The notes beneath the pieces are model-generated. The model had not been told where the DNA came from, ran no database searches, and saw only the letters and a list, made by a program, of their open reading frames with translations. A stretch of 64,000 nt of DNA, from contig CADAFP010000008.1 of the NCBI GenBank assembly GCA_902787185.1, forward strand, positions 1-64,000, read 5' to 3'. Source of the DNA: an uncultured Bacteroidales bacterium (GTDB lineage Bacteria; Bacteroidota; Bacteroidia; Bacteroidales; Muribaculaceae). How positions within the stretch are numbered: the first letter of the stretch is position 1; each line of letters starts with the position of its first letter. Of this stretch, positions 1-64,000 are shown piece by piece. The translations under genes were made by a program, and so were the position numbers.

Positions 1-30
1 CGGGCCAATTGTTCATATAGTTTACTCTCC

Positions 31-54
31 ATGCCGCAAATATCGGCATTTTTC
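31..54 (+). terminator. Intrinsic terminator of an upstream gene
   Basis: A 6-bp stem (ATGCCG / CGGCAT) with a 7-base loop is followed by a run of five to six T on the + strand. It probably ends transcription of a + strand gene left of the window. No T-run follows on the other strand, so it looks unidirectional. Confidence 0.6.
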
Positions 55-140
55 AACTTTTCACAATTATTTGCCCCCACCTTTTATCGGGTGAGCCATA
101 AAAAGGGCGAGGCTATAACATGACGAGCCGAAAAAAAATG

Positions 141-148
141 TAACTTTG
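141..148 (+). promoter_or_regulatory. Bacteroidota -7 box upstream of rnz
   Basis: TAACTTTG matches the Bacteroidota -7 consensus TAnnTTTG exactly and lies about 70 bases before the rnz start. I see no clear -33 TTTG at the usual 19-21 base spacing, so the assignment rests on the -7 box alone. Confidence 0.5.
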
Positions 149-219
149 CAACGTCATTGAGTGGTGCTGCCGGCACATCATTAGAATATTGATACTGTAT
201 TATAAAACGCTACAAATAA

Positions 220-1152
220 ATGACACGGCTGGAATTGAACATACTGGGATGCGGAAGCGCGACGATGACACCGCGCCACCAGCCGTCGTGCCAAGTATTG
301 AACGTGAGGGACAACCTGATGATGATTGATTGCGGCGAGGGAGCCCAGCTGGCGGTGCGCCGCATGAAACTCAAGCTGATGCGGTTGAATCACATTTTCA
401 TCAGCCACCTGCACGGCGACCATTGCTTCGGGTTGCCTGGCTTGATATCAACGATGGCGCTATTGAACCGTACCAACTCACTGACGATTCACACGTTCAA
501 AGACGGGGCGGATTTGTTCGGACAGATGTTAGATTACTTTTGCCGCGAGCGCCCCTTCGAGGTGCGTTTCAATATCATCGACACCCACAAGCGTGTCGTC
601 TGGGAAGATGATGCGTTAACAGTGACCACATTTCCGCTGGTGCACCGCGTTCCTGCCGTGGGTTTCCTGTTCAGGGAGAAGCCTAAGTTGCGCCACATCA
701 TCGGCGAGGAGGTAGCCCGGCTGGGTGTGCCCCACTATGCCATGAACGCCCTGCGTGAAGGTCAAGACTGGGTCACTCCCGAGGGTGTTATCGTCCCTAA
801 CGATCAGTTGACCACCCCTGCCGATGTTGCCATCAGCTACGCCTATTGCAGCGACACCAAGTTCTCACGCCGCGTCATCAAGAGCGTGGAGGGTGTTGAC
901 TGGCTATACCATGAGGCCACCTACGACGAGAGCCTGCGCATTAAGGCGCACAAGCGCTACCACAGCACTGCCCTCGAGGCGGCTACCGTCGCCCATGAGG
1001 CGGGCGTGAAGCAACTCATCCTGGGGCACTTCTCCAAGCGCTACCTCGACGAGACTCCGCTGCTGCATGAGGCCCAAGCGGTGTTCCCCGCTACACGACT
1101 TGCCAACGAGGGGCTGGTGATCGACTTGAATCAATTAGAAATTAGGAATTAG
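220..1152 (+). CDS. rnz: Ribonuclease Z
   Basis: Cytoplasmic metallo-beta-lactamase-fold endonuclease that cleaves the 3' trailer of tRNA precursors. The 310 residues match the usual short-form RNase Z length. The zinc signature HLHGDH is at residues 63-68, and further expected metal or catalytic positions are H142, D212, the HEAT motif at 231-234, HST at 248-250 and H270. The gene has its own -7 box upstream. The last residues (about LEIRN) and the TAG stop are encoded by a TTAG-type simple array that starts inside the gene, so the C-terminus has been shaped by a repeat. Family assignment is secure; start chosen as the first ATG giving the full N-terminal strand LNILGCGS. Confidence 0.96.
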   Translation: MTRLELNILGCGSATMTPRHQPSCQVLNVRDNLMMIDCGEGAQLAVRRMKLKLMRLNHIFISHLHGDHCFGLPGLISTMALLNRTNSLTIHTFKDGADLFGQMLDYFCRERPFEVRFNIIDTHKRVVWEDDALTVTTFPLVHRVPAVGFLFREKPKLRHIIGEEVARLGVPHYAMNALREGQDWVTPEGVIVPNDQLTTPADVAISYAYCSDTKFSRRVIKSVEGVDWLYHEATYDESLRIKAHKRYHSTALEAATVAHEAGVKQLILGHFSKRYLDETPLLHEAQAVFPATRLANEGLVIDLNQLEIRN

Positions 1153-1180
1153 AAATTAGAAATTGGGGTTAGTGGATGCC
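1134..1180 (+). repeat. TTAG-type simple array ending in GGATGCC
   Basis: Successive units of the form ATTAGAA/ATTAGGA run across the end of rnz and continue to GTTAGTGGATGCC. The same TTAG-plus-GGATGCC combination occurs on the other strand at 4757-4910. The array contributes the rnz stop codon. Confidence 0.6.
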
Positions 1181-1504
1181 AACAGAAACTTTTTCTAAAG
1201 CGATTAAACTTTGGGGACAGGTGAGAGTCCAATGGGTGATTTTTGCGTTGGGAAGGTTGTTGGTCATGCCAGACACGAAGGCGCAAAGTGAAAGTTATTA
1301 CATTATTTAACGTAACGTTGAGGTAAAAACATTGAAAATTTGTTTAAAAACATTGTGTTTTAATTCGTTAAAATCTAAAAATCCCTTATTGGGCGCAAAT
1401 TAAGTAAATTTTTCTTTATTGTTTGAAGAAAAAGTATTTCCTTTGCAGTCTCAAAATTGTGAACATACATTATTTACATAACAACTATTTTAAAATTAAC
1501 GACT
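1153..1504. other. Intergenic region before acpP
   Basis: About 350 bases without a convincing gene. It holds the rest of the TTAG array, a short motif ACGAAGGCGCAAAGT (near 1277) that recurs in similar form after rnc (near 3957), and an AT-rich leader before acpP. TTCCTTTG at 1437-1444 is an imperfect -7 box about 60 bases before the acpP start and is the best promoter candidate. Confidence 0.45.
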
Positions 1505-1747
1505 ATGTCAGAAATTGAAGAAAGAGTAAAACAAATTATCGTTGACAAATTAGGTGTTAGCGAGTCTGAGGTAACGCCCGAGGCTACTTTCAGCCAGGAT
1601 CTGGGTGCTGATAGTCTTGATACCGTCGAGCTGATCATGGAATTTGAGAAGCAGTTTGACATCAAGATCCCCGATGACAAGTCTGAGACCATCCAAAACG
1701 TAGGCGACGCCATCAAGTTCATTGAAGAGGCTAAGGCTGCCGAATAA
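1505..1747 (+). CDS. acpP: Acyl carrier protein of fatty acid synthesis
   Basis: Small acidic carrier protein that holds growing fatty acyl chains on a 4'-phosphopantetheine arm. The 80 residues are typical in length, and the attachment motif [10 protein letters not shown] places the modified serine at residue 37. It lies immediately before fabF, the usual housekeeping pairing in Bacteroidota, which distinguishes it from the four divergent carrier proteins at 18.8-29.7 kb. There is no strong Shine-Dalgarno sequence; the leader is A/T-rich, as is common in this phylum. A hairpin with a T-run follows the gene, so acpP may be transcribed in excess of fabF. Confidence 0.97.
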
Positions 1748-1759
1748 AGAAACTCTTAC

Positions 1760-1817
1760 AGGTGGATACTATGATTCGGCCTCATGACGGGGTCCATGTC
1801 ATGGCATCCACCTTTTT
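1760..1817 (+). terminator. Hairpin with T-run between acpP and fabF
   Basis: AGGTGGAT at 1760-1767 pairs with ATCCACCT at 1806-1813, followed by TTTTT. An inner CATGAC/GTCATG pair strengthens the structure. It sits in the acpP-fabF gap and would act as a partial terminator that keeps acpP mRNA more abundant than fabF. The attenuation role is inferred. Confidence 0.65.
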
Positions 1818-1836
1818 ATAAACTTCCTACTACCAC

Positions 1837-3117
1837 ATGGAATTAAAGAGAGTAGTGGTAACAGGTCTGGGTGCCATCACTCCCATCGGTATGGACGTTG
1901 AAACCACATGGAACAACGCCCTAGGTGTGAGCGGTGCAGGACCTATTACTTATTTTGACACGACACTGTTCAAGACCAAGTTTGCCTGCGAGGTCAAAGG
2001 CTTTGATCCACTGAACTTCGTGAATGACCCCAACGACCGCCGTGAGGTGAAAGACTTCAAGCGCAACGACCTGTACACCCAGTACGCGTTGGCCTGTGCT
2101 AAGCAAGCCGTTGAGGACGCCAACCTGCTTGCCGACGGCATCGACCGCGACGAGGTGGGCGTGATTTTCGCGTCAGGAATCGGTGGACTTCACACCTTTG
2201 AGGACCAGGCCGGCGACTACGCCAGGAATCCTGAACGAGGCCCCATGTACAGCCCGTTCTTCATCCCGACGATGATTGCCGACATCGCTGCGGGCCAGAT
2301 TTCTATTAAGTACGGTTTCCGCGGTCCTAACTTCGGTATTGTATCAGCATGTGCCACCTCGACCAATGCGCTTATCGACGCTTTCAACTACGTACGTCTG
2401 GGCAAGGCCAAAGCCATCGTTACCGGTGGTAGCGAGGCTCCCCTGTTCCCGGCCGGCGTGGGTGGCTTCAATGCCATGAAGGCCATCTCGTTGCGCAACG
2501 ATGACCCCGAAGGTGCCTCAAGGCCCTTCAGCGGTTCGCGTGACGGTTTCGTCATGGGCGAGGGCGGTGTATGCCTTGTGTTCGAAGAGTTGGAGCATGC
2601 GCTGGCTCGCGGTGCCAAGATTTATGGCGAGGTTATCGGTGGCGGAATGAGCGCCGATGCTTACCATATCACCGCCAGCCACCCCGAGGGTCTGGGTGCC
2701 AAGCTCGTGATGCAGCGTGCCATCGAGGACGCCGGCATCAAGCCCGAGGATGTTGACTATGTCAACGCCCACGGCACATCTACCCCCGTTGGAGACCTGA
2801 GCGAGGCTCAGGCCGTGAAGGATGTCTTTGGCGAGCATGCCTTTAAGCTCAACGTGAGCAGCACCAAGTCGATGACGGGCCACATGCTGGGCGCCACGGG
2901 TGCTATGGAGGCCGTCTTCTGCATTCTCGCTTGCCGCGATGACATTGTTCCCCCCACCATCAATCATGCCGATGGTGACGAGGACGAGCGCATCGATTAC
3001 AAGATGAACTTCACCTTCAACAAGGCACAAAAGCGTACAGTTAACATTGCACTTTCCAACACGTTTGGTTTTGGTGGACATAACGCGAGCATCATTGTCA
3101 AGAAATACCAGAAATAA
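1837..3117 (+). CDS. fabF: 3-oxoacyl-ACP synthase II
   Basis: Elongating ketosynthase of type II fatty acid synthesis, condensing malonyl-ACP with acyl-ACP in the cytoplasm. The 426 residues fit the family. The catalytic triad is visible: Cys172 in SACATST, His312 in NAHGTSTPVGD and His349 in KSMTGHMLGATG. It follows acpP by 89 bases containing a terminator-like hairpin and precedes rnc by about 20 bases, giving the conserved acpP-fabF-rnc order. No internal anomalies were seen. Confidence 0.97.
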   Translation: MELKRVVVTGLGAITPIGMDVETTWNNALGVSGAGPITYFDTTLFKTKFACEVKGFDPLNFVNDPNDRREVKDFKRNDLYTQYALACAKQAVEDANLLADGIDRDEVGVIFASGIGGLHTFEDQAGDYARNPERGPMYSPFFIPTMIADIAAGQISIKYGFRGPNFGIVSACATSTNALIDAFNYVRLGKAKAIVTGGSEAPLFPAGVGGFNAMKAISLRNDDPEGASRPFSGSRDGFVMGEGGVCLVFEELEHALARGAKIYGEVIGGGMSADAYHITASHPEGLGAKLVMQRAIEDAGIKPEDVDYVNAHGTSTPVGDLSEAQAVKDVFGEHAFKLNVSSTKSMTGHMLGATGAMEAVFCILACRDDIVPPTINHADGDEDERIDYKMNFTFNKAQKRTVNIALSNTFGFGGHNASIIVKKYQK

Positions 3118-3139
3118 ACCCCTGGGATAAGACCACGTG

Positions 3140-3922
3140 ATGCCGTTGAACAACGCCATATCACTCATAAAGCTCCTTTTCGTCAAGGATAAGGAGCTTT
3201 ATGTTTTTATACGTCGCATCACCGGCTACTATCCGCGCGACATCAGGCTCTACCGGTTGGCGATGATTCACCGCTCCAAACCGTTAAAGCTCGACAACGG
3301 GCGCTGGTGCAACAACGAGCGGCTGGAATTTCTGGGCGATGCCGTGCTGGGCAATGTCGTCGCCGACTTCCTCTACCACACCTACCCTGGCAAGCATGAG
3401 GGTTTCCTCACCTCGACGCGAGCCAAGATTGTTCAGCGTGAGAGCCTGAACCGCATCGGCAACAGCCTGCATCTCGACACCCATGTGCGCGCCATGACAC
3501 ACACCTCCACCCACAACAGCTACATCAGCGGCAATGCCCTTGAGGCCCTCGTCGGGGCCGTCTATCTGGACCAGGGACACAAACGCTGCCGCAAATTCAT
3601 CGTCAACCGTCTGATCAAGAAGTTCTTTGACCTGAACGACCTGGTCAAGACAGAGCAGAACTTCAAGTCCCGCCTCATCGAGTGGACACAGAAGTACAGA
3701 GTCCCCATCGAGTTTGAACTCGTTGACACCTACCCCGACGCCGACAAGAATCCCGTCTTCCGCACCGCGGTCATCCTTGGGGGTATCTACGCAAGCGATG
3801 CGGTGGGCTACAGCAAGAAGGAGTCCCACCAGAGCGCCTCCAAGAAGGCCCTCGAACGCCTGCAGCAAGACCCGCAGTTCTGCGAACAGGTACTCTCGTC
3901 GGCCAGTCTCACGACCATGTAG
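3140..3922 (+). CDS. rnc: Ribonuclease III
   Basis: Double-strand-specific endoribonuclease that processes rRNA precursors and structured mRNAs. The signature NNERLEFLGDAVL is at residues 58-70, and the second catalytic acidic position is in GNALEALVGAVYLD (Glu near 133-135). The C-terminal part from about residue 180 matches a dsRNA-binding domain. The start is GTGATG; I chose the ATG at 3140, though the GTG at 3137 would add only one residue. The short spacing to fabF suggests co-transcription. Confidence 0.95.
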   Translation: MPLNNAISLIKLLFVKDKELYVFIRRITGYYPRDIRLYRLAMIHRSKPLKLDNGRWCNNERLEFLGDAVLGNVVADFLYHTYPGKHEGFLTSTRAKIVQRESLNRIGNSLHLDTHVRAMTHTSTHNSYISGNALEALVGAVYLDQGHKRCRKFIVNRLIKKFFDLNDLVKTEQNFKSRLIEWTQKYRVPIEFELVDTYPDADKNPVFRTAVILGGIYASDAVGYSKKESHQSASKKALERLQQDPQFCEQVLSSASLTTM

Positions 3923-4069
3923 CCATTCAGCGAAAAGCCTGGCACCAAACCTCACGCCAAGGCGCAAAGTACATTAGGATGAATCGTGACTAAGTCACTA
4001 ACAAACGTGAATTAGTCTAAAATATGGTTTCATATTGAGGGTTTTTCATCAAACTTTTGTAATTTCGCC

Positions 4070-4077
4070 CAACTTTG
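4070..4077 (+). promoter_or_regulatory. Possible -7 box of the 4111 gene
   Basis: CAACTTTG differs from TAnnTTTG only at the first base and lies 34 bases before the ATG at 4111. This also argues against the in-frame TTG at 4075 as the start codon, because it would overlap the promoter. Confidence 0.4.
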
Positions 4078-4110
4078 CGGCTGAAAAAATGCCCTAACGA
4101 TAGAACTCAC

Positions 4111-4761
4111 ATGAGACCGATAACCAACATACTACTTGTTCTGGCACTCATTTGCTATGTGTTCCTGCCATTTCACGACATTTCATTGCATGGCACGGTA
4201 ACCGGCTTGGGATTCACTGCCGGCACCATTTCCCAGTCCCCTACTATCGGCAACGTCCTTTTCGCGTTGCTGCCATTCATCACTTGCTTTGGCGCTATCG
4301 CCCTCAACTGCCTCAAGAAGCGCTGGTGGGTGCTCGGCAGCATTGCGCTGATTATCATTGGGTTGTGGTTTTTCATGCACACCAACAGTCTTGACAACAT
4401 CAGTCTGCAGCATGCCCCTGAAGTGACGCCCGACAATGACCTGGGCGAGGGTTTTAAGATTATCGGTTTGGGTATCGGCTATAAACTGGCATTCGTGTTG
4501 ACCGGCCTGTCGTTGTTGTCGGCCATCATCTCACTGTTACCGTTCAAGTTTAACGAGACCATTGAGCGCGCCGTTGATGACACGCTCGAGGATGGAAGTC
4601 GCCATGTGCGTCAAGAATTTAACCGATTGGAGAGCAACCTGCACAAGTCTCACCGCGCCAAACGTTCCTCTCCCACTCCCCCTGAAGCAACTGAGCAGCC
4701 GCCCGTCAAGCCAGACGAAATCGAGGACAAGGAAGACCCCACGCGGTTTATGCCTCAGTAG
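4111..4761 (+). CDS. Small integral membrane protein, unknown function
   Basis: I do not recognise the family. The 216-residue product begins with a hydrophobic segment (residues 5-18) and has about four predicted membrane spans up to residue 150, then a charged, proline-rich cytoplasmic-type tail (ERAVDDTLEDGSRH, then PTPPEATEQPPVKP). An upstream in-frame TTG at 4075 is rejected because a -7 box overlaps it. The stop codon lies at the first bases of a long TAG-rich repeat, so the C-terminus may have been set by insertion of that repeat. It stands alone between rnc and a minus-strand lipoprotein. Confidence 0.7.
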   Translation: MRPITNILLVLALICYVFLPFHDISLHGTVTGLGFTAGTISQSPTIGNVLFALLPFITCFGAIALNCLKKRWWVLGSIALIIIGLWFFMHTNSLDNISLQHAPEVTPDNDLGEGFKIIGLGIGYKLAFVLTGLSLLSAIISLLPFKFNETIERAVDDTLEDGSRHVRQEFNRLESNLHKSHRAKRSSPTPPEATEQPPVKPDEIEDKEDPTRFMPQ

Positions 4762-4910
4762 TTTCTAGTCCTTAGTTTCTAGTCCTTAGTCCCTAGTTGG
4801 CATCCGCGCCCTAAAGCCTAAGTAGTTTCTAGTCCTTAGTTTCTAGTCCCTAGTTGGCATCCGCGCCCTAAAGCCTAATGCCTAATGCCTAATAGTCCCT
4901 AGTTGTTAGT
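4757..4910. repeat. Tandem TAG-rich array, two long units
   Basis: Two consecutive units (about 4757-4820 and 4821-4877) share the core TTCTAGTCCTTAG...CTAGTTGGCATCC and then GCGCCCTAAAGCCTAA. A shorter stretch of GCCTAAT units follows. On the reverse strand it reads as TTAG-type units ending in GGATGCC, as in the array at 1134-1180. It fills the space between two convergent genes. Confidence 0.7.
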
Positions 4911-5447
4911 GGGGGTTCCAGAATTGACGGGGTGATGCATGTCGATGCGCTTAAACGTGAGCGGCGACGTCACCTTGAGGGTATTGCGATTGGCACCATA
5001 GAAAAGCACCCTGCCTGCCAGCACATCATAGTTGCGCAATACGCCATGCACATTCTTATACACCATGTCGGCCATGTAGATATAGGCATGGTCGAGTTCG
5101 ACACTGTGCAGCAATGCCCATTTTCCAGAGAATGAGCCTTGCCACAGCAACTGCCACTCGTCATGCTCGGGTGTTCCATCGGATGACACGTTGGTGCGCA
5201 CCAATTCATTATAATATCCCGAGAAAGTGCTGTCCTTGACATTAAACGTATAGTACAGTTCGATAAAGTGGATACTGTCATCATACTGATAAACCCATTC
5301 GCCATCCATATACTTGCGGTACTGATCGTTGAGTTCAACGGTCTCAAGCGTGGTCCAGTCGGTTTCGAAGACCTCATGGTCACCCTCACAGGAAAACAGT
5401 CCTGTCATCACAACAACAGCCAATAGTAATACCCAAACACGATTCAT
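4899..5447 (-). CDS. Lipoprotein, unknown function
   Basis: A 182-residue secreted lipoprotein of no recognised family. From the chosen start the sequence has a short basic n-region, a hydrophobic core and the lipobox LFSC with Cys about residue 20, so it should be lipid-anchored. The ATG at 5447 is preceded by AAAGGAGA at good spacing; the longer open frame from 5507 would bury the signal peptide. The mature part is rich in W, Y and acidic residues with beta-strand character, similar in style to lipocalin-like lipoproteins of Bacteroidales, but I cannot assign it. Confidence 0.75.
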   Translation of the reverse strand: MNRVWVLLLAVVVMTGLFSCEGDHEVFETDWTTLETVELNDQYRKYMDGEWVYQYDDSIHFIELYYTFNVKDSTFSGYYNELVRTNVSSDGTPEHDEWQLLWQGSFSGKWALLHSVELDHAYIYMADMVYKNVHGVLRNYDVLAGRVLFYGANRNTLKVTSPLTFKRIDMHHPVNSGTPTNN

Positions 5448-5510
5448 AATCTCTCCTTTTTTTGTTAAAACGCAAAAACCCTTGCCTTTATTGCTCAAAC
5501 ACGACAAAAT

Positions 5511-5539
5511 GGTCTGGACACACCGTGTGCATCCAGACC
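5511..5539 (-). terminator. Intrinsic terminator after the barrel gene
   Basis: GGTCTGGA at 5511-5518 pairs with TCCAGACC at 5532-5539, with an inner CAC/GTG pair. On the minus strand the stem is followed by ATTTTG. It lies 30 bases downstream of the barrel gene stop. Confidence 0.65.
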
Positions 5540-5568
5540 GTCACTAATCTTATTAATCACCTAATCGT

Positions 5569-8121
5569 TTAATTAGCACCGCCCATGCCGCCAACGGGAG
5601 TGTTGCCAGTGTTGCCTGACTGCTTGCCGCTGCCGATGAGGTCGTCGTTCTCGATGGTCTTGTCGGACTTCTTGACACGGGTCGAGAGCGAGCCGAAACG
5701 GTAACTGATGTTGATGCCGAAGCGGCGGGCATTCTGCTCAAAGCGTGTCCAACCCGTCACGTCGCCCTGGGTTATATAATTCTTCATGCTCATGTACTTG
5801 CCGCTGAAGGGCACGATCGCCTGCAATTGAACCGTCAGGCGGTCCTCCTTGAGGAACGAGCGCTGCAGGCTGAAGCCGTGGAAGAAGACTGTTCCCATGC
5901 GGCCATACAGGTCGTTGATGCCACCGCCCCACATGCCGGCGAAGCCCGACAGCTGCAGTTTCCAGGGCAGGAACTGGGTGACATTGGCAAAGAAGTTGCC
6001 GCTCACACGGTCATTCTTCAGACCGAGTTCCTTGCTCTTGTAGTAATTGTAGCCGATAGAACCGTTGAGCATGACATTGGTCTTCTGACTCAGCATCCAC
6101 TGCACGAAGGCCGACACTGTCGTCGAGTAAGTCTTGAGCGTGTTGGCATAGGTGGATACCTGCACCAGACCGTCGGCCCACTTCACGGCACCAATGCCGT
6201 TGTTGCTGAACTGGAACTGCGGCGTGACGTTGAAGGTCAACTTGGGACCCACGCGCATATAGGTCAAGCTCACTGAGTGGTAATGGACGCTACCCAAGTC
6301 GGTATTTCCATAGGAGCGGGTTGTCGGGGTCTCAATCACTGCAGGATTGAGGTAGCTGATGCCCGGTCGGTTGATGCTGGCAGCATAGGACAGCTTGAGG
6401 CTGTTGGACCAGTTGAACTGGTAGCGCAGGCTGGCACTGGGCACAAAGTCGTTGAGATGTGCTTCATAGGCATCCTGCTGGCCATCGGGATAAGTGGCGC
6501 GCAGGTAGCTGTGCTCGTAGCGCAGTCCGGCACGGGCGTCCCACGGCCCGCTGTGAAAGGTGTAGCTCACATAGGCGGCACCCACCTGAGTCACGTGCTT
6601 GTAGCGCATGTCGGTGTCATCGTCGATGCCCAGGTAGTCCAACACGTTGTGACTGCGGTTCAAGCGGTAGATATATTTGGCGCCGGTCTCGAGTTTATGC
6701 TTCTCGGCCAGGGGGCGCGTCCAGTCGAGCTGCACGGTATGCTCGTTGAAGTTCTCTTTACCGTTCTGGTCGATGCCGTAGTAGGCAACGGGCATGTTAA
6801 CGAGGTCGGTGTAACGCGAATTGTCCTTGTTCTTGTTACGGAAGGCCGAGAGCATGTAACTCAGCGTGATTGTCTCGTCCTTGAGGCCGGTGCGGCGCTG
6901 GTAATCCACGCGGGTATCGAAGTTGTAACTATCAGTATTGGTGTGATTGTTCATCCCATAGCTGTAGAGAGGTCGCTCCATCACGTCTCGCATGATGTTG
7001 GTGTTCACACCGTTACCGGCATAATTGTAAGCAAAGCCATTCAACGACCACGAGAGGAGGTTAAGCGTGTCGGGCTCCCAGCTGGCGCTCACATCGGCAA
7101 AGTGCACGGTCACCTTGTCGGCATCAAACTTCGTGTTGCCCAACAGTTCGGCTCCGCTTTGGGTATAGTGATTGAGCGTGGTTGAGCGATAGCCCTGCCC
7201 GTTATTGCCATCGTGATGGATACCATAGTCCACCGACAGCACGACCTTGTCGAGTTGGGTGGTCATGTTCAGCGAACCGCCAACGGCACCCTTGTGGTCT
7301 GCCCTGGCCGATGCCATGCCTGAGACGCCCTTGAGCGTTGAATTGTCGGCCATCACGATGTTCAGAATCATCGTTGTGCCCTCGGCATCATATTTTGCGC
7401 CAGGTTCGGTGATGACCTCGATGCGCTTGACGCTGCTGGCTGGCATCGCCTTGAGGATGTCCTTGGCATTACGCGACAGCGAGGGGTCGGGATGGCCATT
7501 GCGGAAGATCTTGAAGTTCTGCTGGCCATTGACGCGAATCTCATCGCTGGCATCGACGCTTACCATGGGCACCTTGCGCAGCATCGTCAACACGTTGTTG
7601 GTCTTGCTGTCGGCATCATCAGCGACGCTATAGCCGATGCGGTCCACCTCCTGCTTGATGAGCTGGCGCTGGGCGGTGACCTCGATGCCCTCGAGCTGGA
7701 TGTTGTCAAACACGCTCAGCAGCGAGTCGTTGACCCAGTCATCGTCATCCACGGGAGCCTTGACGGCATCGCGTGTCATGTTCAGCGGCATCGGGTAACC
7801 CATGATGGTAAAGGAGCCCTCGAGGGTATTGCCCTTGAGCTCTGCCCTATAGACACCGCCGCCTTGAGGCTCGGTCACGGTGAGTTTGTTGCCCTCGAAC
7901 GAAGCCTTGGTGGGCACGTCATAGAGCTGCTGCATCGGGGAGTCCATCGTGACAGTGATGTTATCACCATTCTGCTGGATGTGGATGACCAGAGGTATCG
8001 ACTGCGGCCCAGCTACCATGTTGCCGCGCCAGGTGCCGTTGAAATCTTGGGCCATTGCCATAAAGCTGGTGAGCACTATCATGAGTGCACTCAGTAATCG
8101 GATAGATAATTGACGTTTCAT
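5569..8121 (-). CDS. TonB-receptor-like outer membrane beta-barrel protein
   Basis: 850 residues. An N-terminal signal peptide ends near AMAQ (residue 25). Next is a small beta-sandwich-like region (about 27-120) and a plug-like segment (about 155-260, with NNVLTMLRKVPMVSVD and RIEVITEPGAKYDAEGTTMILNIVM). The remainder is a long barrel of alternating aromatic strands, matching the outer membrane beta-barrel family (PF14905 type) rather than a SusC with CarboxypepD-like and STN domains. It ends with an unusual polar tail (IENDDLIGSGKQSG... GGMGGAN) after the last strand instead of a terminal aromatic. Substrate is unknown; no SusD partner is adjacent. Divergent from the YbjQ-family gene. Confidence 0.85.
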   Translation of the reverse strand: MKRQLSIRLLSALMIVLTSFMAMAQDFNGTWRGNMVAGPQSIPLVIHIQQNGDNITVTMDSPMQQLYDVPTKASFEGNKLTVTEPQGGGVYRAELKGNTLEGSFTIMGYPMPLNMTRDAVKAPVDDDDWVNDSLLSVFDNIQLEGIEVTAQRQLIKQEVDRIGYSVADDADSKTNNVLTMLRKVPMVSVDASDEIRVNGQQNFKIFRNGHPDPSLSRNAKDILKAMPASSVKRIEVITEPGAKYDAEGTTMILNIVMADNSTLKGVSGMASARADHKGAVGGSLNMTTQLDKVVLSVDYGIHHDGNNGQGYRSTTLNHYTQSGAELLGNTKFDADKVTVHFADVSASWEPDTLNLLSWSLNGFAYNYAGNGVNTNIMRDVMERPLYSYGMNNHTNTDSYNFDTRVDYQRRTGLKDETITLSYMLSAFRNKNKDNSRYTDLVNMPVAYYGIDQNGKENFNEHTVQLDWTRPLAEKHKLETGAKYIYRLNRSHNVLDYLGIDDDTDMRYKHVTQVGAAYVSYTFHSGPWDARAGLRYEHSYLRATYPDGQQDAYEAHLNDFVPSASLRYQFNWSNSLKLSYAASINRPGISYLNPAVIETPTTRSYGNTDLGSVHYHSVSLTYMRVGPKLTFNVTPQFQFSNNGIGAVKWADGLVQVSTYANTLKTYSTTVSAFVQWMLSQKTNVMLNGSIGYNYYKSKELGLKNDRVSGNFFANVTQFLPWKLQLSGFAGMWGGGINDLYGRMGTVFFHGFSLQRSFLKEDRLTVQLQAIVPFSGKYMSMKNYITQGDVTGWTRFEQNARRFGINISYRFGSLSTRVKKSDKTIENDDLIGSGKQSGNTGNTPVGGMGGAN

Positions 8122-8158
8122 TGCTACTATCTGGGTTTAATTGTTATCGTTTTGCTTA

Positions 8159-8232
8159 TTAGACGCACGAGCATGTCAAAAAGTTACAAAATTTCTTGTT
8201 TTTTCGTCGCTTTTGTCTGTTAGACGCATGAG
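8159..8232. repeat. Direct repeat in divergent promoter region
   Basis: TTAGACGCACGAG at 8159-8171 recurs as TTAGACGCATGAG at 8220-8232, 61 bases apart. Each copy is followed by a similar A-rich stretch leading to AGTTACA or ACTACA. The pair lies between the divergent barrel and YbjQ-family genes and could be a regulator-binding pair; that role is inference. Confidence 0.5.
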
Positions 8233-8273
8233 GGTAATGAAAAACTACAGATCAGGACGATTTTTTTTGGCAT

Positions 8274-8281
8274 TATTTTTG
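8274..8281 (+). promoter_or_regulatory. -7 box of the YbjQ-family gene
   Basis: TATTTTTG matches TAnnTTTG and lies 45 bases before the ATG at 8326. No TTTG at about 20 bases upstream was found. Confidence 0.5.
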
Positions 8282-8325
8282 CAGGGATATTTTTCGTGTT
8301 ATCAATCCATTAAAAAGAAAAAATT

Positions 8326-8643
8326 ATGTTACTTTCGACTACTTCCCAAATCGAGGGATCCACTATCAGAGCTTACAAAGGTGTAGTGACTGGCGAGACA
8401 ATCATCGGCGCAAACTTCCTCAAGGACATTTTTGCCGGCATCCGAGACATTGTGGGCGGCCGTTCGGCCTCCTATGAGAAGGTATTGCGTCAGGCCAAGG
8501 AGATTGCCATGAACGAGATGGTGGACCGCGCCCAGGAGATGGGTGCCAATGCCATCGTGGGCATCGACATCGACTACGAGACCATCGGCAAGGACAACTC
8601 CATGCTCATGGTAGCCACCAGCGGCACTGCCGTCGTCATCTGA
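8326..8643 (+). CDS. YbjQ/UPF0145 family protein
   Basis: 105-residue cytoplasmic protein of the YbjQ (DUF74, putative heavy-metal-binding) family. The family pattern is clear: STTSQIEG near the N-terminus, [18 protein letters not shown], then [25 protein letters not shown] (about 62-87) and the C-terminal [10 protein letters not shown]. Members form pentameric rings; the cellular role is not settled. Length is typical. It has its own -7 box upstream and is followed by a 71-bp palindrome shared with the convergent GH31 gene. Confidence 0.9.
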
Positions 8644-8663
8644 CGCCCCCCTCGAAAAAAAAC

Positions 8664-8734
8664 GAAAACAATAAGTGCAATAAATACAAATTTCTGACAA
8701 TCAGATAATTGTATTTATTGCACTCGTTGTTTTC
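8664..8734. repeat. 71-bp palindrome, copy A
   Basis: Arms begin GAAAACAATAAGTGCAATAA and end with the complementary ATTGCACTCGTTGTTTTC, with an unpaired centre. Copies at 11248, 11410, 12661 and 13504 have the same length. Here GTGCAAT replaces GTACAAT in the left arm and ATTGCAC replaces ATTGTAC in the right arm, a compensating change. It lies between convergent genes and could also terminate both. Confidence 0.85.
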
Positions 8735-8753
8735 CTTCTATTGTTTTGAGTTT

Positions 8754-11126
8754 TTATTTTGTGAGTTCGATGATGGTGGCCTCGGTGATGTCGGGGATAG
8801 CCACGGGGACGGTAAGGGTGGATGTGCGCTTGTCGTAGGTCACACCCGCCGCTTTCTTGCCGTTGATTTTCACGCTACGGGGCTTGGCAGTGGCGGGAAT
8901 GATGAGGCGGTAGTCCTTGCTGGGAGCGTCGCCATCGATGGCACCCCTACCCTGAATGGTGATGAAACACGTCTTGCCTTGGGGCGTGGCAGTGAACTGG
9001 ATCTCACGGTGTTTTTCCCTTGCCAGCGTGCCCGTGGAGTGCAGGTCGTCATCAAACAGGGTGTAGGTTGACGGGATGCTGCTGGTGTAATAGACGATGT
9101 CGAGGCGGTCGGGGTCGTAGTCGCCCACGTTATCCATCTCGTAGTTAGCACGCGGGATGAACGCTCCGGCACGGGCAAACAGCGGCAGCACCTCGACAGG
9201 AGCGGGATAATTGACCGTAGTGTGGCCAGCATAACGCCGATCGGGATGATTGATATCCACCCAAGTGCCATCGGGGAAAGTGATGTCGCGGCTCACGGCG
9301 CCCTGCTGCATCACGGGAGCGACCATCACGTTGTGGCCCCACAGGTACTGGTCGGTGATGCCGTCATAGCGGGCAATGTTCATGTCATCCTCGTAGAAAC
9401 CCAACGGACGCACCAGCGGCAGACCGTAACGGGCATTCTCAAAGGCCAGCGTGTAGTTATAGGGCAACCAGGCGTAGCGTTCCTTAATGAGGCGCAGGGT
9501 GAGGTCGCCAAACTCCTTGTAATGGTAAGGCTCGGCCTGATAGGTCGAGTGGGTGCGCAGCATGGGCGAGAACAGGCCCAACTGCAGCCAACGGATGTAG
9601 AGTTCGCCGTCGCGCTTGTTATTGGGGTCAACGGCAAAGCCGCCCACATCGTGCGACATATAGCCCAGGCCGCTCAAGCCCGTGTTGAGCATGATGTTCA
9701 CCTGGGGCTGCATGCCGCCCCATGAGCGGGACACATCGGTGGACCAGGGGAAGACGGAGTAACGCTGCAGGCCAGCCGTACCGGCACGCATCATCACCAT
9801 CGGACGACGGTCGGGATAATCCTCCTTGAACATGTCATAAATGATGCTGCTCCACTCGTTGCCGTAATAGTTGTGGTATTGCTCGGCAGTGAGGCCGTTC
9901 CAATGGCGAATTTCCAGCGGGTGTTTCTCAGGCTCTCCCAAATCACCCCACCAACCTGTAACGCCTTCCTCGGTGAGCGATTTGTAACGGGCACGCAGCC
10001 ACTGGCGCGTGGCGGGATTGGACACGTCAAACATGCCACCCTGCCCCACCCAGATGGTGACCGTGTGGGTCGTGTCGGTGCCGTCAGTCTTACAGAAGAG
10101 GCCTTGGGGATCCAGCAGTCGGTAATTGTCGATGGCGCGGCCATTGGTCAGCACATAGGGCTGTGAGATGGTCACCACGTTAACGCCCAGTTGCTTGAAG
10201 TCGCGCATCATCTTGCGGTGGTCGGGCCACTGTTCCTTGTCCCATTCCAGGCGGCCCATATCCTCCTCCTTGCCATACCAGTACAGGTCGAACACGATGC
10301 CGTCGAGCGGATAGCCCTCGCGCTTGAGGGTATCGACCACTCCCTCGCTCTCGCGCTGGTCGCGGTAGCCATATTTCGACGTGATGTAGCCCAACGTCCA
10401 CAGCGGCGGCAGATCCTGACGGCCCACGAGCCAAGTGAAGTTCTTGACCACATTCTCGACCTTGCCATTACCGCCGATGACGTAGTAGGACAGCGGTTGG
10501 GGCGAGGTGGAAGTGTATTGCAGTTCCTGTTCACCCACGACGAGCGAGGACTTGCAGAAGTCGTCAAAGAAGATGCCATAACCCTTAGACGAAATCACCA
10601 TCGGCATGGTGATGCCCATCTGCTTGGTGCGCTTTTCGCCCATCTGGTAGCCATAGTTTTGGGCATTATAGTTGATGAGCGTGTCGCCGACCAAGTTGAA
10701 CGAGTAGCCGCGCTCACCAGCACCATAGAACGACTCACGGCCCTGATGCAGCAGTCGCACCGTCGCTTGGCTGTGGTCGCACAAGTCGGTGATATAGAAG
10801 GTATTGCCACAGCTCACCGACACGCTGCCAGTGTTCCTGTCAAGCACCACCTTCATGCCTCCTCCAGTGCGCATCACGCTGATGTCCTCCCAATCGTTCA
10901 CCTTAACGTCAAACTTGGGAACTTTGTCAATGACGAGCGAAGGCAAGCGCGTGCCGTTCCAGTCGTCAGGCACCACGTCCACCCGCACAATATCTTCACC
11001 CACGGCAGTTACCGTGATGGTCTGGTTGCGCTCATCGTCATTGAACTGCATGGTCGTTGGCTGCGCCGAAGCCATCAGCGCCAGCATGGCCACCATCGCC
11101 ATTGTTATCATCCTGTAGCGTTTCAT
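8754..11126 (-). CDS. Glycoside hydrolase family 31 alpha-glycosidase
   Basis: 790-residue secreted retaining alpha-glycosidase (glucosidase or xylosidase type). Signal peptide ends near ASAQ (residue 22). A galactose-mutarotase-like N-terminal domain (about 30-230) precedes the TIM barrel. The nucleophile is Asp395 in WWGDLGEPE and the acid/base is Asp464 in WSTDVSRSW; the substrate-binding DGIVFDLYWYG is at 275-285. The C-terminal part from about 640 is beta-rich and matches the DUF5110-type domain. It has its own -7 box at 11173-11180 on this strand. Likely periplasmic dietary or host glycan breakdown; specificity cannot be read from the sequence. Confidence 0.93.
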   Translation of the reverse strand: MKRYRMITMAMVAMLALMASAQPTTMQFNDDERNQTITVTAVGEDIVRVDVVPDDWNGTRLPSLVIDKVPKFDVKVNDWEDISVMRTGGGMKVVLDRNTGSVSVSCGNTFYITDLCDHSQATVRLLHQGRESFYGAGERGYSFNLVGDTLINYNAQNYGYQMGEKRTKQMGITMPMVISSKGYGIFFDDFCKSSLVVGEQELQYTSTSPQPLSYYVIGGNGKVENVVKNFTWLVGRQDLPPLWTLGYITSKYGYRDQRESEGVVDTLKREGYPLDGIVFDLYWYGKEEDMGRLEWDKEQWPDHRKMMRDFKQLGVNVVTISQPYVLTNGRAIDNYRLLDPQGLFCKTDGTDTTHTVTIWVGQGGMFDVSNPATRQWLRARYKSLTEEGVTGWWGDLGEPEKHPLEIRHWNGLTAEQYHNYYGNEWSSIIYDMFKEDYPDRRPMVMMRAGTAGLQRYSVFPWSTDVSRSWGGMQPQVNIMLNTGLSGLGYMSHDVGGFAVDPNNKRDGELYIRWLQLGLFSPMLRTHSTYQAEPYHYKEFGDLTLRLIKERYAWLPYNYTLAFENARYGLPLVRPLGFYEDDMNIARYDGITDQYLWGHNVMVAPVMQQGAVSRDITFPDGTWVDINHPDRRYAGHTTVNYPAPVEVLPLFARAGAFIPRANYEMDNVGDYDPDRLDIVYYTSSIPSTYTLFDDDLHSTGTLAREKHREIQFTATPQGKTCFITIQGRGAIDGDAPSKDYRLIIPATAKPRSVKINGKKAAGVTYDKRTSTLTVPVAIPDITEATIIELTK

Positions 11127-11172
11127 CGTTCTATATTTTGAAATATTATTGTTTACATTGAACCTTGGATTG

Positions 11173-11180
11173 CAAAGTTA
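11173..11180 (-). promoter_or_regulatory. -7 box of the GH31 gene
   Basis: On the minus strand this reads TAACTTTG, an exact TAnnTTTG match 47 bases before the GH31 start. No -33 TTTG is visible at the usual spacing. Confidence 0.55.
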
Positions 11181-11247
11181 CTAAGAATCTTGGATAAATT
11201 ATGCGGCGGCTCAACAAAAACAAAATAAAACAACGATGGAATAAAAA

Positions 11248-11318
11248 GAAAACAATAAATACAATAAACACAAATTATTCATTTCCAACAGATTGTATTT
11301 ATTGTACTTATTATTTTC
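11248..11318. repeat. 71-bp palindrome, copy B
   Basis: Left arm GAAAACAATAAATACAATAA, right arm ends TTATTGTACTTATTATTTTC. It is the first of a tandem pair; the start-to-start distance to copy C is 162 bases and the flanks are duplicated too. Confidence 0.85.
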
Positions 11319-11409
11319 CTTATCTGGTTTGGTCTTTGACTTGCACTAATTTTAGATAAATTAGGTGGCGCCTCAACAGAAACAAAATAAAACAACGATG
11401 GAATAAAAA

Positions 11410-11480
11410 GAAAACAATAAATACAATAAATACAAATTATTCATTTTCAATACATTGTATTTATTGTACTTATTGTTTTC
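11410..11480. repeat. 71-bp palindrome, copy C
   Basis: Second member of the tandem pair with B, with arms GAAAACAATAAATACAATAA and TTATTGTACTTATTGTTTTC. Exactly the same length as the other four copies. Confidence 0.85.
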
Positions 11481-11550
11481 CTTGTCAGTTCTTTACTTTT
11501 CTGATTTTGTGTTTTGAATTGCATGGTGATAAATCCAAGGCAAGAAGTTC

Positions 11551-11607
11551 GTTGTTGTGATGCGCTCTTTTCGCGCTAACGCGCTTTTTTTAACGCATCA
11601 CAACAAC
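11551..11607. terminator. Nested hairpin with T7 run
   Basis: Outer arms GTTGTTGTGATGCG and CGCATCACAACAAC pair perfectly. Inside, GCGCTAACGCGC followed by seven T forms a second hairpin with a terminator layout for + strand transcription. It lies just past the end of the minus-strand FGE-like gene, so the outer hairpin may stop that gene; the + strand T-run has no obvious gene upstream. Confidence 0.5.
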
Positions 11608-11634
11608 TCACATTATAATCAATTAGGGTAGATA

Positions 11635-12549
11635 CTAGAGGGCGAGGCGCAGCCCAAGGCCGCTGCCCGTGCTTGTCGGCGTGTAGCGGTTACGGTTCGA
11701 CACGCGGCAGTTCCAGGCGTTGTCGTCCCAGCTGCCACCACGGTACACGCGGCCAGAGCCCGATGTTGGACCTGTGGGATTAGTCTGCGCATTGCTGCTG
11801 TAACTGTCATACCAGTCCTGACACCATTCCAATACGTTGCCACTCATGTCGTAAAGGCCCAATTCATTAGGGGATTTGGTGCCAACAGTATGCGTTCCAT
11901 AGTCGGGATTACTACTACCCAGTGCATAGGAGTTACCATAATACCATGCCACATCGCCAATGGTGTTGCTGTCGGCATATTTGTAACCCTGGCTCAATTT
12001 GCCACCTCGGGCGGCAAATTCCCACTCGGCCTCGGTAGGCAGGCGGAACGTCTTTCCTGTCATCTGGTTCAGCTTGGTGATAAACGTCTGGCAGTCGTTC
12101 CAGGACACCTTCTCCACGGGACGTAGCAGGTTGGTTCCGTAATTTCCGCCGTTACAGTAGCTCGGGTTGCTGCCCATCACGGCTTGCCACAGCGCCTGCG
12201 TCACCTCGGTCTGGCCGATGCAGTAACTCGACAGCGTCACCTGGTGGGCTGGCTTTTCATTACTTTCTGCGTCGCTGCCCTGCTCGGCGGTCGCGCCCAT
12301 GGTGAAGGTGCCGCCCTCGACGGCCACCATCGTGAAGGTCACACCGTTCACCGTAAAGGTCTCGGTCACGGGCTCAATCAAGGGTTCATCACCCCAACGT
12401 CCTTTCAACAGGTAATCAATCAAGCAAGTGACATCGCCGATAGTCACCTGGCCATCTTGATCCACGTCGCCACGCTCGTACTCCACGCCTGCCGTAAATG
12501 AGGCTAACGTCCAAATCAACAAACCTAAGCAAATCGCAATTTTCTTCAT
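11635..12549 (-). CDS. Secreted FGE/SUMF-like domain protein with dockerin-like segment
   Basis: 305 residues from the ATG at 12549; a longer frame to 12684 is rejected because the signal peptide starts at MKKIAICL. After the signal sequence comes a calcium-loop segment of dockerin type (GDVDQDGQVTIGDVTCLIDYLL), then an FGE-sulfatase (SUMF1-type) domain: GGTFTMGAT, HQVTLSSYCIGQTEVTQALW, RLPTEAEWEFAARGG, LYDMSGNVLEWCQDWY and VYRGGSWDD. The C-terminal region has one Cys (NCRVSNRNR) and not the Cys pair of genuine formylglycine-generating enzymes, so sulfatase activation is unlikely; a ligand-binding or unknown enzymatic role is more plausible. Own strong promoter at 12593-12624. Confidence 0.85.
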   Translation of the reverse strand: MKKIAICLGLLIWTLASFTAGVEYERGDVDQDGQVTIGDVTCLIDYLLKGRWGDEPLIEPVTETFTVNGVTFTMVAVEGGTFTMGATAEQGSDAESNEKPAHQVTLSSYCIGQTEVTQALWQAVMGSNPSYCNGGNYGTNLLRPVEKVSWNDCQTFITKLNQMTGKTFRLPTEAEWEFAARGGKLSQGYKYADSNTIGDVAWYYGNSYALGSSNPDYGTHTVGTKSPNELGLYDMSGNVLEWCQDWYDSYSSNAQTNPTGPTSGSGRVYRGGSWDDNAWNCRVSNRNRYTPTSTGSGLGLRLAL

Positions 12550-12592
12550 AATAAGTCTTATTATATGGGTATAACAATGATTAACTATTTCA

Positions 12593-12624
12593 CAAAAGTA
12601 CTCAAAAAAATCGAAAAAAGCAAA
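12593..12624 (-). promoter_or_regulatory. Bacteroidota promoter of the FGE-like gene
   Basis: On the minus strand TTTG (12624-12621) and TACTTTTG (12600-12593) are separated by exactly 20 bases, the full Bacteroidota -33/-7 arrangement. The ATG is 43 bases downstream. Confidence 0.75.
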
Positions 12625-12660
12625 TGCATAAAACAGGAAAAAACAACGATGGAATAAAAA

Positions 12661-12731
12661 GAAAACAATAAATACAATAAACACAAATTATTCATTTCCA
12701 GAACTTTGTATTTGTTGTACTTATTGTCTTC
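12661..12731. repeat. 71-bp palindrome, copy D
   Basis: Left arm GAAAACAATAAATACAATAA, right arm TTGTTGTACTTATTGTCTTC. It shares the left flank AACAACGATGGAATAAAAAG with copies B and C and the right flank CTTTGACTTGCACTAATT with copy B. This copy lies between divergent genes, so it is not simply a terminator. Confidence 0.85.
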
Positions 12732-12785
12732 CTTTACATCTTTTGTCTTTGACTTGCACTAATTGTAGTGAAAAACAATATGAAT

Positions 12786-12817
12786 TTTGCTTTTGTGTTC
12801 GACTTGCAGTAATTTTG
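12786..12817 (+). promoter_or_regulatory. Bacteroidota promoter of the MarC gene
   Basis: TTTG at 12786-12789 and TAATTTTG at 12810-12817 are separated by exactly 20 bases. A degenerate copy of the same stretch (TTTGACTTGCACTAATTGTA) lies just upstream next to palindrome D, as if the promoter had been partly duplicated. Confidence 0.75.
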
Positions 12818-12843
12818 TAGCGAAAAACTAAATTGAAAGGAAT

Positions 12844-13422
12844 ATGGGGACGATTAATTTTACGCAGATATTGAGTGCTACGCTGGTATTGCTGAGTATT
12901 ATCGACATTGTGGGCTCGATTCCTATCATCTTGCAGTTGAGGGAGAAAGGGCGACATGTCGATGCAGTGAAGGCGACCCTCTACTCTACCCTGCTGATGG
13001 TGGGCTTCTACTACGGCGGACACTGGCTGCTGCGCATCTTCAACTGCGATATCCACTCGTTTGCCACGGCAGGCGGTTTCCTGATGTTCCTGATGGCACT
13101 GGAAATGATCCTGGATGTGGAAATCTTCAAGAACAACACGCCCAACAAGGGGGCGACAATGGTGCCGATGGTGTTCCCGCTCATCGCGGGTGCCGGCGTA
13201 CTGACGACGTTGATTTCGCTCAAAGCGATGTATGACGACGTGAACATCTTCATCGGCCTGGCCATCAACATGCTGTGGGTGTTCCTGGTCATCAAGAGCA
13301 CCGGCAAAATCCAGAAATTGCTGGGCGAAGGCGGCATGATGTTCTCACGCAAGTTTTTCGGCATCATCCTGCTGGCTATGAGCGTGAAGATGATGACCGA
13401 AAACATCGCACATTTGTTTTAA
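12844..13422 (+). CDS. MarC family integral membrane protein
   Basis: 192-residue polytopic inner-membrane protein of the MarC (UPF0056) family. About six hydrophobic segments are visible, with the family features PIILQLREKGR near residue 26-36, FATAGGFLMFLMALEMI (about 74-90) and GAGVLTTLISL. Function of the family is not settled; the old link to multiple antibiotic resistance in enterobacteria was not upheld. Own promoter upstream. A small AGCGGC/GCCGCT hairpin follows the stop at 13422-13436. Confidence 0.9.
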   Translation: MGTINFTQILSATLVLLSIIDIVGSIPIILQLREKGRHVDAVKATLYSTLLMVGFYYGGHWLLRIFNCDIHSFATAGGFLMFLMALEMILDVEIFKNNTPNKGATMVPMVFPLIAGAGVLTTLISLKAMYDDVNIFIGLAINMLWVFLVIKSTGKIQKLLGEGGMMFSRKFFGIILLAMSVKMMTENIAHLF

Positions 13423-13436
13423 GCGGCGGAGCCGCT

Positions 13437-13460
13437 GATTAGAGATTAGTGATTAGTGAG
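13437..13460. repeat. GATTAG/GATTAGTGA array
   Basis: GATTAGAGATTAGTGATTAG is made of three GATTAG units directly after the MarC stop. The same unit on the opposite strand (TCACTAATCACTAATC) appears at 47634-47664. Confidence 0.5.
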
Positions 13461-13503
13461 AGTATCAGACCATAACTGCTGCTTTACAGGACACAGATAA
13501 AAA

Positions 13504-13574
13504 GAAAACAATAAGTACAATAAATACAAATATCTGATTTGCAACAGATTGTATTTATTGTACTTCTTGTTTTC
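13504..13574. repeat. 71-bp palindrome, copy E
   Basis: Left arm GAAAACAATAAGTACAATAA, right arm TTATTGTACTTCTTGTTTTC. It lies between the convergent MarC and GHL10 genes. It lacks the CAACGATGGAATAA left flank found at B, C and D. Confidence 0.85.
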
Positions 13575-13600
13575 CTTTTCTCGTTATGTCTTGCGGGGCT

Positions 13601-15118
13601 TTACTTCCAGGTGGGGGCGCTCTCGTTCCAGCAGCGGTCGAGGGCGGTGACGGCATATTGCCATTTGCCCTTGCCGCCGTCGGGCAGCACCATTGTTGTC
13701 TCGCCCGTGATGGCGATGATGTCGGCGGGATTGTCGAGTTGGCCTTTCTTGCCCTTGGGATAGCGATAGACGACGTAGCGCACCGCCTGCTGCATCGGGT
13801 CATCGGTCTTGGGGGCGCTCCAAACGAGGCATTTCTTGCCAGCCACCTTCTTGACTTCAAGGCCACGCACGGGTTGAGGCTTCTCATTGTCGAGCCATGT
13901 ATATGCAGGTATCAGCGCCGGGTGGCAGGTCTGCTTGGTCTCAAGGGAGTCGAGGACGCCCTTGAAGTTGCTGGTGATGGTATAACCGGGCCACCAAGTC
14001 ACGCCGTGCACATGTTCCATGGCGCGCTGCAAGCGCATCTTGTGGTCAAGTTGCGTGGGATTGGAGGTGTCGCCACCCTCATCGGCGACGTCGCGATGTG
14101 ACATCACATTGTTAAGCGCCTGGCCATAGTACATGTGGCGGTCGTTGGCGTGGTCGTTCCACCAGTGCATGAGCACGAGGTCGCTGGCGGCTTTGTGCTC
14201 CAGTTCCCAATAGAGTTGGGGCACCATATAGTCCACCCATCCCTCAGCAGTCCACTTGAGGCAGTCGGCGTAGAGGGCATCATAGCACTGCAGTCCATTG
14301 GTCTCGCTGCCGTCGGGGTCGCTGGCCTTGTTGCGCCAGATGCCGAAGGGGCTGATGCCAAAGCGCACCCAGGGCTTCACTTCCTGGATGGTGTTGTGGA
14401 GTTGCTCGATGAGCAGGTCGACGTTGTGGCGGCGCCAGTCGTTCTTGTCCCAGCCTATGCCGTAGGCATTGTAGGATGCAGTGTCGGGGAACTCGGCCCC
14501 CTTGACGGGATAGGGATAGAAATAGTCGTCCATGTGCAGGGCATCGATGTCATAGCGAGTGAGGATGTCACGCACCACGGTATCGATGAAATCGCGGCTC
14601 TCGGGCAGGCCCGGGTCGAAGTAGAGCTTGCCGTCGGCATACTTGAGGAACCACTCGGGATGCTCATAATAGATGTGCCCAGGCGCAGGTTTGTCCTCCT
14701 CGCTGCTGGTGACACGATAAGGATTAATCCAGGCGTGAAGTTCCATGCCGCGCTTGTGTGTCTGCTCTATTATAAACTGCAAGGGGTCCCACACGGGATC
14801 GGGAGCCTTGCCCGGCTCGCCTGTGAGCCAACGGCTCCACGGCTCCAGCTGGCTGACGTAGGCGGCATCGGCCTGGGGTCGGATTTGCCAAATGACCGCA
14901 TTGCAGTTGGCACGTTGTAGCAGGTCGAGCTGCTCGATGAGGTATTGGCGGGTCTGCTCAGGCGTCATTTCGGCATACTGGTTCTGACCAATGATGTGCA
15001 TCCATGCGCCGCGGAACTCATGCTTGGGCAAGGATGAGCGAGTCGGAGCGCTCTCGCCTGCCGTTAAGCAGCCCGTCAATGCCGTTAAAAGCAATGACAA
15101 GAAAAGAAGTCGTTTCAT
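13601..15118 (-). CDS. GHL10-type glycoside hydrolase lipoprotein
   Basis: 505-residue lipoprotein with signal peptide and lipobox LTGC (Cys at residue 17). The catalytic region (about 30-390) matches the glycosyl hydrolase-like 10 family (DUF187): EFRGAWMHIIGQNQ, NAVIWQIRPQADAAY, GMELHAWINPYRV, LYFDPGLPESRDFI and DALHMDDYFYPYP. The C-terminal 100 residues look like a fibronectin type III domain. Members are thought to act on cell-wall or complex glycans; specificity is unproven. It follows the beta-helix lipoprotein gene by 15 bases and is probably co-transcribed with it. Confidence 0.88.
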   Translation of the reverse strand: MKRLLFLSLLLTALTGCLTAGESAPTRSSLPKHEFRGAWMHIIGQNQYAEMTPEQTRQYLIEQLDLLQRANCNAVIWQIRPQADAAYVSQLEPWSRWLTGEPGKAPDPVWDPLQFIIEQTHKRGMELHAWINPYRVTSSEEDKPAPGHIYYEHPEWFLKYADGKLYFDPGLPESRDFIDTVVRDILTRYDIDALHMDDYFYPYPVKGAEFPDTASYNAYGIGWDKNDWRRHNVDLLIEQLHNTIQEVKPWVRFGISPFGIWRNKASDPDGSETNGLQCYDALYADCLKWTAEGWVDYMVPQLYWELEHKAASDLVLMHWWNDHANDRHMYYGQALNNVMSHRDVADEGGDTSNPTQLDHKMRLQRAMEHVHGVTWWPGYTITSNFKGVLDSLETKQTCHPALIPAYTWLDNEKPQPVRGLEVKKVAGKKCLVWSAPKTDDPMQQAVRYVVYRYPKGKKGQLDNPADIIAITGETTMVLPDGGKGKWQYAVTALDRCWNESAPTWK

Positions 15119-15133
15119 ATACTTGAGTTGAAG

Positions 15134-16627
15134 TTATTCTTCCTCGTCGGGGACAAACACCCAGGCGTATGCGCCAAGGTCGATGGCTCCGTTAGCCCTG
15201 CGATCCACGCCGTAGCGGTCATATCGCGCCTCGTCGGGACACAGATCGGGATTTCCCTTGCCGATGGCATCACTCTCGTTGCCCAGTCGGTAGTCAAAGA
15301 TTTGGTCATCACGCACCGTGAGGAAGCACGGGTCGGCATCCCACACGCAGTTGATGAAGTAGGCGCCATCTTCACGTTCACTTCCCTTCAAGAGGCAATA
15401 GCGCATATAGACGTCAAGTTTGCCTTCACCAACTCCATCGTCCACCCAATAGACAGTGTCGTCTTTATTCTGTTCCTTGAGGATGCCAACTCTGAATTCA
15501 TCAGACAATCCGTAGAGAATGCAGTTGTTAAATCTCGCCTTTATCCTGCTGTTGTCACCATTGAGGAATGCCATGTCATGCAGACTGACGATGGGCAACG
15601 AGGGGACAACAAACAGGTAATTGTTGGCAAACGTGCACTGGCTCATCAGGAGTTTACCACCTTGAGACCAGATCACTTCCTGGGCCGCATCGCTGAACTC
15701 AGTGCCAATGGCCTCCACAAAGCAAGTGCTTATCGCTAAACAGGTCGAAGCCGAATTGGTGAGGACACAATTGACGAGTTTGAGAGCCCGTTGTGTCGTG
15801 TCGTTGATGTCTTTGCCACTGCAATGCATACCAATGGTGCTTCCCTTCATGACTACGTGCTTCAAGACATTGCCCTTGGCAGACGGGGTGAAGATGATGC
15901 CACCCCACTGTCCCGACATGATGTCAAAGCTCGTGGATTCCACAATGCGGTCCAGGCGGTCGCCGCGGAAGGTGATAGGCTCCTCGGCTGTGCCGTTGGC
16001 AATCATCTTGCCCGCGCAACGCATCGCCGCCTTGTCGTGGAACAGCAACGTCGCTCCTGGGTCAATCGTTAATGTGGCACGCTCGCTGACAAAGACCGTG
16101 TCATAAATCAGGTAAGGCTTGTCGGCGGTTAAGCGGCGGTTGCGGGAGATGGTGTCGCCCGACAGGCGTATCACATCCTGCCCCCATGCGGTGAGCAGTA
16201 CGCTCTGACTCACACCGTTGGTCTCAAATTTCAGCGAGTCTTCAAGCAGGGTTGGTTCGTTCTCCTCCAGCTCATCAATATAGGCCTCGATGAAGATATA
16301 GATGGAGTCATTGCCACGTATTTCAACATTTTTGAACTCATCACCACGGATGCCATCAACATTCAGGTGGAAATGCCCCTTGGATGAGAGGCCAGCCACC
16401 TTGATGGACGAGATGTTAATCTGCTTCTTGCTACGGTTATAGACGACCATCTGCTTGGTAGCAGTGCCCTGCATCGTGATGACGGTGTCAAAGGCCACCG
16501 TGTCTTTATTGAACGCCAGCACGTCGCTCGACAAGGTGGTGAAGCCGTCCTCGATACAGGAACTCATCATGCCTGTAATGGCTATCAGCGCCACAACAAT
16601 CCACAGGGATAGTTTCATATTTCTCAT
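15134..16627 (-). CDS. Beta-helix-like surface lipoprotein, unknown function
   Basis: 497 residues. The signal peptide ends in the lipobox MSSC (Cys about residue 24), so the protein is lipid-anchored. The N-terminal 160 residues are beta-rich with an Ig-like look; from about 190 the pattern (LTIDPGATLLFHDKAAM, PITFRGDRL, GGIIFTPSAKGNVLKHVVM) suggests a right-handed parallel beta-helix. It ends with VDRRANGAIDLGAYAW, a motif frequent at the end of such proteins. A second start three codons in (16618) is equally plausible. A -7 box upstream marks it as the first gene of a two-gene unit with the GHL10 lipoprotein. Confidence 0.75.
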   Translation of the reverse strand: MRNMKLSLWIVVALIAITGMMSSCIEDGFTTLSSDVLAFNKDTVAFDTVITMQGTATKQMVVYNRSKKQINISSIKVAGLSSKGHFHLNVDGIRGDEFKNVEIRGNDSIYIFIEAYIDELEENEPTLLEDSLKFETNGVSQSVLLTAWGQDVIRLSGDTISRNRRLTADKPYLIYDTVFVSERATLTIDPGATLLFHDKAAMRCAGKMIANGTAEEPITFRGDRLDRIVESTSFDIMSGQWGGIIFTPSAKGNVLKHVVMKGSTIGMHCSGKDINDTTQRALKLVNCVLTNSASTCLAISTCFVEAIGTEFSDAAQEVIWSQGGKLLMSQCTFANNYLFVVPSLPIVSLHDMAFLNGDNSRIKARFNNCILYGLSDEFRVGILKEQNKDDTVYWVDDGVGEGKLDVYMRYCLLKGSEREDGAYFINCVWDADPCFLTVRDDQIFDYRLGNESDAIGKGNPDLCPDEARYDRYGVDRRANGAIDLGAYAWVFVPDEEE

Positions 16628-16682
16628 GAATGTAATGTTCGGTTTAGTCTTTATATTCTTTACATAAAGAACGTGGGAACAG

Positions 16683-16690
16683 CAAATTTA
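16683..16690 (-). promoter_or_regulatory. -7 box of the beta-helix/GHL10 unit
   Basis: On the minus strand this reads TAAATTTG, an exact TAnnTTTG match about 56 bases before the start. It lies just past the end of the long polysaccharide operon, so the two transcripts are separable. Confidence 0.55.
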
Positions 16691-16706
16691 GTGTATTCCC
16701 GATATC

Positions 16707-17762
16707 CTAATGACGTTCAAACAGCGCCACCAGCGGGTAATGGTCGCTCTCGCCCGACTTGTCAAGTCGGCAATACAAGGGCTTGAGGTCGCCCCGATAG
16801 AGGATGTGGTCGATCTTCACATACAGGTGATGGGCGTTGAAGGTGTGAATGGGTCCAAAGCCCGTGTCGGCCCAAGCGTCACGCAGGTCATCGCCACAAA
16901 CGGTGCGGTAGCAGAAAGAGCCCGGCGTCTCGTTCATGTCACCCATGACCAGCACATCGCCCGACGTCTCGTCCAGTAATTGGCGCATGACCCTCGCCTG
17001 GCGGACATGGGTACAGAAACCACCCGTGAGCTTCTTCAATACCGACTTGGCACGCTCACGCCGCCCTGACGGCATGTTCATCGAGTCCAAGATGCGGCTG
17101 TCGTTAGTAGAAAGGCGCAGCGAACTCAGATGCATGCTCACCACACGCAATTCACCGCCAGGGGCCTCCACGTCCCAAGCCTTGATGAAGTAGCCCGTTG
17201 TGTCCTGACTGAGTACCGGCGACTCGACCTCGGTGAAGGGATACTTGGAGAGGATACCCACGTCAAAGAAATGTTTCTTGCGGTAAGGGTACTTCTTGTA
17301 GAGTTCATCCAGCATGGGCTTCACCGTCTTGAGTTGCTCGTAGGAATAATAGATCAATCCTTCCTGAATGACCACAATATCGGCATTCTGGTCGAGGATA
17401 TAACGCATGTTGGCACTGGGATGGTCACCGTCAAACCAGTTGAACTGTGTCACATTCATCGTCAGCACCTTGAGTTGCGTTTTGCCCGGTTCGGCATCGG
17501 GGTGTGAGAAATTCAATGGAGAAATCAGCCTTAACGTGGGCCAGGACAGGAAAAACGCACCGAGAAGAATCACTGCGGCACGCCCCTGCTTGAAAACAGC
17601 CAGCAAGAGCATCATCACCAGCGCGGCCAGCGCGATGACAGGCAGTGCGAGAGTCGCCAGCGAGGGCAGCGTCATGATGTCGGGGTCCACCCGTCCCCCA
17701 TAGGCTGCAAAAAGAAGCACAAAAGCCATTATCATGGCCAAAAAACGGAGGATGTATTTCAT
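16707..17762 (-). CDS. Membrane-anchored endonuclease/exonuclease/phosphatase family protein
   Basis: 351 residues. Three hydrophobic segments in the first 100 residues are followed by an EEP-fold catalytic domain: TMNVTQFNWF, DIVVIQEG (metal-binding Glu), VSMHLSS, MGDMNETPG and SDHYPLVA. The active site faces the periplasm or surface by this arrangement. Substrates of such anchored EEP proteins in Bacteroidales are unknown and could be lipids or phosphodiesters. It is the last gene of the minus-strand polysaccharide locus and starts two bases after the acyltransferase gene upstream; it could be an unrelated passenger. Confidence 0.85.
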   Translation of the reverse strand: MKYILRFLAMIMAFVLLFAAYGGRVDPDIMTLPSLATLALPVIALAALVMMLLLAVFKQGRAAVILLGAFFLSWPTLRLISPLNFSHPDAEPGKTQLKVLTMNVTQFNWFDGDHPSANMRYILDQNADIVVIQEGLIYYSYEQLKTVKPMLDELYKKYPYRKKHFFDVGILSKYPFTEVESPVLSQDTTGYFIKAWDVEAPGGELRVVSMHLSSLRLSTNDSRILDSMNMPSGRRERAKSVLKKLTGGFCTHVRQARVMRQLLDETSGDVLVMGDMNETPGSFCYRTVCGDDLRDAWADTGFGPIHTFNAHHLYVKIDHILYRGDLKPLYCRLDKSGESDHYPLVALFERH

Positions 17763-17764
17763 AG

Positions 17765-18805
17765 TCAGTCGGTAGTCATAGAAGAGCGGCGCAAACTCCA
17801 GCCCTCATGGAAAAACGGTTCTTGAGCCGTGAAGCGTGGTGCCCAGGTCTTGAGCAGCCATATCACGGGCCACTCAATCAGCATGGTCAAGCAGAACACC
17901 AGCAACGACAGGCGTGCGCCAGGTGCCATCCCATAGTGAACAAACAAGAAGCGCAAGGGCTCATATATCATCGTGTGAGTGCCCAGGATGATGAGCGAAT
18001 AACGGCCGTAATGACATAAGACAGGGATGTGCGGCAATGGCTTGCAAGCCCAGAACAGGGCCATAATCGCCACAAAAGGCAACAGGTAGAGTTTCCAATA
18101 GACTGGCAAAGCCTGGATGAGCAGATGGATGTTCTCGCTCAACAGATAAATGGGCAAGGCCACCAGCAACAGAGCCACAATTCCCCATCGGTCATATCGA
18201 CAGGGCCGCAATGCCCCCAAACGGTTCACTTCATGCCCCAGGATGAAGTAAGGTATCGCCACAAGTGAGGTATCGAGCATCAAGGGCAAGAGCACATGAT
18301 AAATGCCACACAGATAGCCGATGACCGACAGCAGCAGCGCCACCAGGCAAATGAGCCACAAGGACTTGAGCCACCGCTGCATGGCATAGTAGATGACATT
18401 GCACCAGAACAGGCTCAACAGGAACCAGATGGGCGTGGTCATATCCCAATAGCGCATGAAGAAAGGCTCTACCAGATGAATCGGCGAAATGTCAATGGAT
18501 TCTGCACCCACGGCCCACCGCACCGTCCATTCGGCCAACCTGAGGCCGTAGGCCAATACGATAAAAAAACAAAACGGCACAAGGATGTTATTCACCTTGC
18601 GCCGCGTGAAATCGGCAAAGCCTCCATATCGCTTAAAGAAAATGCCCGATATGAAGTAATACATGGGCAGACGGAATGCCTGCAACGCGTTGTTCAGATT
18701 GGGCAGTATATGGTTAAAAAATTCATGGTCAATGTGATACATCACGATAAGCATGATGCACATACATTTCATGAAGTCAATAAAGGCGATGCGCTGACGG
18801 CTCAT
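17765..18805 (-). CDS. Membrane O-acyltransferase (acyltransferase 3 family)
   Basis: 346-residue polytopic protein with about ten hydrophobic segments. The N-terminus IAFIDFMKCMCIMLIVMYHIDHEF carries the acyltransferase-3 hallmark (FIDxxK then H about 20 residues on). Such enzymes move acetyl or other acyl groups across the membrane onto surface glycans. It is placed 31 bases after a dedicated carrier protein gene and a FkbH gene, so it is a candidate to transfer the carrier-built acyl group. Substrate inferred only from context. Confidence 0.85.
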   Translation of the reverse strand: MSRQRIAFIDFMKCMCIMLIVMYHIDHEFFNHILPNLNNALQAFRLPMYYFISGIFFKRYGGFADFTRRKVNNILVPFCFFIVLAYGLRLAEWTVRWAVGAESIDISPIHLVEPFFMRYWDMTTPIWFLLSLFWCNVIYYAMQRWLKSLWLICLVALLLSVIGYLCGIYHVLLPLMLDTSLVAIPYFILGHEVNRLGALRPCRYDRWGIVALLLVALPIYLLSENIHLLIQALPVYWKLYLLPFVAIMALFWACKPLPHIPVLCHYGRYSLIILGTHTMIYEPLRFLFVHYGMAPGARLSLLVFCLTMLIEWPVIWLLKTWAPRFTAQEPFFHEGWSLRRSSMTTD

Positions 18806-18836
18806 GGGCTGATGGTCATCAAGGACACTCGAGGAT

Positions 18837-19061
18837 TCACATTTTGGACTTGACCATGTCCACCACGCGAGTGAAATCGGTCATCTCGGCAATCTCCTCG
18901 GGTTCCAACTCGATGTCGAAGAATTCTTCCAGCTCCGATGCCAGCATGAGGTGATGCAACGAGTCCCAGCGCTCACAGTTCTTCTGTGACGCATCGGTAT
19001 TCACCTCGTCCATCTCAAAGACCCTGCGCATGATATCTAAAACGTTTTCTTCCAAACTCAT
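18837..19061 (-). CDS. Dedicated acyl carrier protein (FkbH partner)
   Basis: 74 residues; carrier-protein fold with the phosphopantetheine serine at residue 34 in RWDSLHHLML. It is clearly distinct from AcpP. Its start overlaps the end of the FkbH gene by four bases, the arrangement seen where FkbH-like proteins load a glyceryl group from 1,3-bisphosphoglycerate onto a stand-alone carrier. Expected role is to hold that C3 unit for transfer or condensation. Confidence 0.88.
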   Translation of the reverse strand: MSLEENVLDIMRRVFEMDEVNTDASQKNCERWDSLHHLMLASELEEFFDIELEPEEIAEMTDFTRVVDMVKSKM

Positions 19062-20650
19062 AACACTCTAATATTATAGCAATTCTTTATTTCAAAAACA
19101 TCACTGATGGGCATCCTGTAATGCTTAGAGCCATCTTCATCGGTCGCCTCACAGGTCATCCCCAGACGGTCATAGAAGTCCGCCGTTTGACCATTCTTGG
19201 CAGTGGGCAGATAGTCTGCCGTGAGTTCCCTATAGCCATCCAGACGCAGGAGATTGAGCACCGTCTTAACAAAAGCATCCTCGATGCCCTTGCCCAGAAT
19301 GCGGCAACTGAGCAGCAGCGTGTCGATGTTGACACCGTTTTCTCCCGCAGGCTCCAGAAAGACCGTACCCGTGATGCCACTGTCACCAAAGCGGTCACTC
19401 ACCCTCATGCAATAAACGAGCCAACCGTCATCCAGACGCTGCTGCACCTCGGCTTGGGTATAGCGGCGCGTGGTGAGGTTAAACTGGTTGGTCTTCTGCG
19501 TCATCTGAGCGATGCGCTGCATGTTATGCTCATCGGCAGGCAGGACATCTATCTGGATGTCAAGGCTATACAGGTACTCGTCCAGGTCGGCAAAGCGCGA
19601 TTGCTCGGCCCGACGCAAGGCATTGGCTTGATATTGCTCAGCCTTTGACAAGTCCTCACTGGTCACCGTGTAAATGCGGAAATAATCATCCACCAAACGC
19701 TTGAAGAAGGGCATGAGCTGATAGGGTTTATCAGGGAACTCAGGCACCTCGACTTGCGGCAGCAGCTGCTTGACCAACTCGCGCTCTGAAGGGTTATCAT
19801 CAATAAACACCATGCTGTCCAAACCGATGTTCAACTCTTCGGCAAGGGCATTGATATTGGTTGCCTTGTCGTTCCAGTTGATGCGCATGGCGCTGAAGTG
19901 TTCCCGCTTGAGCACCATGAAGGGGTTCTTGTCCCATGCTTCCTGGACATCGGTCTCGTTATTCTTGCTGCACAGGGCCAGAATAACACCTGTGCGCGAC
20001 AACTGCAAGAGGGTCTCCTGCCATTGCGTATAAGCCCTGCCGGGATAATCGCCGCCCAACTTGATGCCATCGATGCCATCCTCGCCGAGCACCCCACCCC
20101 AAAGGGTGTTATCGAGATCCAAAATCAGGCACTTTTTGCGCATGAGGGCATGCTCCTCCTCTACCCTTCTCCACCATAGGCTAAAGTCATTTTTGAGTTT
20201 GGGATTGAGCAGCGTCTGTGACATGAGATAGTACTTCCAGTCAATGAGCGTGGCACTGTCATAGCGGCAAACAAATTCATCAAAATCCACCCACTTGACA
20301 TGGTCGTGCTGAGCGGCAAGGTTCACGGCATGGCGGTTGAAATCGACAATCGCGTCTTCCACCTCATGTTCGCAGCCCGTCAGCCTCATGGGGAACAGAT
20401 TGACAAGTGAGAAAATGACGAAAGGCTTTGATGCACTTGCCGCACCCATCACCAGGTCCAACTGGTCCCTATAGGAGTTGATTTCCTGTGCCAGCCGAGT
20501 GGCATCGGCAACGGGCGGCACCTGATAAAACCAGATATAGCGATCCACCTCATCGGGCACCTGACTGATATCACCATAACCCGAATAGGTCATGCCGTCA
20601 TAGCCCAAGAAGGGTTCAACCGTTTGATTGCGAAAGACAAAAGTCGTCAT
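19058..20650 (-). CDS. FkbH-like HAD-family glyceryl-carrier synthase
   Basis: 530 residues. A central HAD domain of subclass IIIC carries DLDNTLWGG at 178-186, with LCSKNNE and FIDDNPSERE as the following motifs; the N-terminal 160 residues resemble the extended FkbH N-terminus and the C-terminal part (about 340-530) is a GNAT-like domain (TRRYTQAEVQ, FGDSGITGTV). Characterised relatives dephosphorylate 1,3-bisphosphoglycerate while transferring the glyceryl group to an acyl carrier protein. The ATG at 20650 is preferred over 20683 because it sits four bases past the upstream stop. The adjacent carrier protein supports the role. Confidence 0.88.
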   Translation of the reverse strand: MTTFVFRNQTVEPFLGYDGMTYSGYGDISQVPDEVDRYIWFYQVPPVADATRLAQEINSYRDQLDLVMGAASASKPFVIFSLVNLFPMRLTGCEHEVEDAIVDFNRHAVNLAAQHDHVKWVDFDEFVCRYDSATLIDWKYYLMSQTLLNPKLKNDFSLWWRRVEEEHALMRKKCLILDLDNTLWGGVLGEDGIDGIKLGGDYPGRAYTQWQETLLQLSRTGVILALCSKNNETDVQEAWDKNPFMVLKREHFSAMRINWNDKATNINALAEELNIGLDSMVFIDDNPSERELVKQLLPQVEVPEFPDKPYQLMPFFKRLVDDYFRIYTVTSEDLSKAEQYQANALRRAEQSRFADLDEYLYSLDIQIDVLPADEHNMQRIAQMTQKTNQFNLTTRRYTQAEVQQRLDDGWLVYCMRVSDRFGDSGITGTVFLEPAGENGVNIDTLLLSCRILGKGIEDAFVKTVLNLLRLDGYRELTADYLPTAKNGQTADFYDRLGMTCEATDEDGSKHYRMPISDVFEIKNCYNIRVL

Positions 20651-20654
20651 GTCG

Positions 20655-21665
20655 TTATTTCTTGATCTTGCGATAGATTCCACTTAATGTTTTCCAAAGA
20701 CCCGGATGCATCATCAGGCGATGAATCACCATCCACTTCTTGCCAAAATAGTTGGCCTCGGGCCCGATGCACGGGAAGGGGTACAATCCCGCCTGACGGA
20801 TGCGTTGCAGCACCTCATCGACACAGGCGCTCGTCAACGCCTTGGTCATCGAGAAATAGAGATACACATTCCTCAATCCAGCCACACTGGCGGGAGCCGT
20901 GTCGCCTGACTGCGATTCGTACCGATTGATGGTCCCGTTGATTGACGCAGCGGCATCCACCTGGCTGAAAATGCGCCGTTTCACGTGGTCGGCATCAGGG
21001 TTATGCATCGCGCTGTCGCCACGGTTCACATAGCAATAACCCAGGATATCCTGATGAGCCACCCGCGCAGCCGCAAGCATGAACTGGGCAATAAAAGCGC
21101 CGTCCTCACAGGCGATGAGCGACGTGTCAAAGCGCAGTGCAAGGCGCTCTATCAACTCACGGCGCACCATATAGCGCCAAACGTAGGGACTCATCACATG
21201 CTGCTGCAAATAACCGACTCCCGTCGCCACTGGCGAGGTGGCATACTTGTCACGGCTGACGCCGCCACCGTCGGTACCATCGGGCATCACACGGCTGAAG
21301 TTGTACACCAGCACATCGAGGTCATCGGCCACCACGCGGTCGAGCAGAATGGCCGCGGCACCGTCTCCCAGATAGTCGTCACTGTCCACAAAGGCGACAT
21401 ACTGCCCTCGCGCATTGTCCAATGCCAAATTGCGGGCAGCACTCACACCGGTATTCTGCTGGACGAGAAGCCGCACCTGGGGGTAATCCCGTGCAAAGCG
21501 CTCGACAACAGCGCTGCTGCCGTCGGTAGAGCCGTCATCAACGACCAGCACCTCACAGTCATCGGCTGCAACAGGCTGGTCAATAATAGACTGCAAACAC
21601 CTCGGCAATAATGCCGCGGTGTTGTAAACAGGGACGATATATGTCAGTAATGGTTCACCCATCAC
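20655..21665 (-). CDS. Glycosyltransferase family 2
   Basis: 336 residues, cytoplasmic GT-A fold. Nucleotide-sugar-binding motifs LTYIVPVYN (8-16), VVDDGSTDGS and the metal motif FVDSDDYLG are visible, and the C-terminal region ends in a basic, amphipathic stretch typical of membrane-associated members. The start overlaps the VOC gene stop by four bases. Acceptor and donor are unknown. Two adjacent Met codons leave the first residue uncertain. Confidence 0.88.
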   Translation of the reverse strand: MMGEPLLTYIVPVYNTAALLPRCLQSIIDQPVAADDCEVLVVDDGSTDGSSAVVERFARDYPQVRLLVQQNTGVSAARNLALDNARGQYVAFVDSDDYLGDGAAAILLDRVVADDLDVLVYNFSRVMPDGTDGGGVSRDKYATSPVATGVGYLQQHVMSPYVWRYMVRRELIERLALRFDTSLIACEDGAFIAQFMLAAARVAHQDILGYCYVNRGDSAMHNPDADHVKRRIFSQVDAAASINGTINRYESQSGDTAPASVAGLRNVYLYFSMTKALTSACVDEVLQRIRQAGLYPFPCIGPEANYFGKKWMVIHRLMMHPGLWKTLSGIYRKIKK

Positions 21666-22063
21666 TCCTCGACGAGTTCAATCAGACCCGTATGTTTTTG
21701 GAACAGGAATGCCACCCGTTTGTCTCCCATCGCGCATGCGGGAACAGGTCCGCTGACCAGCAAAAACCGCTGTTGCCGCAAGCCGCCGATTGCGGCATCG
21801 ATGTCCTTGACCTGATAACATAAGTGATAAGGCGCCACCCCAACGTTATCCAGGGTGCGCTGTACCGGGCTTTGCTCATCAAGCGGGGCCAGCAGCTCGA
21901 CGCGTGGGGCACCCTCCTTGTCGAGGAAGCACACCTTGACGTGCTGCAAGGGGTCTTCCACCACATCGGCAGGCGTATAGCCCATATTGATATAGAACTC
22001 CTTGGTCTTGTGGATATCACGACAAGCGATACCAATATGGTGAAAGAGCAATCCGGAACTCAT
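21662..22063 (-). CDS. VOC (glyoxalase/epimerase-fold) protein
   Basis: 133 residues from the ATG at 22063, which follows the ketosynthase stop by a few bases with GAGAGTG as a ribosome-binding site; a longer frame to 22129 would overlap that gene. The fold follows methylmalonyl-CoA epimerase: FHHIGIACRD with metal His at 8-9, Glu56, His80 in PYHLCYQV and Glu129 near IELVE. In this setting between a FabH-like ketosynthase and FkbH it may epimerise or isomerise a carrier- or CoA-bound acyl intermediate; that is inference. Confidence 0.8.
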   Translation of the reverse strand: MSSGLLFHHIGIACRDIHKTKEFYINMGYTPADVVEDPLQHVKVCFLDKEGAPRVELLAPLDEQSPVQRTLDNVGVAPYHLCYQVKDIDAAIGGLRQQRFLLVSGPVPACAMGDKRVAFLFQKHTGLIELVEE

Positions 22064-22068
22064 CACTC

Positions 22069-23118
22069 TCAATATTCGATGACAGGAGAAACTCGGCAGT
22101 CGAGGGTGTGCAACAGTGCTGAGCCCCAACTCAAGCCAGCGCCAAAAGCACTGAGCACCACGGTGTGAGAACCCTCTAATTTGCCATTAAGTTCACTGGA
22201 AATGGTGAGAGGCACCGAGGCGCTGCTCGTGTTGCCATACTTGTTAATGCAGAAAGGCACGCGTTCGGGCGCGATTTTCAATTTCTTTACAAAGAAGTCC
22301 ATCATGAAACGATTGGCCTGATGGAAGACGAGATAGTCCACATCGTCGATGGTCTCACCCGTCTCGGCAAGCAACTGTTTCACGCTACGGGGCACCTTGC
22401 TGATGGCAAAATTGAAGACATCCATGCCATCCATGAACACTTCGAGGTCGGTGCGCACATTTCCGTCCTCACGCTCCCGCTCAACGCAGGAATCGGGCGT
22501 GATGGGATTGCGCATTCCAGCATGAATCTTGAGTTTATCCTCACCGCTGCCGTCGGTATAGAGCAGGAATGTCGATGGACCAAAATCGCCCTTCTCGACC
22601 AGCGTCGCCGTTCCCGCGTCGCCATATAGGGGCCAGTCCACCTTATCGCGGCGGTTGACAATCTTGGAGAATGTCTCGCCATCGAGGAGCAGCACGCGGT
22701 TCACCCCAGGAATTGAGGCATAGGCAAACGCGGTGCTCAAGGCATACAGATAGCCTGAGCAGCCCAGCGTGATGTCCATGCACATGGTCTCTTTGGGAAG
22801 TCCCAACCGCTGCTGCAACAGGCAGGATGTGGCAGGGATGCGGTAATCGGCGGTCTGGCTCATAAACAGCAGCACGTCGATGCTCTTTGGGTCAATATCA
22901 TTATCAGCCATGAGCTGTTGTGCGGCCTTGAAGCACAAATCGCTGGCCATGACATCGGGGGCAGCGATGCGGCGCTGCTCGATACCGATGTTGTCAATCA
23001 CCTTATCTATTTCTTCTTCAGGAATGAGATAACCCAGATCCTTGTTATATACAACCTCTTGAGGCACACAAGCACTCAAGGCCTTAATTCCCACTCCTTG
23101 AAATGTTATCTTGGCCAT
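22069..23118 (-). CDS. FabH-like ketoacyl synthase III, first copy
   Basis: 349 residues, thiolase fold. Catalytic Cys120 in DITLGCSGYLYALS, His266 in VFHQANRF and Asn296 in KYGNTSSASVP give an intact KAS III triad. It differs from housekeeping FabH in context and in the upstream half, and belongs with the carrier protein 130 bases upstream. Such enzymes either start a condensation with malonyl-carrier or act as acyl esterases/transferases in tailoring clusters. A second paralogue lies at 26654-27715. Two possible roles remain open: C-C bond formation or acyl transfer. Confidence 0.88.
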   Translation of the reverse strand: MAKITFQGVGIKALSACVPQEVVYNKDLGYLIPEEEIDKVIDNIGIEQRRIAAPDVMASDLCFKAAQQLMADNDIDPKSIDVLLFMSQTADYRIPATSCLLQQRLGLPKETMCMDITLGCSGYLYALSTAFAYASIPGVNRVLLLDGETFSKIVNRRDKVDWPLYGDAGTATLVEKGDFGPSTFLLYTDGSGEDKLKIHAGMRNPITPDSCVEREREDGNVRTDLEVFMDGMDVFNFAISKVPRSVKQLLAETGETIDDVDYLVFHQANRFMMDFFVKKLKIAPERVPFCINKYGNTSSASVPLTISSELNGKLEGSHTVVLSAFGAGLSWGSALLHTLDCRVSPVIEY

Positions 23119-23249
23119 AACAAATGCTAAGAGAAACCTAAAAAACAGGATTTAAGTTTCAACTGATTTTTTGAAGTAAAAAAACAAGAAACAGTCACCC
23201 TGATAAACTAAAAGCTCATGCGGGGACCTGCTTGGAGAAACGACGATTA

Positions 23250-23492
23250 TTATTCCTCTTCTTCAATTCTCGCGGTGACAATGTTGTAAAGGTCCTCGAC
23301 AGTCTTGCTGCCGCGGATGTCATCGCCGCGAAACTCCACGTCATATTCCTCGTCAACCATCGCTATCACCGACAGGGCGAGTAACGATGACCATTCGTCC
23401 AGTTCCTTGAAAGAGGTGCTGGCATTTATAGTGTCGGGGGATGTCTCATCAAACAGTCCCGCAAAATTCTCTATGAATTGGTCTAAATTCAT
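23250..23492 (-). CDS. Dedicated acyl carrier protein
   Basis: 80 residues with the prosthetic-group serine at residue 36 in DEWSSLLAL. It is closely similar to the carrier at 29422-29655 (FIENFA, FKELDEWSSL, IAMVDEEYDV), so the two are paralogues. A -7 box lies 47 bases upstream, making it the first gene of a sub-operon with KAS III, VOC, glycosyltransferase, FkbH, carrier and acyltransferase genes. Expected partner is the ketosynthase next to it. Confidence 0.88.
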   Translation of the reverse strand: MNLDQFIENFAGLFDETSPDTINASTSFKELDEWSSLLALSVIAMVDEEYDVEFRGDDIRGSKTVEDLYNIVTARIEEEE

Positions 23493-23538
23493 TATCTTCC
23501 TTTATAACGCAAAAAGGGCGCTATTATTACACGAGGCG

Positions 23539-23546
23539 CAAAATTA
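23539..23546 (-). promoter_or_regulatory. Internal promoter before the ACP/KAS III sub-operon
   Basis: The minus strand reads TAATTTTG, an exact -7 match, 47 bases before the carrier protein start. A clear -33 TTTG is not seen. Together with the 165-base gap upstream it suggests independent expression of the downstream genes. Confidence 0.55.
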
Positions 23547-23609
23547 ATTATTTTTTTTTAATTCGTGCCATTTTGTTAAATTTCACATGCAGATTTCATG
23601 CTTTTTTAT

Positions 23610-23640
23610 CCAAAAAAAGTGGTTAAAATCCACATGTGGA
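23610..23640 (-). terminator. Weak terminator-like hairpin after NeuD gene
   Basis: On the minus strand GTGG-ATTTTAA-CCAC is followed by seven T, and a perfect TCCACATGTGGA palindrome overlaps its start. The stem is only four to five bp, so termination may be partial. Confidence 0.35.
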
Positions 23641-23657
23641 CGCCATTTCTACTGGTT

Positions 23658-24299
23658 TTAATAGTCAAATCGGAGAGCAGGCACACCCAGATAGGTGCTG
23701 TTATCTTTGGGTAGCGTCATGAGTACGCTATTGGCGCCGAGGGTAACCCCGTTGCCTATGGTCATGCCCTGCAGGACCACGCTGGCGACGCCGAGCAGGT
23801 TGTTGTCACCAATCGTGATGCCACCTGACAAGTGTGCCCCAGGCATGAGACCATTAAAGTCTCCGATGATGTTATCGTGACCAATTACGACATGGTCATT
23901 GATGAGATTGAAGCTACCCAATGTCACATCACAAGATATCATGCAGTGGTTCTGGATGATATTCCCCTCACCGATGGTAAATGTCTTGGGGTCAACAAGG
24001 AACAAAGACGGATCAATGAGGTTGGGGAAAGTGATATTAGGATTGGTGATGCTCTCGCGGATGCGGCGCACAGCCTTGTTCTCGTTGATGGCGATAGCCA
24101 CAGCCAGGGGCTCGTCCACGCTCAAGAGCGTGTCCATGTCACCCAGGACAGTGCCGTAACGCGAGATGTGGGAGTCGGTACTCTTGCTGTCGTCAAAGAA
24201 CCCGATCAGTTCCCAGTCCCCGCCATTGCGGTTGATGCGCTCGATGAGGCATGCCACCTCCTTGCCAAAGCCACCCGCACCATATATTGCGATTTTCAT
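23658..24299 (-). CDS. NeuD-family sugar O/N-acyltransferase
   Basis: 213 residues. An N-terminal Rossmann-type domain (IAIYGAGGFGKEVA, 3-16) is followed by a left-handed beta-helix of hexapeptide repeats (about 110-200, e.g. IIGDFNGLMPGAHLSGG and IGDNNLLGVASVV). Family members acetylate amino sugars of nucleotide-activated precursors, as PglD does. It is very similar to the second half of the double protein at 30526-31779. Immediately downstream of a DegT aminotransferase gene, which would provide the amino group to be acylated. Confidence 0.88.
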   Translation of the reverse strand: MKIAIYGAGGFGKEVACLIERINRNGGDWELIGFFDDSKSTDSHISRYGTVLGDMDTLLSVDEPLAVAIAINENKAVRRIRESITNPNITFPNLIDPSLFLVDPKTFTIGEGNIIQNHCMISCDVTLGSFNLINDHVVIGHDNIIGDFNGLMPGAHLSGGITIGDNNLLGVASVVLQGMTIGNGVTLGANSVLMTLPKDNSTYLGVPALRFDY

Positions 24300-24343
24300 A
24301 ATATTGCTGTTTATCGTTACTACATTCTACCTTGCGGTCCAAC

Positions 24344-25486
24344 TCATTTCTTGCAGCAAGAGATGATTTCACGAGCCACACGCTCCACGTCATCGTCGCT
24401 CACCCAAGGGCCGCTGGGCAGGCACAGACCCATACCAAACAGTTCCTCGCTCACGCCGTTGACATAGGCAGGCGCTCCCGAGAACACGGGTTGGGTGTGC
24501 ATGGGCTTCCACAAGGGGCGGGACTCGATGTTGCAGCTCTCAAGATGAAGGCGCACCGTCTCGTAGTCCACTCCGGTCTTGGCAGGGTCTATCAGGATGG
24601 TATTGAGCCAGTAGTTGCTGTCGGAGCGCTCGTCGGCATTGGTGTGAACGGTAATGCCGTCCACGTCGGCAAACAACTCCACATAGCGGTCACACAGGTG
24701 CTTGTGGTGAGCAAGATGCTCATCGAGCACGGTCATTTGGCCACGGCCAATGCCTGCACAAATGTTGCTCATGCGGTAGTTGTAGCCGATTTCCTTGTGC
24801 AGGTAATATGGCATGGGCTCACGGGATTGCGTGGCGTAGAACATGACCTTCTTCTTGGCCTCCTCATCAGGGCAGATGAGCGCGCCGCCACCGCTGGTGG
24901 TAATCATCTTATTGCCGTTGAAGCTCATGATGCCGTAATCGCCAAAGGTGCCGCACAACTGGCCGCGGTAACGTGAACCGAAGGCCTCGGCAGAATCCTC
25001 GACCACAGGAATCTCATAACGACGAGCCACTTCCATGATGTCATCAATCTTGGCTGGCATTCCATAGAGATAGACGGGGATAATTGCCTTGGGCTTGCGG
25101 CCGGTCTTGGCGATGCGGTCCTTGATGGCATCCTCGAGCAGGTTGGGGTCGATATTCCAAGTGTCGCGCTCGCTATCGACAAACACGGGGACACCTCCCT
25201 GATAGGTAACAGGATTGGCACTGGCCGAGAATGTCATCGACTGGCAGATGACCTCGTCGTCGCGACCGACGCCCAACTTGACCAATGCGAGGTGGATGGC
25301 TGCCGTTCCTGAACTGAGCACGACGACCTTTTTGCCCTCGCCGCAGAGGCGTTCCAAGTCCTCTTCAAAGGCATTGACGTTAGGTCCCAGAGGCACAACC
25401 CAGTTGGTGTCAAAGGCCTCTTGGATATACTTCATTTCTTGTCCGCTCATGTGAGCGAGGCAAAGCAGAACTCTCTTGTTTTCCAT
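24344..25486 (-). CDS. DegT/DnrJ/EryC1/StrS sugar aminotransferase
   Basis: 380 residues, PLP-dependent transaminase installing an amino group on a keto-nucleotide sugar. SSGTAAIHLAL (58-68), VVEDSAEAFGSRY and the PLP lysine Lys193 in SFNGNKMITTSGGG match the PglE/GDP-perosamine-synthase group. Full length. It pairs with the NeuD gene 44 bases downstream, the classic aminotransferase-acyltransferase order for making an N-acylated amino sugar. Precursor sugar unknown. Confidence 0.93.
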   Translation of the reverse strand: MENKRVLLCLAHMSGQEMKYIQEAFDTNWVVPLGPNVNAFEEDLERLCGEGKKVVVLSSGTAAIHLALVKLGVGRDDEVICQSMTFSASANPVTYQGGVPVFVDSERDTWNIDPNLLEDAIKDRIAKTGRKPKAIIPVYLYGMPAKIDDIMEVARRYEIPVVEDSAEAFGSRYRGQLCGTFGDYGIMSFNGNKMITTSGGGALICPDEEAKKKVMFYATQSREPMPYYLHKEIGYNYRMSNICAGIGRGQMTVLDEHLAHHKHLCDRYVELFADVDGITVHTNADERSDSNYWLNTILIDPAKTGVDYETVRLHLESCNIESRPLWKPMHTQPVFSGAPAYVNGVSEELFGMGLCLPSGPWVSDDDVERVAREIISCCKK

Positions 25487-25532
25487 ATTATATCGTTTTT
25501 GTTAGTTTCAAAATTAATTCATGCGGTGCATG

Positions 25533-26636
25533 TTACTGCACGTGCAAGTAATAGACCGAATCCTTGGGGAAAATCTTTTTGTTTCCCTGGATTTTGCTGC
25601 ATTGTGCTTGAGTGGCACGCATAACCACCTCGTCGAGGCAGTCACCGAACATGGGTCCTGCCATCATTTGCGGACCCTCGACGCTTGGAGCCAGGTTGAA
25701 CTCGATGAACAACGGCTCTCCATCGGGCAGCACGGTCACATCCCACCCCACATAGTCGAAATAGGGCAGACGCTTGTGCATCGCGATTAAGGTGTCTATC
25801 ACCCGTTGGTAATTGGGAATGACCAGATGCTCCACGCCTGTTTCCTGCTTGAGGGACGAGACGTTCATATTCTTGAAGCGGAATACCCTGTCATCGACAA
25901 CGCCGTCATGGTCGATGACACACGTGCCACCTCCCTGCGAGACGTTGTCCTTGATGGCGCCCTTGCCGCCAAAGCGCAGGTGAGCATAGGGATACAGGTA
26001 TTCATAGCTACCGTCAATGTGACGGTAAGTGTAAAGGCGCATGGAATTGAGCGACGTGGGGTTGACCTGACTCAAGGCGGGGTGCTGTTTCACCTTCTCC
26101 TGCACGATGAAGTTGAAGGCATACTGGCGGAACAGTTCCCTGATGGCATCAGCGCCAAAGTCACGTATCTGCTCAACGCCCTCGCCGTTGCAGGTCTCGA
26201 CGGTGGGCTTAATCATCAGTTCACCGCTGGCATCAACCACAGCGTCCACCGCTTGCTCCATTGTAACCTGCTCCCCATCAATGTAATACAAGCCATGCAT
26301 ATTCTTGACGATAGCCCGAGGCTGCTTGACCTGCGGGAACAACTCGCTGTAGATATTCTTGTCGAGATAGGCATCCTTGAAGTCATAGCGGTTGAGGGCG
26401 GGTATCACAAAGAAATAGTACACGTCCATCGACAGGTAGCGGTCGCTGTGAATGCCGTTCAAGCGGGAGAAATAGTCGTCGAACATCATCGACACCTTGA
26501 AGCCACGGGACTCGTAATAAGGCGAAAGTTCCTTCTTGTGAGCTTTGTAGTCGAAGTCCTCGGCCATCACATGCGACTTGAAATACCAGTCACCCCAGAA
26601 GAATTCCTTGTTAGTATTGATATATTGTTGTGCCAT
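25533..26636 (-). CDS. ATP-grasp protein of the sugar-transfer-associated type
   Basis: 367 residues. ATP-grasp signatures include MIKPTVETCNGEGV (about 140-155), FIVQEKVKQHP, GWDVTVLPDGEPLFIEFNLAPS near the C-terminus. It resembles the sugar-transfer-associated ATP-grasp family (PF14397 type) found in polysaccharide loci. Such enzymes ligate a carboxylate to an amine or alcohol with ATP. The ATG at 26636 has AGGATC eight bases upstream; the alternative ATG at 26654 overlaps the upstream stop as TAATG and adds six residues. Substrate unknown; candidate to join an amino acid or the acyl group to the sugar. Confidence 0.8.
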   Translation of the reverse strand: MAQQYINTNKEFFWGDWYFKSHVMAEDFDYKAHKKELSPYYESRGFKVSMMFDDYFSRLNGIHSDRYLSMDVYYFFVIPALNRYDFKDAYLDKNIYSELFPQVKQPRAIVKNMHGLYYIDGEQVTMEQAVDAVVDASGELMIKPTVETCNGEGVEQIRDFGADAIRELFRQYAFNFIVQEKVKQHPALSQVNPTSLNSMRLYTYRHIDGSYEYLYPYAHLRFGGKGAIKDNVSQGGGTCVIDHDGVVDDRVFRFKNMNVSSLKQETGVEHLVIPNYQRVIDTLIAMHKRLPYFDYVGWDVTVLPDGEPLFIEFNLAPSVEGPQMMAGPMFGDCLDEVVMRATQAQCSKIQGNKKIFPKDSVYYLHVQ

Positions 26637-26653
26637 AAGGGATCCTGAGCTCA

Positions 26654-27715
26654 TTAATAGGTAATCACGTCGGTCATCTTCAAGTCACCGGCATAGAACT
26701 CCATGCTTGCCCAAGCCAATCCCACACCGAAACCACAAGCGATGCAATGCTTCATGTCGCCTGACAACTGCTCACGGCAGCGTGACACCATAGTCAAGGG
26801 GATTGAGGCGCTGGTGACATTGCCGTATTCCTCCAGGCAATAAGGTGTCTTCTCGGCAGGAATCTTGATGGCCTTGCGTATTTTCTCGTCAATAAACTTA
26901 TTGGCCTGGTGCAAAAGCAGCAAGTCAACAGTCTCGACATCAATGTTAAACGTGGCGATTAACTCCTTGATGGAACGGGGCGGCTGCTTGATGGCGAAGC
27001 CAAAAACGTCCATACCGTTAACAACCATATCCACGCCACGGCGAAAGACACCTGGTGAGACCTCTTTCTCCTCCAGGGCATCGGGGGTAACGGGATTGCG
27101 CATACCGCCGTAAGGAGCCCACACCGCATCAAAGCCTGCACCGTCAACGCCGTACATGAAATTCATGGGGCGGGCGTGTTCCGGGTCAAGTTCAAGCGCA
27201 GTGGCTGTCGCGGCGTCACCAAACAACGGTCTCACCGTCGTGTCGCGCGGGTTGCGGTTCTGGGTATTGGTTTCGGCCGCAACGAGTATCGCCCGCTTGA
27301 ACGTGCCATGTGACATGAGCGACGCCACGATGCTCATACCATAAACCCATCCAGAACAACCGAACGGCAGGTCGAACACACAACAATCGCTGCGCAACTT
27401 CAGGCGGTCCTGAAGGATGCATGCCGTTTGGGGAGCGATATAATCTCTCGAGGTGCAGACATAAGCAAAACAATCCACATCCTCAGGCTCCCACCCCATC
27501 TTCTCGAGCAAGCCTTGAACGGCCTTAACGGTAAGGTCTGACGCAGTAACGCCATTGTCCACCTTATGGTGGCGCTCGATGCCTGTCGAAGCGATGACCT
27601 TGAGGGCGTCATTCTCGTCTTTATAGATGGGAAGGCTGCGGTTGTCTTCCACTGTTGCTGGCACACAGGCACTCATGCCCGCGATGCGCACGTTGTTAAT
27701 CGTTAACTGTGACAT
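26654..27715 (-). CDS. FabH-like ketoacyl synthase III, second copy
   Basis: 353 residues with an intact triad: Cys120 in DLPFGCSGWVYGMS, His269 in LLHQANKFI and Asn299 in EEYGNVTSASIP. Similar overall to the copy at 22069-23118 (both have ACVP near residue 17, RNP[IV]TPD and GMDVF) but clearly divergent, so an old duplication. It is flanked by an AMP-ligase and an ATP-grasp gene, and two carrier proteins start the same sub-operon. Probably condenses or transfers the acyl group activated by the AMP-ligase. Confidence 0.88.
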   Translation of the reverse strand: MSQLTINNVRIAGMSACVPATVEDNRSLPIYKDENDALKVIASTGIERHHKVDNGVTASDLTVKAVQGLLEKMGWEPEDVDCFAYVCTSRDYIAPQTACILQDRLKLRSDCCVFDLPFGCSGWVYGMSIVASLMSHGTFKRAILVAAETNTQNRNPRDTTVRPLFGDAATATALELDPEHARPMNFMYGVDGAGFDAVWAPYGGMRNPVTPDALEEKEVSPGVFRRGVDMVVNGMDVFGFAIKQPPRSIKELIATFNIDVETVDLLLLHQANKFIDEKIRKAIKIPAEKTPYCLEEYGNVTSASIPLTMVSRCREQLSGDMKHCIACGFGVGLAWASMEFYAGDLKMTDVITY

Positions 27716-27719
27716 ATCG

Positions 27720-29180
27720 TTATTTGAGTTTCAATCGTTGGATTTTGCCCGAAGTGGTTCGGGGGATGCTGTCCACCCATTCCCAAAGGACGGGAATTTC
27801 ATTAGGTGGGAGCAGCTGTGTCAACTGGCGCTTGATGTCGTCAAAATCAAGCGTGCTGTCTCCTCGGACGAGGAAGGCCTTGGGAACCTCGCCCAAAACA
27901 CCGTTAGGATCTTGGGCCGCTATACAAGCGCAGTCGGGGATGCCGATCGACTTGATGGCTTGCTCGATGGTCACGGGGCTGACTTTCTCACCACCGATAT
28001 TGATGAGTTCTTTTTTTCGTCCCGTGAGGTAGAAATCACCGTTGGCGGCACGATGCCCCCAATCGCCCGTGCGGAACCATTCCCCAAAGAAGGCATCCAC
28101 GTTGTCATCAGGCAAATAGTAGGAGTGGGTCACCATATTGCCGCGCACACAGATTTCGCCATCGGTGCCGTCGGGAACGGGGGTTCCGTCCTCGTCACGC
28201 ACACACACCTCGACCAGCGGCGAGGCCGGACGGCCTACCGCATTCAGGTTGTCAATATTTTCGTGGAATTCAGCGAACAAGGCGCGGGAGGCCTCGGTGA
28301 GGCCGTAATGCATACACAATCGCGTTGTGGGGAACATCTCGATGAGGAGACGCTTATCAGACTCAGGTAATGCGGCACTACCGATCTCGATATAACGCAA
28401 CTGGTCGGCAAAACGCGCGATACGCTTACCACTCAGCCTTTTAATATACTGCCAAACGGCTGGTACCATGCCAAATCCCGTGACGTGCTCGGTCTCGATG
28501 ACTGTAAAGAACGTCTTCAGGTTTGCAAAGTTGTTGACCAGCACCAGAGTGGCACCCGCAATGAGCACGCAACGCAGACGACCGAGCCCGAAAGAATGGC
28601 TCAGCGGCAAAGCAAGCGCCTCGATATCACTTGAGCAAGTGCCGATAAACCCGTTGGTATTGCGTGCCGACCCGATGATGTTGGCATGGGAGAGCAGCAC
28701 GCCCTTGGGGGCACCTGTTGTGCCGGTCGTGAACATGACATCGGCAACAGCATCGCTGGTTAGGGCTGGGATAGCTATTTCGCCCGCTGTGGCCTCAAGC
28801 GGCACGGCATCGAGAGGGACACACCGCCGCCCCGGCACATCGAGTCCGTTGCCAAACAGGACGGCAGGCCCAGTCACCGAAATGATATAGTCTAACCTCT
28901 CACGAGGTGACGCCGAATCAGTCACCACGTTGACGACACCCAACAGGTGTGCCGCAAGGTAGAGATAGACGAACTGCGCTTCCTTCTGTGCTGATAACAA
29001 GATGCGGTCCCCCGGCTTCAGTCCCATCGACTGAAGGTAAAGAGCGGCCGCTTCGACACGGGAAATCAGTTGACTATAAGAGACACGGCACTGCCCATCG
29101 ACAAGGGCTGTCTTGTCAGGGGATTCAACCGCATTTCTCGCAATGTCACACAGCAGGGGGCTGTGGGTTGCACCTATCAT
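27720..29180 (-). CDS. AMP-forming acyl-ACP/CoA ligase
   Basis: 486 residues, class I adenylate-forming enzyme. The AMP-binding core MFTTGTTGAPKG is at 149-160, with later motifs EWFRTGDWGHR, YLTGRKKELINIGGEKVSP and the catalytic lysine Lys479 in TTSGKIQR. It activates a carboxylic acid as acyl-AMP and passes it to a thiol. The start overlaps the upstream carrier-protein stop by four bases, so a carrier rather than CoA is the likely acceptor. Lacks a fused carrier domain. Acid unknown. Confidence 0.92.
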   Translation of the reverse strand: MIGATHSPLLCDIARNAVESPDKTALVDGQCRVSYSQLISRVEAAALYLQSMGLKPGDRILLSAQKEAQFVYLYLAAHLLGVVNVVTDSASPRERLDYIISVTGPAVLFGNGLDVPGRRCVPLDAVPLEATAGEIAIPALTSDAVADVMFTTGTTGAPKGVLLSHANIIGSARNTNGFIGTCSSDIEALALPLSHSFGLGRLRCVLIAGATLVLVNNFANLKTFFTVIETEHVTGFGMVPAVWQYIKRLSGKRIARFADQLRYIEIGSAALPESDKRLLIEMFPTTRLCMHYGLTEASRALFAEFHENIDNLNAVGRPASPLVEVCVRDEDGTPVPDGTDGEICVRGNMVTHSYYLPDDNVDAFFGEWFRTGDWGHRAANGDFYLTGRKKELINIGGEKVSPVTIEQAIKSIGIPDCACIAAQDPNGVLGEVPKAFLVRGDSTLDFDDIKRQLTQLLPPNEIPVLWEWVDSIPRTTSGKIQRLKLK

Positions 29181-29404
29181 GATTTGAGTGAATTGACCTC
29201 ATCGACAATCGACTGTACCGATGTCAAGTCAAAGAGGTCCTCGAGTGGGAACTCCAATTCAAGTTCCTGTTCTATGGTACTGATAATGGCAAGGTTTCCC
29301 ACCGAGTCCCATTCGGGAATGTCACCCGATGACAACTCGTTAGTTATCAACGCCAAGTCCACATTCAAAACTCTGGCAATGATTTCCTTGACCTGTGTCT
29401 CCAT
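29177..29404 (-). CDS. Dedicated acyl carrier protein (ligase-coupled)
   Basis: 75 residues with the serine at residue 34 in EWDSVGNLAI. It is distinct from the other three cluster carriers and overlaps the AMP-ligase start by four bases, which argues for translational coupling with that enzyme. Expected to be loaded by the ligase. Confidence 0.88.
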   Translation of the reverse strand: METQVKEIIARVLNVDLALITNELSSGDIPEWDSVGNLAIISTIEQELELEFPLEDLFDLTSVQSIVDEVNSLKS

Positions 29405-29421
29405 CCTTATCTTACAGATAA

Positions 29422-29655
29422 TTACTTGTGTTTCTTTACAACAATGTTGAACAGCTCCTGAATGGTGTCTGAGTTTGTAATGTCATTACCCTTGATGATG
29501 ACATCATACTCATCGTCAACCATGGCAATGATTGACAATGCAGTGAGTGATGACCACTCATCAAGTTCCTTGAACTTAGTTTCAGCGGTAAATAAAGCCT
29601 CATCAGTATCGTCAAACTGAGCGGCAAAGTTTTCAATAAATTCCTGTATATCCAT
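29422..29655 (-). CDS. Dedicated acyl carrier protein (first of sub-operon)
   Basis: 77 residues, serine at residue 36 in DEWSSLTAL. Close paralogue of the carrier at 23250-23492. It is the first gene after a full -33/-7 promoter and is followed by a second carrier, AMP-ligase and KAS III. Having two different carriers side by side suggests two different acyl units are handled in one pathway. Confidence 0.88.
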   Translation of the reverse strand: MDIQEFIENFAAQFDDTDEALFTAETKFKELDEWSSLTALSIIAMVDDEYDVIIKGNDITNSDTIQELFNIVVKKHK

Positions 29656-29713
29656 ATATCGAGTATAACTATGCTATGTGTTGTACAACGACAATCTTAT
29701 CATATTTAGTTGG

Positions 29714-29745
29714 CAAAAGTACACACATTATTTAATTCTGCCAAA
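29714..29745 (-). promoter_or_regulatory. Strong internal promoter before the ACP/AMP-ligase sub-operon
   Basis: On the minus strand TTTG (29745-29742) is followed after exactly 20 bases by TACTTTTG (29721-29714). The first carrier gene starts 58 bases downstream. Confidence 0.75.
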
Positions 29746-29765
29746 AAATCACTCAAAAAAAACCT

Positions 29766-30518
29766 TTATATCGAGAATCCGCCATCAATTACCAAATCGT
29801 GGCCGGTAAGCCAGCTGGAAGCGTCGCTCAACAGGTAGAGCGCGCCATTGGCAATATCCTCGGGGTGACCATAGCGGCCCAGCGGGTAACGCTTGGCGTC
29901 CTCGGCGAGTTGCTCCTCGGTGATGGTGCCCCGATGGATGAGCGGGGTATCCACCATACCCGGGCAGATGCTGTTGACACGCACCTTGCGTGAAGCATAT
30001 TCGCGCGCCGCATATTTCATCACCGAGTTCAAGGCTGCCTTGGAAGCGCCATACACGCCATTACCGGGCATGAAGCTGTGAGTGCCGCCAATCGAGGCAA
30101 TCAACACAACGGACGCACCTTTGTTAAGCACTTTCTTTTTGTACATCAACCGCAGCAGCTCGATGGGCGCGAAAAAGTTGACTTCAAACATCTCGTCAAA
30201 CTTCTCGCGTGAGCCAAACTGCAGCGGCAATGTCGTCGAGTTGCCCGCACACAGCACAGCGCCGTCAAGGTGTGGCAATGCCGCCAGAAGACGTTCAAGA
30301 TCCTCTTTAACAGTCAAGTCGGCAAGGATTTGAGTCGCAGACTCATCACCCAGTTGGTCAAAAGTCTCCTGCAGGCGGTCGGCATTACGACCGGTAATCA
30401 CCAAACTGGCACCCATGCGTGCACAAGCGATAGCTGTCGCCTGGCCGAGACCCGACGAAGCTCCAGTGACCAGGATAGTCTTCCCAGCCAGTGAGAAAGG
30501 ATTATAATTGGTTTCCAT
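29766..30518 (-). CDS. Short-chain dehydrogenase/reductase
   Basis: 250 residues from the ATG at 30518, chosen because it follows the upstream stop by eight bases; a longer frame to 30575 overlaps that gene. Classical SDR: cofactor motif TGASSGLG at 18-25, Ser142, Tyr156 and Lys160 in YGASK, and the C-terminal GHDLVIDGG. Sequence style is of FabG-like 3-oxoacyl reductases or sugar dehydrogenases. Placed between the NeuD fusion and the carrier-protein sub-operon, it could reduce a carrier-bound keto group or a keto sugar. Confidence 0.9.
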   Translation of the reverse strand: METNYNPFSLAGKTILVTGASSGLGQATAIACARMGASLVITGRNADRLQETFDQLGDESATQILADLTVKEDLERLLAALPHLDGAVLCAGNSTTLPLQFGSREKFDEMFEVNFFAPIELLRLMYKKKVLNKGASVVLIASIGGTHSFMPGNGVYGASKAALNSVMKYAAREYASRKVRVNSICPGMVDTPLIHRGTITEEQLAEDAKRYPLGRYGHPEDIANGALYLLSDASSWLTGHDLVIDGGFSI

Positions 30519-30525
30519 ATCGTTA

Positions 30526-31779
30526 TTATTCGTAATCAAACTTCTTAGCCGGCACCCCAATGTAAGTGAATCCATCCTTAGGCTTGGTCATCAACACACT
30601 ACCCGCCCCCAGGGTAACATCGTTACCGACCTTGATGCGCTGCAGAACAACGCTGTCAACACCGAACAAGTTGCAATCACCCACACCAACCGAGCCAGAC
30701 AATCTAACACCAGGCATCAGAACGTTGAAATCACCCAAGGTGACATCATGTCCAAGCACGTTTGAGCCATTCAACACATTGAAATCGCCCACATTGACAT
30801 TACAGGTCACACTGCAACTATCCTGAATGATATTGCCTTGACCAATATTGAAAGTCAATGGATCCAAAACCCTGAATGAAGGCGCGATGAGATTCGGGAA
30901 ATATATGTTCTTATTTGTGATACGCTGAAGAATCAGTCTGCGAGTCATCGGATCGCCCACAGCAATAGCAATAGCGAGTGGCTCTTCTACTGCATTGAGG
31001 TCATCCATTCCTCCCATCACATAGCCGTAATGTGATACCGGGGTGCCCACTTCCTTGTTATCATCGTAATAACCGGCAAACTCCCAGTTACCTCTACCTG
31101 CAGAATTGATGCGTTGGATGCCTCCAGCGACCTCGCGTCCCAATCCACCAGCACCATAGATGGCAATTCTCTTAGGGTAGTACCGCTGATTTTGCTCCTC
31201 ACAGGATTTGATGCGACAAGGATTCCCGTATGCCACAACCCCGTCGGGGACATCATCAACAACGACACTTCCTGCTCCGACTACCGCCCATTTGCCGATT
31301 TTCACACCTGGAATCACGACAGCAGCAGCCCCAATCCACGCACCTTCACCAATGTGAACGTTGCCACACAAAGTAGCCTGTGGAGAAATATGCACATAAT
31401 CCTCAATCACGCACTCATGATCGACAGACGCACCTGTATTTAAGATGCAATGCTTTCCCACCACTGCCCCACTTTGCACAACTGCACCTTGCATCACGAC
31501 CGAGCCAGTGCCGATGGTTGCTGTTGGTGAAACAATTGAAGAGGGGTGTATCACTGTCCCAAAATCACAAACCAGCCTTTCAACTATCTGCTTACGAGTT
31601 TTATTATTTCCAATACTAACAACAATTGGCGATTCCCCCTTCCACTCATGTGATACGGGGATTGTCATCAATTGGTTGATTGACTCATCGTCATCAAACA
31701 TCCCTTCAACATCAATATTCAATGCATTGAGGATGTCGATGATCACTTTTGCATGTCCGCTTGCTCCGTAAAGATACAT
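30526..31779 (-). CDS. Tandem double NeuD-type acyltransferase (fusion)
   Basis: 417 residues made of two complete NeuD/PglD units. The first (1-200) has LYGASGHAKVIIDIL and a hexapeptide helix ending CRIKSCE; the second (207-417) starts RIAIYGAGGLGREVAGGI and ends YIGVPAKKFDYE. The second unit is closely similar to the separate NeuD at 23658-24299, while the first is more like canonical PglD. Each has the His-containing turn (NTGASVDHECVIEDYVHISP in the first). A fused pair could acylate two positions or form internal heterotrimers. It directly follows the initiating PglC-type transferase. Confidence 0.9.
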   Translation of the reverse strand: MYLYGASGHAKVIIDILNALNIDVEGMFDDDESINQLMTIPVSHEWKGESPIVVSIGNNKTRKQIVERLVCDFGTVIHPSSIVSPTATIGTGSVVMQGAVVQSGAVVGKHCILNTGASVDHECVIEDYVHISPQATLCGNVHIGEGAWIGAAAVVIPGVKIGKWAVVGAGSVVVDDVPDGVVAYGNPCRIKSCEEQNQRYYPKRIAIYGAGGLGREVAGGIQRINSAGRGNWEFAGYYDDNKEVGTPVSHYGYVMGGMDDLNAVEEPLAIAIAVGDPMTRRLILQRITNKNIYFPNLIAPSFRVLDPLTFNIGQGNIIQDSCSVTCNVNVGDFNVLNGSNVLGHDVTLGDFNVLMPGVRLSGSVGVGDCNLFGVDSVVLQRIKVGNDVTLGAGSVLMTKPKDGFTYIGVPAKKFDYE

Positions 31780-31785
31780 TAGTTT

Positions 31786-32400
31786 TCAGTTTTCTCCGTT
31801 AAATCTTTCCATTGTTGCCTGGCCGTCATGGGAAATGCCATCACGAACAAGCACTTTTTTTATAGTAGTGAATATCACTTGGCAGTCTATGAGAAACGAG
31901 CAGTGATCAACATACCACACGTCAAGACTGAATTTTTCACTCCAGGACAAGGTGTTGCGCCCATGACACTGTGCCCAGCCTGTGATGCCGGGACGCACCT
32001 CATGCCTACGGGCTTGTTCTTTAGAATATAGGGGAAGATAATCGACAAGCAGTGGACGAGGTCCTATCAATGCCATTTCCCCCTTAAATACATTAAACAG
32101 TTGGGGAAGTTCATCAATGCTTGTCGATCGAACAAAACGGCCAACCTTTGTGAGGCGCATTTCGTCAGGCAGCAGTTTACCGTCGGCATCGTGCTCATCG
32201 GTCATTGTCTTGAACTTGATGATCTTGAAGATTTTGCCATTCTTGCCGGGACGCTCCTGAAAGAAGAATGCCCCTGCACCCTTGTTGGCAAAATGCAGCC
32301 ACACAGTCACAACAAGCAACAGTGGAGACAAGCATACTAAAGCGATGAGTGCAATGGTGAATCCCAGTACCCGTTTTATATAATCACGATAAATCTTCAT
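31786..32400 (-). CDS. PglC-type initiating phosphosugar transferase
   Basis: 204 residues, small monotopic phosphoglycosyl transferase that moves a phospho-sugar from UDP-sugar to undecaprenyl phosphate, starting repeat-unit assembly on the inner membrane. The re-entrant hydrophobic helix is at 10-35, the conserved RPGKNGKIF at 50-58, the catalytic Asp-Glu dyad in STSIDELPQ (96-97), and GPRPLLVDYLPLY. Usual companion is NeuD/PglD acting on a diacetamido sugar, matching the neighbouring NeuD and DegT genes. Confidence 0.93.
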   Translation of the reverse strand: MKIYRDYIKRVLGFTIALIALVCLSPLLLVVTVWLHFANKGAGAFFFQERPGKNGKIFKIIKFKTMTDEHDADGKLLPDEMRLTKVGRFVRSTSIDELPQLFNVFKGEMALIGPRPLLVDYLPLYSKEQARRHEVRPGITGWAQCHGRNTLSWSEKFSLDVWYVDHCSFLIDCQVIFTTIKKVLVRDGISHDGQATMERFNGEN

Positions 32401-32404
32401 ATTA

Positions 32405-33553
32405 TTACTTTAATACTTCCGTGTAGAAGTCGTACAGGCATTGGCGCACATAGCCCTGCTCGAAGCGTGAGGCGATGAGTGGACGGGCATTGGCAGCCAT
32501 TGCCGCTATTTCATCGGGGTGTTCGACAAAGCGTTTCATCGCTTGATAGAGTGCATCCTCGTCCTGTGAGGGGACAATGACACCATTCTGACCATCGATA
32601 ATGATTTCGCGGGAACCGTTGATGTCGGTGACAATGCTCGGCAGACCCATCGCGCCAGCCTCGATGACCACATTGGGGAAGCCCTCGCGATAGCTCGGGA
32701 ACACCAGTGCATCGGCTGCGGCATAGAATGGCCTCACATCGCGCTGTCCTCCCACGGCCTCAATGCCATCACCCTGCTCGATGCGGCTACGGGTTGCCGA
32801 GGACACTGGATCCAGATTGTCCTCGCTCGGTCCTACCAACACCAGACGAGTGTCGGCATGCTCACGATGCAGGCGGTCGAAGGCTGCCACCAGTTCGTTA
32901 ATGCCCTTGTCGCGCACGATACGGCCAACGAACACAAACGTGAAACCCTCGTGAGCCGGGACTTCGATATCCGCAGGATCAAAAAAGTTCATGTCGATAC
33001 CCTTCACATTACCGTAGCCCAGCACCTTGAGGGGCTTGCGGGTGATGTGGTGGTTGAGCAGGTCGCTCTTCACGCCTTCTCCCTCGGGGATGATGTGGGT
33101 CGCGCAGGCACAGGTTATCCGGTCTGTCGTCATCAAGACCCGGCGCTTCAAGCCCGTTGACGTGGGCCATACCAGCCCCGTGAATGTGTGGACACGACGC
33201 GGCACCCGAGCCAGCCATCCCGCCACCATTGTCATGAGTCCCGCCTTGGGGGTCATCGAGTGGACCAGGTCAGGGCGCTCCCGCCGCAGCACGCGATACA
33301 TGCGCCACAACGACTTCAGGTCGCTGACCAGCGAGATGTGACGTTCCATGGGTATAGCGATGGTGCGTACGCCCTCGGCACGGCCATATTCTTCGAGTTC
33401 GCTCATTCCAGTAGCCGACGGTTCGCCAGCTTTGGTGTTGGGCGACGAAATAGCCACGCACTCAAAGCCTTCATTCTTCAAGTGTTTGAGGATGCCGCTA
33501 CAGAACGCTTTCAACGATGTCGGCACCGTTGTTGTTCTAATAATTTTAGTCAT
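32405..33553 (-). CDS. Glycosyltransferase family 4
   Basis: 382 residues, GT-B fold. N-terminal half resembles the PglA/WbpG-type group (SMTPKAGLMTMVAG, VHTFTGLVWPT) and the C-terminal half has FVGRIVRDKGINELV and the donor-binding EAGAMGLPSIVTD. It probably adds the second sugar to the lipid-linked primer made by the adjacent transferase. Its start shares one base with the stop of the upstream LicD gene (TAATG), indicating coupling. Confidence 0.93.
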   Translation of the reverse strand: MTKIIRTTTVPTSLKAFCSGILKHLKNEGFECVAISSPNTKAGEPSATGMSELEEYGRAEGVRTIAIPMERHISLVSDLKSLWRMYRVLRRERPDLVHSMTPKAGLMTMVAGWLARVPRRVHTFTGLVWPTSTGLKRRVLMTTDRITCACATHIIPEGEGVKSDLLNHHITRKPLKVLGYGNVKGIDMNFFDPADIEVPAHEGFTFVFVGRIVRDKGINELVAAFDRLHREHADTRLVLVGPSEDNLDPVSSATRSRIEQGDGIEAVGGQRDVRPFYAAADALVFPSYREGFPNVVIEAGAMGLPSIVTDINGSREIIIDGQNGVIVPSQDEDALYQAMKRFVEHPDEIAAMAANARPLIASRFEQGYVRQCLYDFYTEVLK

Positions 33554-34380
33554 TAATCCTTTTCCTTAAGAAAGAACTTTATGAAATGTGATTGCTTGGG
33601 CTTTCTTTTATTCTCGGGCGGCAGTTGCATGTAATCACCATATAACAACCTCAGCACCTTGTCATACTCCTTAATGACCATGAGTTGATGTCCCTCAAAC
33701 TCCAGCGTGGTGTATTCCTCAAAGTCCTTCTTCTCATAGAATCCCCATTCGTCACAGCAAGCCAATTGGGCACAATGCGACGAGTTGGCATACTTTGACG
33801 ATTTAATCCAATTAATAAACAATCTTACCGACGGGCGCACAAGACAACCATTGAGGAAAATGAACTTTTTAAGCCAGATCAAACTATTAGACTTCTCCCA
33901 ATTGTCGTGGTTCATAGCATTGGCCTTAGCACCTCGAGCAATAGAGGTTATTTCCCAGAACTTGTATAGTTTTTTCCATCGTTTCCTGTGCTCCTCTTCG
34001 TTATCCGAAATTGAATCCATCGGAAATATATCCACCCACACACCTGTATCATATTTGCTCCAAGGAATACGGGTGATAATCTTGGTGTTCTTCAAGTCGC
34101 ACACTCGTGCAAATGCGAGATAAGATTTTCTGTCATCGGGAGAAACCAGCATGAAATCTTTACTGGATTGATATTCCTTTAAAAATCTTTCAAAATTCTC
34201 CCTTGTCATTATGATGTCTATGTCATCATCCCATGGGATAAACCCCTTGTGACGAACTGCACCGATGAGTGTCCCATAGGCCAATGAGTAGTCGATGTGA
34301 TGGGCTACACAAAAGTCATGGATATGAAGTAACACGTTTAAGCTGTACTTCTGAATCTCTTGTAAAGTCAACTCCTTCAT
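33553..34380 (-). CDS. LicD-family phospho-ligand transferase 1
   Basis: 275 residues. The LicD signature GAVRHKGFIPWDDDIDI is at 40-56 and the second acidic motif VWVDIFPMDS follows near 112. LicD enzymes transfer phosphocholine or related phospho-groups from CDP-activated donors to glycans, with the acidic motifs binding metal. The C-terminal 80 residues (CAQLACCDEWGFYEKKDFEEY, VLRLLYGDYMQLPPE) are almost the same as in the copies at 34454 and 37380, while the middle differs. Donor unknown. Confidence 0.9.
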   Translation of the reverse strand: MKELTLQEIQKYSLNVLLHIHDFCVAHHIDYSLAYGTLIGAVRHKGFIPWDDDIDIIMTRENFERFLKEYQSSKDFMLVSPDDRKSYLAFARVCDLKNTKIITRIPWSKYDTGVWVDIFPMDSISDNEEEHRKRWKKLYKFWEITSIARGAKANAMNHDNWEKSNSLIWLKKFIFLNGCLVRPSVRLFINWIKSSKYANSSHCAQLACCDEWGFYEKKDFEEYTTLEFEGHQLMVIKEYDKVLRLLYGDYMQLPPENKRKPKQSHFIKFFLKEKD

Positions 34381-34453
34381 GGCTAAACTAAAGCATCAAT
34401 CAGAACCAAAACAATTCATTCATTCCACATCAATTATAGAACATCCAAACGTC

Positions 34454-35269
34454 TCATTTATGGAAAAAGCGAATGGATTTAGATTGTTTGGGCACACGGC
34501 TGGATTCAGGAGGAAGTTGCATGTAATCGCCATAGAGAATGCGAAGCACCTTGTCATACTCCTTAATCACCATCAACTGATGACCCTCAAACTCTAACAT
34601 GGTATATTCCTCAAAGTCTTTCTTCTCATAAAAGCCCCACTCATCGCAGCAAGCCAGTTGGGCGCAATGCGACGAGTTGGCATAGGTCTTGTCTTGTATC
34701 TCAGCCAAGAAAGCCTCTACTTGTTTTCTCACACCACATCCGTTTAGTGACAACAACTTCTTAGCCAATATTTTGAAGTTGCCTTTCAGCCCCCACTGCT
34801 TTGAGAACGAGGATTTAGCGCCACGAGGGATAGCCAGTTTTGCCCACTGCTTATGGATTTCTTCATAGCGGGCCTTGTGCCTATTCTCATCGTCATCGAT
34901 GGCATCCATGGGGAAGATATCTACCCACACACCTGTGGTGTAAGCGCTCCATGGGGTACGACAAGCCACCAACGTGTCTTTGTTGTCACACACACGGGCA
35001 AAAGCGATATATGATTTTTTGTCATGAGGAGCTACCAGCTTGAAATCTTCACTGGACTCATATTCCATAACGAAGCGTTCAAAATTCTCCCTGGTCATGA
35101 TGATGTCGATGTCATCGTCCCATGGGATAAAGCCCTTATGACGCACAGCGCCAATCAAGGTACCATAGGCCAGCGTATAGTGGATATCATGTGCCACACA
35201 GAATTCATGCACATGCATCAACACTTTCAAGCTATGTTGCTGAATCTCTTTTAATGTCAATTCTTTCAT
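34454..35269 (-). CDS. LicD-family phospho-ligand transferase 2
   Basis: 271 residues with GAVRHKGFIPWDDDIDI at 40-56 and VWVDIFPMDAIDDDE. Near-copy of LicD 1 at both ends (MKELTLxEIQ; CDEWGFYEKKDFEEY) but with its own middle segment (about 130-190), which probably contacts the acceptor glycan. Followed at 73 bases by LicD 1. A recent duplication with a swapped or diverged centre is the simplest reading. Confidence 0.9.
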   Translation of the reverse strand: MKELTLKEIQQHSLKVLMHVHEFCVAHDIHYTLAYGTLIGAVRHKGFIPWDDDIDIIMTRENFERFVMEYESSEDFKLVAPHDKKSYIAFARVCDNKDTLVACRTPWSAYTTGVWVDIFPMDAIDDDENRHKARYEEIHKQWAKLAIPRGAKSSFSKQWGLKGNFKILAKKLLSLNGCGVRKQVEAFLAEIQDKTYANSSHCAQLACCDEWGFYEKKDFEEYTMLEFEGHQLMVIKEYDKVLRILYGDYMQLPPESSRVPKQSKSIRFFHK

Positions 35270-35327
35270 AATACCGTTAATGAAGCATCCATGTTACTTT
35301 TTGACAAGTTAGAAAAAAACCCAAAAC

Positions 35328-35972
35328 TCAGGATTCATGTTCCCAACTCTTCATGATTTCAGACACACGCTGATAATCGTTATAGGTGTCGATGTCATAG
35401 GCGCGGATTTTCAGGCCCTTCATCGGCAGGTACGGTTCTAGCATATTGAACACGTTCATTGAGCTGTATTGCAAGTGAGACTTGTGGAAACAGGCGGGTC
35501 CTGTCCACTCATAGTCACCGCACTCGCGAGAGAATTCCAGCACATCACCAGCCTCATTGACCTTGACGTAAACCGAATCATCGGATGACTTTTCGGAATA
35601 GCAGATGAACTCACCCTCGGTATTCAGAATCATTTTAGCGTCGTCAGGATGCACGAGCAGGTCACCGTCCCATTCCAACACATACTCATGGGCGTGACGG
35701 GCACCCAGATAGAAGCTGGCGCCTGTCTTGGTCTCAAAATAGCGGTGGTTGAAGATGAACGTGACGTCCTTGCGGTATTTCAAGACCTCCTCAATGATTT
35801 CGTTGGCCTGAAAACCAACCACGATGCGGACATCCTCCACGTCCTTGAAGAGCTCCAGCTGCAACGATATCAGTGAACGCCCATTTATCTTCACCAGGGC
35901 CTTGGTCAGTCCCAGACCCAGGCGGGAGCCGATTCCGGCACAACTTATAACAACAGATTTAATTGTCGGCAT
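35328..35972 (-). CDS. LicC-like nucleotidyltransferase
   Basis: 214 residues, small NTP-transferase fold. The nucleotide-binding loop SCAGIGSRLGLGLTKAL occupies 10-26 and a metal-site DGDLLVHPDD lies near 97. It resembles LicC/PntC-type CTP:phosphocholine or CTP:phosphonate cytidylyltransferases, which supply the donor for LicD. Flanked by LicD genes on both sides, it is the best candidate to make that donor. Its start overlaps the HAD gene by 28 bases; no later Met would leave the nucleotide loop intact, so the overlap is real. Confidence 0.85.
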   Translation of the reverse strand: MPTIKSVVISCAGIGSRLGLGLTKALVKINGRSLISLQLELFKDVEDVRIVVGFQANEIIEEVLKYRKDVTFIFNHRYFETKTGASFYLGARHAHEYVLEWDGDLLVHPDDAKMILNTEGEFICYSEKSSDDSVYVKVNEAGDVLEFSRECGDYEWTGPACFHKSHLQYSSMNVFNMLEPYLPMKGLKIRAYDIDTYNDYQRVSEIMKSWEHES

Positions 35973-36541
35973 AGCGCTGATTCATTATAGAATAAATAAT
36001 CTGTAATAGCAAAAAGGCTCTTGGCGGGAGAATGGGTCAGTCCCACTGCAATGGCGATATCGGCATGGCGCATCGCCTCCAGGTCATTGTTGCCATCGCC
36101 AACAAACACCACAGTCTCGCCAGCGGCTTTGAAGGTGTCCACCACCTGCTCTTTGCGCAGGATGGTTTTTAATTTCACCACCTGGTCGTTCTCGACCTGT
36201 CCTTCAGAACAATAGTACTCACAGCCTATCCGCTTCATCAGCCCCTCACACCAGCAGGAAAGGTTACCAGTCACTATCACACAATGCTCCTTGTTTTTGG
36301 CAATGAATTCCTGCAGCTGTGGGTACAGGGGCACTTCTGTTAACAGATTGTTGATTTCGGTAACGGGCAGTTTGCCCAAGATGCCCACCCGCTTGATGAA
36401 ACTCTCGATAAACGGCACATTGCCCTGCACCGTTTGTCGGGTCAGCTCCATGATCTCGTCCTGGACGTTGAAGTGCTCCGCTATCACGGGCAGCGTTTCA
36501 ACGCTGGTCACAGTGCCGTCTAAATCAAATAAGAACTTCAT
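35945..36541 (-). CDS. HAD-family phosphatase (PSP-like)
   Basis: 198 residues. DLDGT at 6-10, the threonine motif in IVTGNLS, and VVFVGDGNNDLEAM near 152-166 define a HAD-IB phosphatase related to phosphoserine phosphatase. It overlaps the nucleotidyltransferase gene and lies between LicD genes, so it may process the small phosphorylated ligand or its alcohol. Substrate cannot be read from the sequence. Confidence 0.85.
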   Translation of the reverse strand: MKFLFDLDGTVTSVETLPVIAEHFNVQDEIMELTRQTVQGNVPFIESFIKRVGILGKLPVTEINNLLTEVPLYPQLQEFIAKNKEHCVIVTGNLSCWCEGLMKRIGCEYYCSEGQVENDQVVKLKTILRKEQVVDTFKAAGETVVFVGDGNNDLEAMRHADIAIAVGLTHSPAKSLFAITDYLFYNESALCRQLNLLL

Positions 36542-36544
36542 ATT

Positions 36545-37375
36545 TTATGCTTTCCAATAAAAATGGATATACGAGCTGCCATTCCCTACCCTTTTCTCGA
36601 CGGGAGGCAGTTGCATATAGTCATTGAATTTACCTCTCAGAACCTCGTCATAGCCATTCATCACATACACCTGGGTATCCTCAAACGGCATCAACGAGCA
36701 CTCGGCGAACGTTTCCATCCGGTTATGTTCCTGACTGTTGTCGCCCATACACATCATCTGCGTCCAGTAGTGTGTCGAGCCAAAAGGTATGGCTCGTCCC
36801 CTTTTGATCATTTGCCGAATGTAATAATGGGTAACGCCAAACTTGCACATCCAAGTACGAACATAATTTTTGAAATTGCTCATCAGGGGGATGGTCTTAA
36901 AGTATTGGTAAGGGACGTATTCCCACTCCCTTGAGCGGCATGATTTCAGCCAATATTGACGATTCTTGGTATAATAGCGCCTGTGCTGCCCAATATCATC
37001 CAGCGCACCGTCGGCAGGGAAAATATCAATCCACACGCCCACGTCGCCCGTGCACCATGGCAGTTTCGTCTTCATCACCGTCCTCTTGTCGTCATAGACC
37101 CGGGCAAAAGCGATGGTGCAGCTCTTGTCATTGCCACGATACTTCAGCCGATAGGAATCAGACTGATAGGTGCGGCAAAACCGCTCATAGTCGGGACGAG
37201 GCATGATGACATCCACATCATCGTCCCAGGGGATAAACCCCTGATGGCGGACAGCGCCCAGCATCGAGCCGTCAAGCAACGAGTATTTTATGCCGTTCTC
37301 GACGCAAAACCGGTGCACATCTTTGAGTATCTCCAAACCCATTAATTGGATTTCCCTCAATGTCAATTCCTTCAT
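36545..37375 (-). CDS. LicD-family phospho-ligand transferase 3
   Basis: 276 residues with GAVRHQGFIPWDDDVDV at 40-56. Its C-terminus (GRAIPFGSTHYWTQMMCMGD, NGYDEVLRGKFNDYMQLPP) is nearly the same as LicD 5 at 46114 and unlike LicD 1, 2 and 4, so two LicD subfamilies exist in the locus. The central segment (130-190) differs from that copy. Stop lies four bases before the HAD gene. Confidence 0.9.
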   Translation of the reverse strand: MKELTLREIQLMGLEILKDVHRFCVENGIKYSLLDGSMLGAVRHQGFIPWDDDVDVIMPRPDYERFCRTYQSDSYRLKYRGNDKSCTIAFARVYDDKRTVMKTKLPWCTGDVGVWIDIFPADGALDDIGQHRRYYTKNRQYWLKSCRSREWEYVPYQYFKTIPLMSNFKNYVRTWMCKFGVTHYYIRQMIKRGRAIPFGSTHYWTQMMCMGDNSQEHNRMETFAECSLMPFEDTQVYVMNGYDEVLRGKFNDYMQLPPVEKRVGNGSSYIHFYWKA

Positions 37376-37379
37376 GATG

Positions 37380-38183
37380 CTATTTCAAGTAGAAATCAAT
37401 ATAATCGGCCTGCTTGGGTATCTGATCCTCCTCTGGTGGCAACTGCATGTAATCCCCATACAGCATCCTCAGCACTTTGTCATATTCCTTGATGACCATC
37501 AGCTGATGGCCCTCAAACTCCAATGTAGTGTATTCCTCAAAATCCTTCTTCTCATAGAAACCATACTCATCACAACAAGCCACTTGAGCACAATGCAACG
37601 ACTTGTCGTACTTGGGGTTATTGGTTCTCTTGATATACAGGTTATTTGCTGGACGAACCAACAAACCATTCAAGAACACTAATTTTTTTAGCCTGAATTT
37701 CAAAGAATGCTCTGGCTTAAGGGGCAGTTTGGTCTCCCTCATTTTTTGGACAAGTACCCACAGTGCATGATGCATCTTCCATTGCTTTTTGTGCTTGCCC
37801 TCGTTGTCTGAAACACCATCCATCGGGAAAATGTCTATCCAAATACCTGTTTTATAATTGCTCCACGGTAAATGGGAATTAATTTCGGTCTCTTTGACAT
37901 CACACACTCTCGCAAAGGCAATAAAGCTGTTCTTGTCATAAGGAGAAACCATCCTATAGTTGTCATCAGATTGGTATTCCCTGACAAAGCGCTCAAAGTT
38001 CTCACGGGTCATGATGATGTCAACGTCATCGTCCCAAGGGATGAATCCCTTGTGGCGCACAGCACCAATCAAGGTACCATAGGCCAACGAATAAGGTATA
38101 TCATGCGAGACACAGAATTCATGCACATGCAGGAGTACCTTCAAGCTATAGTGCTGGATTTCCGTTAATGTCAGTTGCCTCAT
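37380..38183 (-). CDS. LicD-family phospho-ligand transferase 4
   Basis: 267 residues, GAVRHKGFIPWDDDVDI at 40-56, VWIDIFPMDGVSDNE-type motif (IWIDIFPMDGVSDNE) near 112. Belongs to the LicD 1/2 subfamily through its C-terminus (CDEYGFYEKKDFEEY). Divergent centre. Five bases upstream of LicD 3 in the transcription direction, forming a tandem of the two subfamilies. Confidence 0.9.
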   Translation of the reverse strand: MRQLTLTEIQHYSLKVLLHVHEFCVSHDIPYSLAYGTLIGAVRHKGFIPWDDDVDIIMTRENFERFVREYQSDDNYRMVSPYDKNSFIAFARVCDVKETEINSHLPWSNYKTGIWIDIFPMDGVSDNEGKHKKQWKMHHALWVLVQKMRETKLPLKPEHSLKFRLKKLVFLNGLLVRPANNLYIKRTNNPKYDKSLHCAQVACCDEYGFYEKKDFEEYTTLEFEGHQLMVIKEYDKVLRMLYGDYMQLPPEEDQIPKQADYIDFYLK

Positions 38184-38309
38184 AATACAACACTCACAAG
38201 TTAAACGTAGCAGTAATCAATGAAAGGATCATCTCGAGCGGTCTATCATTTTTTTGAGAAGGCCCGTTTCACTGTTGCTTTTTAAATCTGAGAACTGATA
38301 ATCACCACA

Positions 38310-38933
38310 CTACTTCACACCACGAATTTTCAGGTAACAATTCATCAACTTCGTGGTCTTGCCATCAGCACGGAAACGCATTCTACATCTTAATGCCGAA
38401 AGCAGATAATGCACGCGGCAATACAACGAATCCCATAAAGAAGAATGCGGGACCAATAGCTTCCTAAAAACATAAGAATAGTAATTGGTGGAAGAGAAAG
38501 AATCAAGCGCATAAAGCTTAAAACCGTTCTTCTTGTGCCAAGCCACAGAGCTATCCGCCCCCTTAGCAGTATCAGAAATCACATACTTGCACCCATTAGC
38601 TTTTGCGATTTCAATGCGGCGTTGCTCCAATTTGGACCCAATCCCACAGCGTTTAATTTTAGGGCTTATTGCCATATTGGAAAGATATCCCCATGTACCT
38701 TTTTCATCGTTAACTATTTCGACAAACGCGGTTCCTGCCAAGGCACCAGTGTCTTGATCTGTAGCAACAAGAACAACATTGTTGGCACTGCGGCGCTCAA
38801 GATCTTCAGGCGTAAAATAGGAGCACGTAAAATGCAGCCCCTGGTCAAGCCTTTCTTGAAATGCCTCGTGAAAGAGTTTTGTCAGCTCTTCCCAAGAAGT
38901 TCTGTCATCTTTTTGATGAATTTCGATATTCAT
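38310..38933 (-). CDS. GNAT-family acetyltransferase 1
   Basis: 207 residues. The acetyl-CoA loop KRCGIGSKLEQRR (about 110-122) and the WHKKNGFKLY beta-bulge region define a GNAT. All five GNATs in this locus share a C-terminal extension with a TNYYSYxFR motif not usual in the family. Closely similar to the copy at 43481-44116, with which it forms part of a duplicated GNAT-GT2 block. Likely acetylates an amino group on a sugar or aminoalkyl ligand; target unknown. Confidence 0.85.
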   Translation of the reverse strand: MNIEIHQKDDRTSWEELTKLFHEAFQERLDQGLHFTCSYFTPEDLERRSANNVVLVATDQDTGALAGTAFVEIVNDEKGTWGYLSNMAISPKIKRCGIGSKLEQRRIEIAKANGCKYVISDTAKGADSSVAWHKKNGFKLYALDSFSSTNYYSYVFRKLLVPHSSLWDSLYCRVHYLLSALRCRMRFRADGKTTKLMNCYLKIRGVK

Positions 38934-39055
38934 AATAACTAATAAAAAAATAAAGGTATAATATCTTAGTCACAACGCACTTTCTCAAAAAGTGGCGACA
39001 CCTTGACACAATTATCTAAAAATGCCACCATTCAGCGTCTCACTTGGCACCATTC

Positions 39056-40084
39056 TCACCCATTTTTCAGAATTAATGGTTTTATCAATGGAATGAAAAC
39101 ATATCGATACGGAAATGACAACAACCAGTACAAGAACGGATGCTTTAGCAACCAATCAAGGTACTTTTCATTTGGTCCGTCATGAATCTCCATCACAGGA
39201 AAGATGCCATAATCATAACCACGCTTGATGTAACGCAAAAATGCACCAAGAGGAAGAGGGACTTTAAACAATCGCTCACCGATACCTATTCCTTGAGTTT
39301 CCATCCTGTATTTTTTGAAGTACGGGTCTTCATAAAGGTCAAGGGCGGCAATCGTGGGAGGCAGACTGTCAAACATATTGTCGATCATCTGCCGCAACCT
39401 CTTCTTATCCTTAGTAAACGTCGCACTCGCTGAGTGCTTGTAGTAGCCATAAACCGCTGCATCAATCCGTACCACCCGCTTGGCATAATTATATAGCACG
39501 AGATTAAACAAGGCATCCTCAGACAGACGGACATGGGTGTCAAAGCGCAAGTTCAGTTGTTCAACAAGTTCTCGACGACAGATTGAGGCACAAGCATATC
39601 CATCAAACAGCAATTGGTGACAACACTCCCGGCCTGTGCCATCAAATTCTATTTCAATTTCATTCAACTCCTTGTACTGATCTAACTCAAGCGCGTTGCT
39701 CTCATAGAAAGTGACAAATTGAATGCGCAACACATCTATTGGGTCACCTCCCGATTTGAGGATTTCCAGCAACTTCTGGTAACTGTTGTCATAGACCAGG
39801 AAATCGTCACTGTCCATAAAGTGGATGTAATCACCCTCGGCCCTATCAAGAGCATGGTTGCGCGCCGCCGACACCCCCTGATTGGGCTGATGTATCACTT
39901 GGATGTTGCTGTGCTCGGTGGCATAGCGGTCAAGAATGGCACCACTGCCGTCGGTTGAACCGTCATCGACTGTAATGATCTGCAGTTCATCGCCGTCGTC
40001 AAGCCGCTGCCTTAACACGCTGTTCAAGCAGCGCTCCAGAAATTTCTCACAATTATAGACGGGTATGATAACTGAAATTTTCAT
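39056..40084 (-). CDS. Glycosyltransferase family 2 (duplicated, copy 1)
   Basis: 342 residues. SVIIPVYNC, VDDGSTDGSG and MDSDDFL mark a GT-A family 2 enzyme. The first 100 residues are almost the same as in the GT2 at 44236-45279, down to the DNA level with scattered differences, while the remainder varies more. Both follow a GNAT gene on the downstream side, so the block GNAT-GT2 has been copied. Ends with a basic hydrophobic stretch likely to touch the membrane. Confidence 0.9.
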   Translation of the reverse strand: MKISVIIPVYNCEKFLERCLNSVLRQRLDDGDELQIITVDDGSTDGSGAILDRYATEHSNIQVIHQPNQGVSAARNHALDRAEGDYIHFMDSDDFLVYDNSYQKLLEILKSGGDPIDVLRIQFVTFYESNALELDQYKELNEIEIEFDGTGRECCHQLLFDGYACASICRRELVEQLNLRFDTHVRLSEDALFNLVLYNYAKRVVRIDAAVYGYYKHSASATFTKDKKRLRQMIDNMFDSLPPTIAALDLYEDPYFKKYRMETQGIGIGERLFKVPLPLGAFLRYIKRGYDYGIFPVMEIHDGPNEKYLDWLLKHPFLYWLLSFPYRYVFIPLIKPLILKNG

Positions 40085-40107
40085 AAAAGTTCATCAGACT
40101 GTCAGCG

Positions 40108-41127
40108 TCAACCAACAGATATCTTTATATACTTGTAGGCACAGGCAATCGCTACTGTAACCGCAAAGCAAATCACACAAAACAATACTGCCTGTGATGC
40201 CACAAACGAGGGAAAGAGTTCAGCGGTCACCATCATGGGCACTCGCTGGTAAATATAAATCGGGAACAGATTAACCCCCAATCAGACCAAGACAGGATTC
40301 TCCACCTTGACTCTCATCGTGATGGCCACAACCAAAACCGCAAACATCACACTGGCAAGATTATAGGTCAAAACGTGGGCAAGGCCAAAATTGATGAGCA
40401 GCACAAACGACAGCAACGAAGTGGCCAACACAACCCAATAGCGCTTCCTGGCCAATTCAATAAACCAGTCTTTGCGCCACGCCACAAACGCGCCAGCAGG
40501 ATAAGCCAGCAGGGTATCATACCACCAAAATGGTTTCAACACATACAAGGCCGCTATCAACAATAGAGTAAGTACGAGGATAGCCAAAAACCGATTGCGT
40601 GCTCCAGTTGCAATTCTCGTGGATAAGAAGGAGATGAAGTAGCACAAGATGATGTCAAAAATATACCAGTTGCTGTTACCGATTGACTCCCAACCCGTCA
40701 GAGCCAAACAGAACTTAGACAAGGTTACGGTTCTTCCAATCAATAGACTGAGCACCAGAAAGACGACCACTGCGACATCAAAATTTAGCAAAGTGGTCAG
40801 GCATCGTCGTTTGGGAATCCGTTTGGTATAGTTCTCACCTTTGTTCAAAATCGATAATTCCGTACCATAGCCTGAATAGAACAAGAACATGACAACACAC
40901 AATTGCCCCATGGCCTCATTAATGGCAAGAAACCACTGATCGCCCAGCATGGAATAGCCATAACCGTGACCGTTAACGTATTGAGTGGCATGTCTTACAA
41001 AAACCAACAGAATTGAAATCCCCTTAATGGCATTGCACTGCTGTATTGATAAGGACTGACCCACCTCACGGCGCCAGCCAATGCCCACAGCACTCAACAA
41101 AATTATGACAATGTATAGGAGAATCAT
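40108..41127 (-). pseudogene. Acyltransferase-3 gene interrupted by in-frame TGA
   Basis: The open frame from 41127 stops at TGA (40284-40282) after 281 residues ending NPVLV. Reading on in the same frame gives 57 further residues (LGVNLFPIYIYQRVPMM, then a hydrophobic span AVLFCVICFAVTVAIAC and YKYIKISVG) to a stop at 40110-40108, making 339 codons, the normal length for this family. A TGG to TGA change is the simplest cause, because homologous acyltransferases carry a similar aromatic-Leu-Gly turn here. The N-terminal hallmark QCNAIKGISILLVFVRHATQ is intact. Probably a recent inactivation or phase-like loss; a sequencing error is possible. Confidence 0.8.
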
Positions 41128-41168
41128 CTCAAATGAAACGGAATGGTAACTATATCACTGCATGGACA

Positions 41169-42101
41169 TCACCTCTCCAAAAGCAGAATGCGGAACAACT
41201 TCACGCGATGCATCAGTGCGATGACAATAACCATCAGAATGGCACACATCAAGGCGCTAAAAATATTTAAATCAATATGATAATGTTGCACTATATCGTC
41301 CAAGCCCTTTACCATGAACGTGTGATACAGGTAATAATACAATGTCCATTGGCCAAGCAGGGAAATAAGCCCAGGCACCCTGCGAGGGAAGAATCTAATC
41401 ATCCCCATGCAGATAACAAAAGCTATTACTGACTGTATCAAACGAAGTATCGATTCTTTCCACACAAAATAAGGTGAACGCGGCATGAAATTTGGCAGCA
41501 GCCGTGCACTCACTAAAGCCAGCAACAACAGAACGACCATCAATGGAATGTTCAGTTGATTTATTTTATTGACCAAACTCTTGTCTTTCAGCATTAGGCC
41601 AAAGACAAAGAAAGGCAAGAAAGAGAATGCACGTTGAAAACCCAAACAATCATTCCCTAACGGGATAAAACCTGCCAATACCGACAATACTATGGATATC
41701 AAAAGGGCATATACCGGTTTAACTCCCAAGGGCCGTAGCAAATGATAGGCACACCTCCAATAAATCAAGCAAAACAGGTACCACAATGCTAATGACGGAT
41801 CCATATAAGCCTTCAGGGAGAAAGGAATTCCTTTGACCAAGGTATTGTATACCAGATGTCCCGTTTGGAAAATCAGATATAATGCCAGCAGCTTTAATGA
41901 CGACCTCTTAAAACGTGTGAATGACTGCGGGTGGGTTAAATAACCCGAAATCATCACAAACATCGGCATGTGGAAGGCATAAATGAATCTATTGACTCTT
42001 ATTCCATAATCATAGTAGCTGATGTGGCCTAATATCACCAGAAATATCAGCACGAACTTCATTCCGTCGAGACGGGTGTCACGGGTAACAACAGCAGGCA
42101 T
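41169..42101 (-). CDS. Membrane O-acyltransferase (acyltransferase 3 family)
   Basis: 310 residues with about ten hydrophobic spans. The start DTRLDGMKFVLIFLVILGHISYY has the family D-x2-K and H residues. It resembles the group of fucose/sugar 4-O-acetyltransferases annotated in O-antigen loci. The gene shares one base with the upstream transferase stop (TAATG), suggesting coupling. It may have the role lost by the broken neighbour, or an additional one. Confidence 0.87.
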   Translation of the reverse strand: MPAVVTRDTRLDGMKFVLIFLVILGHISYYDYGIRVNRFIYAFHMPMFVMISGYLTHPQSFTRFKRSSLKLLALYLIFQTGHLVYNTLVKGIPFSLKAYMDPSLALWYLFCLIYWRCAYHLLRPLGVKPVYALLISIVLSVLAGFIPLGNDCLGFQRAFSFLPFFVFGLMLKDKSLVNKINQLNIPLMVVLLLLALVSARLLPNFMPRSPYFVWKESILRLIQSVIAFVICMGMIRFFPRRVPGLISLLGQWTLYYYLYHTFMVKGLDDIVQHYHIDLNIFSALMCAILMVIVIALMHRVKLFRILLLER

Positions 42102-43366
42102 TACAGTTTAAGGGTTGTCACGATGTCGTTATAGATATTGAGGGGGACATCGGTGCCGCTCTTGGGAAGCAGGAAGTTATTAAAGAACTGTTGGCGCTGT
42201 TCCCGCATCGTGTCCTCGCCACGCAGTACCATTTCCACAAACCGCCTGACATCGTCCATGTTCCTGCCGATGTAGTGGCTATCGATGGCTCGCCTGCACA
42301 ATTCGGTGGTGTTCTGCTGCTCTCTTGACTGCTTGACAAACATCACCGGCTTGTTCACATACAGGTACTCGACCTGGAACGAGTCGCTGTCATGGACCAT
42401 GGCGTCAGACGTCTTGAACAGGTCAATAAACAATCCCGTTTCAAGCTGGGTGTTAGGCATTTCAGCCCACAACTGGTAATACTTGTCGGTCCTCTCCTGC
42501 CCCCAATCGGGATGTTGATATAAGCGGGTGCGAAGTTTCGGGTGCGGTTTAAAAGCTATTTGGAGCCTATCTTGATACTGTTTGGCGATTTCCACCATAC
42601 CCTCGGCCATCCAGAGGAAATTGGATAAATACAATGCGTCACCATCAGCATTGATACTATAATGTGGAGCCCAAATCAGCCTCTTGACCTCAGGTCGCTT
42701 GATGTTCCAAACGTCCACGGTATCGGGCGAGAGGTACTCGGTCATGTTGGTATAGCCCGTGACAACGACATTCCTGCCACGATTGATGGCTAAACGCTGA
42801 GCAGCCTTCAACTCCGCATTATTGGTATAGAACAATTTCCAGGCGCGGTTATGGAAGTCAAGATTATAGGTCCATTTCGTCTCCTCGTTAGCGATACCGT
42901 AGGGCGTCAGGCACAACAGTTTATCCCAGAAACCACAAAACGACTGTTCCTTGTAATAGATGACAGGATACTGTTGCGGATAGAAGATGATGTCGGGGTT
43001 GATATCCTCGCGCAGGTCGGCCAACGACTTGTCTTGATGCTCATCCCAGTCCACAAATGGGATGTCACGGGAATTGAAATAATCCCTTAAATCTTGAAGA
43101 TTCCTGATTTGTTCATCTTTCTCAAAAGCAACCGTCGGGCACAATGCGATCACGACCTCAAAGCGGGCATCTGCAGCAAACAACTCATACACCCGCTGAT
43201 AGCGCCACATGCCCAGGTTCATGGCCAGGAAACAGACCTTAATCTTCTCCCCGTTCTGGACCTTGCGTTTCAACTGCCGCTGCTGATGCTTGAAGCGCTG
43301 CGGCAGCGCATGCAATACGTACTGCTTGAACAGCCAGGACTTTAATCCCACAACCAAGTCATTCAT
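42101..43366 (-). CDS. CDP-glycerol glycerophosphotransferase-like protein (TagB/TagF type)
   Basis: 421 residues. The C-terminal half has the GT-B-like pattern of PF04464: IWAPHYSINADGD (about 232), FKPHPKLRTRLY, DAMVHDSDSFQVEYLYVNKPVMF. These are the nucleotide and metal positions of enzymes that transfer glycerol phosphate or ribitol phosphate from CDP-alditols. No signal peptide; the N-terminus is basic. Unusual in a Bacteroidota surface locus, and consistent with phosphodiester links in the polymer. The cytidylyltransferase fusion at 47707 is a possible donor source. Confidence 0.8.
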   Translation of the reverse strand: MNDLVVGLKSWLFKQYVLHALPQRFKHQQRQLKRKVQNGEKIKVCFLAMNLGMWRYQRVYELFAADARFEVVIALCPTVAFEKDEQIRNLQDLRDYFNSRDIPFVDWDEHQDKSLADLREDINPDIIFYPQQYPVIYYKEQSFCGFWDKLLCLTPYGIANEETKWTYNLDFHNRAWKLFYTNNAELKAAQRLAINRGRNVVVTGYTNMTEYLSPDTVDVWNIKRPEVKRLIWAPHYSINADGDALYLSNFLWMAEGMVEIAKQYQDRLQIAFKPHPKLRTRLYQHPDWGQERTDKYYQLWAEMPNTQLETGLFIDLFKTSDAMVHDSDSFQVEYLYVNKPVMFVKQSREQQNTTELCRRAIDSHYIGRNMDDVRRFVEMVLRGEDTMREQRQQFFNNFLLPKSGTDVPLNIYNDIVTTLKL

Positions 43367-43480
43367 GACACGATAACCCGATAAACAATATTCCTAACGG
43401 TGACAGCACACGGATGATTGATGAATCTGAGATGATACCAGTTCAGTTCATGACACCCATGGTGAATCAACGTGTTGTCA

Positions 43481-44116
43481 TTAAGATGGGATTCCCCGAA
43501 GTTTCTTATACAAGTCCAGCCAAATGGATTTCCTGTCCTCACCATTCTCAAGATGATACATTCGGCATCTAATGGAACTCTTCCAGAACTGAAGCTTACA
43601 ATAAAGAGGATTATCCCACTTGGCATCGGGCACCAACTGTTTCCTGAAATTATAGGAATAATAATTGGTGTTGGGCCATGAGACAAGTTCAACCAGTTTG
43701 AACCCATTCCTATAATGCCAATTGACTGAACTTTTAGCATTCGCAGCTGTATCAGACATCACAAAACTGCAGCCATTCTCTTTAGCTACAGCAACGCGTT
43801 GCGCTTCCAACTTGGAGCCAATTCCGCACCTTTTATAGCTCGGCTTAATCCCCATATCGGTAAAATAGCCCCAAGTGCCTCTATCATCATGTATAATCCT
43901 CAATACGGCTACACCCGCAAGAGCGTCATTCTGATCTTTGTCAAGAGCTACAAGAATGATTGCGTCATCAAAATGCTGCTCAAGATATTCGGGCGTAAAC
44001 GAAGAACAGATGAAATTCATTCCCTGGTCAAGCCTTTCCTGAAACGCCTCATGATAGAGTTGTGCCAACTCTTCCCATGAAGTTTCTTCTCCTTTTTTTC
44101 TGATTTCTATATTCAT
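43481..44116 (-). CDS. GNAT-family acetyltransferase 2
   Basis: 211 residues. KRCGIGSKLEAQR acetyl-CoA loop and WHYRNGFKLVEL follow the GNAT plan; the C-terminus has the locus-specific NTNYYSYNFRKQL extension. Its N-terminal half (TSWEELAQLYHEAFQERLDQG) closely matches GNAT 1 at 38310. Duplicated together with the neighbouring GT2. Confidence 0.87.
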   Translation of the reverse strand: MNIEIRKKGEETSWEELAQLYHEAFQERLDQGMNFICSSFTPEYLEQHFDDAIILVALDKDQNDALAGVAVLRIIHDDRGTWGYFTDMGIKPSYKRCGIGSKLEAQRVAVAKENGCSFVMSDTAANAKSSVNWHYRNGFKLVELVSWPNTNYYSYNFRKQLVPDAKWDNPLYCKLQFWKSSIRCRMYHLENGEDRKSIWLDLYKKLRGIPS

Positions 44117-44235
44117 ATTCAGCCGTATTAACTAATTAAACTTCAATCACTTTAAAGTGCCATTCCTGATAATCATAAAATTCACTAATACTCACTGCCT
44201 GATAACCGCATCGCATGTTTTCGCTTAATCAACAC

Positions 44236-45279
44236 TCATCGAAAGAGTAACTTACCAATTCTTATCATCAACGGTCTTACCACTGAAAGGAAAACATATC
44301 GATATATAAAAGAGAATAACCAGAACAACAGGGGATGCTTAAGCAAAATGTTATAACACACCTCAGCATACTTATAATTTACCATGCGCACTGGAAAAAC
44401 GCCGCATTTGAAGCCTCGCTTGATATAACTCCTGAACGCGCCGAATGGAAGAGGCACTCTCAATAATCGTTTGGCTATGGCACAGCCATGGCACTTCATC
44501 CGATATTGTTTGAAGAAAGGATCGTCATAGAGGTCAAGGACAGCAAGGGTGGGCGGCAGATTATCAAACATGGCATCTATCACAGCCCGCAGTTTCTTTT
44601 TGTCTTTGGTATAAGTTGCGCTGGACGAATGCCTGTAGTAACCATAAACTGGTGCTTTCGTTATCACCACCCGTTTGGCATAATTATATAGCTCGAGATT
44701 AAACAAGGCATCCTCAGACAGATGAACATGGGTGTCAAAGCGAAGGTTCAGTTCTTCAATAAGTTCTCGACGAGTAATTGAACCACAAGCAAATCCCCTG
44801 AAAAACAGCTGATGGCAACATTCTCGTCCACTTCCATCGAAATCAATCTCTATCTCGCCCAAATCCTTGTACTGGTCTAACTGGACTGCATAATCCTCAT
44901 AAAAAGAGACATAATCGATATACAACACATCTATCGGAATTTCTGCCGATTTGAGCATTACCAGCAACTTCTGGTAACTGTTGTTGTAAATCAGGAAATC
45001 GTCACCATCCACACAATGGATGTAATCACCCTCGGCCACATCAAGGGCATGGTTGCGTGCAGCCGACACGCCCTGATTGGGCTGATGTATCACCTGGATA
45101 TTGCTGTGCTCGGTGGCATATCGGTCAAGAATGGCACCACTGCCGTCGGTTGAACCGTCATCGACAGTAATAATCTGCAGTTCATCGCCATCATCAAGGC
45201 GCTGCCTTAACACACTATCCAAGCAGCGCTCCAGATATTGCGCACAATTATAAACCGGGATAATAACGGATAACTTCAT
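44236..45279 (-). CDS. Glycosyltransferase family 2 (duplicated, copy 2)
   Basis: 347 residues, GT-A family 2 (SVIIPVYNC, VDDGSTDGSG, VDGDDFL). The metal motif is DGDD here instead of DSDD in copy 1. The N-terminal part is almost the same as the enzyme at 39056-40084, and a conserved stretch near FDTHVxLSEDALFNL is shared as well; the C-terminal region has drifted. Divergence concentrated in the acceptor-side half suggests a new acceptor specificity. Confidence 0.9.
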   Translation of the reverse strand: MKLSVIIPVYNCAQYLERCLDSVLRQRLDDGDELQIITVDDGSTDGSGAILDRYATEHSNIQVIHQPNQGVSAARNHALDVAEGDYIHCVDGDDFLIYNNSYQKLLVMLKSAEIPIDVLYIDYVSFYEDYAVQLDQYKDLGEIEIDFDGSGRECCHQLFFRGFACGSITRRELIEELNLRFDTHVHLSEDALFNLELYNYAKRVVITKAPVYGYYRHSSSATYTKDKKKLRAVIDAMFDNLPPTLAVLDLYDDPFFKQYRMKCHGCAIAKRLLRVPLPFGAFRSYIKRGFKCGVFPVRMVNYKYAEVCYNILLKHPLLFWLFSFIYRYVFLSVVRPLMIRIGKLLFR

Positions 45280-45367
45280 TTAGTCAATTCAATAAACGGC
45301 AACGTTCAGAAAGCAAAAAGAAAGATGGGACAAAATGGAAAAAGACTTATAATGACCTGCTAATTTC

Positions 45368-46021
45368 TCATTTCGCGCCGCGCAACCACAAGTAAAAGTC
45401 CAACCATTTAGATTTCCTGTCCTGACCATTCGGGAGTTTATACATTCGGCATCTAATCGCGCTCTTCCAGTAATTAAACTTACAATAAACAGGGTTGCTC
45501 CACTTGGGATGAGGATCTAACTGTTGTCTAAAGATATAGGAATAGTAATTAGTTGAAGGGAAAGACCGCAATGCAACTATTTTACTACCATTTTTCAAAT
45601 GCCACTTCACGCTGCTTTTGGCTCCCACAGCCGTGTCTGAGATTATATAAGAACAACCATTGGATTTGGCAATCTCTACACATTTCTTCTGCAATAGAGT
45701 ACCGATACCACAGCGCTTACATTTCGGATTCACAAACTTGTGTTCCTCGTATGAGTAATTATTCCCCTCACTATCTTTATAGATATGGGTGCATGCGGTT
45801 CCAAGCAAGTCATGGTCTCTGTAAGCAACCAAGACACATCCATCTTTGTTTTTGTCACGATAATCGTCGGCAGACATTCTCAAGACAGTAAAGTTCAAGT
45901 TTTGCTCAACCCGTTCTTGCACCGAAGCGTGAATCATTTTAATCAATTCATCATATGTGAATGGGCTATCCTCAATCCTACAGATGGTAAGCTCATTATT
46001 CTCAGTACTCATAATATCCAT
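45368..46021 (-). CDS. GNAT-family acetyltransferase 3
   Basis: 217 residues. KRCGIGTLLQKK acetyl-CoA loop, WHLKNGSKIV, and the STNYYSYIFRQQL extension. C-terminal stretch (NPVYCKFNYWKSAIRCRMYKL, then QDRKSKWLDFYLWLRG) is close to GNAT 2, showing exchange between the copies. A second start at 46012 is possible. Positioned between GT2 copy 2 and LicD 5. Confidence 0.87.
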   Translation of the reverse strand: MDIMSTENNELTICRIEDSPFTYDELIKMIHASVQERVEQNLNFTVLRMSADDYRDKNKDGCVLVAYRDHDLLGTACTHIYKDSEGNNYSYEEHKFVNPKCKRCGIGTLLQKKCVEIAKSNGCSYIISDTAVGAKSSVKWHLKNGSKIVALRSFPSTNYYSYIFRQQLDPHPKWSNPVYCKFNYWKSAIRCRMYKLPNGQDRKSKWLDFYLWLRGAK

Positions 46022-46113
46022 TTATTATTTTTTACCTAAACCAACTTATTAATCATTAATACTTATAGATGCACAGTACAGAATTAATCGAATAATGATT
46101 ACATAAATCTTAT

Positions 46114-46932
46114 TTATTTCCAATAAAAATGGATGTAAGAGCTGCCGTGACCCACTCTTTTCTCCACAGGCGGCAGTTGCATATAGTCATTAAATTTACC
46201 TCTCAAAACCTCATCATAGCCATTCATCACATACACCTCGGTATCCTCAAACGGCATCAACGAGCACTCGGCAAAGGTTTCCATCCTGTTATGCTCCTTA
46301 CTGTTATCGCCCATACACATGATTTGCGTCCAATAATGTGTTGAACCGAAAGGTATGGCTCGCCCCCTTTGAATCATCTTCAGAATTAATTTATCAATGC
46401 TACCCGAACATCTGGCGGCAAGCACATATCTTTTCATGTTGACAATCAAAGGTTCATCTTTCAAATAGCGCTGACTTTTAAAGATTCTAAGACGGCAAGT
46501 TTCTATCCAAGCATTGCGGTTCTCGGTATAATACGCCTCATGCTGCTCAACATCGTCTAATGCGCCATCAGCAGGAAAGATATCAATCCACACCCCTACC
46601 CGTCCTCGACACCATGGCCTTGTTGATTTCATCAAGGTTTTTTTTCTATCATAGACACGCGCAAATGCGATGTTGCAAGTTTTGTCATTATCACGACACT
46701 TCACTCGATAGGAATCAGATTTGTAGGTCTTGCAGAAGCGCTCATAGTCAGGACGTGGCATGATGATGTCCACATCGTCATCCCATGGAATGAACCCTTT
46801 ATGGCGAATTGCGCCCAACATTGAGCCATCCAACAATGAATACTTGATGGAGTTCTCTACGCAGAAACGGTGAACGTCTTTAAGAATCTCCAGACTCATT
46901 AATTGAATCTCTCTTAATGTCAATTCTTTCAT
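46114..46932 (-). CDS. LicD-family phospho-ligand transferase 5
   Basis: 272 residues from the ATG at 46932; the longer frame to 46998 overlaps the upstream GNAT gene. GAIRHKGFIPWDDDVDI matches the LicD signature. C-terminus (GRAIPFGSTHYWTQIMCMGD) is nearly the same as LicD 3; centre (RLRIFKSQRYLKDEPLIVNM) is different. Paralogue with the second LicD subfamily. Confidence 0.9.
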   Translation of the reverse strand: MKELTLREIQLMSLEILKDVHRFCVENSIKYSLLDGSMLGAIRHKGFIPWDDDVDIIMPRPDYERFCKTYKSDSYRVKCRDNDKTCNIAFARVYDRKKTLMKSTRPWCRGRVGVWIDIFPADGALDDVEQHEAYYTENRNAWIETCRLRIFKSQRYLKDEPLIVNMKRYVLAARCSGSIDKLILKMIQRGRAIPFGSTHYWTQIMCMGDNSKEHNRMETFAECSLMPFEDTEVYVMNGYDEVLRGKFNDYMQLPPVEKRVGHGSSYIHFYWK

Positions 46933-46981
46933 TTCAATCTTAGTATTGGAAAACAATACTAACAAGAATAAATAAGACCTA

Positions 46982-47602
46982 TTACTGAGTCTTTCCAAAC
47001 AAGCCCAGCAATTTGCCCGGAGCCGTCAGAGAACCGTCCTTTTTACGATAAAGTTTATAAAGAAAACTATATACATTAAAATATGCAGTTCTTAACGCCT
47101 TGTTTGACCAGAACCAATGATACTTCAATTGCTTTCTGAAGAAGACTGTATAATAATTCGTATTATCGTAAGAGCCAATTCTCTGTTTGAAATAGTTATT
47201 CCTCAAGTGCCATTTAACAGAACTTATTGCCTCTTCAGAAGTATTGGATAACATATACTCGCAACCCTCATCGACTACAAATTGTTGGGTGATTTCCTCA
47301 ATCTTGGAACCAATCCCTGTTCTTTTGCATTTGGGAGATACGGCAAGAATTCCTGCAACCGCCTCTTTGTCTTCAATCTTCACAATCTGAAATCCCAAAT
47401 ATTCTCGTTCTCCAGTTTGAGGATTTTCATCAAAAGCCACTACCACAGGGTTTACATCCAATAATTTCTTCAAGTTCTCCAATTCGTATTCAAGCACCGT
47501 GAAATTCAAGCCTTGGTCTTTTCGCTCTTGAAAAGAGTCTTTCATGAGACGAAACAATTCCTCGCAGGGGATGTTTTCCCTCAAAATGTCATACCGTATC
47601 AT
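46982..47602 (-). CDS. GNAT-family acetyltransferase 4
   Basis: 206 residues. KRTGIGSKIEEITQ loop, VKWHLRNNYFKQR, and the NTNYYTVFFRKQL extension place it in the same subfamily, but it is the most divergent in its last 50 residues. Upstream of LicD 5 in the transcript with a 49-base gap between the genes (to 46932). Confidence 0.85.
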   Translation of the reverse strand: MIRYDILRENIPCEELFRLMKDSFQERKDQGLNFTVLEYELENLKKLLDVNPVVVAFDENPQTGEREYLGFQIVKIEDKEAVAGILAVSPKCKRTGIGSKIEEITQQFVVDEGCEYMLSNTSEEAISSVKWHLRNNYFKQRIGSYDNTNYYTVFFRKQLKYHWFWSNKALRTAYFNVYSFLYKLYRKKDGSLTAPGKLLGLFGKTQ

Positions 47603-47633
47603 TGCTAACTTTAATTTGGAATCCGCGATGTTT

Positions 47634-47664
47634 CACTAATCACTCATCACTAATCACTAATCAT
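47634..47664. repeat. CACTAATCACTAATC array
   Basis: CACTAATCACTCATCACTAA and TCACTAATCAT repeat the unit CACTAATC at least three times. It is the reverse-strand form of the GATTAGTGATTAG array at 13437-13460. It sits in the gap between GNAT 4 and the cytidylyltransferase fusion. Confidence 0.5.
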
Positions 47665-47706
47665 TCTTTGCTGCTTAGCGTGAAGCAAGTTGGCTGAGTT
47701 GTCACA

Positions 47707-49041
47707 TCACGCCAGCAGGGTGACGTCCTTGTTGTAGAAGGCCTCAATGGTCTTGACGATGGCGGTGGAGACGTTGTCTGTGAGGTAGGTGCTCTTTCTC
47801 AGGGTCTGGATGGCCTTGATGAAGGAGACTATCTCGTAGCGGATGCCCTCGCCGTCGAGTTTGTAGAAGTAGCGCTTGTTGTCGGCGGGATTCTCGTAGC
47901 GGAGCTCAAAGTAGTCGGTCTTCCACCAGGGAGCGGGGATGTAGAGATAGCCCTTGGTGCCCGAGATGATGAGTTCGCCCTCGCTCTTGACGCCCACGCC
48001 GACCTTGATCGAGGCGACGGCATTGGGATAAGTGAAGGCTATCTTGGTGAAGATGTCGAAGTCGCTGTCGGGCTGATACAGGCGCGTGGTGATGTCGGCA
48101 CGGGTGTAGTCGGTTCCCAGCAAGTGGAAAATGGGCAGCATGGCGGTGGGTCCCCATGCGGTGATGCTGTTCCACACCTTTGTCTTGTCCTCGTGACGCT
48201 CAAAGTCGAACATGCTGGTGCAGACGGCGTCGACCGAAACGATGTCGCCGATGCGGCCGCTCTTGGCGAGGACAACCAGACGGTCATAGGCCGTGGCATA
48301 GGCGGTCTTGATGCCGTCCATGAGGATGAGTTCCTTGTCACTGGCCAACTTGTTGAGTTCCTCATAGTCCTTGACGCTCAGGGCGATGGGCGACTCGCAC
48401 AGGACGTGCTTGCCGGCCTCGAGGGCCTGCTTGATCTGGCTGTAGTGCTCGTGAGGCTGCGAGATGATATATACCGCGTCACACTGGTCGAGCAACTCGT
48501 CATAGCTGCCCACCAGGGGAATCTGCTTCATGTCGTCAGAGAAGTCGGCGGTGTCGCGGGCACAGACGGCCGAGATCTTCACGCCGTTGACCGAGTGGCT
48601 CTCGCGCTCAAACTTGTTGAGGATGGTGGACTCGCCCACGAGGCCGATGCGCACCTCGCGCTTCTCGGCGCGCAGTTCGGAGCTGGAAACGCCCTTGGTG
48701 CGCTCGAGATAGACGACGTCGCAATACTCCTTGAGGTAGTCGAACTTGCCGAGCCAGTCGCTGCCGATGGCGAAGATGTCGACCCCCTTGCGGCGGATGT
48801 CGTCAATCTTTTGTCCCTCGTATTCCTCGACGATTATCTCGTCGGCAAGGCCGGTGGCGCGCACCGCGTCGATGCGTTCCATGACCGACTGCTGCACATT
48901 GATTTTGCCTCGTGCCAGGTCAAAGTTGTCGGCGGTGACGCCTACTATCAGATAATCGCCCAGTGCCTTGGCACGCTCCAACAGGCGGATGTGGCCATAG
49001 TGCAACAGGTCGTAGGTTCCGTAAGTGATTACTTTCTTCAT
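47707..49041 (-). CDS. Cytidylyltransferase - Gfo/Idh/MocA oxidoreductase fusion
   Basis: 444 residues with two domains. Residues 1-126 are a TagD-type nucleotidyltransferase (HYGH at 14-17, RTKGVSSSELR at 114-124) that would activate an alditol phosphate or similar alcohol as a CDP derivative. From 131 (RIGLVGES) a Gfo/Idh/MocA oxidoreductase follows. The usual EKP catalytic/NAD-contact triad reads ESP at 216-218 (LCESPIALSV), so redox chemistry may be changed or lost. By analogy, TarJ-TarI-type proteins combine reductase and cytidylyltransferase for CDP-ribitol; here the order and families differ. Likely donor supply for the CDP-glycerol-type transferase or LicD enzymes. Confidence 0.87.
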   Translation of the reverse strand: MKKVITYGTYDLLHYGHIRLLERAKALGDYLIVGVTADNFDLARGKINVQQSVMERIDAVRATGLADEIIVEEYEGQKIDDIRRKGVDIFAIGSDWLGKFDYLKEYCDVVYLERTKGVSSSELRAEKREVRIGLVGESTILNKFERESHSVNGVKISAVCARDTADFSDDMKQIPLVGSYDELLDQCDAVYIISQPHEHYSQIKQALEAGKHVLCESPIALSVKDYEELNKLASDKELILMDGIKTAYATAYDRLVVLAKSGRIGDIVSVDAVCTSMFDFERHEDKTKVWNSITAWGPTAMLPIFHLLGTDYTRADITTRLYQPDSDFDIFTKIAFTYPNAVASIKVGVGVKSEGELIISGTKGYLYIPAPWWKTDYFELRYENPADNKRYFYKLDGEGIRYEIVSFIKAIQTLRKSTYLTDNVSTAIVKTIEAFYNKDVTLLA

Positions 49042-49061
49042 TGGTTTGGTTTGATTTAATT

Positions 49062-50252
49062 TTATTTAGTTTTCTTTTTCTTTATTCCTGATATGTAGAG
49101 GATTTGGTAATATCTCCTGCGGATGAGCATCCAGATAAAATCGAAAAACGGCTTTTTATCTTTTTTATTATAGATATAGAAGCTATCTGTCTTTCTGATG
49201 TCCGAGATCCAGCTTATCAGATTCTTTATCGTTTTCTGTTTATAACCAGCCTGAAAATCCCAGCGCTCGTTCATGACAATGAGTGGAGACTTGGTAATCT
49301 CGGCACCGTCAACACACAAACGTCCGTTGAGCATGCTCTCAGCCCATATTTTGCAGAAGTTGAGGCCCATGTCGGTCATGGAATGGTTTAGCTGCGTTTG
49401 GCGGAAATTGAACTCCAGGAAAAGCAGTTTCCCGTCCATATCCTCCAGGAACTCCAGTTCAAAGATGCCTGAATAATGAATCGTTTTCAGAATCTGCTGG
49501 ATCTTGCCCTTCAGCTCGTCGCCCAGATTATAGGCATAGTTGGTCATCCAGGTGCCGTATTTGCCATCTGTCAGGTGCAAATAATCCATCTGGACGGGCA
49601 GATACAACTCTTCACCTTGGTTGATGGATATGCCCTCGAGGGAGACCTCATTTTTTTTGTGGATGAACTCTTGCAGCAACAGCTTATCATTCTTGATGGA
49701 TTCATAAGCCTTAAGAAGCTCCTGTTCATCATTGCAAATGATGTAATCCGTCTTCCAGCCCCTGGTGAAGCAATTATCGGTTTTGGTAAAGATTGGATAC
49801 CTCAATTTGCCAGGCAAGGTCCCCTTACTCAGCAACTCCGACTTGGGAGCGTCAAGTCCATTCTGCACAGCAAGCTCACACTGGGCGGACTTAATCATAT
49901 ACTGGGTTAAGCGTCCCTGCTCTGCCGCATTAAAGAAAATGAACCTGTCCTTCAGCTGATCGTAATGTTGGTCCATCATCGAGACCAGCAAGTCGCTGTC
50001 AGTAGAAATAACATACTTGCAATCCCGGTCAGTGTAGTGCTCCAAGATATAATTCAAGCATTCTTCGGTCGATTGGACTTTTTTGAAATGATTGACATAC
50101 TTCGAGCCTTTGGGGACAAATTCATCACCCCTAATCCAGACTAAATCAGGGCGCACCCCGGCCTCACCGAAACTGCGGATTTGGCCCAGGGTGTTCCAAC
50201 AGGACCCGCCGGCAATAATCACCTTGACATTGGGGTCAGTGATTCTTATCAT
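49062..50252 (-). CDS. ATP-grasp enzyme, unknown substrate
   Basis: 396 residues. N-terminal domain IIAGGSCWNTLGQIRSFGEAG binds the nucleotide or substrate; ATP-grasp motifs LLLQEFIHKKNEVSLEG and GIFELEFLEDMDGKLLFLEFNFRQ occupy 190-285. Resembles carbamoyl-phosphate-synthase-like and CarB-type ATP-grasp proteins in polysaccharide loci that ligate amino acids to sugars. It follows the class V aminotransferase and GNAT 5 genes. No signal peptide. The C-terminal 60 residues are very basic. Confidence 0.8.
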   Translation of the reverse strand: MIRITDPNVKVIIAGGSCWNTLGQIRSFGEAGVRPDLVWIRGDEFVPKGSKYVNHFKKVQSTEECLNYILEHYTDRDCKYVISTDSDLLVSMMDQHYDQLKDRFIFFNAAEQGRLTQYMIKSAQCELAVQNGLDAPKSELLSKGTLPGKLRYPIFTKTDNCFTRGWKTDYIICNDEQELLKAYESIKNDKLLLQEFIHKKNEVSLEGISINQGEELYLPVQMDYLHLTDGKYGTWMTNYAYNLGDELKGKIQQILKTIHYSGIFELEFLEDMDGKLLFLEFNFRQTQLNHSMTDMGLNFCKIWAESMLNGRLCVDGAEITKSPLIVMNERWDFQAGYKQKTIKNLISWISDIRKTDSFYIYNKKDKKPFFDFIWMLIRRRYYQILYISGIKKKKTK

Positions 50253-50330
50253 TTTACTACAGGTGGATTCAATTGATTGGTCGATAAACTACAGCAAGTT
50301 ATATCCCCTTGATGAGTAGATGAACCGTGG

Positions 50331-50960
50331 TTACACCAACTTGAGAGATCTGAAGACTTTTAAGACAGCATTCCCAAAGCCAGTCATGCCGCCATCCTGC
50401 GTTCTCATCGCCCTGGTCTTCAAGTAAGAAGCGCAAAACGCGACATGTGCGCACAAAGCGCTGTTCCAGATAGACGGAGACTTTAATTGATACCTGAAAC
50501 GATAACAGAAATACTTACTGGCAGTAGACACAAAGTAACCAATGATCTTGAAACCATTCTTCTTGTGCCACCTGACCGACCAGTCAGCATGGACTGACGT
50601 ATTGCTGAGAATATAACTGTAATCGCGGCTTTTAGCCACCTCAACACAAGATTTGAGCAATTGGGAAGCAACGCCCTTGCCCTTACAGCTTGGTTTTACG
50701 GCTAAATACTTGTGGTAGCCCCCGACCTCATGGTTCGAGCGATGGGGAACGAGGGTTGTGGTACCAATCAATTCGTTGCTTTCAGTATCTATCGCCACCA
50801 GGACGACAGCGTCAGCGGTATTCTGCTCAAATTCTGCTGGAGTGTAACGCAGCAGAACAGAGTCAAGTCCGTTCTCTTGCCATTGCTGGAACGATTCCTT
50901 GATCAGTTCCAGGACATCGGCATGGGTGAAAGAGCTGTCTTGTAGGCGGCAGATTTTCAT
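50331..50960 (-). CDS. GNAT-family acetyltransferase 5
   Basis: 209 residues. CKGKGVASQLLKSC acetyl-CoA loop and WHKKNGFKIIGYF. It lacks a clean TNYYSY motif (STASKYFCYRFRYQL instead) and is the most distant of the five. It lies six bases past the class V aminotransferase stop, so it may acetylate the amine that enzyme makes. Confidence 0.85.
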   Translation of the reverse strand: MKICRLQDSSFTHADVLELIKESFQQWQENGLDSVLLRYTPAEFEQNTADAVVLVAIDTESNELIGTTTLVPHRSNHEVGGYHKYLAVKPSCKGKGVASQLLKSCVEVAKSRDYSYILSNTSVHADWSVRWHKKNGFKIIGYFVSTASKYFCYRFRYQLKSPSIWNSALCAHVAFCASYLKTRAMRTQDGGMTGFGNAVLKVFRSLKLV

Positions 50961-50966
50961 TGTTGA

Positions 50967-52040
50967 TCAGATGAGACCACGTTTCTGCATGTCCTTGAAG
51001 GCGTTGACCAGTGTGGTGTTGTCCTCGGGGGTGAGGCAACCGATGTGGCCCACACGGAAGACACGGTCCTTCAGCTCACCGCCATTGGGGCAGATCCAGA
51101 TGTTGTACTCGTCCTTCATGGTGAGGAAAATCTGGTGTGCCGAGGCATTGAGCGGATGCAGGGATGTCACAGCGTTGGACATTGACGGGGAGAAGATCTC
51201 GAAGGGGAGGTCAGCGATCTTGCTGCGGAAGTCATTGGCCAGCATGGTCATTCGGGCAACCTCGGAGGCTACGCCGCCATTGGCCTTGATTTCCTTGAGA
51301 CGGGCGTGAATCTGACGGATGGTCTGCACTGCAGGGGTGAACGGGGTCTGGCCACGCTCACCGTTCTTGAGGGCATCCTTCAGGTCAAAATACATGCAAC
51401 GAGACTTGGTGTTATTGACACGCTCCACAGCCTTGGGCGAAAGCACGATAATGGAGATGCCCGGAGGGCAAGCCAGAGCCTTCTGTGAGCCGGTAATCAT
51501 CACCTGTGCATCGAGTTCGGCCATGTTGAACGGGTCAGCGAGGAAGGCGCTGATAGCATCCACAACGAGGAACAGACCATTGCGCTTGCAGAAGTCACTG
51601 ATCATCGGCATATCGTACAAGACACCCGTTGACGTCTCATGCATGTTCACGAGGAATCCAGTGAAACCCTGGTTCTCATAAGCAGCAAGATGCTCTGCCG
51701 TCAAGGGCTGTCCCAACTGCAGATCGATTGACACGTGAGGTATGTCATGCAGCTCGCAAAGCTCAACAAAGCGATGGCCAAAGCTACCGCCATTGACAAC
51801 CAGCACCTTGTCGTTAGTTGAGAACACGTTCATCACCGTTGCCTCCATCGAGGCGGTACCTGAACCCGTGATGAACAACGAGCGAGAGCCCTCGGGAGCG
51901 CCAGCAAACTCTGTGAGGATACGCTCACATTCCAATACCAATTCTGAGAACTCTGACGTTCTGAAATAGGGCACTTGCTCTTGCCCAATGGCACGCACCA
52001 TGTCGCTGGACATGACGGGCCCTACAGTGAAGTTAAGCAT
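50967..52040 (-). CDS. Class V aminotransferase (AGT / 2-aminoethylphosphonate transaminase-like)
   Basis: 357 residues from the ATG at 52040; a longer start at 52091 adds a low-complexity prefix. PLP fold with [18 protein letters not shown], the PLP-ring Asp161 in [11 protein letters not shown] and Lys187 in [14 protein letters not shown]. It is related to alanine-glyoxylate and 2-aminoethylphosphonate transaminases. In phosphonate loci (such as Bacteroides fragilis PSB) a similar enzyme makes 2-aminoethylphosphonate. I see no PEP mutase or decarboxylase in the window, so the phosphonate role is only a possibility; an alternative is amination of another small aldehyde ligand. Confidence 0.85.
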
Positions 52041-52109
52041 AATGAAATTATAATTAAGTGTTATTATTGTTTTTTGATTAATTGCATACAATTACTGTCA
52101 ACAAGAGGC

Positions 52110-52961
52110 TTATGGCTGATTGTTGCCTTTAGCAGCTTGAGCTTGAGCCCTCCTTGCCTGCATCTTGTTGAATTTGCGTTTACGCAGATAGACATACAGC
52201 CAGTTGGGCAACAGACCGATCATCAACGGATACAAGGCCTTGGGATAATACTTCAAGGGAATTCCCAGTTTATAATAAGCCTCAAACTTGGCTAACGTCG
52301 AATTCCAGCGGGCCCTGAGTGTCCTGCGCCTGGCCGCATTGCGGTCGTCGCGCATTTTGTATAGCGGCTCTTGCAGGTTTGAACCTTTATATCCGGCAGC
52401 ATACAGTTTTGCCCACAAGTTGTAGTCCTCGACCCTCAAATAGCGTTTTGCCACACTATAGCCGCCCACAGCCTTAAACGCTGCCGTGCGTGCCATGCAA
52501 GGGGCGTGACAGAACGGGGAACCATAAATCAGGTTCATCTTGGTCGGGTTCTTGCGGGCTATCGTGTCGATGCGATGTACGCCCTCCTGATCAAAATATA
52601 TCATGGGACAACTTACCACCGCGAACTCGGGATGCTCATCCAGGAAGTTAATCTCTTTTTCAAATCGTTCAGGCAAGGAGATGTCGTCGCCATCCATGCG
52701 AGCGACATACTCGGTATCGGCCTGTTCCAAGCAACGGTTGAGGGTGTAGTTCAAGCCCATGTTGTGCTCATTGCGCAGCAAGATGATGTTATCATGCCGC
52801 TCGGCATACTGTTGAGCCACCTCATAGGTATTATCGCTGGAGCCATCCTCACACAGAATGACTTTGAAATCTTGATAAGTCTGGGCATACAACGAGTCCA
52901 GCGCCTCAACCAATGTTGAAGCACAGTTGTAAATACCCATAAGTACTGAAATCCTTGCCAT
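52110..52961 (-). CDS. Glycosyltransferase family 2
   Basis: 283 residues. ISVLMGIYNCASTLVEALDSL, CEDGSSDNTYE and MDGDDISLPERF define a GT2 of the short type common for rhamnosyl- or galactosyl-like transfer. FCHAPCMARTAAFK follows. The C-terminal 40 residues are very basic with a hydrophobic patch, suggesting membrane contact. Located 69 bases past the LicD 6 gene and before the class V aminotransferase. Confidence 0.88.
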   Translation of the reverse strand: MARISVLMGIYNCASTLVEALDSLYAQTYQDFKVILCEDGSSDNTYEVAQQYAERHDNIILLRNEHNMGLNYTLNRCLEQADTEYVARMDGDDISLPERFEKEINFLDEHPEFAVVSCPMIYFDQEGVHRIDTIARKNPTKMNLIYGSPFCHAPCMARTAAFKAVGGYSVAKRYLRVEDYNLWAKLYAAGYKGSNLQEPLYKMRDDRNAARRRTLRARWNSTLAKFEAYYKLGIPLKYYPKALYPLMIGLLPNWLYVYLRKRKFNKMQARRAQAQAAKGNNQP

Positions 52962-52997
52962 TATATAAAATAATCAAGTTGTATTTACAACAACCGT

Positions 52998-53909
52998 TTA
53001 TTTGTTTCTATCAAAGCATATCTCTCTGATGAAGTGCTGCCAGCGGTCCTCTTCGGGAGGAATCCACTGCCAATTACCGTAATAGCGCTCAAGGTGCCTT
53101 ATCGGCTGATGGGGTAGAAATACAGTGCTGCCTTCAAACTCACCTGTAGTGGGCGGGCAAAATTCATCGACAGGGATAGGACGCCATGTGTAATCTCCAA
53201 GCAAGTCAGAGACATATCCTGTCTGTTTATCACTAGCGCAGAAACTGTCCACAAGGTTCATCCATCGTTGATAGCTCATGAACGAGAACATAAAACCCAA
53301 AGACTGACGTAGCCAGTAATTGATCTTGGTTGGAGTGGTATGCATCATTAGTTTACGATACAGCGGACTACTGGTCTTATACTGGCTTACTGAAGACCCA
53401 ATGTACATCAAAGCCATTCCGACAAAGCGGCAAACCTTATTTCGCAGTGGACTATCAGGAATCGAGTCCAGCGGAAAAATATCCACAAAGATACCCTGCT
53501 TAGGGCTACCAGTATCCTCGACTCCAGCAGGAATGAATTTGGTTTTAGTATCAATCACCTTGGCAAAACGTCCGAAGGTTCCATTCTTGCTATTGGGGGC
53601 ATAAACCTTGAGATGCTCTGGTAGTTCATCAGCATAAACATTGATCAACAATTCATAATCTCTGCGTGGCATAAAAAGGTCCATATCGTCATCCCAAGGA
53701 ATGAACCCACCATGACGTATTGCACCAAGCACCGAGCCATAGGCAAGCATCACGGTCAAATTATTCTTGACACAAACGGCCTCAATCTCCTTATACATCT
53801 CAAGAAGATGATGTTGAAGACGAGACCTCTCTTCATCGGTCATCTGATGCACATCGCCTGAGCCGTAGCAGGCTTCCTGCAGCAAATCTTTGGTTCTAAT
53901 TATATTCAT
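52998..53909 (-). CDS. LicD-family phospho-ligand transferase 6
   Basis: 303 residues, GAIRHGGFIPWDDDMDL at 62-78, VFVDIFPLDSIPDSP. This member is clearly distinct from LicD 1-5 (longer N-terminus, different C-terminus) and most like stand-alone phosphocholine-type transferases of Bacteroidales. It is the first LicD in the direction of transcription. Confidence 0.88.
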   Translation of the reverse strand: MNIIRTKDLLQEACYGSGDVHQMTDEERSRLQHHLLEMYKEIEAVCVKNNLTVMLAYGSVLGAIRHGGFIPWDDDMDLFMPRRDYELLINVYADELPEHLKVYAPNSKNGTFGRFAKVIDTKTKFIPAGVEDTGSPKQGIFVDIFPLDSIPDSPLRNKVCRFVGMALMYIGSSVSQYKTSSPLYRKLMMHTTPTKINYWLRQSLGFMFSFMSYQRWMNLVDSFCASDKQTGYVSDLLGDYTWRPIPVDEFCPPTTGEFEGSTVFLPHQPIRHLERYYGNWQWIPPEEDRWQHFIREICFDRNK

Positions 53910-53984
53910 TCTTTATTAATATCACTAACCCAGGCTTTCCTCACTAAAGAATTATAAGCGAGATTGTTTTTATACAATCCATTT

Positions 53985-55052
53985 TTATTCTTTGGCAGCA
54001 CTTCCCTGAATTACTGAGCTCAGCACTGCACTCACATGATCTACTATATATTTAATTAGCCACGAAATGACAAAGGTCAACACAATAGCCCAAATGACAA
54101 CCAAATTGACATCATTAAATATTGTAATCGCTGGCTGATAAAACCACCTTACCGCTTGGGTAAAGAACAGGGCATGGAAAAACCACATGTAAGTGCTCAC
54201 ATTGCCCACCTGGACAAGCGCCACCCTAAGCGGCTTTAACTCAAACCGATTGAAAATGACCACAAGAGAACCGATAAGCAGGGGAACAAAGAAAAAGTCA
54301 TATTGGAATCCATTCCACCCCCACCGGTAATACCTTATCCATAAGGTCACAATAAAAACCGTCAATGCCAAACACAGGCACAACCATCTGGACATCCCAT
54401 TTAGATTGAGTCGTTCGTAATAGTGCTTATGCCCAAACAAATAGCCTAATACCATTGCAGGGGTCATCATCATGCAATTACAGAATGCCATGGCCGGTTG
54501 ATTAGTGCTAACATCAAGCACATAGTGTGCAGCATACATCAGCAGCGTTGACAGTACTGTGAACAACAAAGTGTAAAAGATAGGGCTGCGATCAATCACC
54601 CGGGAGACAAATGGCAAGACCATTACCGCATAGATGTAGAAATAGACAAACCAACTATAATAGTTGAAATGCGAGTCAATGCCAAACAGGTTATAGAGTA
54701 TCTTTTTCCAGCCGATTGCTGTCACGTCATCCCAACAAAAAGGGAATGTAAACACCAACAGTATCACCCAAAAGGGAATGAGCAGTTTTTTGATATGTCT
54801 AAGAGCGTAGCCCCAGTTGCGATTCTTTGAGAAGGAATAACCAAAACCCACCATGAATGTAAACAGGCCGATACAGACCTTAAAAACCCCATGCAACCTT
54901 GGATTAATCACATTTGAAAAATCAAGAGCGACATCATAATGAGCATCGGCATAACAATGCAAAAGCATCATGAAAATAAGGGCTAATCCTTTAACGATAG
55001 CCGACATTTCCTTATCAAACCGCATGGGCCAATGATTCTGATTACTCATCAA
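53985..55052 (-). CDS. Membrane O-acyltransferase (acyltransferase 3 family)
   Basis: 355 residues, about ten membrane spans. DKEMSAIVKGLALIFMMLLHCYADAH contains the family histidine; KxxxxIK replaced by a degenerate N-terminal motif compared with the copy at 17765. Transfers an acyl group to the polymer in the periplasm by analogy. No relation to the broken gene at 40108 beyond family membership. Confidence 0.85.
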   Translation of the reverse strand: MMSNQNHWPMRFDKEMSAIVKGLALIFMMLLHCYADAHYDVALDFSNVINPRLHGVFKVCIGLFTFMVGFGYSFSKNRNWGYALRHIKKLLIPFWVILLVFTFPFCWDDVTAIGWKKILYNLFGIDSHFNYYSWFVYFYIYAVMVLPFVSRVIDRSPIFYTLLFTVLSTLLMYAAHYVLDVSTNQPAMAFCNCMMMTPAMVLGYLFGHKHYYERLNLNGMSRWLCLCLALTVFIVTLWIRYYRWGWNGFQYDFFFVPLLIGSLVVIFNRFELKPLRVALVQVGNVSTYMWFFHALFFTQAVRWFYQPAITIFNDVNLVVIWAIVLTFVISWLIKYIVDHVSAVLSSVIQGSAAKE

Positions 55053-55139
55053 TAAATCTCCTCCGATTGCACTTTTATCGCCCTTACATGTGGGGGCATA
55101 CTATTCATCTTAACTTGCCGGTTGGCATGCCAGGCATTT

Positions 55140-56327
55140 TTATTTCCTCCACCAATAGAGGTCAAAGCCCTTGAAGCCGGACGTTCCGTAATAATAAATA
55201 AAGAACATAAAGAATGAAAAACCTGAATACAGGAAGTAGGTGAGTGCCGTTCTGCGGTCTTGGTCTTTCCACAGGTTCATGCGCAATAGGGGATAAGCAA
55301 TCACAACAGGATATATGAACCATGACAGATAGGCAAAACGATTGGAGAAAGCGGCACGGATAACCATAATCCAGAATGCGTTACACAACAAGTAGGTGTT
55401 GGCAATCACTGAATAAGCCTTATCTGTGAAGCGACGATATCGTGTTACATACCAGATCATCACTACCGGGGCGGCACTATACATAAGGAAGTCCCAACGA
55501 AAACCAGTTCCACGAAAAATAGATGCGGTCCTTTCAGTCATATTTGCACTGGAATACTGCTCCATACGGTCATCAAAACCCAGTGAAACAAAGAACTGCT
55601 CGACCATCGGACCTGCAGCAAGGGATACACCAATCGATATAAACCAGAATCTAAGTGCCAGTTTAGTATTTTTTAGATAGTACCATGACCCCAGTGCCGC
55701 CACAGCAGGCAAGGTGGCAGAGCGATGGATGCCCATGGACAAGAAAAAAAGGACAAATGCTAAATTCCTACTTAACTTTGATTCGTCTGCATTAATCAAG
55801 AAAGCAATCGCCAAGAGTGACACGCTACAAGCCAAGCCATTGCGGATACCATTGGTGCCAAAACTATAGAACTGGAACGCAATAAAGAAGAAGAGCATCA
55901 TCAGCCAAAGATTTCTTCTGGTGTGTTTCCATGCAAAAGCAAACATGCAACCGATATAACCGAACTCAATAACCAAGAAAAATTCATTGACATTTAAGCC
56001 CATTCGTTGACAGGCAACCATAATATTGCTCCAAAGCCACTCTGTGTGAAGACTGATAGGACGAAAGATCTGAGAGCCTCCCCTATAAGCATAAGCATAA
56101 AGACCCATATCCACAAAAGCGTTTGACACAGGCCTCAAACCGAGATAGAATGTGACCATCAAAGTCAATATAAAGGCAACGCTCTGCATGGGTGATTTCT
56201 CGGCATGCAAAATCTTCTGAGAGTTAGAGCCAACGTGGTAAAGGACTGTGGCCCAGGAGATCACAAGTAAGAAGAAAAAGAATACTGTATTGTAGTAGTA
56301 CGATTCAACAAACTCAACGGCATTCAT
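55140..56327 (-). CDS. EpsG-like polysaccharide polymerase (Wzy type)
   Basis: 395 residues, about eleven hydrophobic spans and a large loop between residues 220 and 290. Features such as NSQKILH, FTLGLRPVSN-like (TFYLGLRPVSNAFVDMGLYAYAY) and GTNGIRNGLACSVSLLAIAF match the EpsG family of oligosaccharide-unit polymerases. It probably links lipid-carried repeat units in the periplasm and is the only polymerase candidate in the window. Placed between two glycosyltransferase/acyltransferase blocks. Confidence 0.85.
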   Translation of the reverse strand: MNAVEFVESYYYNTVFFFFLLVISWATVLYHVGSNSQKILHAEKSPMQSVAFILTLMVTFYLGLRPVSNAFVDMGLYAYAYRGGSQIFRPISLHTEWLWSNIMVACQRMGLNVNEFFLVIEFGYIGCMFAFAWKHTRRNLWLMMLFFFIAFQFYSFGTNGIRNGLACSVSLLAIAFLINADESKLSRNLAFVLFFLSMGIHRSATLPAVAALGSWYYLKNTKLALRFWFISIGVSLAAGPMVEQFFVSLGFDDRMEQYSSANMTERTASIFRGTGFRWDFLMYSAAPVVMIWYVTRYRRFTDKAYSVIANTYLLCNAFWIMVIRAAFSNRFAYLSWFIYPVVIAYPLLRMNLWKDQDRRTALTYFLYSGFSFFMFFIYYYGTSGFKGFDLYWWRK

Positions 56328-56358
56328 AACAGATCACTCTGAATTATTATAGTTCTTT

Positions 56359-57360
56359 TCAGCGGGTATAGGCCTTCATCAAGGCGGGACGAAGGACAGA
56401 CAACAATCTTGGGCAACGGAACAATAGGTCAGATAGCAAATGTTTCATTCCTCCCTTAAACGGTGAGTATGGATAAATGCTCCTATCCATCAGCTGCCGA
56501 CGAATCTTTTTCATCATCGAGACATCCACATGGTCACAACAAATGAAAGACGGTACAAACCTTTGCGCAATGTCTTTTTGTTTCCAAGTGATTCTTTCTA
56601 CAACTTTGCTATCGTCCTGAGCCTGTTTTTTCTGTTCCATCAATTCCAAGCCAGCCATCAAATTGTCAATCATCTCGGTATTGCCACTTGCTGGCCCTAT
56701 GCTGGACAATGATGTGTGACGTGTGAAATGATAATGGGACTTACAATCCACGCGCCGCACTTTGATACCGTCGTTCAGAAACACATCAAGGTTGAACAAC
56801 GTTTCCTCAAAGAATGGCAAATCGGTGAACGTGACACCTAATCTGTCAAGCAATTCGTGGCTATAAATGAAAATCCACGTAAAATCAGTCAAATATTTAT
56901 TATAGAAGTCCTTGCTACTACCCTCCCATTCAACACGTCCCTTGTAATGAGGAAGAGGAAGGACATCAACATCCTCGATAATATTGGTCTGAAAGGACAA
57001 GATGCCAATATCATCACGAAGATAATCATTGAACATGGCCTGATAGGCTCCAGATGACAATGCATCATCAGGTGAGAAGAAGGTAATCCAACGGCCACGC
57101 GCAGCACGCAAAGCATCGTTGCATGCTTGAGCGAAGCCACCATTTCGTTCTTTATTGATGAGTACTGTGTTGTGTGGATGCTTGCGGCAGAACGATTGCA
57201 GCATCGCCAGTGTACCGTCGGTGCTGCAATCGTTGACGAAAATAATTTCCATCGATTCCTCGTCATCCCACTGTTGCTCCAAGCACCAGAGTGAACGATC
57301 TAGATATCTCTCTACATTATAGCACGGTATGAGAACCGACAAATGAAAAGGATAATCCAT
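56359..57360 (-). CDS. Glycosyltransferase family 2
   Basis: 333 residues. LSVLIPCYNVERYLDRSLW, VNDCSTDGTLAML and SPDDALSSG. The usual DxD is replaced by SPDD, as seen in some GT2 members. Middle region has DWTDFTWIFIYSHELL-like (DFTWIFIYSHELLDRLGV) acceptor-side features. It starts 15 bases after the acyltransferase stop upstream. Confidence 0.88.
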   Translation of the reverse strand: MDYPFHLSVLIPCYNVERYLDRSLWCLEQQWDDEESMEIIFVNDCSTDGTLAMLQSFCRKHPHNTVLINKERNGGFAQACNDALRAARGRWITFFSPDDALSSGAYQAMFNDYLRDDIGILSFQTNIIEDVDVLPLPHYKGRVEWEGSSKDFYNKYLTDFTWIFIYSHELLDRLGVTFTDLPFFEETLFNLDVFLNDGIKVRRVDCKSHYHFTRHTSLSSIGPASGNTEMIDNLMAGLELMEQKKQAQDDSKVVERITWKQKDIAQRFVPSFICCDHVDVSMMKKIRRQLMDRSIYPYSPFKGGMKHLLSDLLFRCPRLLSVLRPALMKAYTR

Positions 57361-57374
57361 TCTCTAAAGCCCAT

Positions 57375-58379
57375 TTACAATTTTAACAGGAAACGCAAAG
57401 GAGTTCTCCTCAACAACTCAGAAAGACCAGCAGAGACAGTCATATTGACTAAAACAATGAGGACTACTAAAGCTGGATTTAACTGAATTCCTCTGATTGA
57501 CGGGAAAAGCGTTCCGGCAATCGCAAGAAGTAACAAGTGGAAGATGTAGATGCCCAACGAATTATCTGCCAAAAACGAGATGTAGCGCTTCAGCGCCCCT
57601 TCCTTCAAACGCAAATCCTTTACCCAAACAAAGAGCGCAACAGACAACAACAGGGCACCAAACGTCGGGAAACAATAATTACCACTATCAAAAGGCACAT
57701 GACTATAGTTAGTCACTGCCGTAGCCTCAAGAGCAAGCAGAGCAAGTCCTATGGCAGCAGGCAGTATCAACAGCCATTTGTTGATATGTTTGTCATCATT
57801 TCGCAGATAATCACCTAAATACAGATATACCACACTGTAAAGTGTGAAAAGCCCCACATGCCCCCACTTGGGCATTGTAGCACTTGGGTCACGCAAAATG
57901 ATAATATCCCATGCCAAATTGGTTGCAAAAGGGAAAATCAACAAAAACGCAACTGCACACCACCGACACCAAACTGGCAATTTGCCTAATAAAAAGCTGA
58001 CCACGTATAAGATAGCCAACGTATACATGAACCAATAATAGTTATTTATTGGCGCATAGGCCGACCAATCATTGTGTCGTATCGCAACTATGACCTGCAT
58101 GACCAATCCCCAGAAAAAGCCAACAAATATGGAACGGGCTGCCTTCACTACAGTTTTCTTTAAGTCATAGCCTTTTCTCACTGTCAAGGCACCATTAACC
58201 ATAAAAAACAATGGCACACCGCAAGCGCAAAAAAGTCTAAAAATCTGAGTCAGATTAGGATAATAATAGACTCCCTCGCGATATCCCACGTCGAGCATAC
58301 CGGTATGGTACAAAACCACCAAAAAAGCAGCTAATACCTTTAAAGCATCATATCCGAATATACGCTTTTTTTCTTTCAT
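57375..58379 (-). CDS. Membrane O-acyltransferase (acyltransferase 3 family)
   Basis: 334 residues from the ATG at 58379, which has AAGAGAGG just before it; a start at 58433 would overlap the upstream GT2 stop. IFGYDALKVLAAFLVVLYHTGMLD carries the D-x2-K and H hallmarks. About ten hydrophobic spans. Related to OafA/YrhL-type transferases. Confidence 0.88.
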   Translation of the reverse strand: MKEKKRIFGYDALKVLAAFLVVLYHTGMLDVGYREGVYYYPNLTQIFRLFCACGVPLFFMVNGALTVRKGYDLKKTVVKAARSIFVGFFWGLVMQVIVAIRHNDWSAYAPINNYYWFMYTLAILYVVSFLLGKLPVWCRWCAVAFLLIFPFATNLAWDIIILRDPSATMPKWGHVGLFTLYSVVYLYLGDYLRNDDKHINKWLLILPAAIGLALLALEATAVTNYSHVPFDSGNYCFPTFGALLLSVALFVWVKDLRLKEGALKRYISFLADNSLGIYIFHLLLLAIAGTLFPSIRGIQLNPALVVLIVLVNMTVSAGLSELLRRTPLRFLLKL

Positions 58380-58413
58380 ACCTCTCTTGATTTCCTTAAA
58401 TCCAACTACCCAC

Positions 58414-59349
58414 TCACACTCGTTTTGACACATAACGGGCCAACCAGTAGCTATGGGAAACTAACCAAGCAAACCGACTCATCCTGCGTGAAGAAATGCC
58501 TGTTTTGGCAATGAGGTGGCCATCACGACGGACCTCTTCCTGCAACAATTTCACACTTGAGTCATGACGATAATCACTGACTGCAGCACTTTTCAGAACT
58601 TGCGTCATCTCGCATGCAAAACGAGCGTGAGCAATATCGCTGTATTGTGGCCATGTCTCATCAACATCGTTGCAGATAGCGTTCCATACAGTATAAGCGG
58701 TAAATTTCTTGCCGTTAAAACGTTGAAGGGACAAACTCGTTGCATTTGGGCTATAATGATACAGCCTCTTGTTGATAGCTACTACATGATTGACTCGTTG
58801 CAGCACCTGCCATACCATAAGGGCGTCTTCTCCAAAGGAAACCGAACGGTCAAACTCCAAACCTTCAAGATGCTCTCTCTTTAACAGCTTATTCCATAGC
58901 ATGCCACGAAATCCACGATGACGCAAAAACTCCCGGATGACAGTTTCCTTGTCATACACCCGAGCCACACGCTGGTTGAAAACAATCATGTCGGCACCAG
59001 TCTTCTCCTGTTCTTGCAGGAGTATTTTTACCGTGTCGGGGGCAATAGTGTCATCACTGTCAACAAACAGGACCCAATCACCTATCGCCTTGCTCAACAA
59101 GCCATTGCGCGTCGCAGCGACACCATTGTTGGACTGGCTATACACCTCAATGCGGCGATCGTCCCGTGCCAGTTCTTTCATCAATTCCCATGAGCCGTCG
59201 GTAGAGCCATCATTGATGAGAACAATCTGCAGATTAGTGTAGGTTTGGGCAGTTATTGACTGCACACACACCTTCAGGAAATCCGCAGCATTATAGACCG
59301 GCACAAGAATTGACACTAATGTGGGCTTTTCACCAGTTCCCATAATCAA
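58414..59349 (-). CDS. Glycosyltransferase family 2
   Basis: 311 residues. VSILVPVYNAADFLKVC, INDGSTDGSWELM, FVDSDDTIAP and the downstream FGEDALMVWQVLQ. Standard GT2 with intact DxD. Overlaps the next upstream GT4 gene by four bases (ATGA). Donor unknown. Confidence 0.9.
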   Translation of the reverse strand: MIMGTGEKPTLVSILVPVYNAADFLKVCVQSITAQTYTNLQIVLINDGSTDGSWELMKELARDDRRIEVYSQSNNGVAATRNGLLSKAIGDWVLFVDSDDTIAPDTVKILLQEQEKTGADMIVFNQRVARVYDKETVIREFLRHRGFRGMLWNKLLKREHLEGLEFDRSVSFGEDALMVWQVLQRVNHVVAINKRLYHYSPNATSLSLQRFNGKKFTAYTVWNAICNDVDETWPQYSDIAHARFACEMTQVLKSAAVSDYRHDSSVKLLQEEVRRDGHLIAKTGISSRRMSRFAWLVSHSYWLARYVSKRV

Positions 59350-60542
59350 TGAGCGGCCAACCAGCGCCGCTGTGCTTCCTGCAAGTTGTTCAATAAAGAT
59401 TCAGCTGCAGCAGGGCCATTAAAATTGCTGCGCACAAACTCACAACCTGCTTTAGCAATTGCTTCTAATTCTTGCTGGTGCTCAGGCTGCTGGTAATAAG
59501 ATATCTTGGCTTTTAAATCGTCAAGCGTGCCGTCATAGCCTATATAATGGACACCCTCTTTCATCCCGTAATCCTCATAATAACCGACAGTCTGACCGAT
59601 ATAGGCACATCCTGAAGCCATTCCCTCAACAAAGCCAATGCCTGGAAGTCCTGTTATCTCCTCGCCAACTACACACATCTTATAATCGTTGAACTTCTCA
59701 ACCATGTCAAAAGAGTAGTATTTCTTCTGATGGCCAGTGAAGAATTTGGAATGCAGTCGAGCGATGGTTTTCTTGATGACACTGTCAGATTTTTTGACAG
59801 CCATCTGCTTAATATTTTCCAGATAATCGCTGTTAAAACAATCCACCCAGGGTTTCAATTCCTCAGCATGGTCATAGACCTGTTTGCGAGCAGGTTGCAG
59901 GCAATTTGTACCATAATACTTGCGAATATATTCGGGATAAGTGATAGTACCAACCGACACGGCCTTATTCTGGCGTTCCGAGAAAGGTTTCACCACCTTA
60001 AACCGTTCGCCATAAACAAACGGGATAACCAAATATTGCTTGTGGAACCAGCTAAAGTAATCGTTAAAGCCTACAAAATGCTTCTGAAGGTCACTTTCAT
60101 TATAAATCAAGTCAGGGTCTAATTTTTCCATGACCCGAGCCTGTCCCACCAGGAAATGCAATTGGCTCAGTGCAACAAATGCGCCAGGACGACTGCTAAA
60201 ATCGAACTGAGGCCTAAAGAATTCATAGACCACAACGATATCATCATGCCGGATGTCACTCTCCTTCTTCAGAACCTTGACTTTCTTACTCGGAATGCCG
60301 TTTTTACTCATCACAATGCGGTGCTCAAGGAATCGAAATGACTGCAGGAAGGCATTACGCGTTGTGTAAGACAGCGACAGGCCTCGCTTGTTGATGTAGG
60401 AGCAAACTTCCACATCATCACGCGAAAGCAGATAGTCAAGGAAATATTTATGTTTTATGGCAACCGACTGTTTGAAGATGTACTTATTTAGCGTCTTCAC
60501 AAGGAATTCGTTGCCATGGAGATTCACAAATACGATTCGCAT
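59346..60542 (-). CDS. Glycosyltransferase, GT-B fold
   Basis: 398 residues. N-terminal VFVNLHGNEFLVKTLNKYIF is not typical, but the C-terminal KMCVVGEEITGLPGIGFVEGMASGCAYIG and GYYEDYGMKEGVHYIGYDG match the donor-binding site of GT4/GT1-type enzymes. It shares a four-base ATGA overlap with the following GT2. Acceptor unknown. Confidence 0.8.
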   Translation of the reverse strand: MRIVFVNLHGNEFLVKTLNKYIFKQSVAIKHKYFLDYLLSRDDVEVCSYINKRGLSLSYTTRNAFLQSFRFLEHRIVMSKNGIPSKKVKVLKKESDIRHDDIVVVYEFFRPQFDFSSRPGAFVALSQLHFLVGQARVMEKLDPDLIYNESDLQKHFVGFNDYFSWFHKQYLVIPFVYGERFKVVKPFSERQNKAVSVGTITYPEYIRKYYGTNCLQPARKQVYDHAEELKPWVDCFNSDYLENIKQMAVKKSDSVIKKTIARLHSKFFTGHQKKYYSFDMVEKFNDYKMCVVGEEITGLPGIGFVEGMASGCAYIGQTVGYYEDYGMKEGVHYIGYDGTLDDLKAKISYYQQPEHQQELEAIAKAGCEFVRSNFNGPAAAESLLNNLQEAQRRWLAAH

Positions 60543-60616
60543 TTCAGTATAATCTGTTAAGGTTAAACTCTGGTTGCCGTGTGTCCATGGTGATTACAGG
60601 AATCGGTAAAACGGCA

Positions 60617-61366
60617 TTATTGCCCCACCTTCTTCCCGTCAAAAGCCTCCTGCAGAATCTGTTCATACTCAGCAGGTACGCCTGAGAAAATCACATCACT
60701 CCTGTCAATGACATGAATGTGAATATTCTTGCCTTCCCTAATGAGGTGATTGTAAAGCGGAGCAACATATAATTCAGCTTTGCCGTCACACGGATTCTCA
60801 AGATTCTGAGCATAGGCTGTCTTAAAAGATGATGCAGTGCTGAAGTAATACAATCCTGTTGAACAGTAGCGGGAAATCTCGACCTTTTCGGCAGTCTCAA
60901 CCACCAGTGTCGAGTCGTCGGACTCAGTCTTGGCATAGGACCAGTTCTTGCCTGAGCCGACAAATACCTCCAAATATCCATCCCATCCGCTCATATCTGC
61001 AGGGAACGTAAATCCTGGACGGAACGTGTCTATATTGAAAATGAGGACTGGCTCCTCATCAGGCACGTCAGCCCTAATGATACCTTCAAGAACCGTCTCG
61101 GCCTGACCTTTAGTCGGCTGTGGCAAAATGACAACGGTAAAATCTTTGATTCCCATCAGCTCGCATTCCTTCTCGATAAACGTCTTGGTATCAAAGACAT
61201 TCCTTGCCACAAAGACAAAACGGCAAGTATCAAAGTATTTCTCAAAACTTGCCACAGCAAGGTTGAACAAACTCCTGTTCCTCACATAGAGCATATACTT
61301 GGGCAGTACATAACCTGCTTGGGTGAATCGGGAACTGAGACCCGCCATTGGAATGATGATTGTCAT
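60617..61366 (-). CDS. Sugar/polyol nucleotidyltransferase
   Basis: 249 residues. IIIPMAGLSSRFTQAGYVLPKYML forms the nucleotide-binding loop, with ILPQPTKGQAETVLEG and VLIFNIDTFRPGFT metal-site motif. It resembles glucose-1-phosphate-type or NTP-transferase enzymes of capsule loci. It overlaps the kinase-fusion gene by four bases and so belongs to a trio with the phosphatase. Activates the substrate phosphorylated by the kinase. Confidence 0.85.
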   Translation of the reverse strand: MTIIIPMAGLSSRFTQAGYVLPKYMLYVRNRSLFNLAVASFEKYFDTCRFVFVARNVFDTKTFIEKECELMGIKDFTVVILPQPTKGQAETVLEGIIRADVPDEEPVLIFNIDTFRPGFTFPADMSGWDGYLEVFVGSGKNWSYAKTESDDSTLVVETAEKVEISRYCSTGLYYFSTASSFKTAYAQNLENPCDGKAELYVAPLYNHLIREGKNIHIHVIDRSDVIFSGVPAEYEQILQEAFDGKKVGQ

Positions 61367-62922
61367 TTTTTCAAGGATTTAAGTTCAACATATAGTCTCA
61401 ACGCATTGGCCAACATGGCCTTTTGGCGCTCACTGTTATCACTATGTAAGGGCAGCATCGACAGGAACAGATGTATCATGATAGGATACACATTCAACTC
61501 ATCAATGCTGTGACCTGCAAATATCAAGTTGGTGAATTTCTTTTGAGTAGCACGTATGCCGTCAGTGACATCAAACTCGAGCGTGATGTCATAAGGACCG
61601 TGCTCACTGTAAGAGAACATGCCGGCGATAATGAAATCATACAAACCGATGATGGAGTGTGCAAGTTTGCCCACATCATAGCGCAAGTCGCCATAAACCG
61701 ACAGATTACCGTCATTGTCAACCCCTCGCGGATCTATCACCTTGATGCTCTTGGATTTAAAGTCATACAAGATGTTGCTGAAGCAGAAGTCTCCATGCAT
61801 CAACGTTACAAACTCGCATTTGTCGTCGTCAATCATCGCGCCAGTTTCATGCACGATCTCACGAATGGACGGCACAGAAACGCCATTAATCACCCAAGGG
61901 TCATCCAACGAAACGCCTGTTTGTCCACTATATTGCGACAAGCGCTGTAGAGTTTTAGAGAGGTAGAGTTCGTTATTTCTATGGGCAATCTTTTCAATTT
62001 CGGCTTCGGATGCAGGTTTGTACCTTGCTACATCGGCGATGAACTCCTGACAGGCGCTCAAAATATCTGTCCAAACGAACTGAGGATGACGACAAAAGAC
62101 GAAGAGGTTGGCCAACGAGGTCAGATAATAATACTCCATCTCATAGAAGCCTGTTTCGCCATCGTCACCACTGTCCCAAATCGCAGGCGCGTAGTGACGC
62201 AAATCTTTGGGCAGCGACAGGATCCAGTTGGCTTCGGCTCGCATCTTGTTTACATCCCTACTCGACTTGCGGATGGAAAAGCGGTCAATATCCATCGAAT
62301 TGAACGCACGCTGAGTCGTCAGATTAGAGATTGACCTGTAATAAGTATTTACCAGACCAAAGTCCATCCAACTTTCACTCATTACCCTCGTGACGGGTCT
62401 AACGTTGGCATAGTGCTCAACACCACCCATGAAGTCGTTGTGCTGTTCGGTAATTGACTTGATGAGCAATGACGGAGATGAGAACGAGAAGAAACCCGCA
62501 TAGACGGTTTCGTCAAGGGCATCCACCTCGGCCCACGCATAGTTATCCTCAGCCTTTGCCACTACATAGAGGTCGGGCTCCAACGTGATTGAGTTGAACA
62601 ACGTGTCACCATGCAGAATATACAACGGCTCGTCAAAGCGGCCAATGATATTCAGGCAATAAATAATCGACTGTCCCAACGATAGATTGTCGGGGACGGT
62701 TATAAGGTTGGCACCACTTAATGCCAGCTGCTTTTTGTCGTATGGCGTTAATTCGTAAGAAGCAGGTAACGAGATATAGATAGCCTCTTCACTGCCCTTA
62801 AACAGTGACAGCTGATGCATGTAAAGCCTCCTGTTCTGAACAGGAAGCATACATGGTGGAAGCTTGCCCATTTCGGAGGCAAGGCTTGGATTCACATAAG
62901 CGGCTGATGTGATCAGTATCAT
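61363..62922 (-). CDS. Nucleotidyltransferase-like - kinase (APH-fold) fusion
   Basis: 519 residues. The N-terminal 200 residues keep a sugar-nucleotidyltransferase-like outline (KLPPCMLPVQNRRLYMHQL, 20-38; YILHGDTLFNS) but lack a full GxGxR loop and may be inactive. The C-terminal part is a phosphotransferase of choline-kinase/APH type: LMHGDFCFSNILYD at 374-387 and DPRG at 397-400. It probably phosphorylates an alcohol or sugar for the nucleotidyltransferase next door. Flanked by overlapping genes. Confidence 0.85.
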   Translation of the reverse strand: MILITSAAYVNPSLASEMGKLPPCMLPVQNRRLYMHQLSLFKGSEEAIYISLPASYELTPYDKKQLALSGANLITVPDNLSLGQSIIYCLNIIGRFDEPLYILHGDTLFNSITLEPDLYVVAKAEDNYAWAEVDALDETVYAGFFSFSSPSLLIKSITEQHNDFMGGVEHYANVRPVTRVMSESWMDFGLVNTYYRSISNLTTQRAFNSMDIDRFSIRKSSRDVNKMRAEANWILSLPKDLRHYAPAIWDSGDDGETGFYEMEYYYLTSLANLFVFCRHPQFVWTDILSACQEFIADVARYKPASEAEIEKIAHRNNELYLSKTLQRLSQYSGQTGVSLDDPWVINGVSVPSIREIVHETGAMIDDDKCEFVTLMHGDFCFSNILYDFKSKSIKVIDPRGVDNDGNLSVYGDLRYDVGKLAHSIIGLYDFIIAGMFSYSEHGPYDITLEFDVTDGIRATQKKFTNLIFAGHSIDELNVYPIMIHLFLSMLPLHSDNSERQKAMLANALRLYVELKSLKK

Positions 62923-63326
62923 ACCAGTGAATGGGTGTACTCCTTCTCCCGCTTAAGCATCTCCTTTATCTCGTCGTATGTCATATTATGGAACTCTGAG
63001 GGGCGAATGCTCTTATCGTCGATATAGAATCCTTCAAAACCACACCACGGCTTCCCAACGATGACCTCGTCAAAGGGGACGCCATTGGCTGTCAGCCAAT
63101 TGATAATGTTGGGCAATGTGTAAATATTGATTTTCCCTACATTGGCCTCATAGGTGCGCATCTGACGGCTCGAATGGATGATGATTTGGAAGCCATCTTC
63201 CTGATATTTCTTTAGCATGTCAATCGTGCGCTGGATGGGCTTGCTGTGAACATAATCACCGTTCTCGGTTACCGAGATGGTGTCATCCAAATCGACGATG
63301 AGTTTTTTTACCTTATTCAAATCCAT
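62919..63326 (-). CDS. Capsule-biosynthesis HAD phosphatase (EcbF/BcbF-like)
   Basis: 135 residues from the ATG at 63326, which is preferred because the longer frame to 63464 overlaps the pyruvyl transferase stop. DLDDT at 12-16, IHSSRQMRT and GFEGFYIDDKSIRPSEF match the capsule-biosynthesis phosphatase family (EcbF/BcbF type, TIGR01689). It should act on a phosphorylated sugar or alcohol precursor and overlaps the kinase fusion by four bases. Confidence 0.87.
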   Translation of the reverse strand: MDLNKVKKLIVDLDDTISVTENGDYVHSKPIQRTIDMLKKYQEDGFQIIIHSSRQMRTYEANVGKINIYTLPNIINWLTANGVPFDEVIVGKPWCGFEGFYIDDKSIRPSEFHNMTYDEIKEMLKREKEYTHSLV

Positions 63327-63348
63327 ATTATAAATTATCTTGTATTGA

Positions 63349-64000
63349 TTATTTTTTCTCCGTTGGAGCGAGGCTCGAAGAGAGGAATTCCATACTCTGC
63401 CGACGCTCTTCATCAAGAAGGGAATAAACTGATTTCCAATCAATTTCCTTCGCTTGAGATTCATCGGGTTCCTTGTCTGACAATAGTCTATCCTTTAACC
63501 CTACAAGCCCCAGCAGTCCCTGCATGCGGGCGTTTCCGCGGTGAGGGTTACCCAATGAATAGAACTCCTTACCAAACAGGATGCTAAATACTGTGCCATG
63601 GAATGAGTCCGTCACCAGCACTGTAGCATGATAGAACATCGCCAACCACTGCTCAATGGTAAGTTTAGCATCCACTCCTGCAGTAAAATACCGTACACGA
63701 AGACCCCGTTCCTTGGCTAGACGATTGAAAAACGCACTTTTTGCACGGGTGAGGTCCAAGCAATAGACGGCAAGATAGGGTTCTCCTGGATCCCAATTTA
63801 AATCAATGATGCTTTGATAGTCTTGGGCATTGAGAAGCAATGTTGGATCAAGTACGCGAATAGCTTCGACATCAAAATACTTGCGGCAATGTTCCACAGC
63901 ACTATCTTCACGCACTGATATGGCATCAAACTGCTTCGCCAAAGGCGCGCATACCGCTGTCTGCTCTGGTGTGTACATCCAATAATCTACACCAAACGAA
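63349..64000 (-). CDS. Polysaccharide pyruvyl transferase, partial at window edge
   Basis: C-terminal 217 codons visible; the gene continues beyond 64000 because the frame remains open to the edge (reading SFGVDYW before the internal Met at 63978). Hallmarks are SVREDSAVEHCRKYF, LDPTLLL, FYHATVLVTDSFHGTVFSILF and LGNPHRGNARM. The family adds a pyruvate ketal to a sugar of the polymer from phosphoenolpyruvate, giving a negative charge. It is the most upstream gene seen of the polysaccharide operon. Confidence 0.9.
   Translation of the reverse strand, partial: SFGVDYWMYTPEQTAVCAPLAKQFDAISVREDSAVEHCRKYFDVEAIRVLDPTLLLNAQDYQSIIDLNWDPGEPYLAVYCLDLTRAKSAFFNRLAKERGLRVRYFTAGVDAKLTIEQWLAMFYHATVLVTDSFHGTVFSILFGKEFYSLGNPHRGNARMQGLLGLVGLKDRLLSDKEPDESQAKEIDWKSVYSLLDEERRQSMEFLSSSLAPTEKK

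Follow-up and report, generated by a model that had tools for sequence, protein, structure and literature searches.

The window (the whole 64-kb stretch of DNA that was analyzed) carries, within its surface-polysaccharide locus, a run of co-directional genes between 17.7 and 32.4 kb, all on the minus strand, that may form a side line resembling type II fatty acid synthesis. In our main reading, to which we assign a probability of roughly one half, the ketosynthase KS1 would be primed with a glyceryl group and a trihydroxypentanoyl-type amide on UDP-QuiNAc4N would result; substrates, order of steps, and product are predicted from the genes. Directly observed with computational tools were the gene set, the catalytic residues of the ketosynthases, two types of carrier proteins, the conservation of the locus, and the joint presence or absence of one group of genes (cassette B). 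The glyceryl-starter model was favored because of the coupling of FkbH and KS1 in related loci, compact runs with one NeuD gene, the carrier types, the sugar route, and precedents in known systems.

Table 1. Genes of the module, their coordinates in the window, and the evidence for each assignment
Feature	Coordinates	Strand	Evidence and remarks
Membrane acyltransferase (Acyl_transf_3)	17765..18805	-	Pfam PF01757, E 5e-21; possible O-acyl transfer step
ACPa, carrier adjoining FkbH; putative starter-type role	18837..19061	-	WDS motif; no Pfam match at 1e-3
FkbH-type glyceryl loader (predicted)	19058..20683	-	TIGR01686, 284 bits (cut-off 147)
GT2 glycosyltransferase	20655..21665	-	PF00535, E 3e-31; between VOC and FkbH, likewise in loci with KS1 >=80%
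VOC protein, methylmalonyl-CoA-epimerase-like	21662..22063	-	PF13669, E 2e-24; TIGR03081 (methylmalonyl-CoA epimerase), 69 bits, below cut-off 115: related, non-member
KS1, FabH-like ketosynthase	22069..23118	-	ACP_syn_III; Cys120-His266-Asn296
ACPb, carrier; putative extender/product-type role	23250..23492	-	WSS motif
NeuD1, PglD-like N-acyltransferase	23658..24299	-	PglD_N and hexapeptide
DegT sugar aminotransferase, LegC/PglE-like	24344..25486	-	DegT, E 3e-91; TIGR04181 (LegC), 358 bits, below cut-off 420: close relative, non-member
ATP-grasp, sugar-transfer-associated family (cassette B)	25533..26654	-	ATPgrasp_ST PF14397, E 2e-27
KS2, FabH-like ketosynthase (cassette B)	26654..27715	-	ACP_syn_III; Cys-His-Asn present
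AMP-forming ligase, probable ACPc loader (cassette B)	27720..29180	-	PF00501, E 1e-67; PF13193
ACPc, carrier adjoining ligase; putative starter-type role (cassette B)	29177..29404	-	PF00550, E 5e-7; WDS motif
ACPd, carrier; putative extender/product-type role (cassette B)	29422..29655	-	WSS motif; sole Pfam match below curated cut-off
SDR, probable 3-ketoacyl reductase	29766..30518	-	PF13561, E 5e-54
NeuD2, tandem fusion of two NeuD/PglD domains	30526..31779	-	Two PglD_N and two hexapeptide stretches; TIGR03570, 361 bits
PglC-like phosphoglycosyl transferase	31786..32400	-	Nearest solved chain diNAcBac-1-P transferase, E 2e-73

The genes named in the sequence-only reading all lie on the minus strand where it had placed them, and profile searches bore out their families (i.e. 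FkbH, two ACP_syn_III, AMP-binding, SDR, ATPgrasp_ST, Acyl_transf_3, DegT, and NeuD). The tandem fusion NeuD2 was absent from that reading, and the co-directional run extends beyond position 30518 into the gene of the PglC-like transferase. The same gene set recurred in the same order in relatives when loci were compared; the grouping of these genes is therefore not due to chance. The nearest relatives of the host bacterium are rumen dwellers. By its sequence, gene 19058 is a member of the FkbH family, with a score above the TIGR01686 cut-off; transfer of a glyceryl group from 1,3-bisphosphoglycerate is its putative activity. The protein consists of an N-terminal part, a HAD domain with DLDNT, and a C-terminal part; it is the only FkbH match in the genome, and the only solved relative found was 3slr (BF1531). 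The VOC protein, possibly an alpha-epimerase of a carrier-bound thioester, is present as had been noted, but its gene starts, as we read it, nearer to 22063 than to 22129.

Alignment with the third ketosynthase of the genome, taken as the housekeeping FabH, displayed the Cys, His, and Asn residues in both KS1 and KS2 (38% identical to each other), as the sequence-only reading had described. The carriers are of two kinds. ACPb and ACPd (56% identical) adjoin ketosynthase, SDR, or NeuD genes, while ACPa and ACPc, to which ACPb is at most 22% identical, adjoin a loader (FkbH or the AMP-ligase). All four carriers retain the Ser within WDS or WSS. None of them is the housekeeping carrier, since the one acyl_carrier match (TIGR00517) listed for the genome is at 1505-1732 of the window; profile support is weak for 18837 and 29422, however, so that these two calls rest on weak profile matches, motif, and position.

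Among the 80 loci kept (the closest of 512 KS1 relatives, many of them near copies), 75 had FkbH and ACPa at a distance of at most 6 kb from KS1, and in 74 of these the FkbH match started no more than 1.61 kb downstream of KS1. FkbH was absent from the search radius in the other five loci, two of which are on contigs that end shortly after KS1. In the family sample, FkbH (E<=1e-30) was detected in 16 of 198 genomes overall; wherever KS1 was at least 53% identical, FkbH and ACPa stood alongside (10 of 10 genomes). A compact run of nine genes (PglC-NeuD-ACP-SDR-KS1-VOC-FkbH-ACPa-DegT) was present in loci L096 and L103, and in L133 with the SDR gene moved. Matches in these runs are separated by fewer than 350 bases, which leaves one NeuD and no space for a second acyltransferase within the run; this count covers the run itself, and the L096 contig is 9.1 kb long. 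Since this association of FkbH and its carrier with KS1 (75 of the 80 loci) persists even in the nine-gene runs, where NeuD is single, the two lines probably end in a common acyl group. In L115 the set is present without FkbH, as expected for a plain-starter variant, and in L216 and L217 FkbH, an ACP, a distant ketosynthase (35-36%), an ACP, and NeuD cluster. The coupling of FkbH and KS1 does not extend to the ketosynthase family at large: in 29 loci with more distant ketosynthases, the sequence retrieved (up to 1.5 kb on each side) contained no FkbH, and in the phylum sample, with a ketosynthase match in 36 and FkbH in 30 of 395 genomes, both were found in only five (window included), in one of which they are on different contigs.

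The sugar pathway looks bacillosamine-like. NeuD1 is nearest to the solved pilin glycosylation protein 4m98, followed by VioB (7txp); DegT 24344 is nearest to the aminotransferases 1o61 and 4ztc and, among NCBIfam families, to LegC and then PseC. Since the neighbors are thus nearest to PglE/PglD/PglC-type structures and the gene runs recur, the earlier proposal of a carrier-bound acyl group attached to an amino sugar made by DegT is retained as the best reading of the locus. A co-directional run with KAS III, a dedicated ACP, a ketoreductase-type SDR, and a NeuD/PglD-type N-acyltransferase, linked to 4-amino sugar synthesis (DegT, a predicted dehydratase on another contig, and the PglC-like transferase), corresponds in gene content to a putative carrier-dependent N-acyl (R-group) cassette of 4-amino sugars. 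The putative dehydratase is a PF02719-family protein of 653 aa. Together with DegT it would provide a UDP-2-acetamido-4-amino-trideoxyhexose by a bacillosamine-type route. FkbH would load glycerate from 1,3-bisphosphoglycerate onto ACPa, where the VOC protein may invert the alpha-carbon of the glyceryl unit; KS1 would condense this starter with malonyl on ACPb, and reduction of the 3-keto group by SDR would yield a 3,4,5-trihydroxypentanoyl-type carrier ester. The acyl group could then be moved to the 4-amino group of the sugar by a NeuD/PglD domain, after which the PglC-like enzyme would attach the modified sugar to the lipid carrier.

It counts against the glyceryl-starter model that neither a product nor a mutant came to light for any locus with FkbH and KS1, and that FkbH occurred together with ACP and MBOAT in five of 14 additional FkbH loci (L218, L219, L221, L223, and L228; part of the neighbors scanned). 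D-glyceroyl itself is recorded on QuiNAc4N of Pragia fontium in the accessible part of PMC10609480. Such loci and this group, along with the membrane acyltransferase beside ACPa, suggest that glyceryl-ACP may be transferred unextended. The locus would then make two decorations, with glyceryl-ACP from FkbH, ACPa, and VOC transferred directly (a NeuD domain would form N-glyceroyl, or 17765 O-glyceryl), and KS1, KS2, SDR, ACPb, and ACPd forming a 3-hydroxybutyryl or 3,5-dihydroxyhexanoyl amide as in Flavobacterium psychrophilum. This explanation, which we consider rather unlikely, is in line with glyceroyl and hydroxyacyl groups both being recorded on QuiNAc4N (same part of PMC10609480), with a VOC-FkbH-ACP set adjoining a NeuB gene without ketosynthase in L229, and with the supply of candidate N-acyl and O-acyl transferases in the window (three NeuD domains and one membrane acyltransferase). 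It fits poorly with the proximity of FkbH to KS1 in the closest loci and with the runs of L096, L103, and L133, which keep FkbH despite a single NeuD and the lack of space for a second acyltransferase. The membrane acyltransferase was matched in 31 of 34 loci with KS1 of at least 80% identity; the 46 KS1 runs below 80% contained no match to it.

Cassette B comprises the AMP-ligase, ACPc, KS2, ACPd, and ATP-grasp genes, which are present or absent jointly; in relatives, too, the ligase gene sits between ACPc and KS2. It may represent an additional, optional line for loading and condensation that starts from a free acid. Alternatively, KS2 and then KS1 could build one longer chain on a starter from the ligase, FkbH being unrelated to the chain. 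Two ketosynthases for one 6-carbon group are described for F. psychrophilum (cf. the wfpC/wfpE proposal in the available part of PMC6519341), and KS-SDR-KS1 runs exist in several relatives, but L071, L082, and L090 lack all of cassette B and still retain KS1, SDR, NeuD2, and FkbH, which makes such a sequential build improbable. Supply of hydroxymalonyl- or methoxymalonyl-ACP by FkbH and ACPa as KS1 extender is very improbable: FkbH and ACP do form the first step of the methoxymalonyl pathway, but no O-methyltransferase or acyl-CoA-dehydrogenase-type partner is among the Pfam matches of the module, and the compact runs have no space for two dehydrogenases and an O-methyltransferase. Least credible is the tetronate-like group of the sequence-only reading, i.e. 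a five-membered lactone decorating the glycan, formed by KS1 from glyceryl-ACP and a beta-ketoacyl carrier ester: the window shares the FkbH, carrier, and FabH-like core of glycerate-utilization operons (PMC7489565, in part), but no polyketide synthase to supply a polyketide or fatty beta-ketoacyl group was seen among 40 window proteins scanned (16.7-64 kb), and KS1 is accompanied instead by SDR (40 of 46 runs with KS1 below 80%) and a NeuD-type gene (26 of 46).

The principle, acyl groups put on 4-amino sugars, is known, with precedents in F. psychrophilum, Pseudomonas syringae, and Campylobacter jejuni. The flagellar locus of C. jejuni presumably also holds fabH2, several acp genes, and an activating ligase. 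According to the accessible part of PMC6519341, wfpC-wfpG of F. psychrophilum, another member of the Bacteroidota, resemble the window by gene description in two 3-ketoacyl-ACP synthases, a dedicated ACP, a ketoreductase, a PglD homologue, and the PglE/PglF route; their known product is 3,5-dihydroxyhexanoyl, the pathway to 3,5-dihydroxyhexanoyl-QuiNAc4N being proposed by the authors from the genes, and FkbH, AMP-ligase, VOC, ATP-grasp, and a further ACP are not mentioned in that part. This species is not represented among the 80 loci kept. The viosamine island of P. syringae (vioA, vioB, vioS, vioR, and acp) likewise combines aminotransferase, KAS III, ketoreductase, ACP, and N-acyltransferase, and deletion of vioR abolishes the modified viosamine; as excerpted from PMC3927599, it differs in its one KAS III, one ACP, lack of a loader, dTDP sugar, 3-hydroxybutyryl product, and flagellin glycan. 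The C. jejuni 11168 locus cj1293-cj1342 has an fkbH-domain gene (cj1302) in a sugar-modifying setting, and a 2,3-di-O-methylglyceroyl amide occurs on pseudaminic acid, an amino sugar; strain 12664, with cj1302 as a pseudogene, lacks this group, as does 12661, for which the excerpts report no cj1302 loss (PMC7099621, PMC3068675). In contrast to the window, that sugar is a nonulosonic acid, and mutation ties the glyceroyl group to cj1295, not cj1302 (same excerpts). Tetronate operons (e.g. mad7, mad8, and mad16) share an FkbH-like enzyme, a standalone ACP, and a FabH-like enzyme described as a user of glyceryl-ACP, but their second substrate is a polyketide, their product a tetronate ring, and the set, in the cited part of PMC7489565, is without sugar enzymes. 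Finally, Neisseria PglB2/GATDH, likened by domain description, fuses an ATP-grasp domain to a PglC-like transferase and is credited with a glyceramido group on a bacillosamine precursor; in the window ATP-grasp is a separate protein, and the excerpts do not mention carrier or ketosynthase (PMC6959607, PMC11130364).

The statement that no described surface-glycan system has this combination was thus too strong, as the F. psychrophilum, P. syringae, and C. jejuni loci, to judge from these excerpts, share much of it. In the open-access literature searched, no account was found of the full gene combination or of a version in which a starter can be loaded by two distinct routes. Tentatively, we propose that KS1 starts from a glyceryl-ACP derived from glycolysis and, with SDR and NeuD, may yield polyhydroxylated (3,4,5-trihydroxypentanoyl-type) amides by an undescribed route in many Bacteroidota, with the side chain, and hence the antigen, depending on which loader is used (FkbH, AMP-ligase, or none). 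Serotype can depend on acyl groups of 4-amino sugars; F. psychrophilum strains with loci that differ solely in the putative R-group genes differ in LPS antigenicity (PMC6519341, in part). If true, such a modular grammar (loader and starter carrier, ketosynthase and extender carrier, reductase, N-acyltransferase) would allow the acyl groups of rumen and gut Bacteroidota to be predicted from their sequences, and would place a polyketide-type starter system at work in glycan assembly. The role of FkbH at such loci becomes directly testable by mass.

Seventeen genes on one strand, 16 of the module and one interposed glycosyltransferase gene, form the run listed in the table below. The genome assembly (3.2 Mb in 102 contigs) is 81% complete. 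A housekeeping-type acyl carrier protein gene, the one listed acyl_carrier match of the genome, is separated from the module by about 16 kb, and the third ketosynthase of the genome, on contig 3, was taken as the housekeeping FabH. FkbH, the glyceryl loader, occurs in one copy. The Cys, His and Asn residues were retained in both FabH-like ketosynthases of the module, KS1 and KS2 (alignment of 21 ketosynthases), and the serine in all four module carriers. The sequence-only reading had described an acyl-synthesis gene set in a polysaccharide locus; with catalytic residues and carrier serines kept and with recurrence in relatives, this set is real, conserved and apparently intact. The tetronate-like product proposed along with it was not supported, and tetronate and methoxymalonyl products are both unlikely because partner enzymes are lacking among the proteins scanned.

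Features of the window and of related loci; genes of the run are in order of transcription, with families assigned by Pfam and NCBIfam
Feature	Position	Strand	Remark
Complete gene run	32,400 to 17,765	-	17 genes
PglC-like transferase		-
NeuD2, tandem NeuD fusion	30526-31779	-	two NeuD/PglD domains, 417 residues
SDR		-
ACPd	29422	-	carrier
ACPc	29177	-	carrier
AMP-ligase		-
KS2	26654-27715	-	ketosynthase
ATP-grasp		-
DegT	24344	-
NeuD1	23658	-
ACPb	23250	-	carrier
KS1	22069-23118	-	ketosynthase
VOC	21662-22063	-
GT2		-	interposed
FkbH	19058-20683	-	glyceryl loader
ACPa	18837	-	carrier
Membrane acyltransferase		-
Acyl carrier protein	1505-1732	+	housekeeping-type
LicD-type, from 33553	33553-38183		Pfam
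LicD-type	46114-46998		Pfam
LicD-type	52998-53909		Pfam
LicD-like	34454, 36545, 37380		by eye
Nucleotidyltransferase-like	35328		by reading
HAD phosphatase-like	35945		by reading
GNAT-like	38310-38933, 43481-44116		by eye
GT2	39056-40084, 44236-45279		by eye
Cytidylyltransferase-like/oxidoreductase fusion	47707-49041
Similar fusion, locus L095	12238-13530		by reading
FkbH locus L216	5436-9690
FkbH locus L229	6819-10769

In the model considered here, glyceryl-ACPa would prime KS1, yielding a trihydroxypentanoyl-type amide on a 4-amino sugar. Of 512 confirmed KS1 relatives in named records, the best 80 were retained. FkbH was located no more than 6 kb from KS1 in 75 of these loci, and ACPa likewise in 75; the loci include near copies, and the counts do not amount to 75 independent events. 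Within the same distance, an ACPb/ACPd-type carrier was found in 72 of the 80 and VOC in 67, nine loci having FkbH without VOC. The closest KS1 (93% identical) belongs to L055, from the MAG 'uncultured Bacteroidales bacterium isolate RUG12777'. The contigs of L031-L038 are contained in these 80 loci (L055-L134), and the two sets were not summed. FkbH was missing from L095, L102, L115, L132 and L134; the contig ends 578 bases past KS1 in L102 and 1,366 bases past it in L132, where a weak partial FkbH match was present.

A KS1 relative (E ≤ 1e-60) was detected in 20 of 198 family genomes. In ten of these, including the window, identity was at least 53% and FkbH and ACPa adjoined KS1 in every case; beside the other ten ketosynthases (49% or less), neither was seen in the fetched stretches, some of them from short contigs. 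FkbH (E ≤ 1e-30) occurred in 16 of the 198 genomes, namely the same ten and six in which it lay apart from ketosynthase matches. In the phylum sample of 395 genomes, 36 had a ketosynthase match (E ≤ 1e-55), 30 had FkbH (E ≤ 1e-30) and five had both: G000 (the window), G320 (on separate contigs), G394, G402 and G462. The window aside, ketosynthase identity was at most 48% among the matches listed. By these counts, FkbH coupling is a trait of close KS1 relatives rather than of the whole ketosynthase family, with parallels in L216 (G402) and L217 (G394), where FkbH, ACP, SDR, KS, ACP and NeuD stand together and the ketosynthases are distant ones. A strict rule confining FkbH to the KS1 clade was rejected, as FkbH adjoins distant ketosynthases in these two loci, and in L218 one occurs about 6 kb away from it, with opposite-strand genes in between and an MBOAT gene adjoining FkbH. 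L216, a further variant of the FkbH/KS theme, also has a 4'-phosphopantetheinyl transferase gene of its own and, next to the ketosynthase, a gene for a MaoC dehydratase-SDR fusion. On a ketosynthase tree (FastTree, 167 rows), 7 changes were required for the FkbH label (shuffled mean 55) and 3 for the ligase label (31), the labels being assigned by distance and the clustering inflated by near copies. Seventeen positions differed between FkbH-linked and other ketosynthases in a sequence comparison.

Where KS1 identity was below 80% (46 loci), the run (PglC)-NeuD-ACP-(KS)-SDR-KS1-VOC-FkbH-ACPa-(DegT) recurred. SDR was present in 40 of these 46 and a gene of NeuD type in 26; among the absences are contig ends and proteins dissimilar to the query sequences. 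The complete set ending in DegT was found in L096 and L103, and with SDR moved in L133 (Bergeyella cardium). Fewer than 350 bases separate the matches in these three loci. Since such compact runs have a single NeuD and no space for a second acyltransferase, their gene content is most simply read as the FkbH and ketosynthase branches converging on a single acyl group. The compact set ACP-SDR-KS1-VOC-FkbH-ACPa is also present on a 5.3-kb contig of the cultured Prevotella sp. MA2016 (L101), a rumen isolate. In L115 (Tannerella sp. MAG), which lacks FkbH, the genes PglC-NeuD-ACP-SDR-KS1-DegT precede one for a 671-residue protein, PglF-like by reading; this is the form expected if KS1 of that locus starts from a common CoA ester.

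Alternatively, the two branches might serve separate decorations, with glyceroyl transferred directly. This is possible given that FkbH and its carrier have other partners, MBOAT in five of 14 further FkbH loci fetched and scanned for a subset of their neighbours (L218, L219, L221, L223 and L228) and NeuB in L229, and that FkbH was found in none of 29 more distant ketosynthase loci (fetched stretch, up to 1.5 kb on each side). The FkbH-ACP-MBOAT sets represent a second use of FkbH, probably for O-acylation, in the surface glycan loci of other Bacteroidota. L229, with consecutive GNAT, VOC, FkbH, ACP and NeuB genes, is a candidate for the synthesis of N-glyceroyl nonulosonic acids.

In the model of a glyceryl-primed KS1, the carriers would split by position and sequence into starter (ACPa, ACPc) and extender (ACPb, ACPd) kinds. 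Identity between ACPb and ACPd is 56%, and both have EWSSL; ACPa and ACPc carry WDS, do not exceed 26% identity to any of the other three carriers, and adjoin FkbH and the ligase, respectively. Among the 34 loci in which KS1 identity is 80% or higher, 29 have all five genes of cassette B, a proposed optional second loading-and-condensing line (KS2, ligase, ACPc, ACPd and ATP-grasp). All five were missing from L071, L082 and L090 despite 10 kb of upstream sequence, SDR, NeuD2, KS1 and FkbH being kept; the remaining two, L077 and L078, are interrupted by contig ends. Because its genes are jointly present or jointly absent, cassette B is a separable unit, with the SDR shared. Its ATP-grasp protein may have a role similar to that of the ATP-grasp portion in Neisseria PglB2, which has been connected with glyceramido substitution of a sugar of this type (PMC6959607, PMC11130364). 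VOC resembles methylmalonyl-CoA epimerase with a score under the family cut-off. As it co-occurs with FkbH in loci without a mapped ketosynthase (L221, L222, L223, L229), its substrate is more likely the glyceryl-carrier than the KS1 product. The two domains of NeuD2 are also fused in L031-L034; a chain with two sites for acyl transfer may use two acyl donors.

The solved chains closest to the DegT enzyme were 1o61 and 4ztc, both C. jejuni diNAcBac-pathway enzymes. NeuD2 and NeuD1 were closest to pilin-glycosylation, perosamine, PglD and VioB acetyltransferases, and the sugar transferase to a diNAcBac-1-phosphate transferase (E 2e-73). Contig 9 encodes a 653-residue PF02719 dehydratase-family protein, PglF-like by size and family. 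From these relationships, the acceptor is most likely UDP-2-acetamido-4-amino-2,4,6-trideoxyglucose. A legionaminic or pseudaminic acid locus was rejected, no NeuB being matched among 40 window proteins scanned with Pfam (16.7-64 kb, a subset of ORFs); the LegC-like score of DegT therefore more likely reflects shared sugar chemistry than a nonulosonic acid route. Acyl groups described on 2-acetamido-4-amino-2,4,6-trideoxyglucose include (i) (S)-3-hydroxybutyryl in Plesiomonas shigelloides O1; (ii) 3,5-dihydroxyhexanoyl in F. psychrophilum; and (iii) D-glyceroyl in Pragia fontium (passages of a review, PMC10609480).

Elsewhere in the window, the LicD-type region, with nucleotidyltransferase- and HAD phosphatase-like genes nearby, would perhaps provide a phosphocholine-type decoration. 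Two similar GNAT-like proteins each lie beside a GT2 glycosyltransferase with a near-identical N-terminal part, which suggests a recent duplication within the locus. We also noted a cytidylyltransferase-like domain fused to a Gfo/Idh/MocA oxidoreductase.

Systems of this kind are described for F. psychrophilum wfpC-G (PMC6519341), the P. syringae viosamine island (PMC3927599) and the cj1302-bearing locus of C. jejuni (PMC7099621, PMC3068675); Aeromonas and enterobacterial flagellar islands are described as carrying ACP, reductase and ligase genes. The wfpC-G genes (cluster accessions MK214915-MK214917, as given in PMC6519341) were likened by gene descriptions and fall outside the best 80 of 512 relatives compared by sequence. 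For tetronates, a FabH-like enzyme is described as using glyceryl-ACP (PMC7489565). FkbH-loaded and ligase-loaded ketosynthase lines combined with PglC/D/E-type genes were not found in the open-access literature searched, most subscription papers lying outside its scope. Carrier-dependent acylation is an established kind of system, of which the two-loader combination is a new version, and the putative glyceryl-primed ketosynthase is the component that merits testing.
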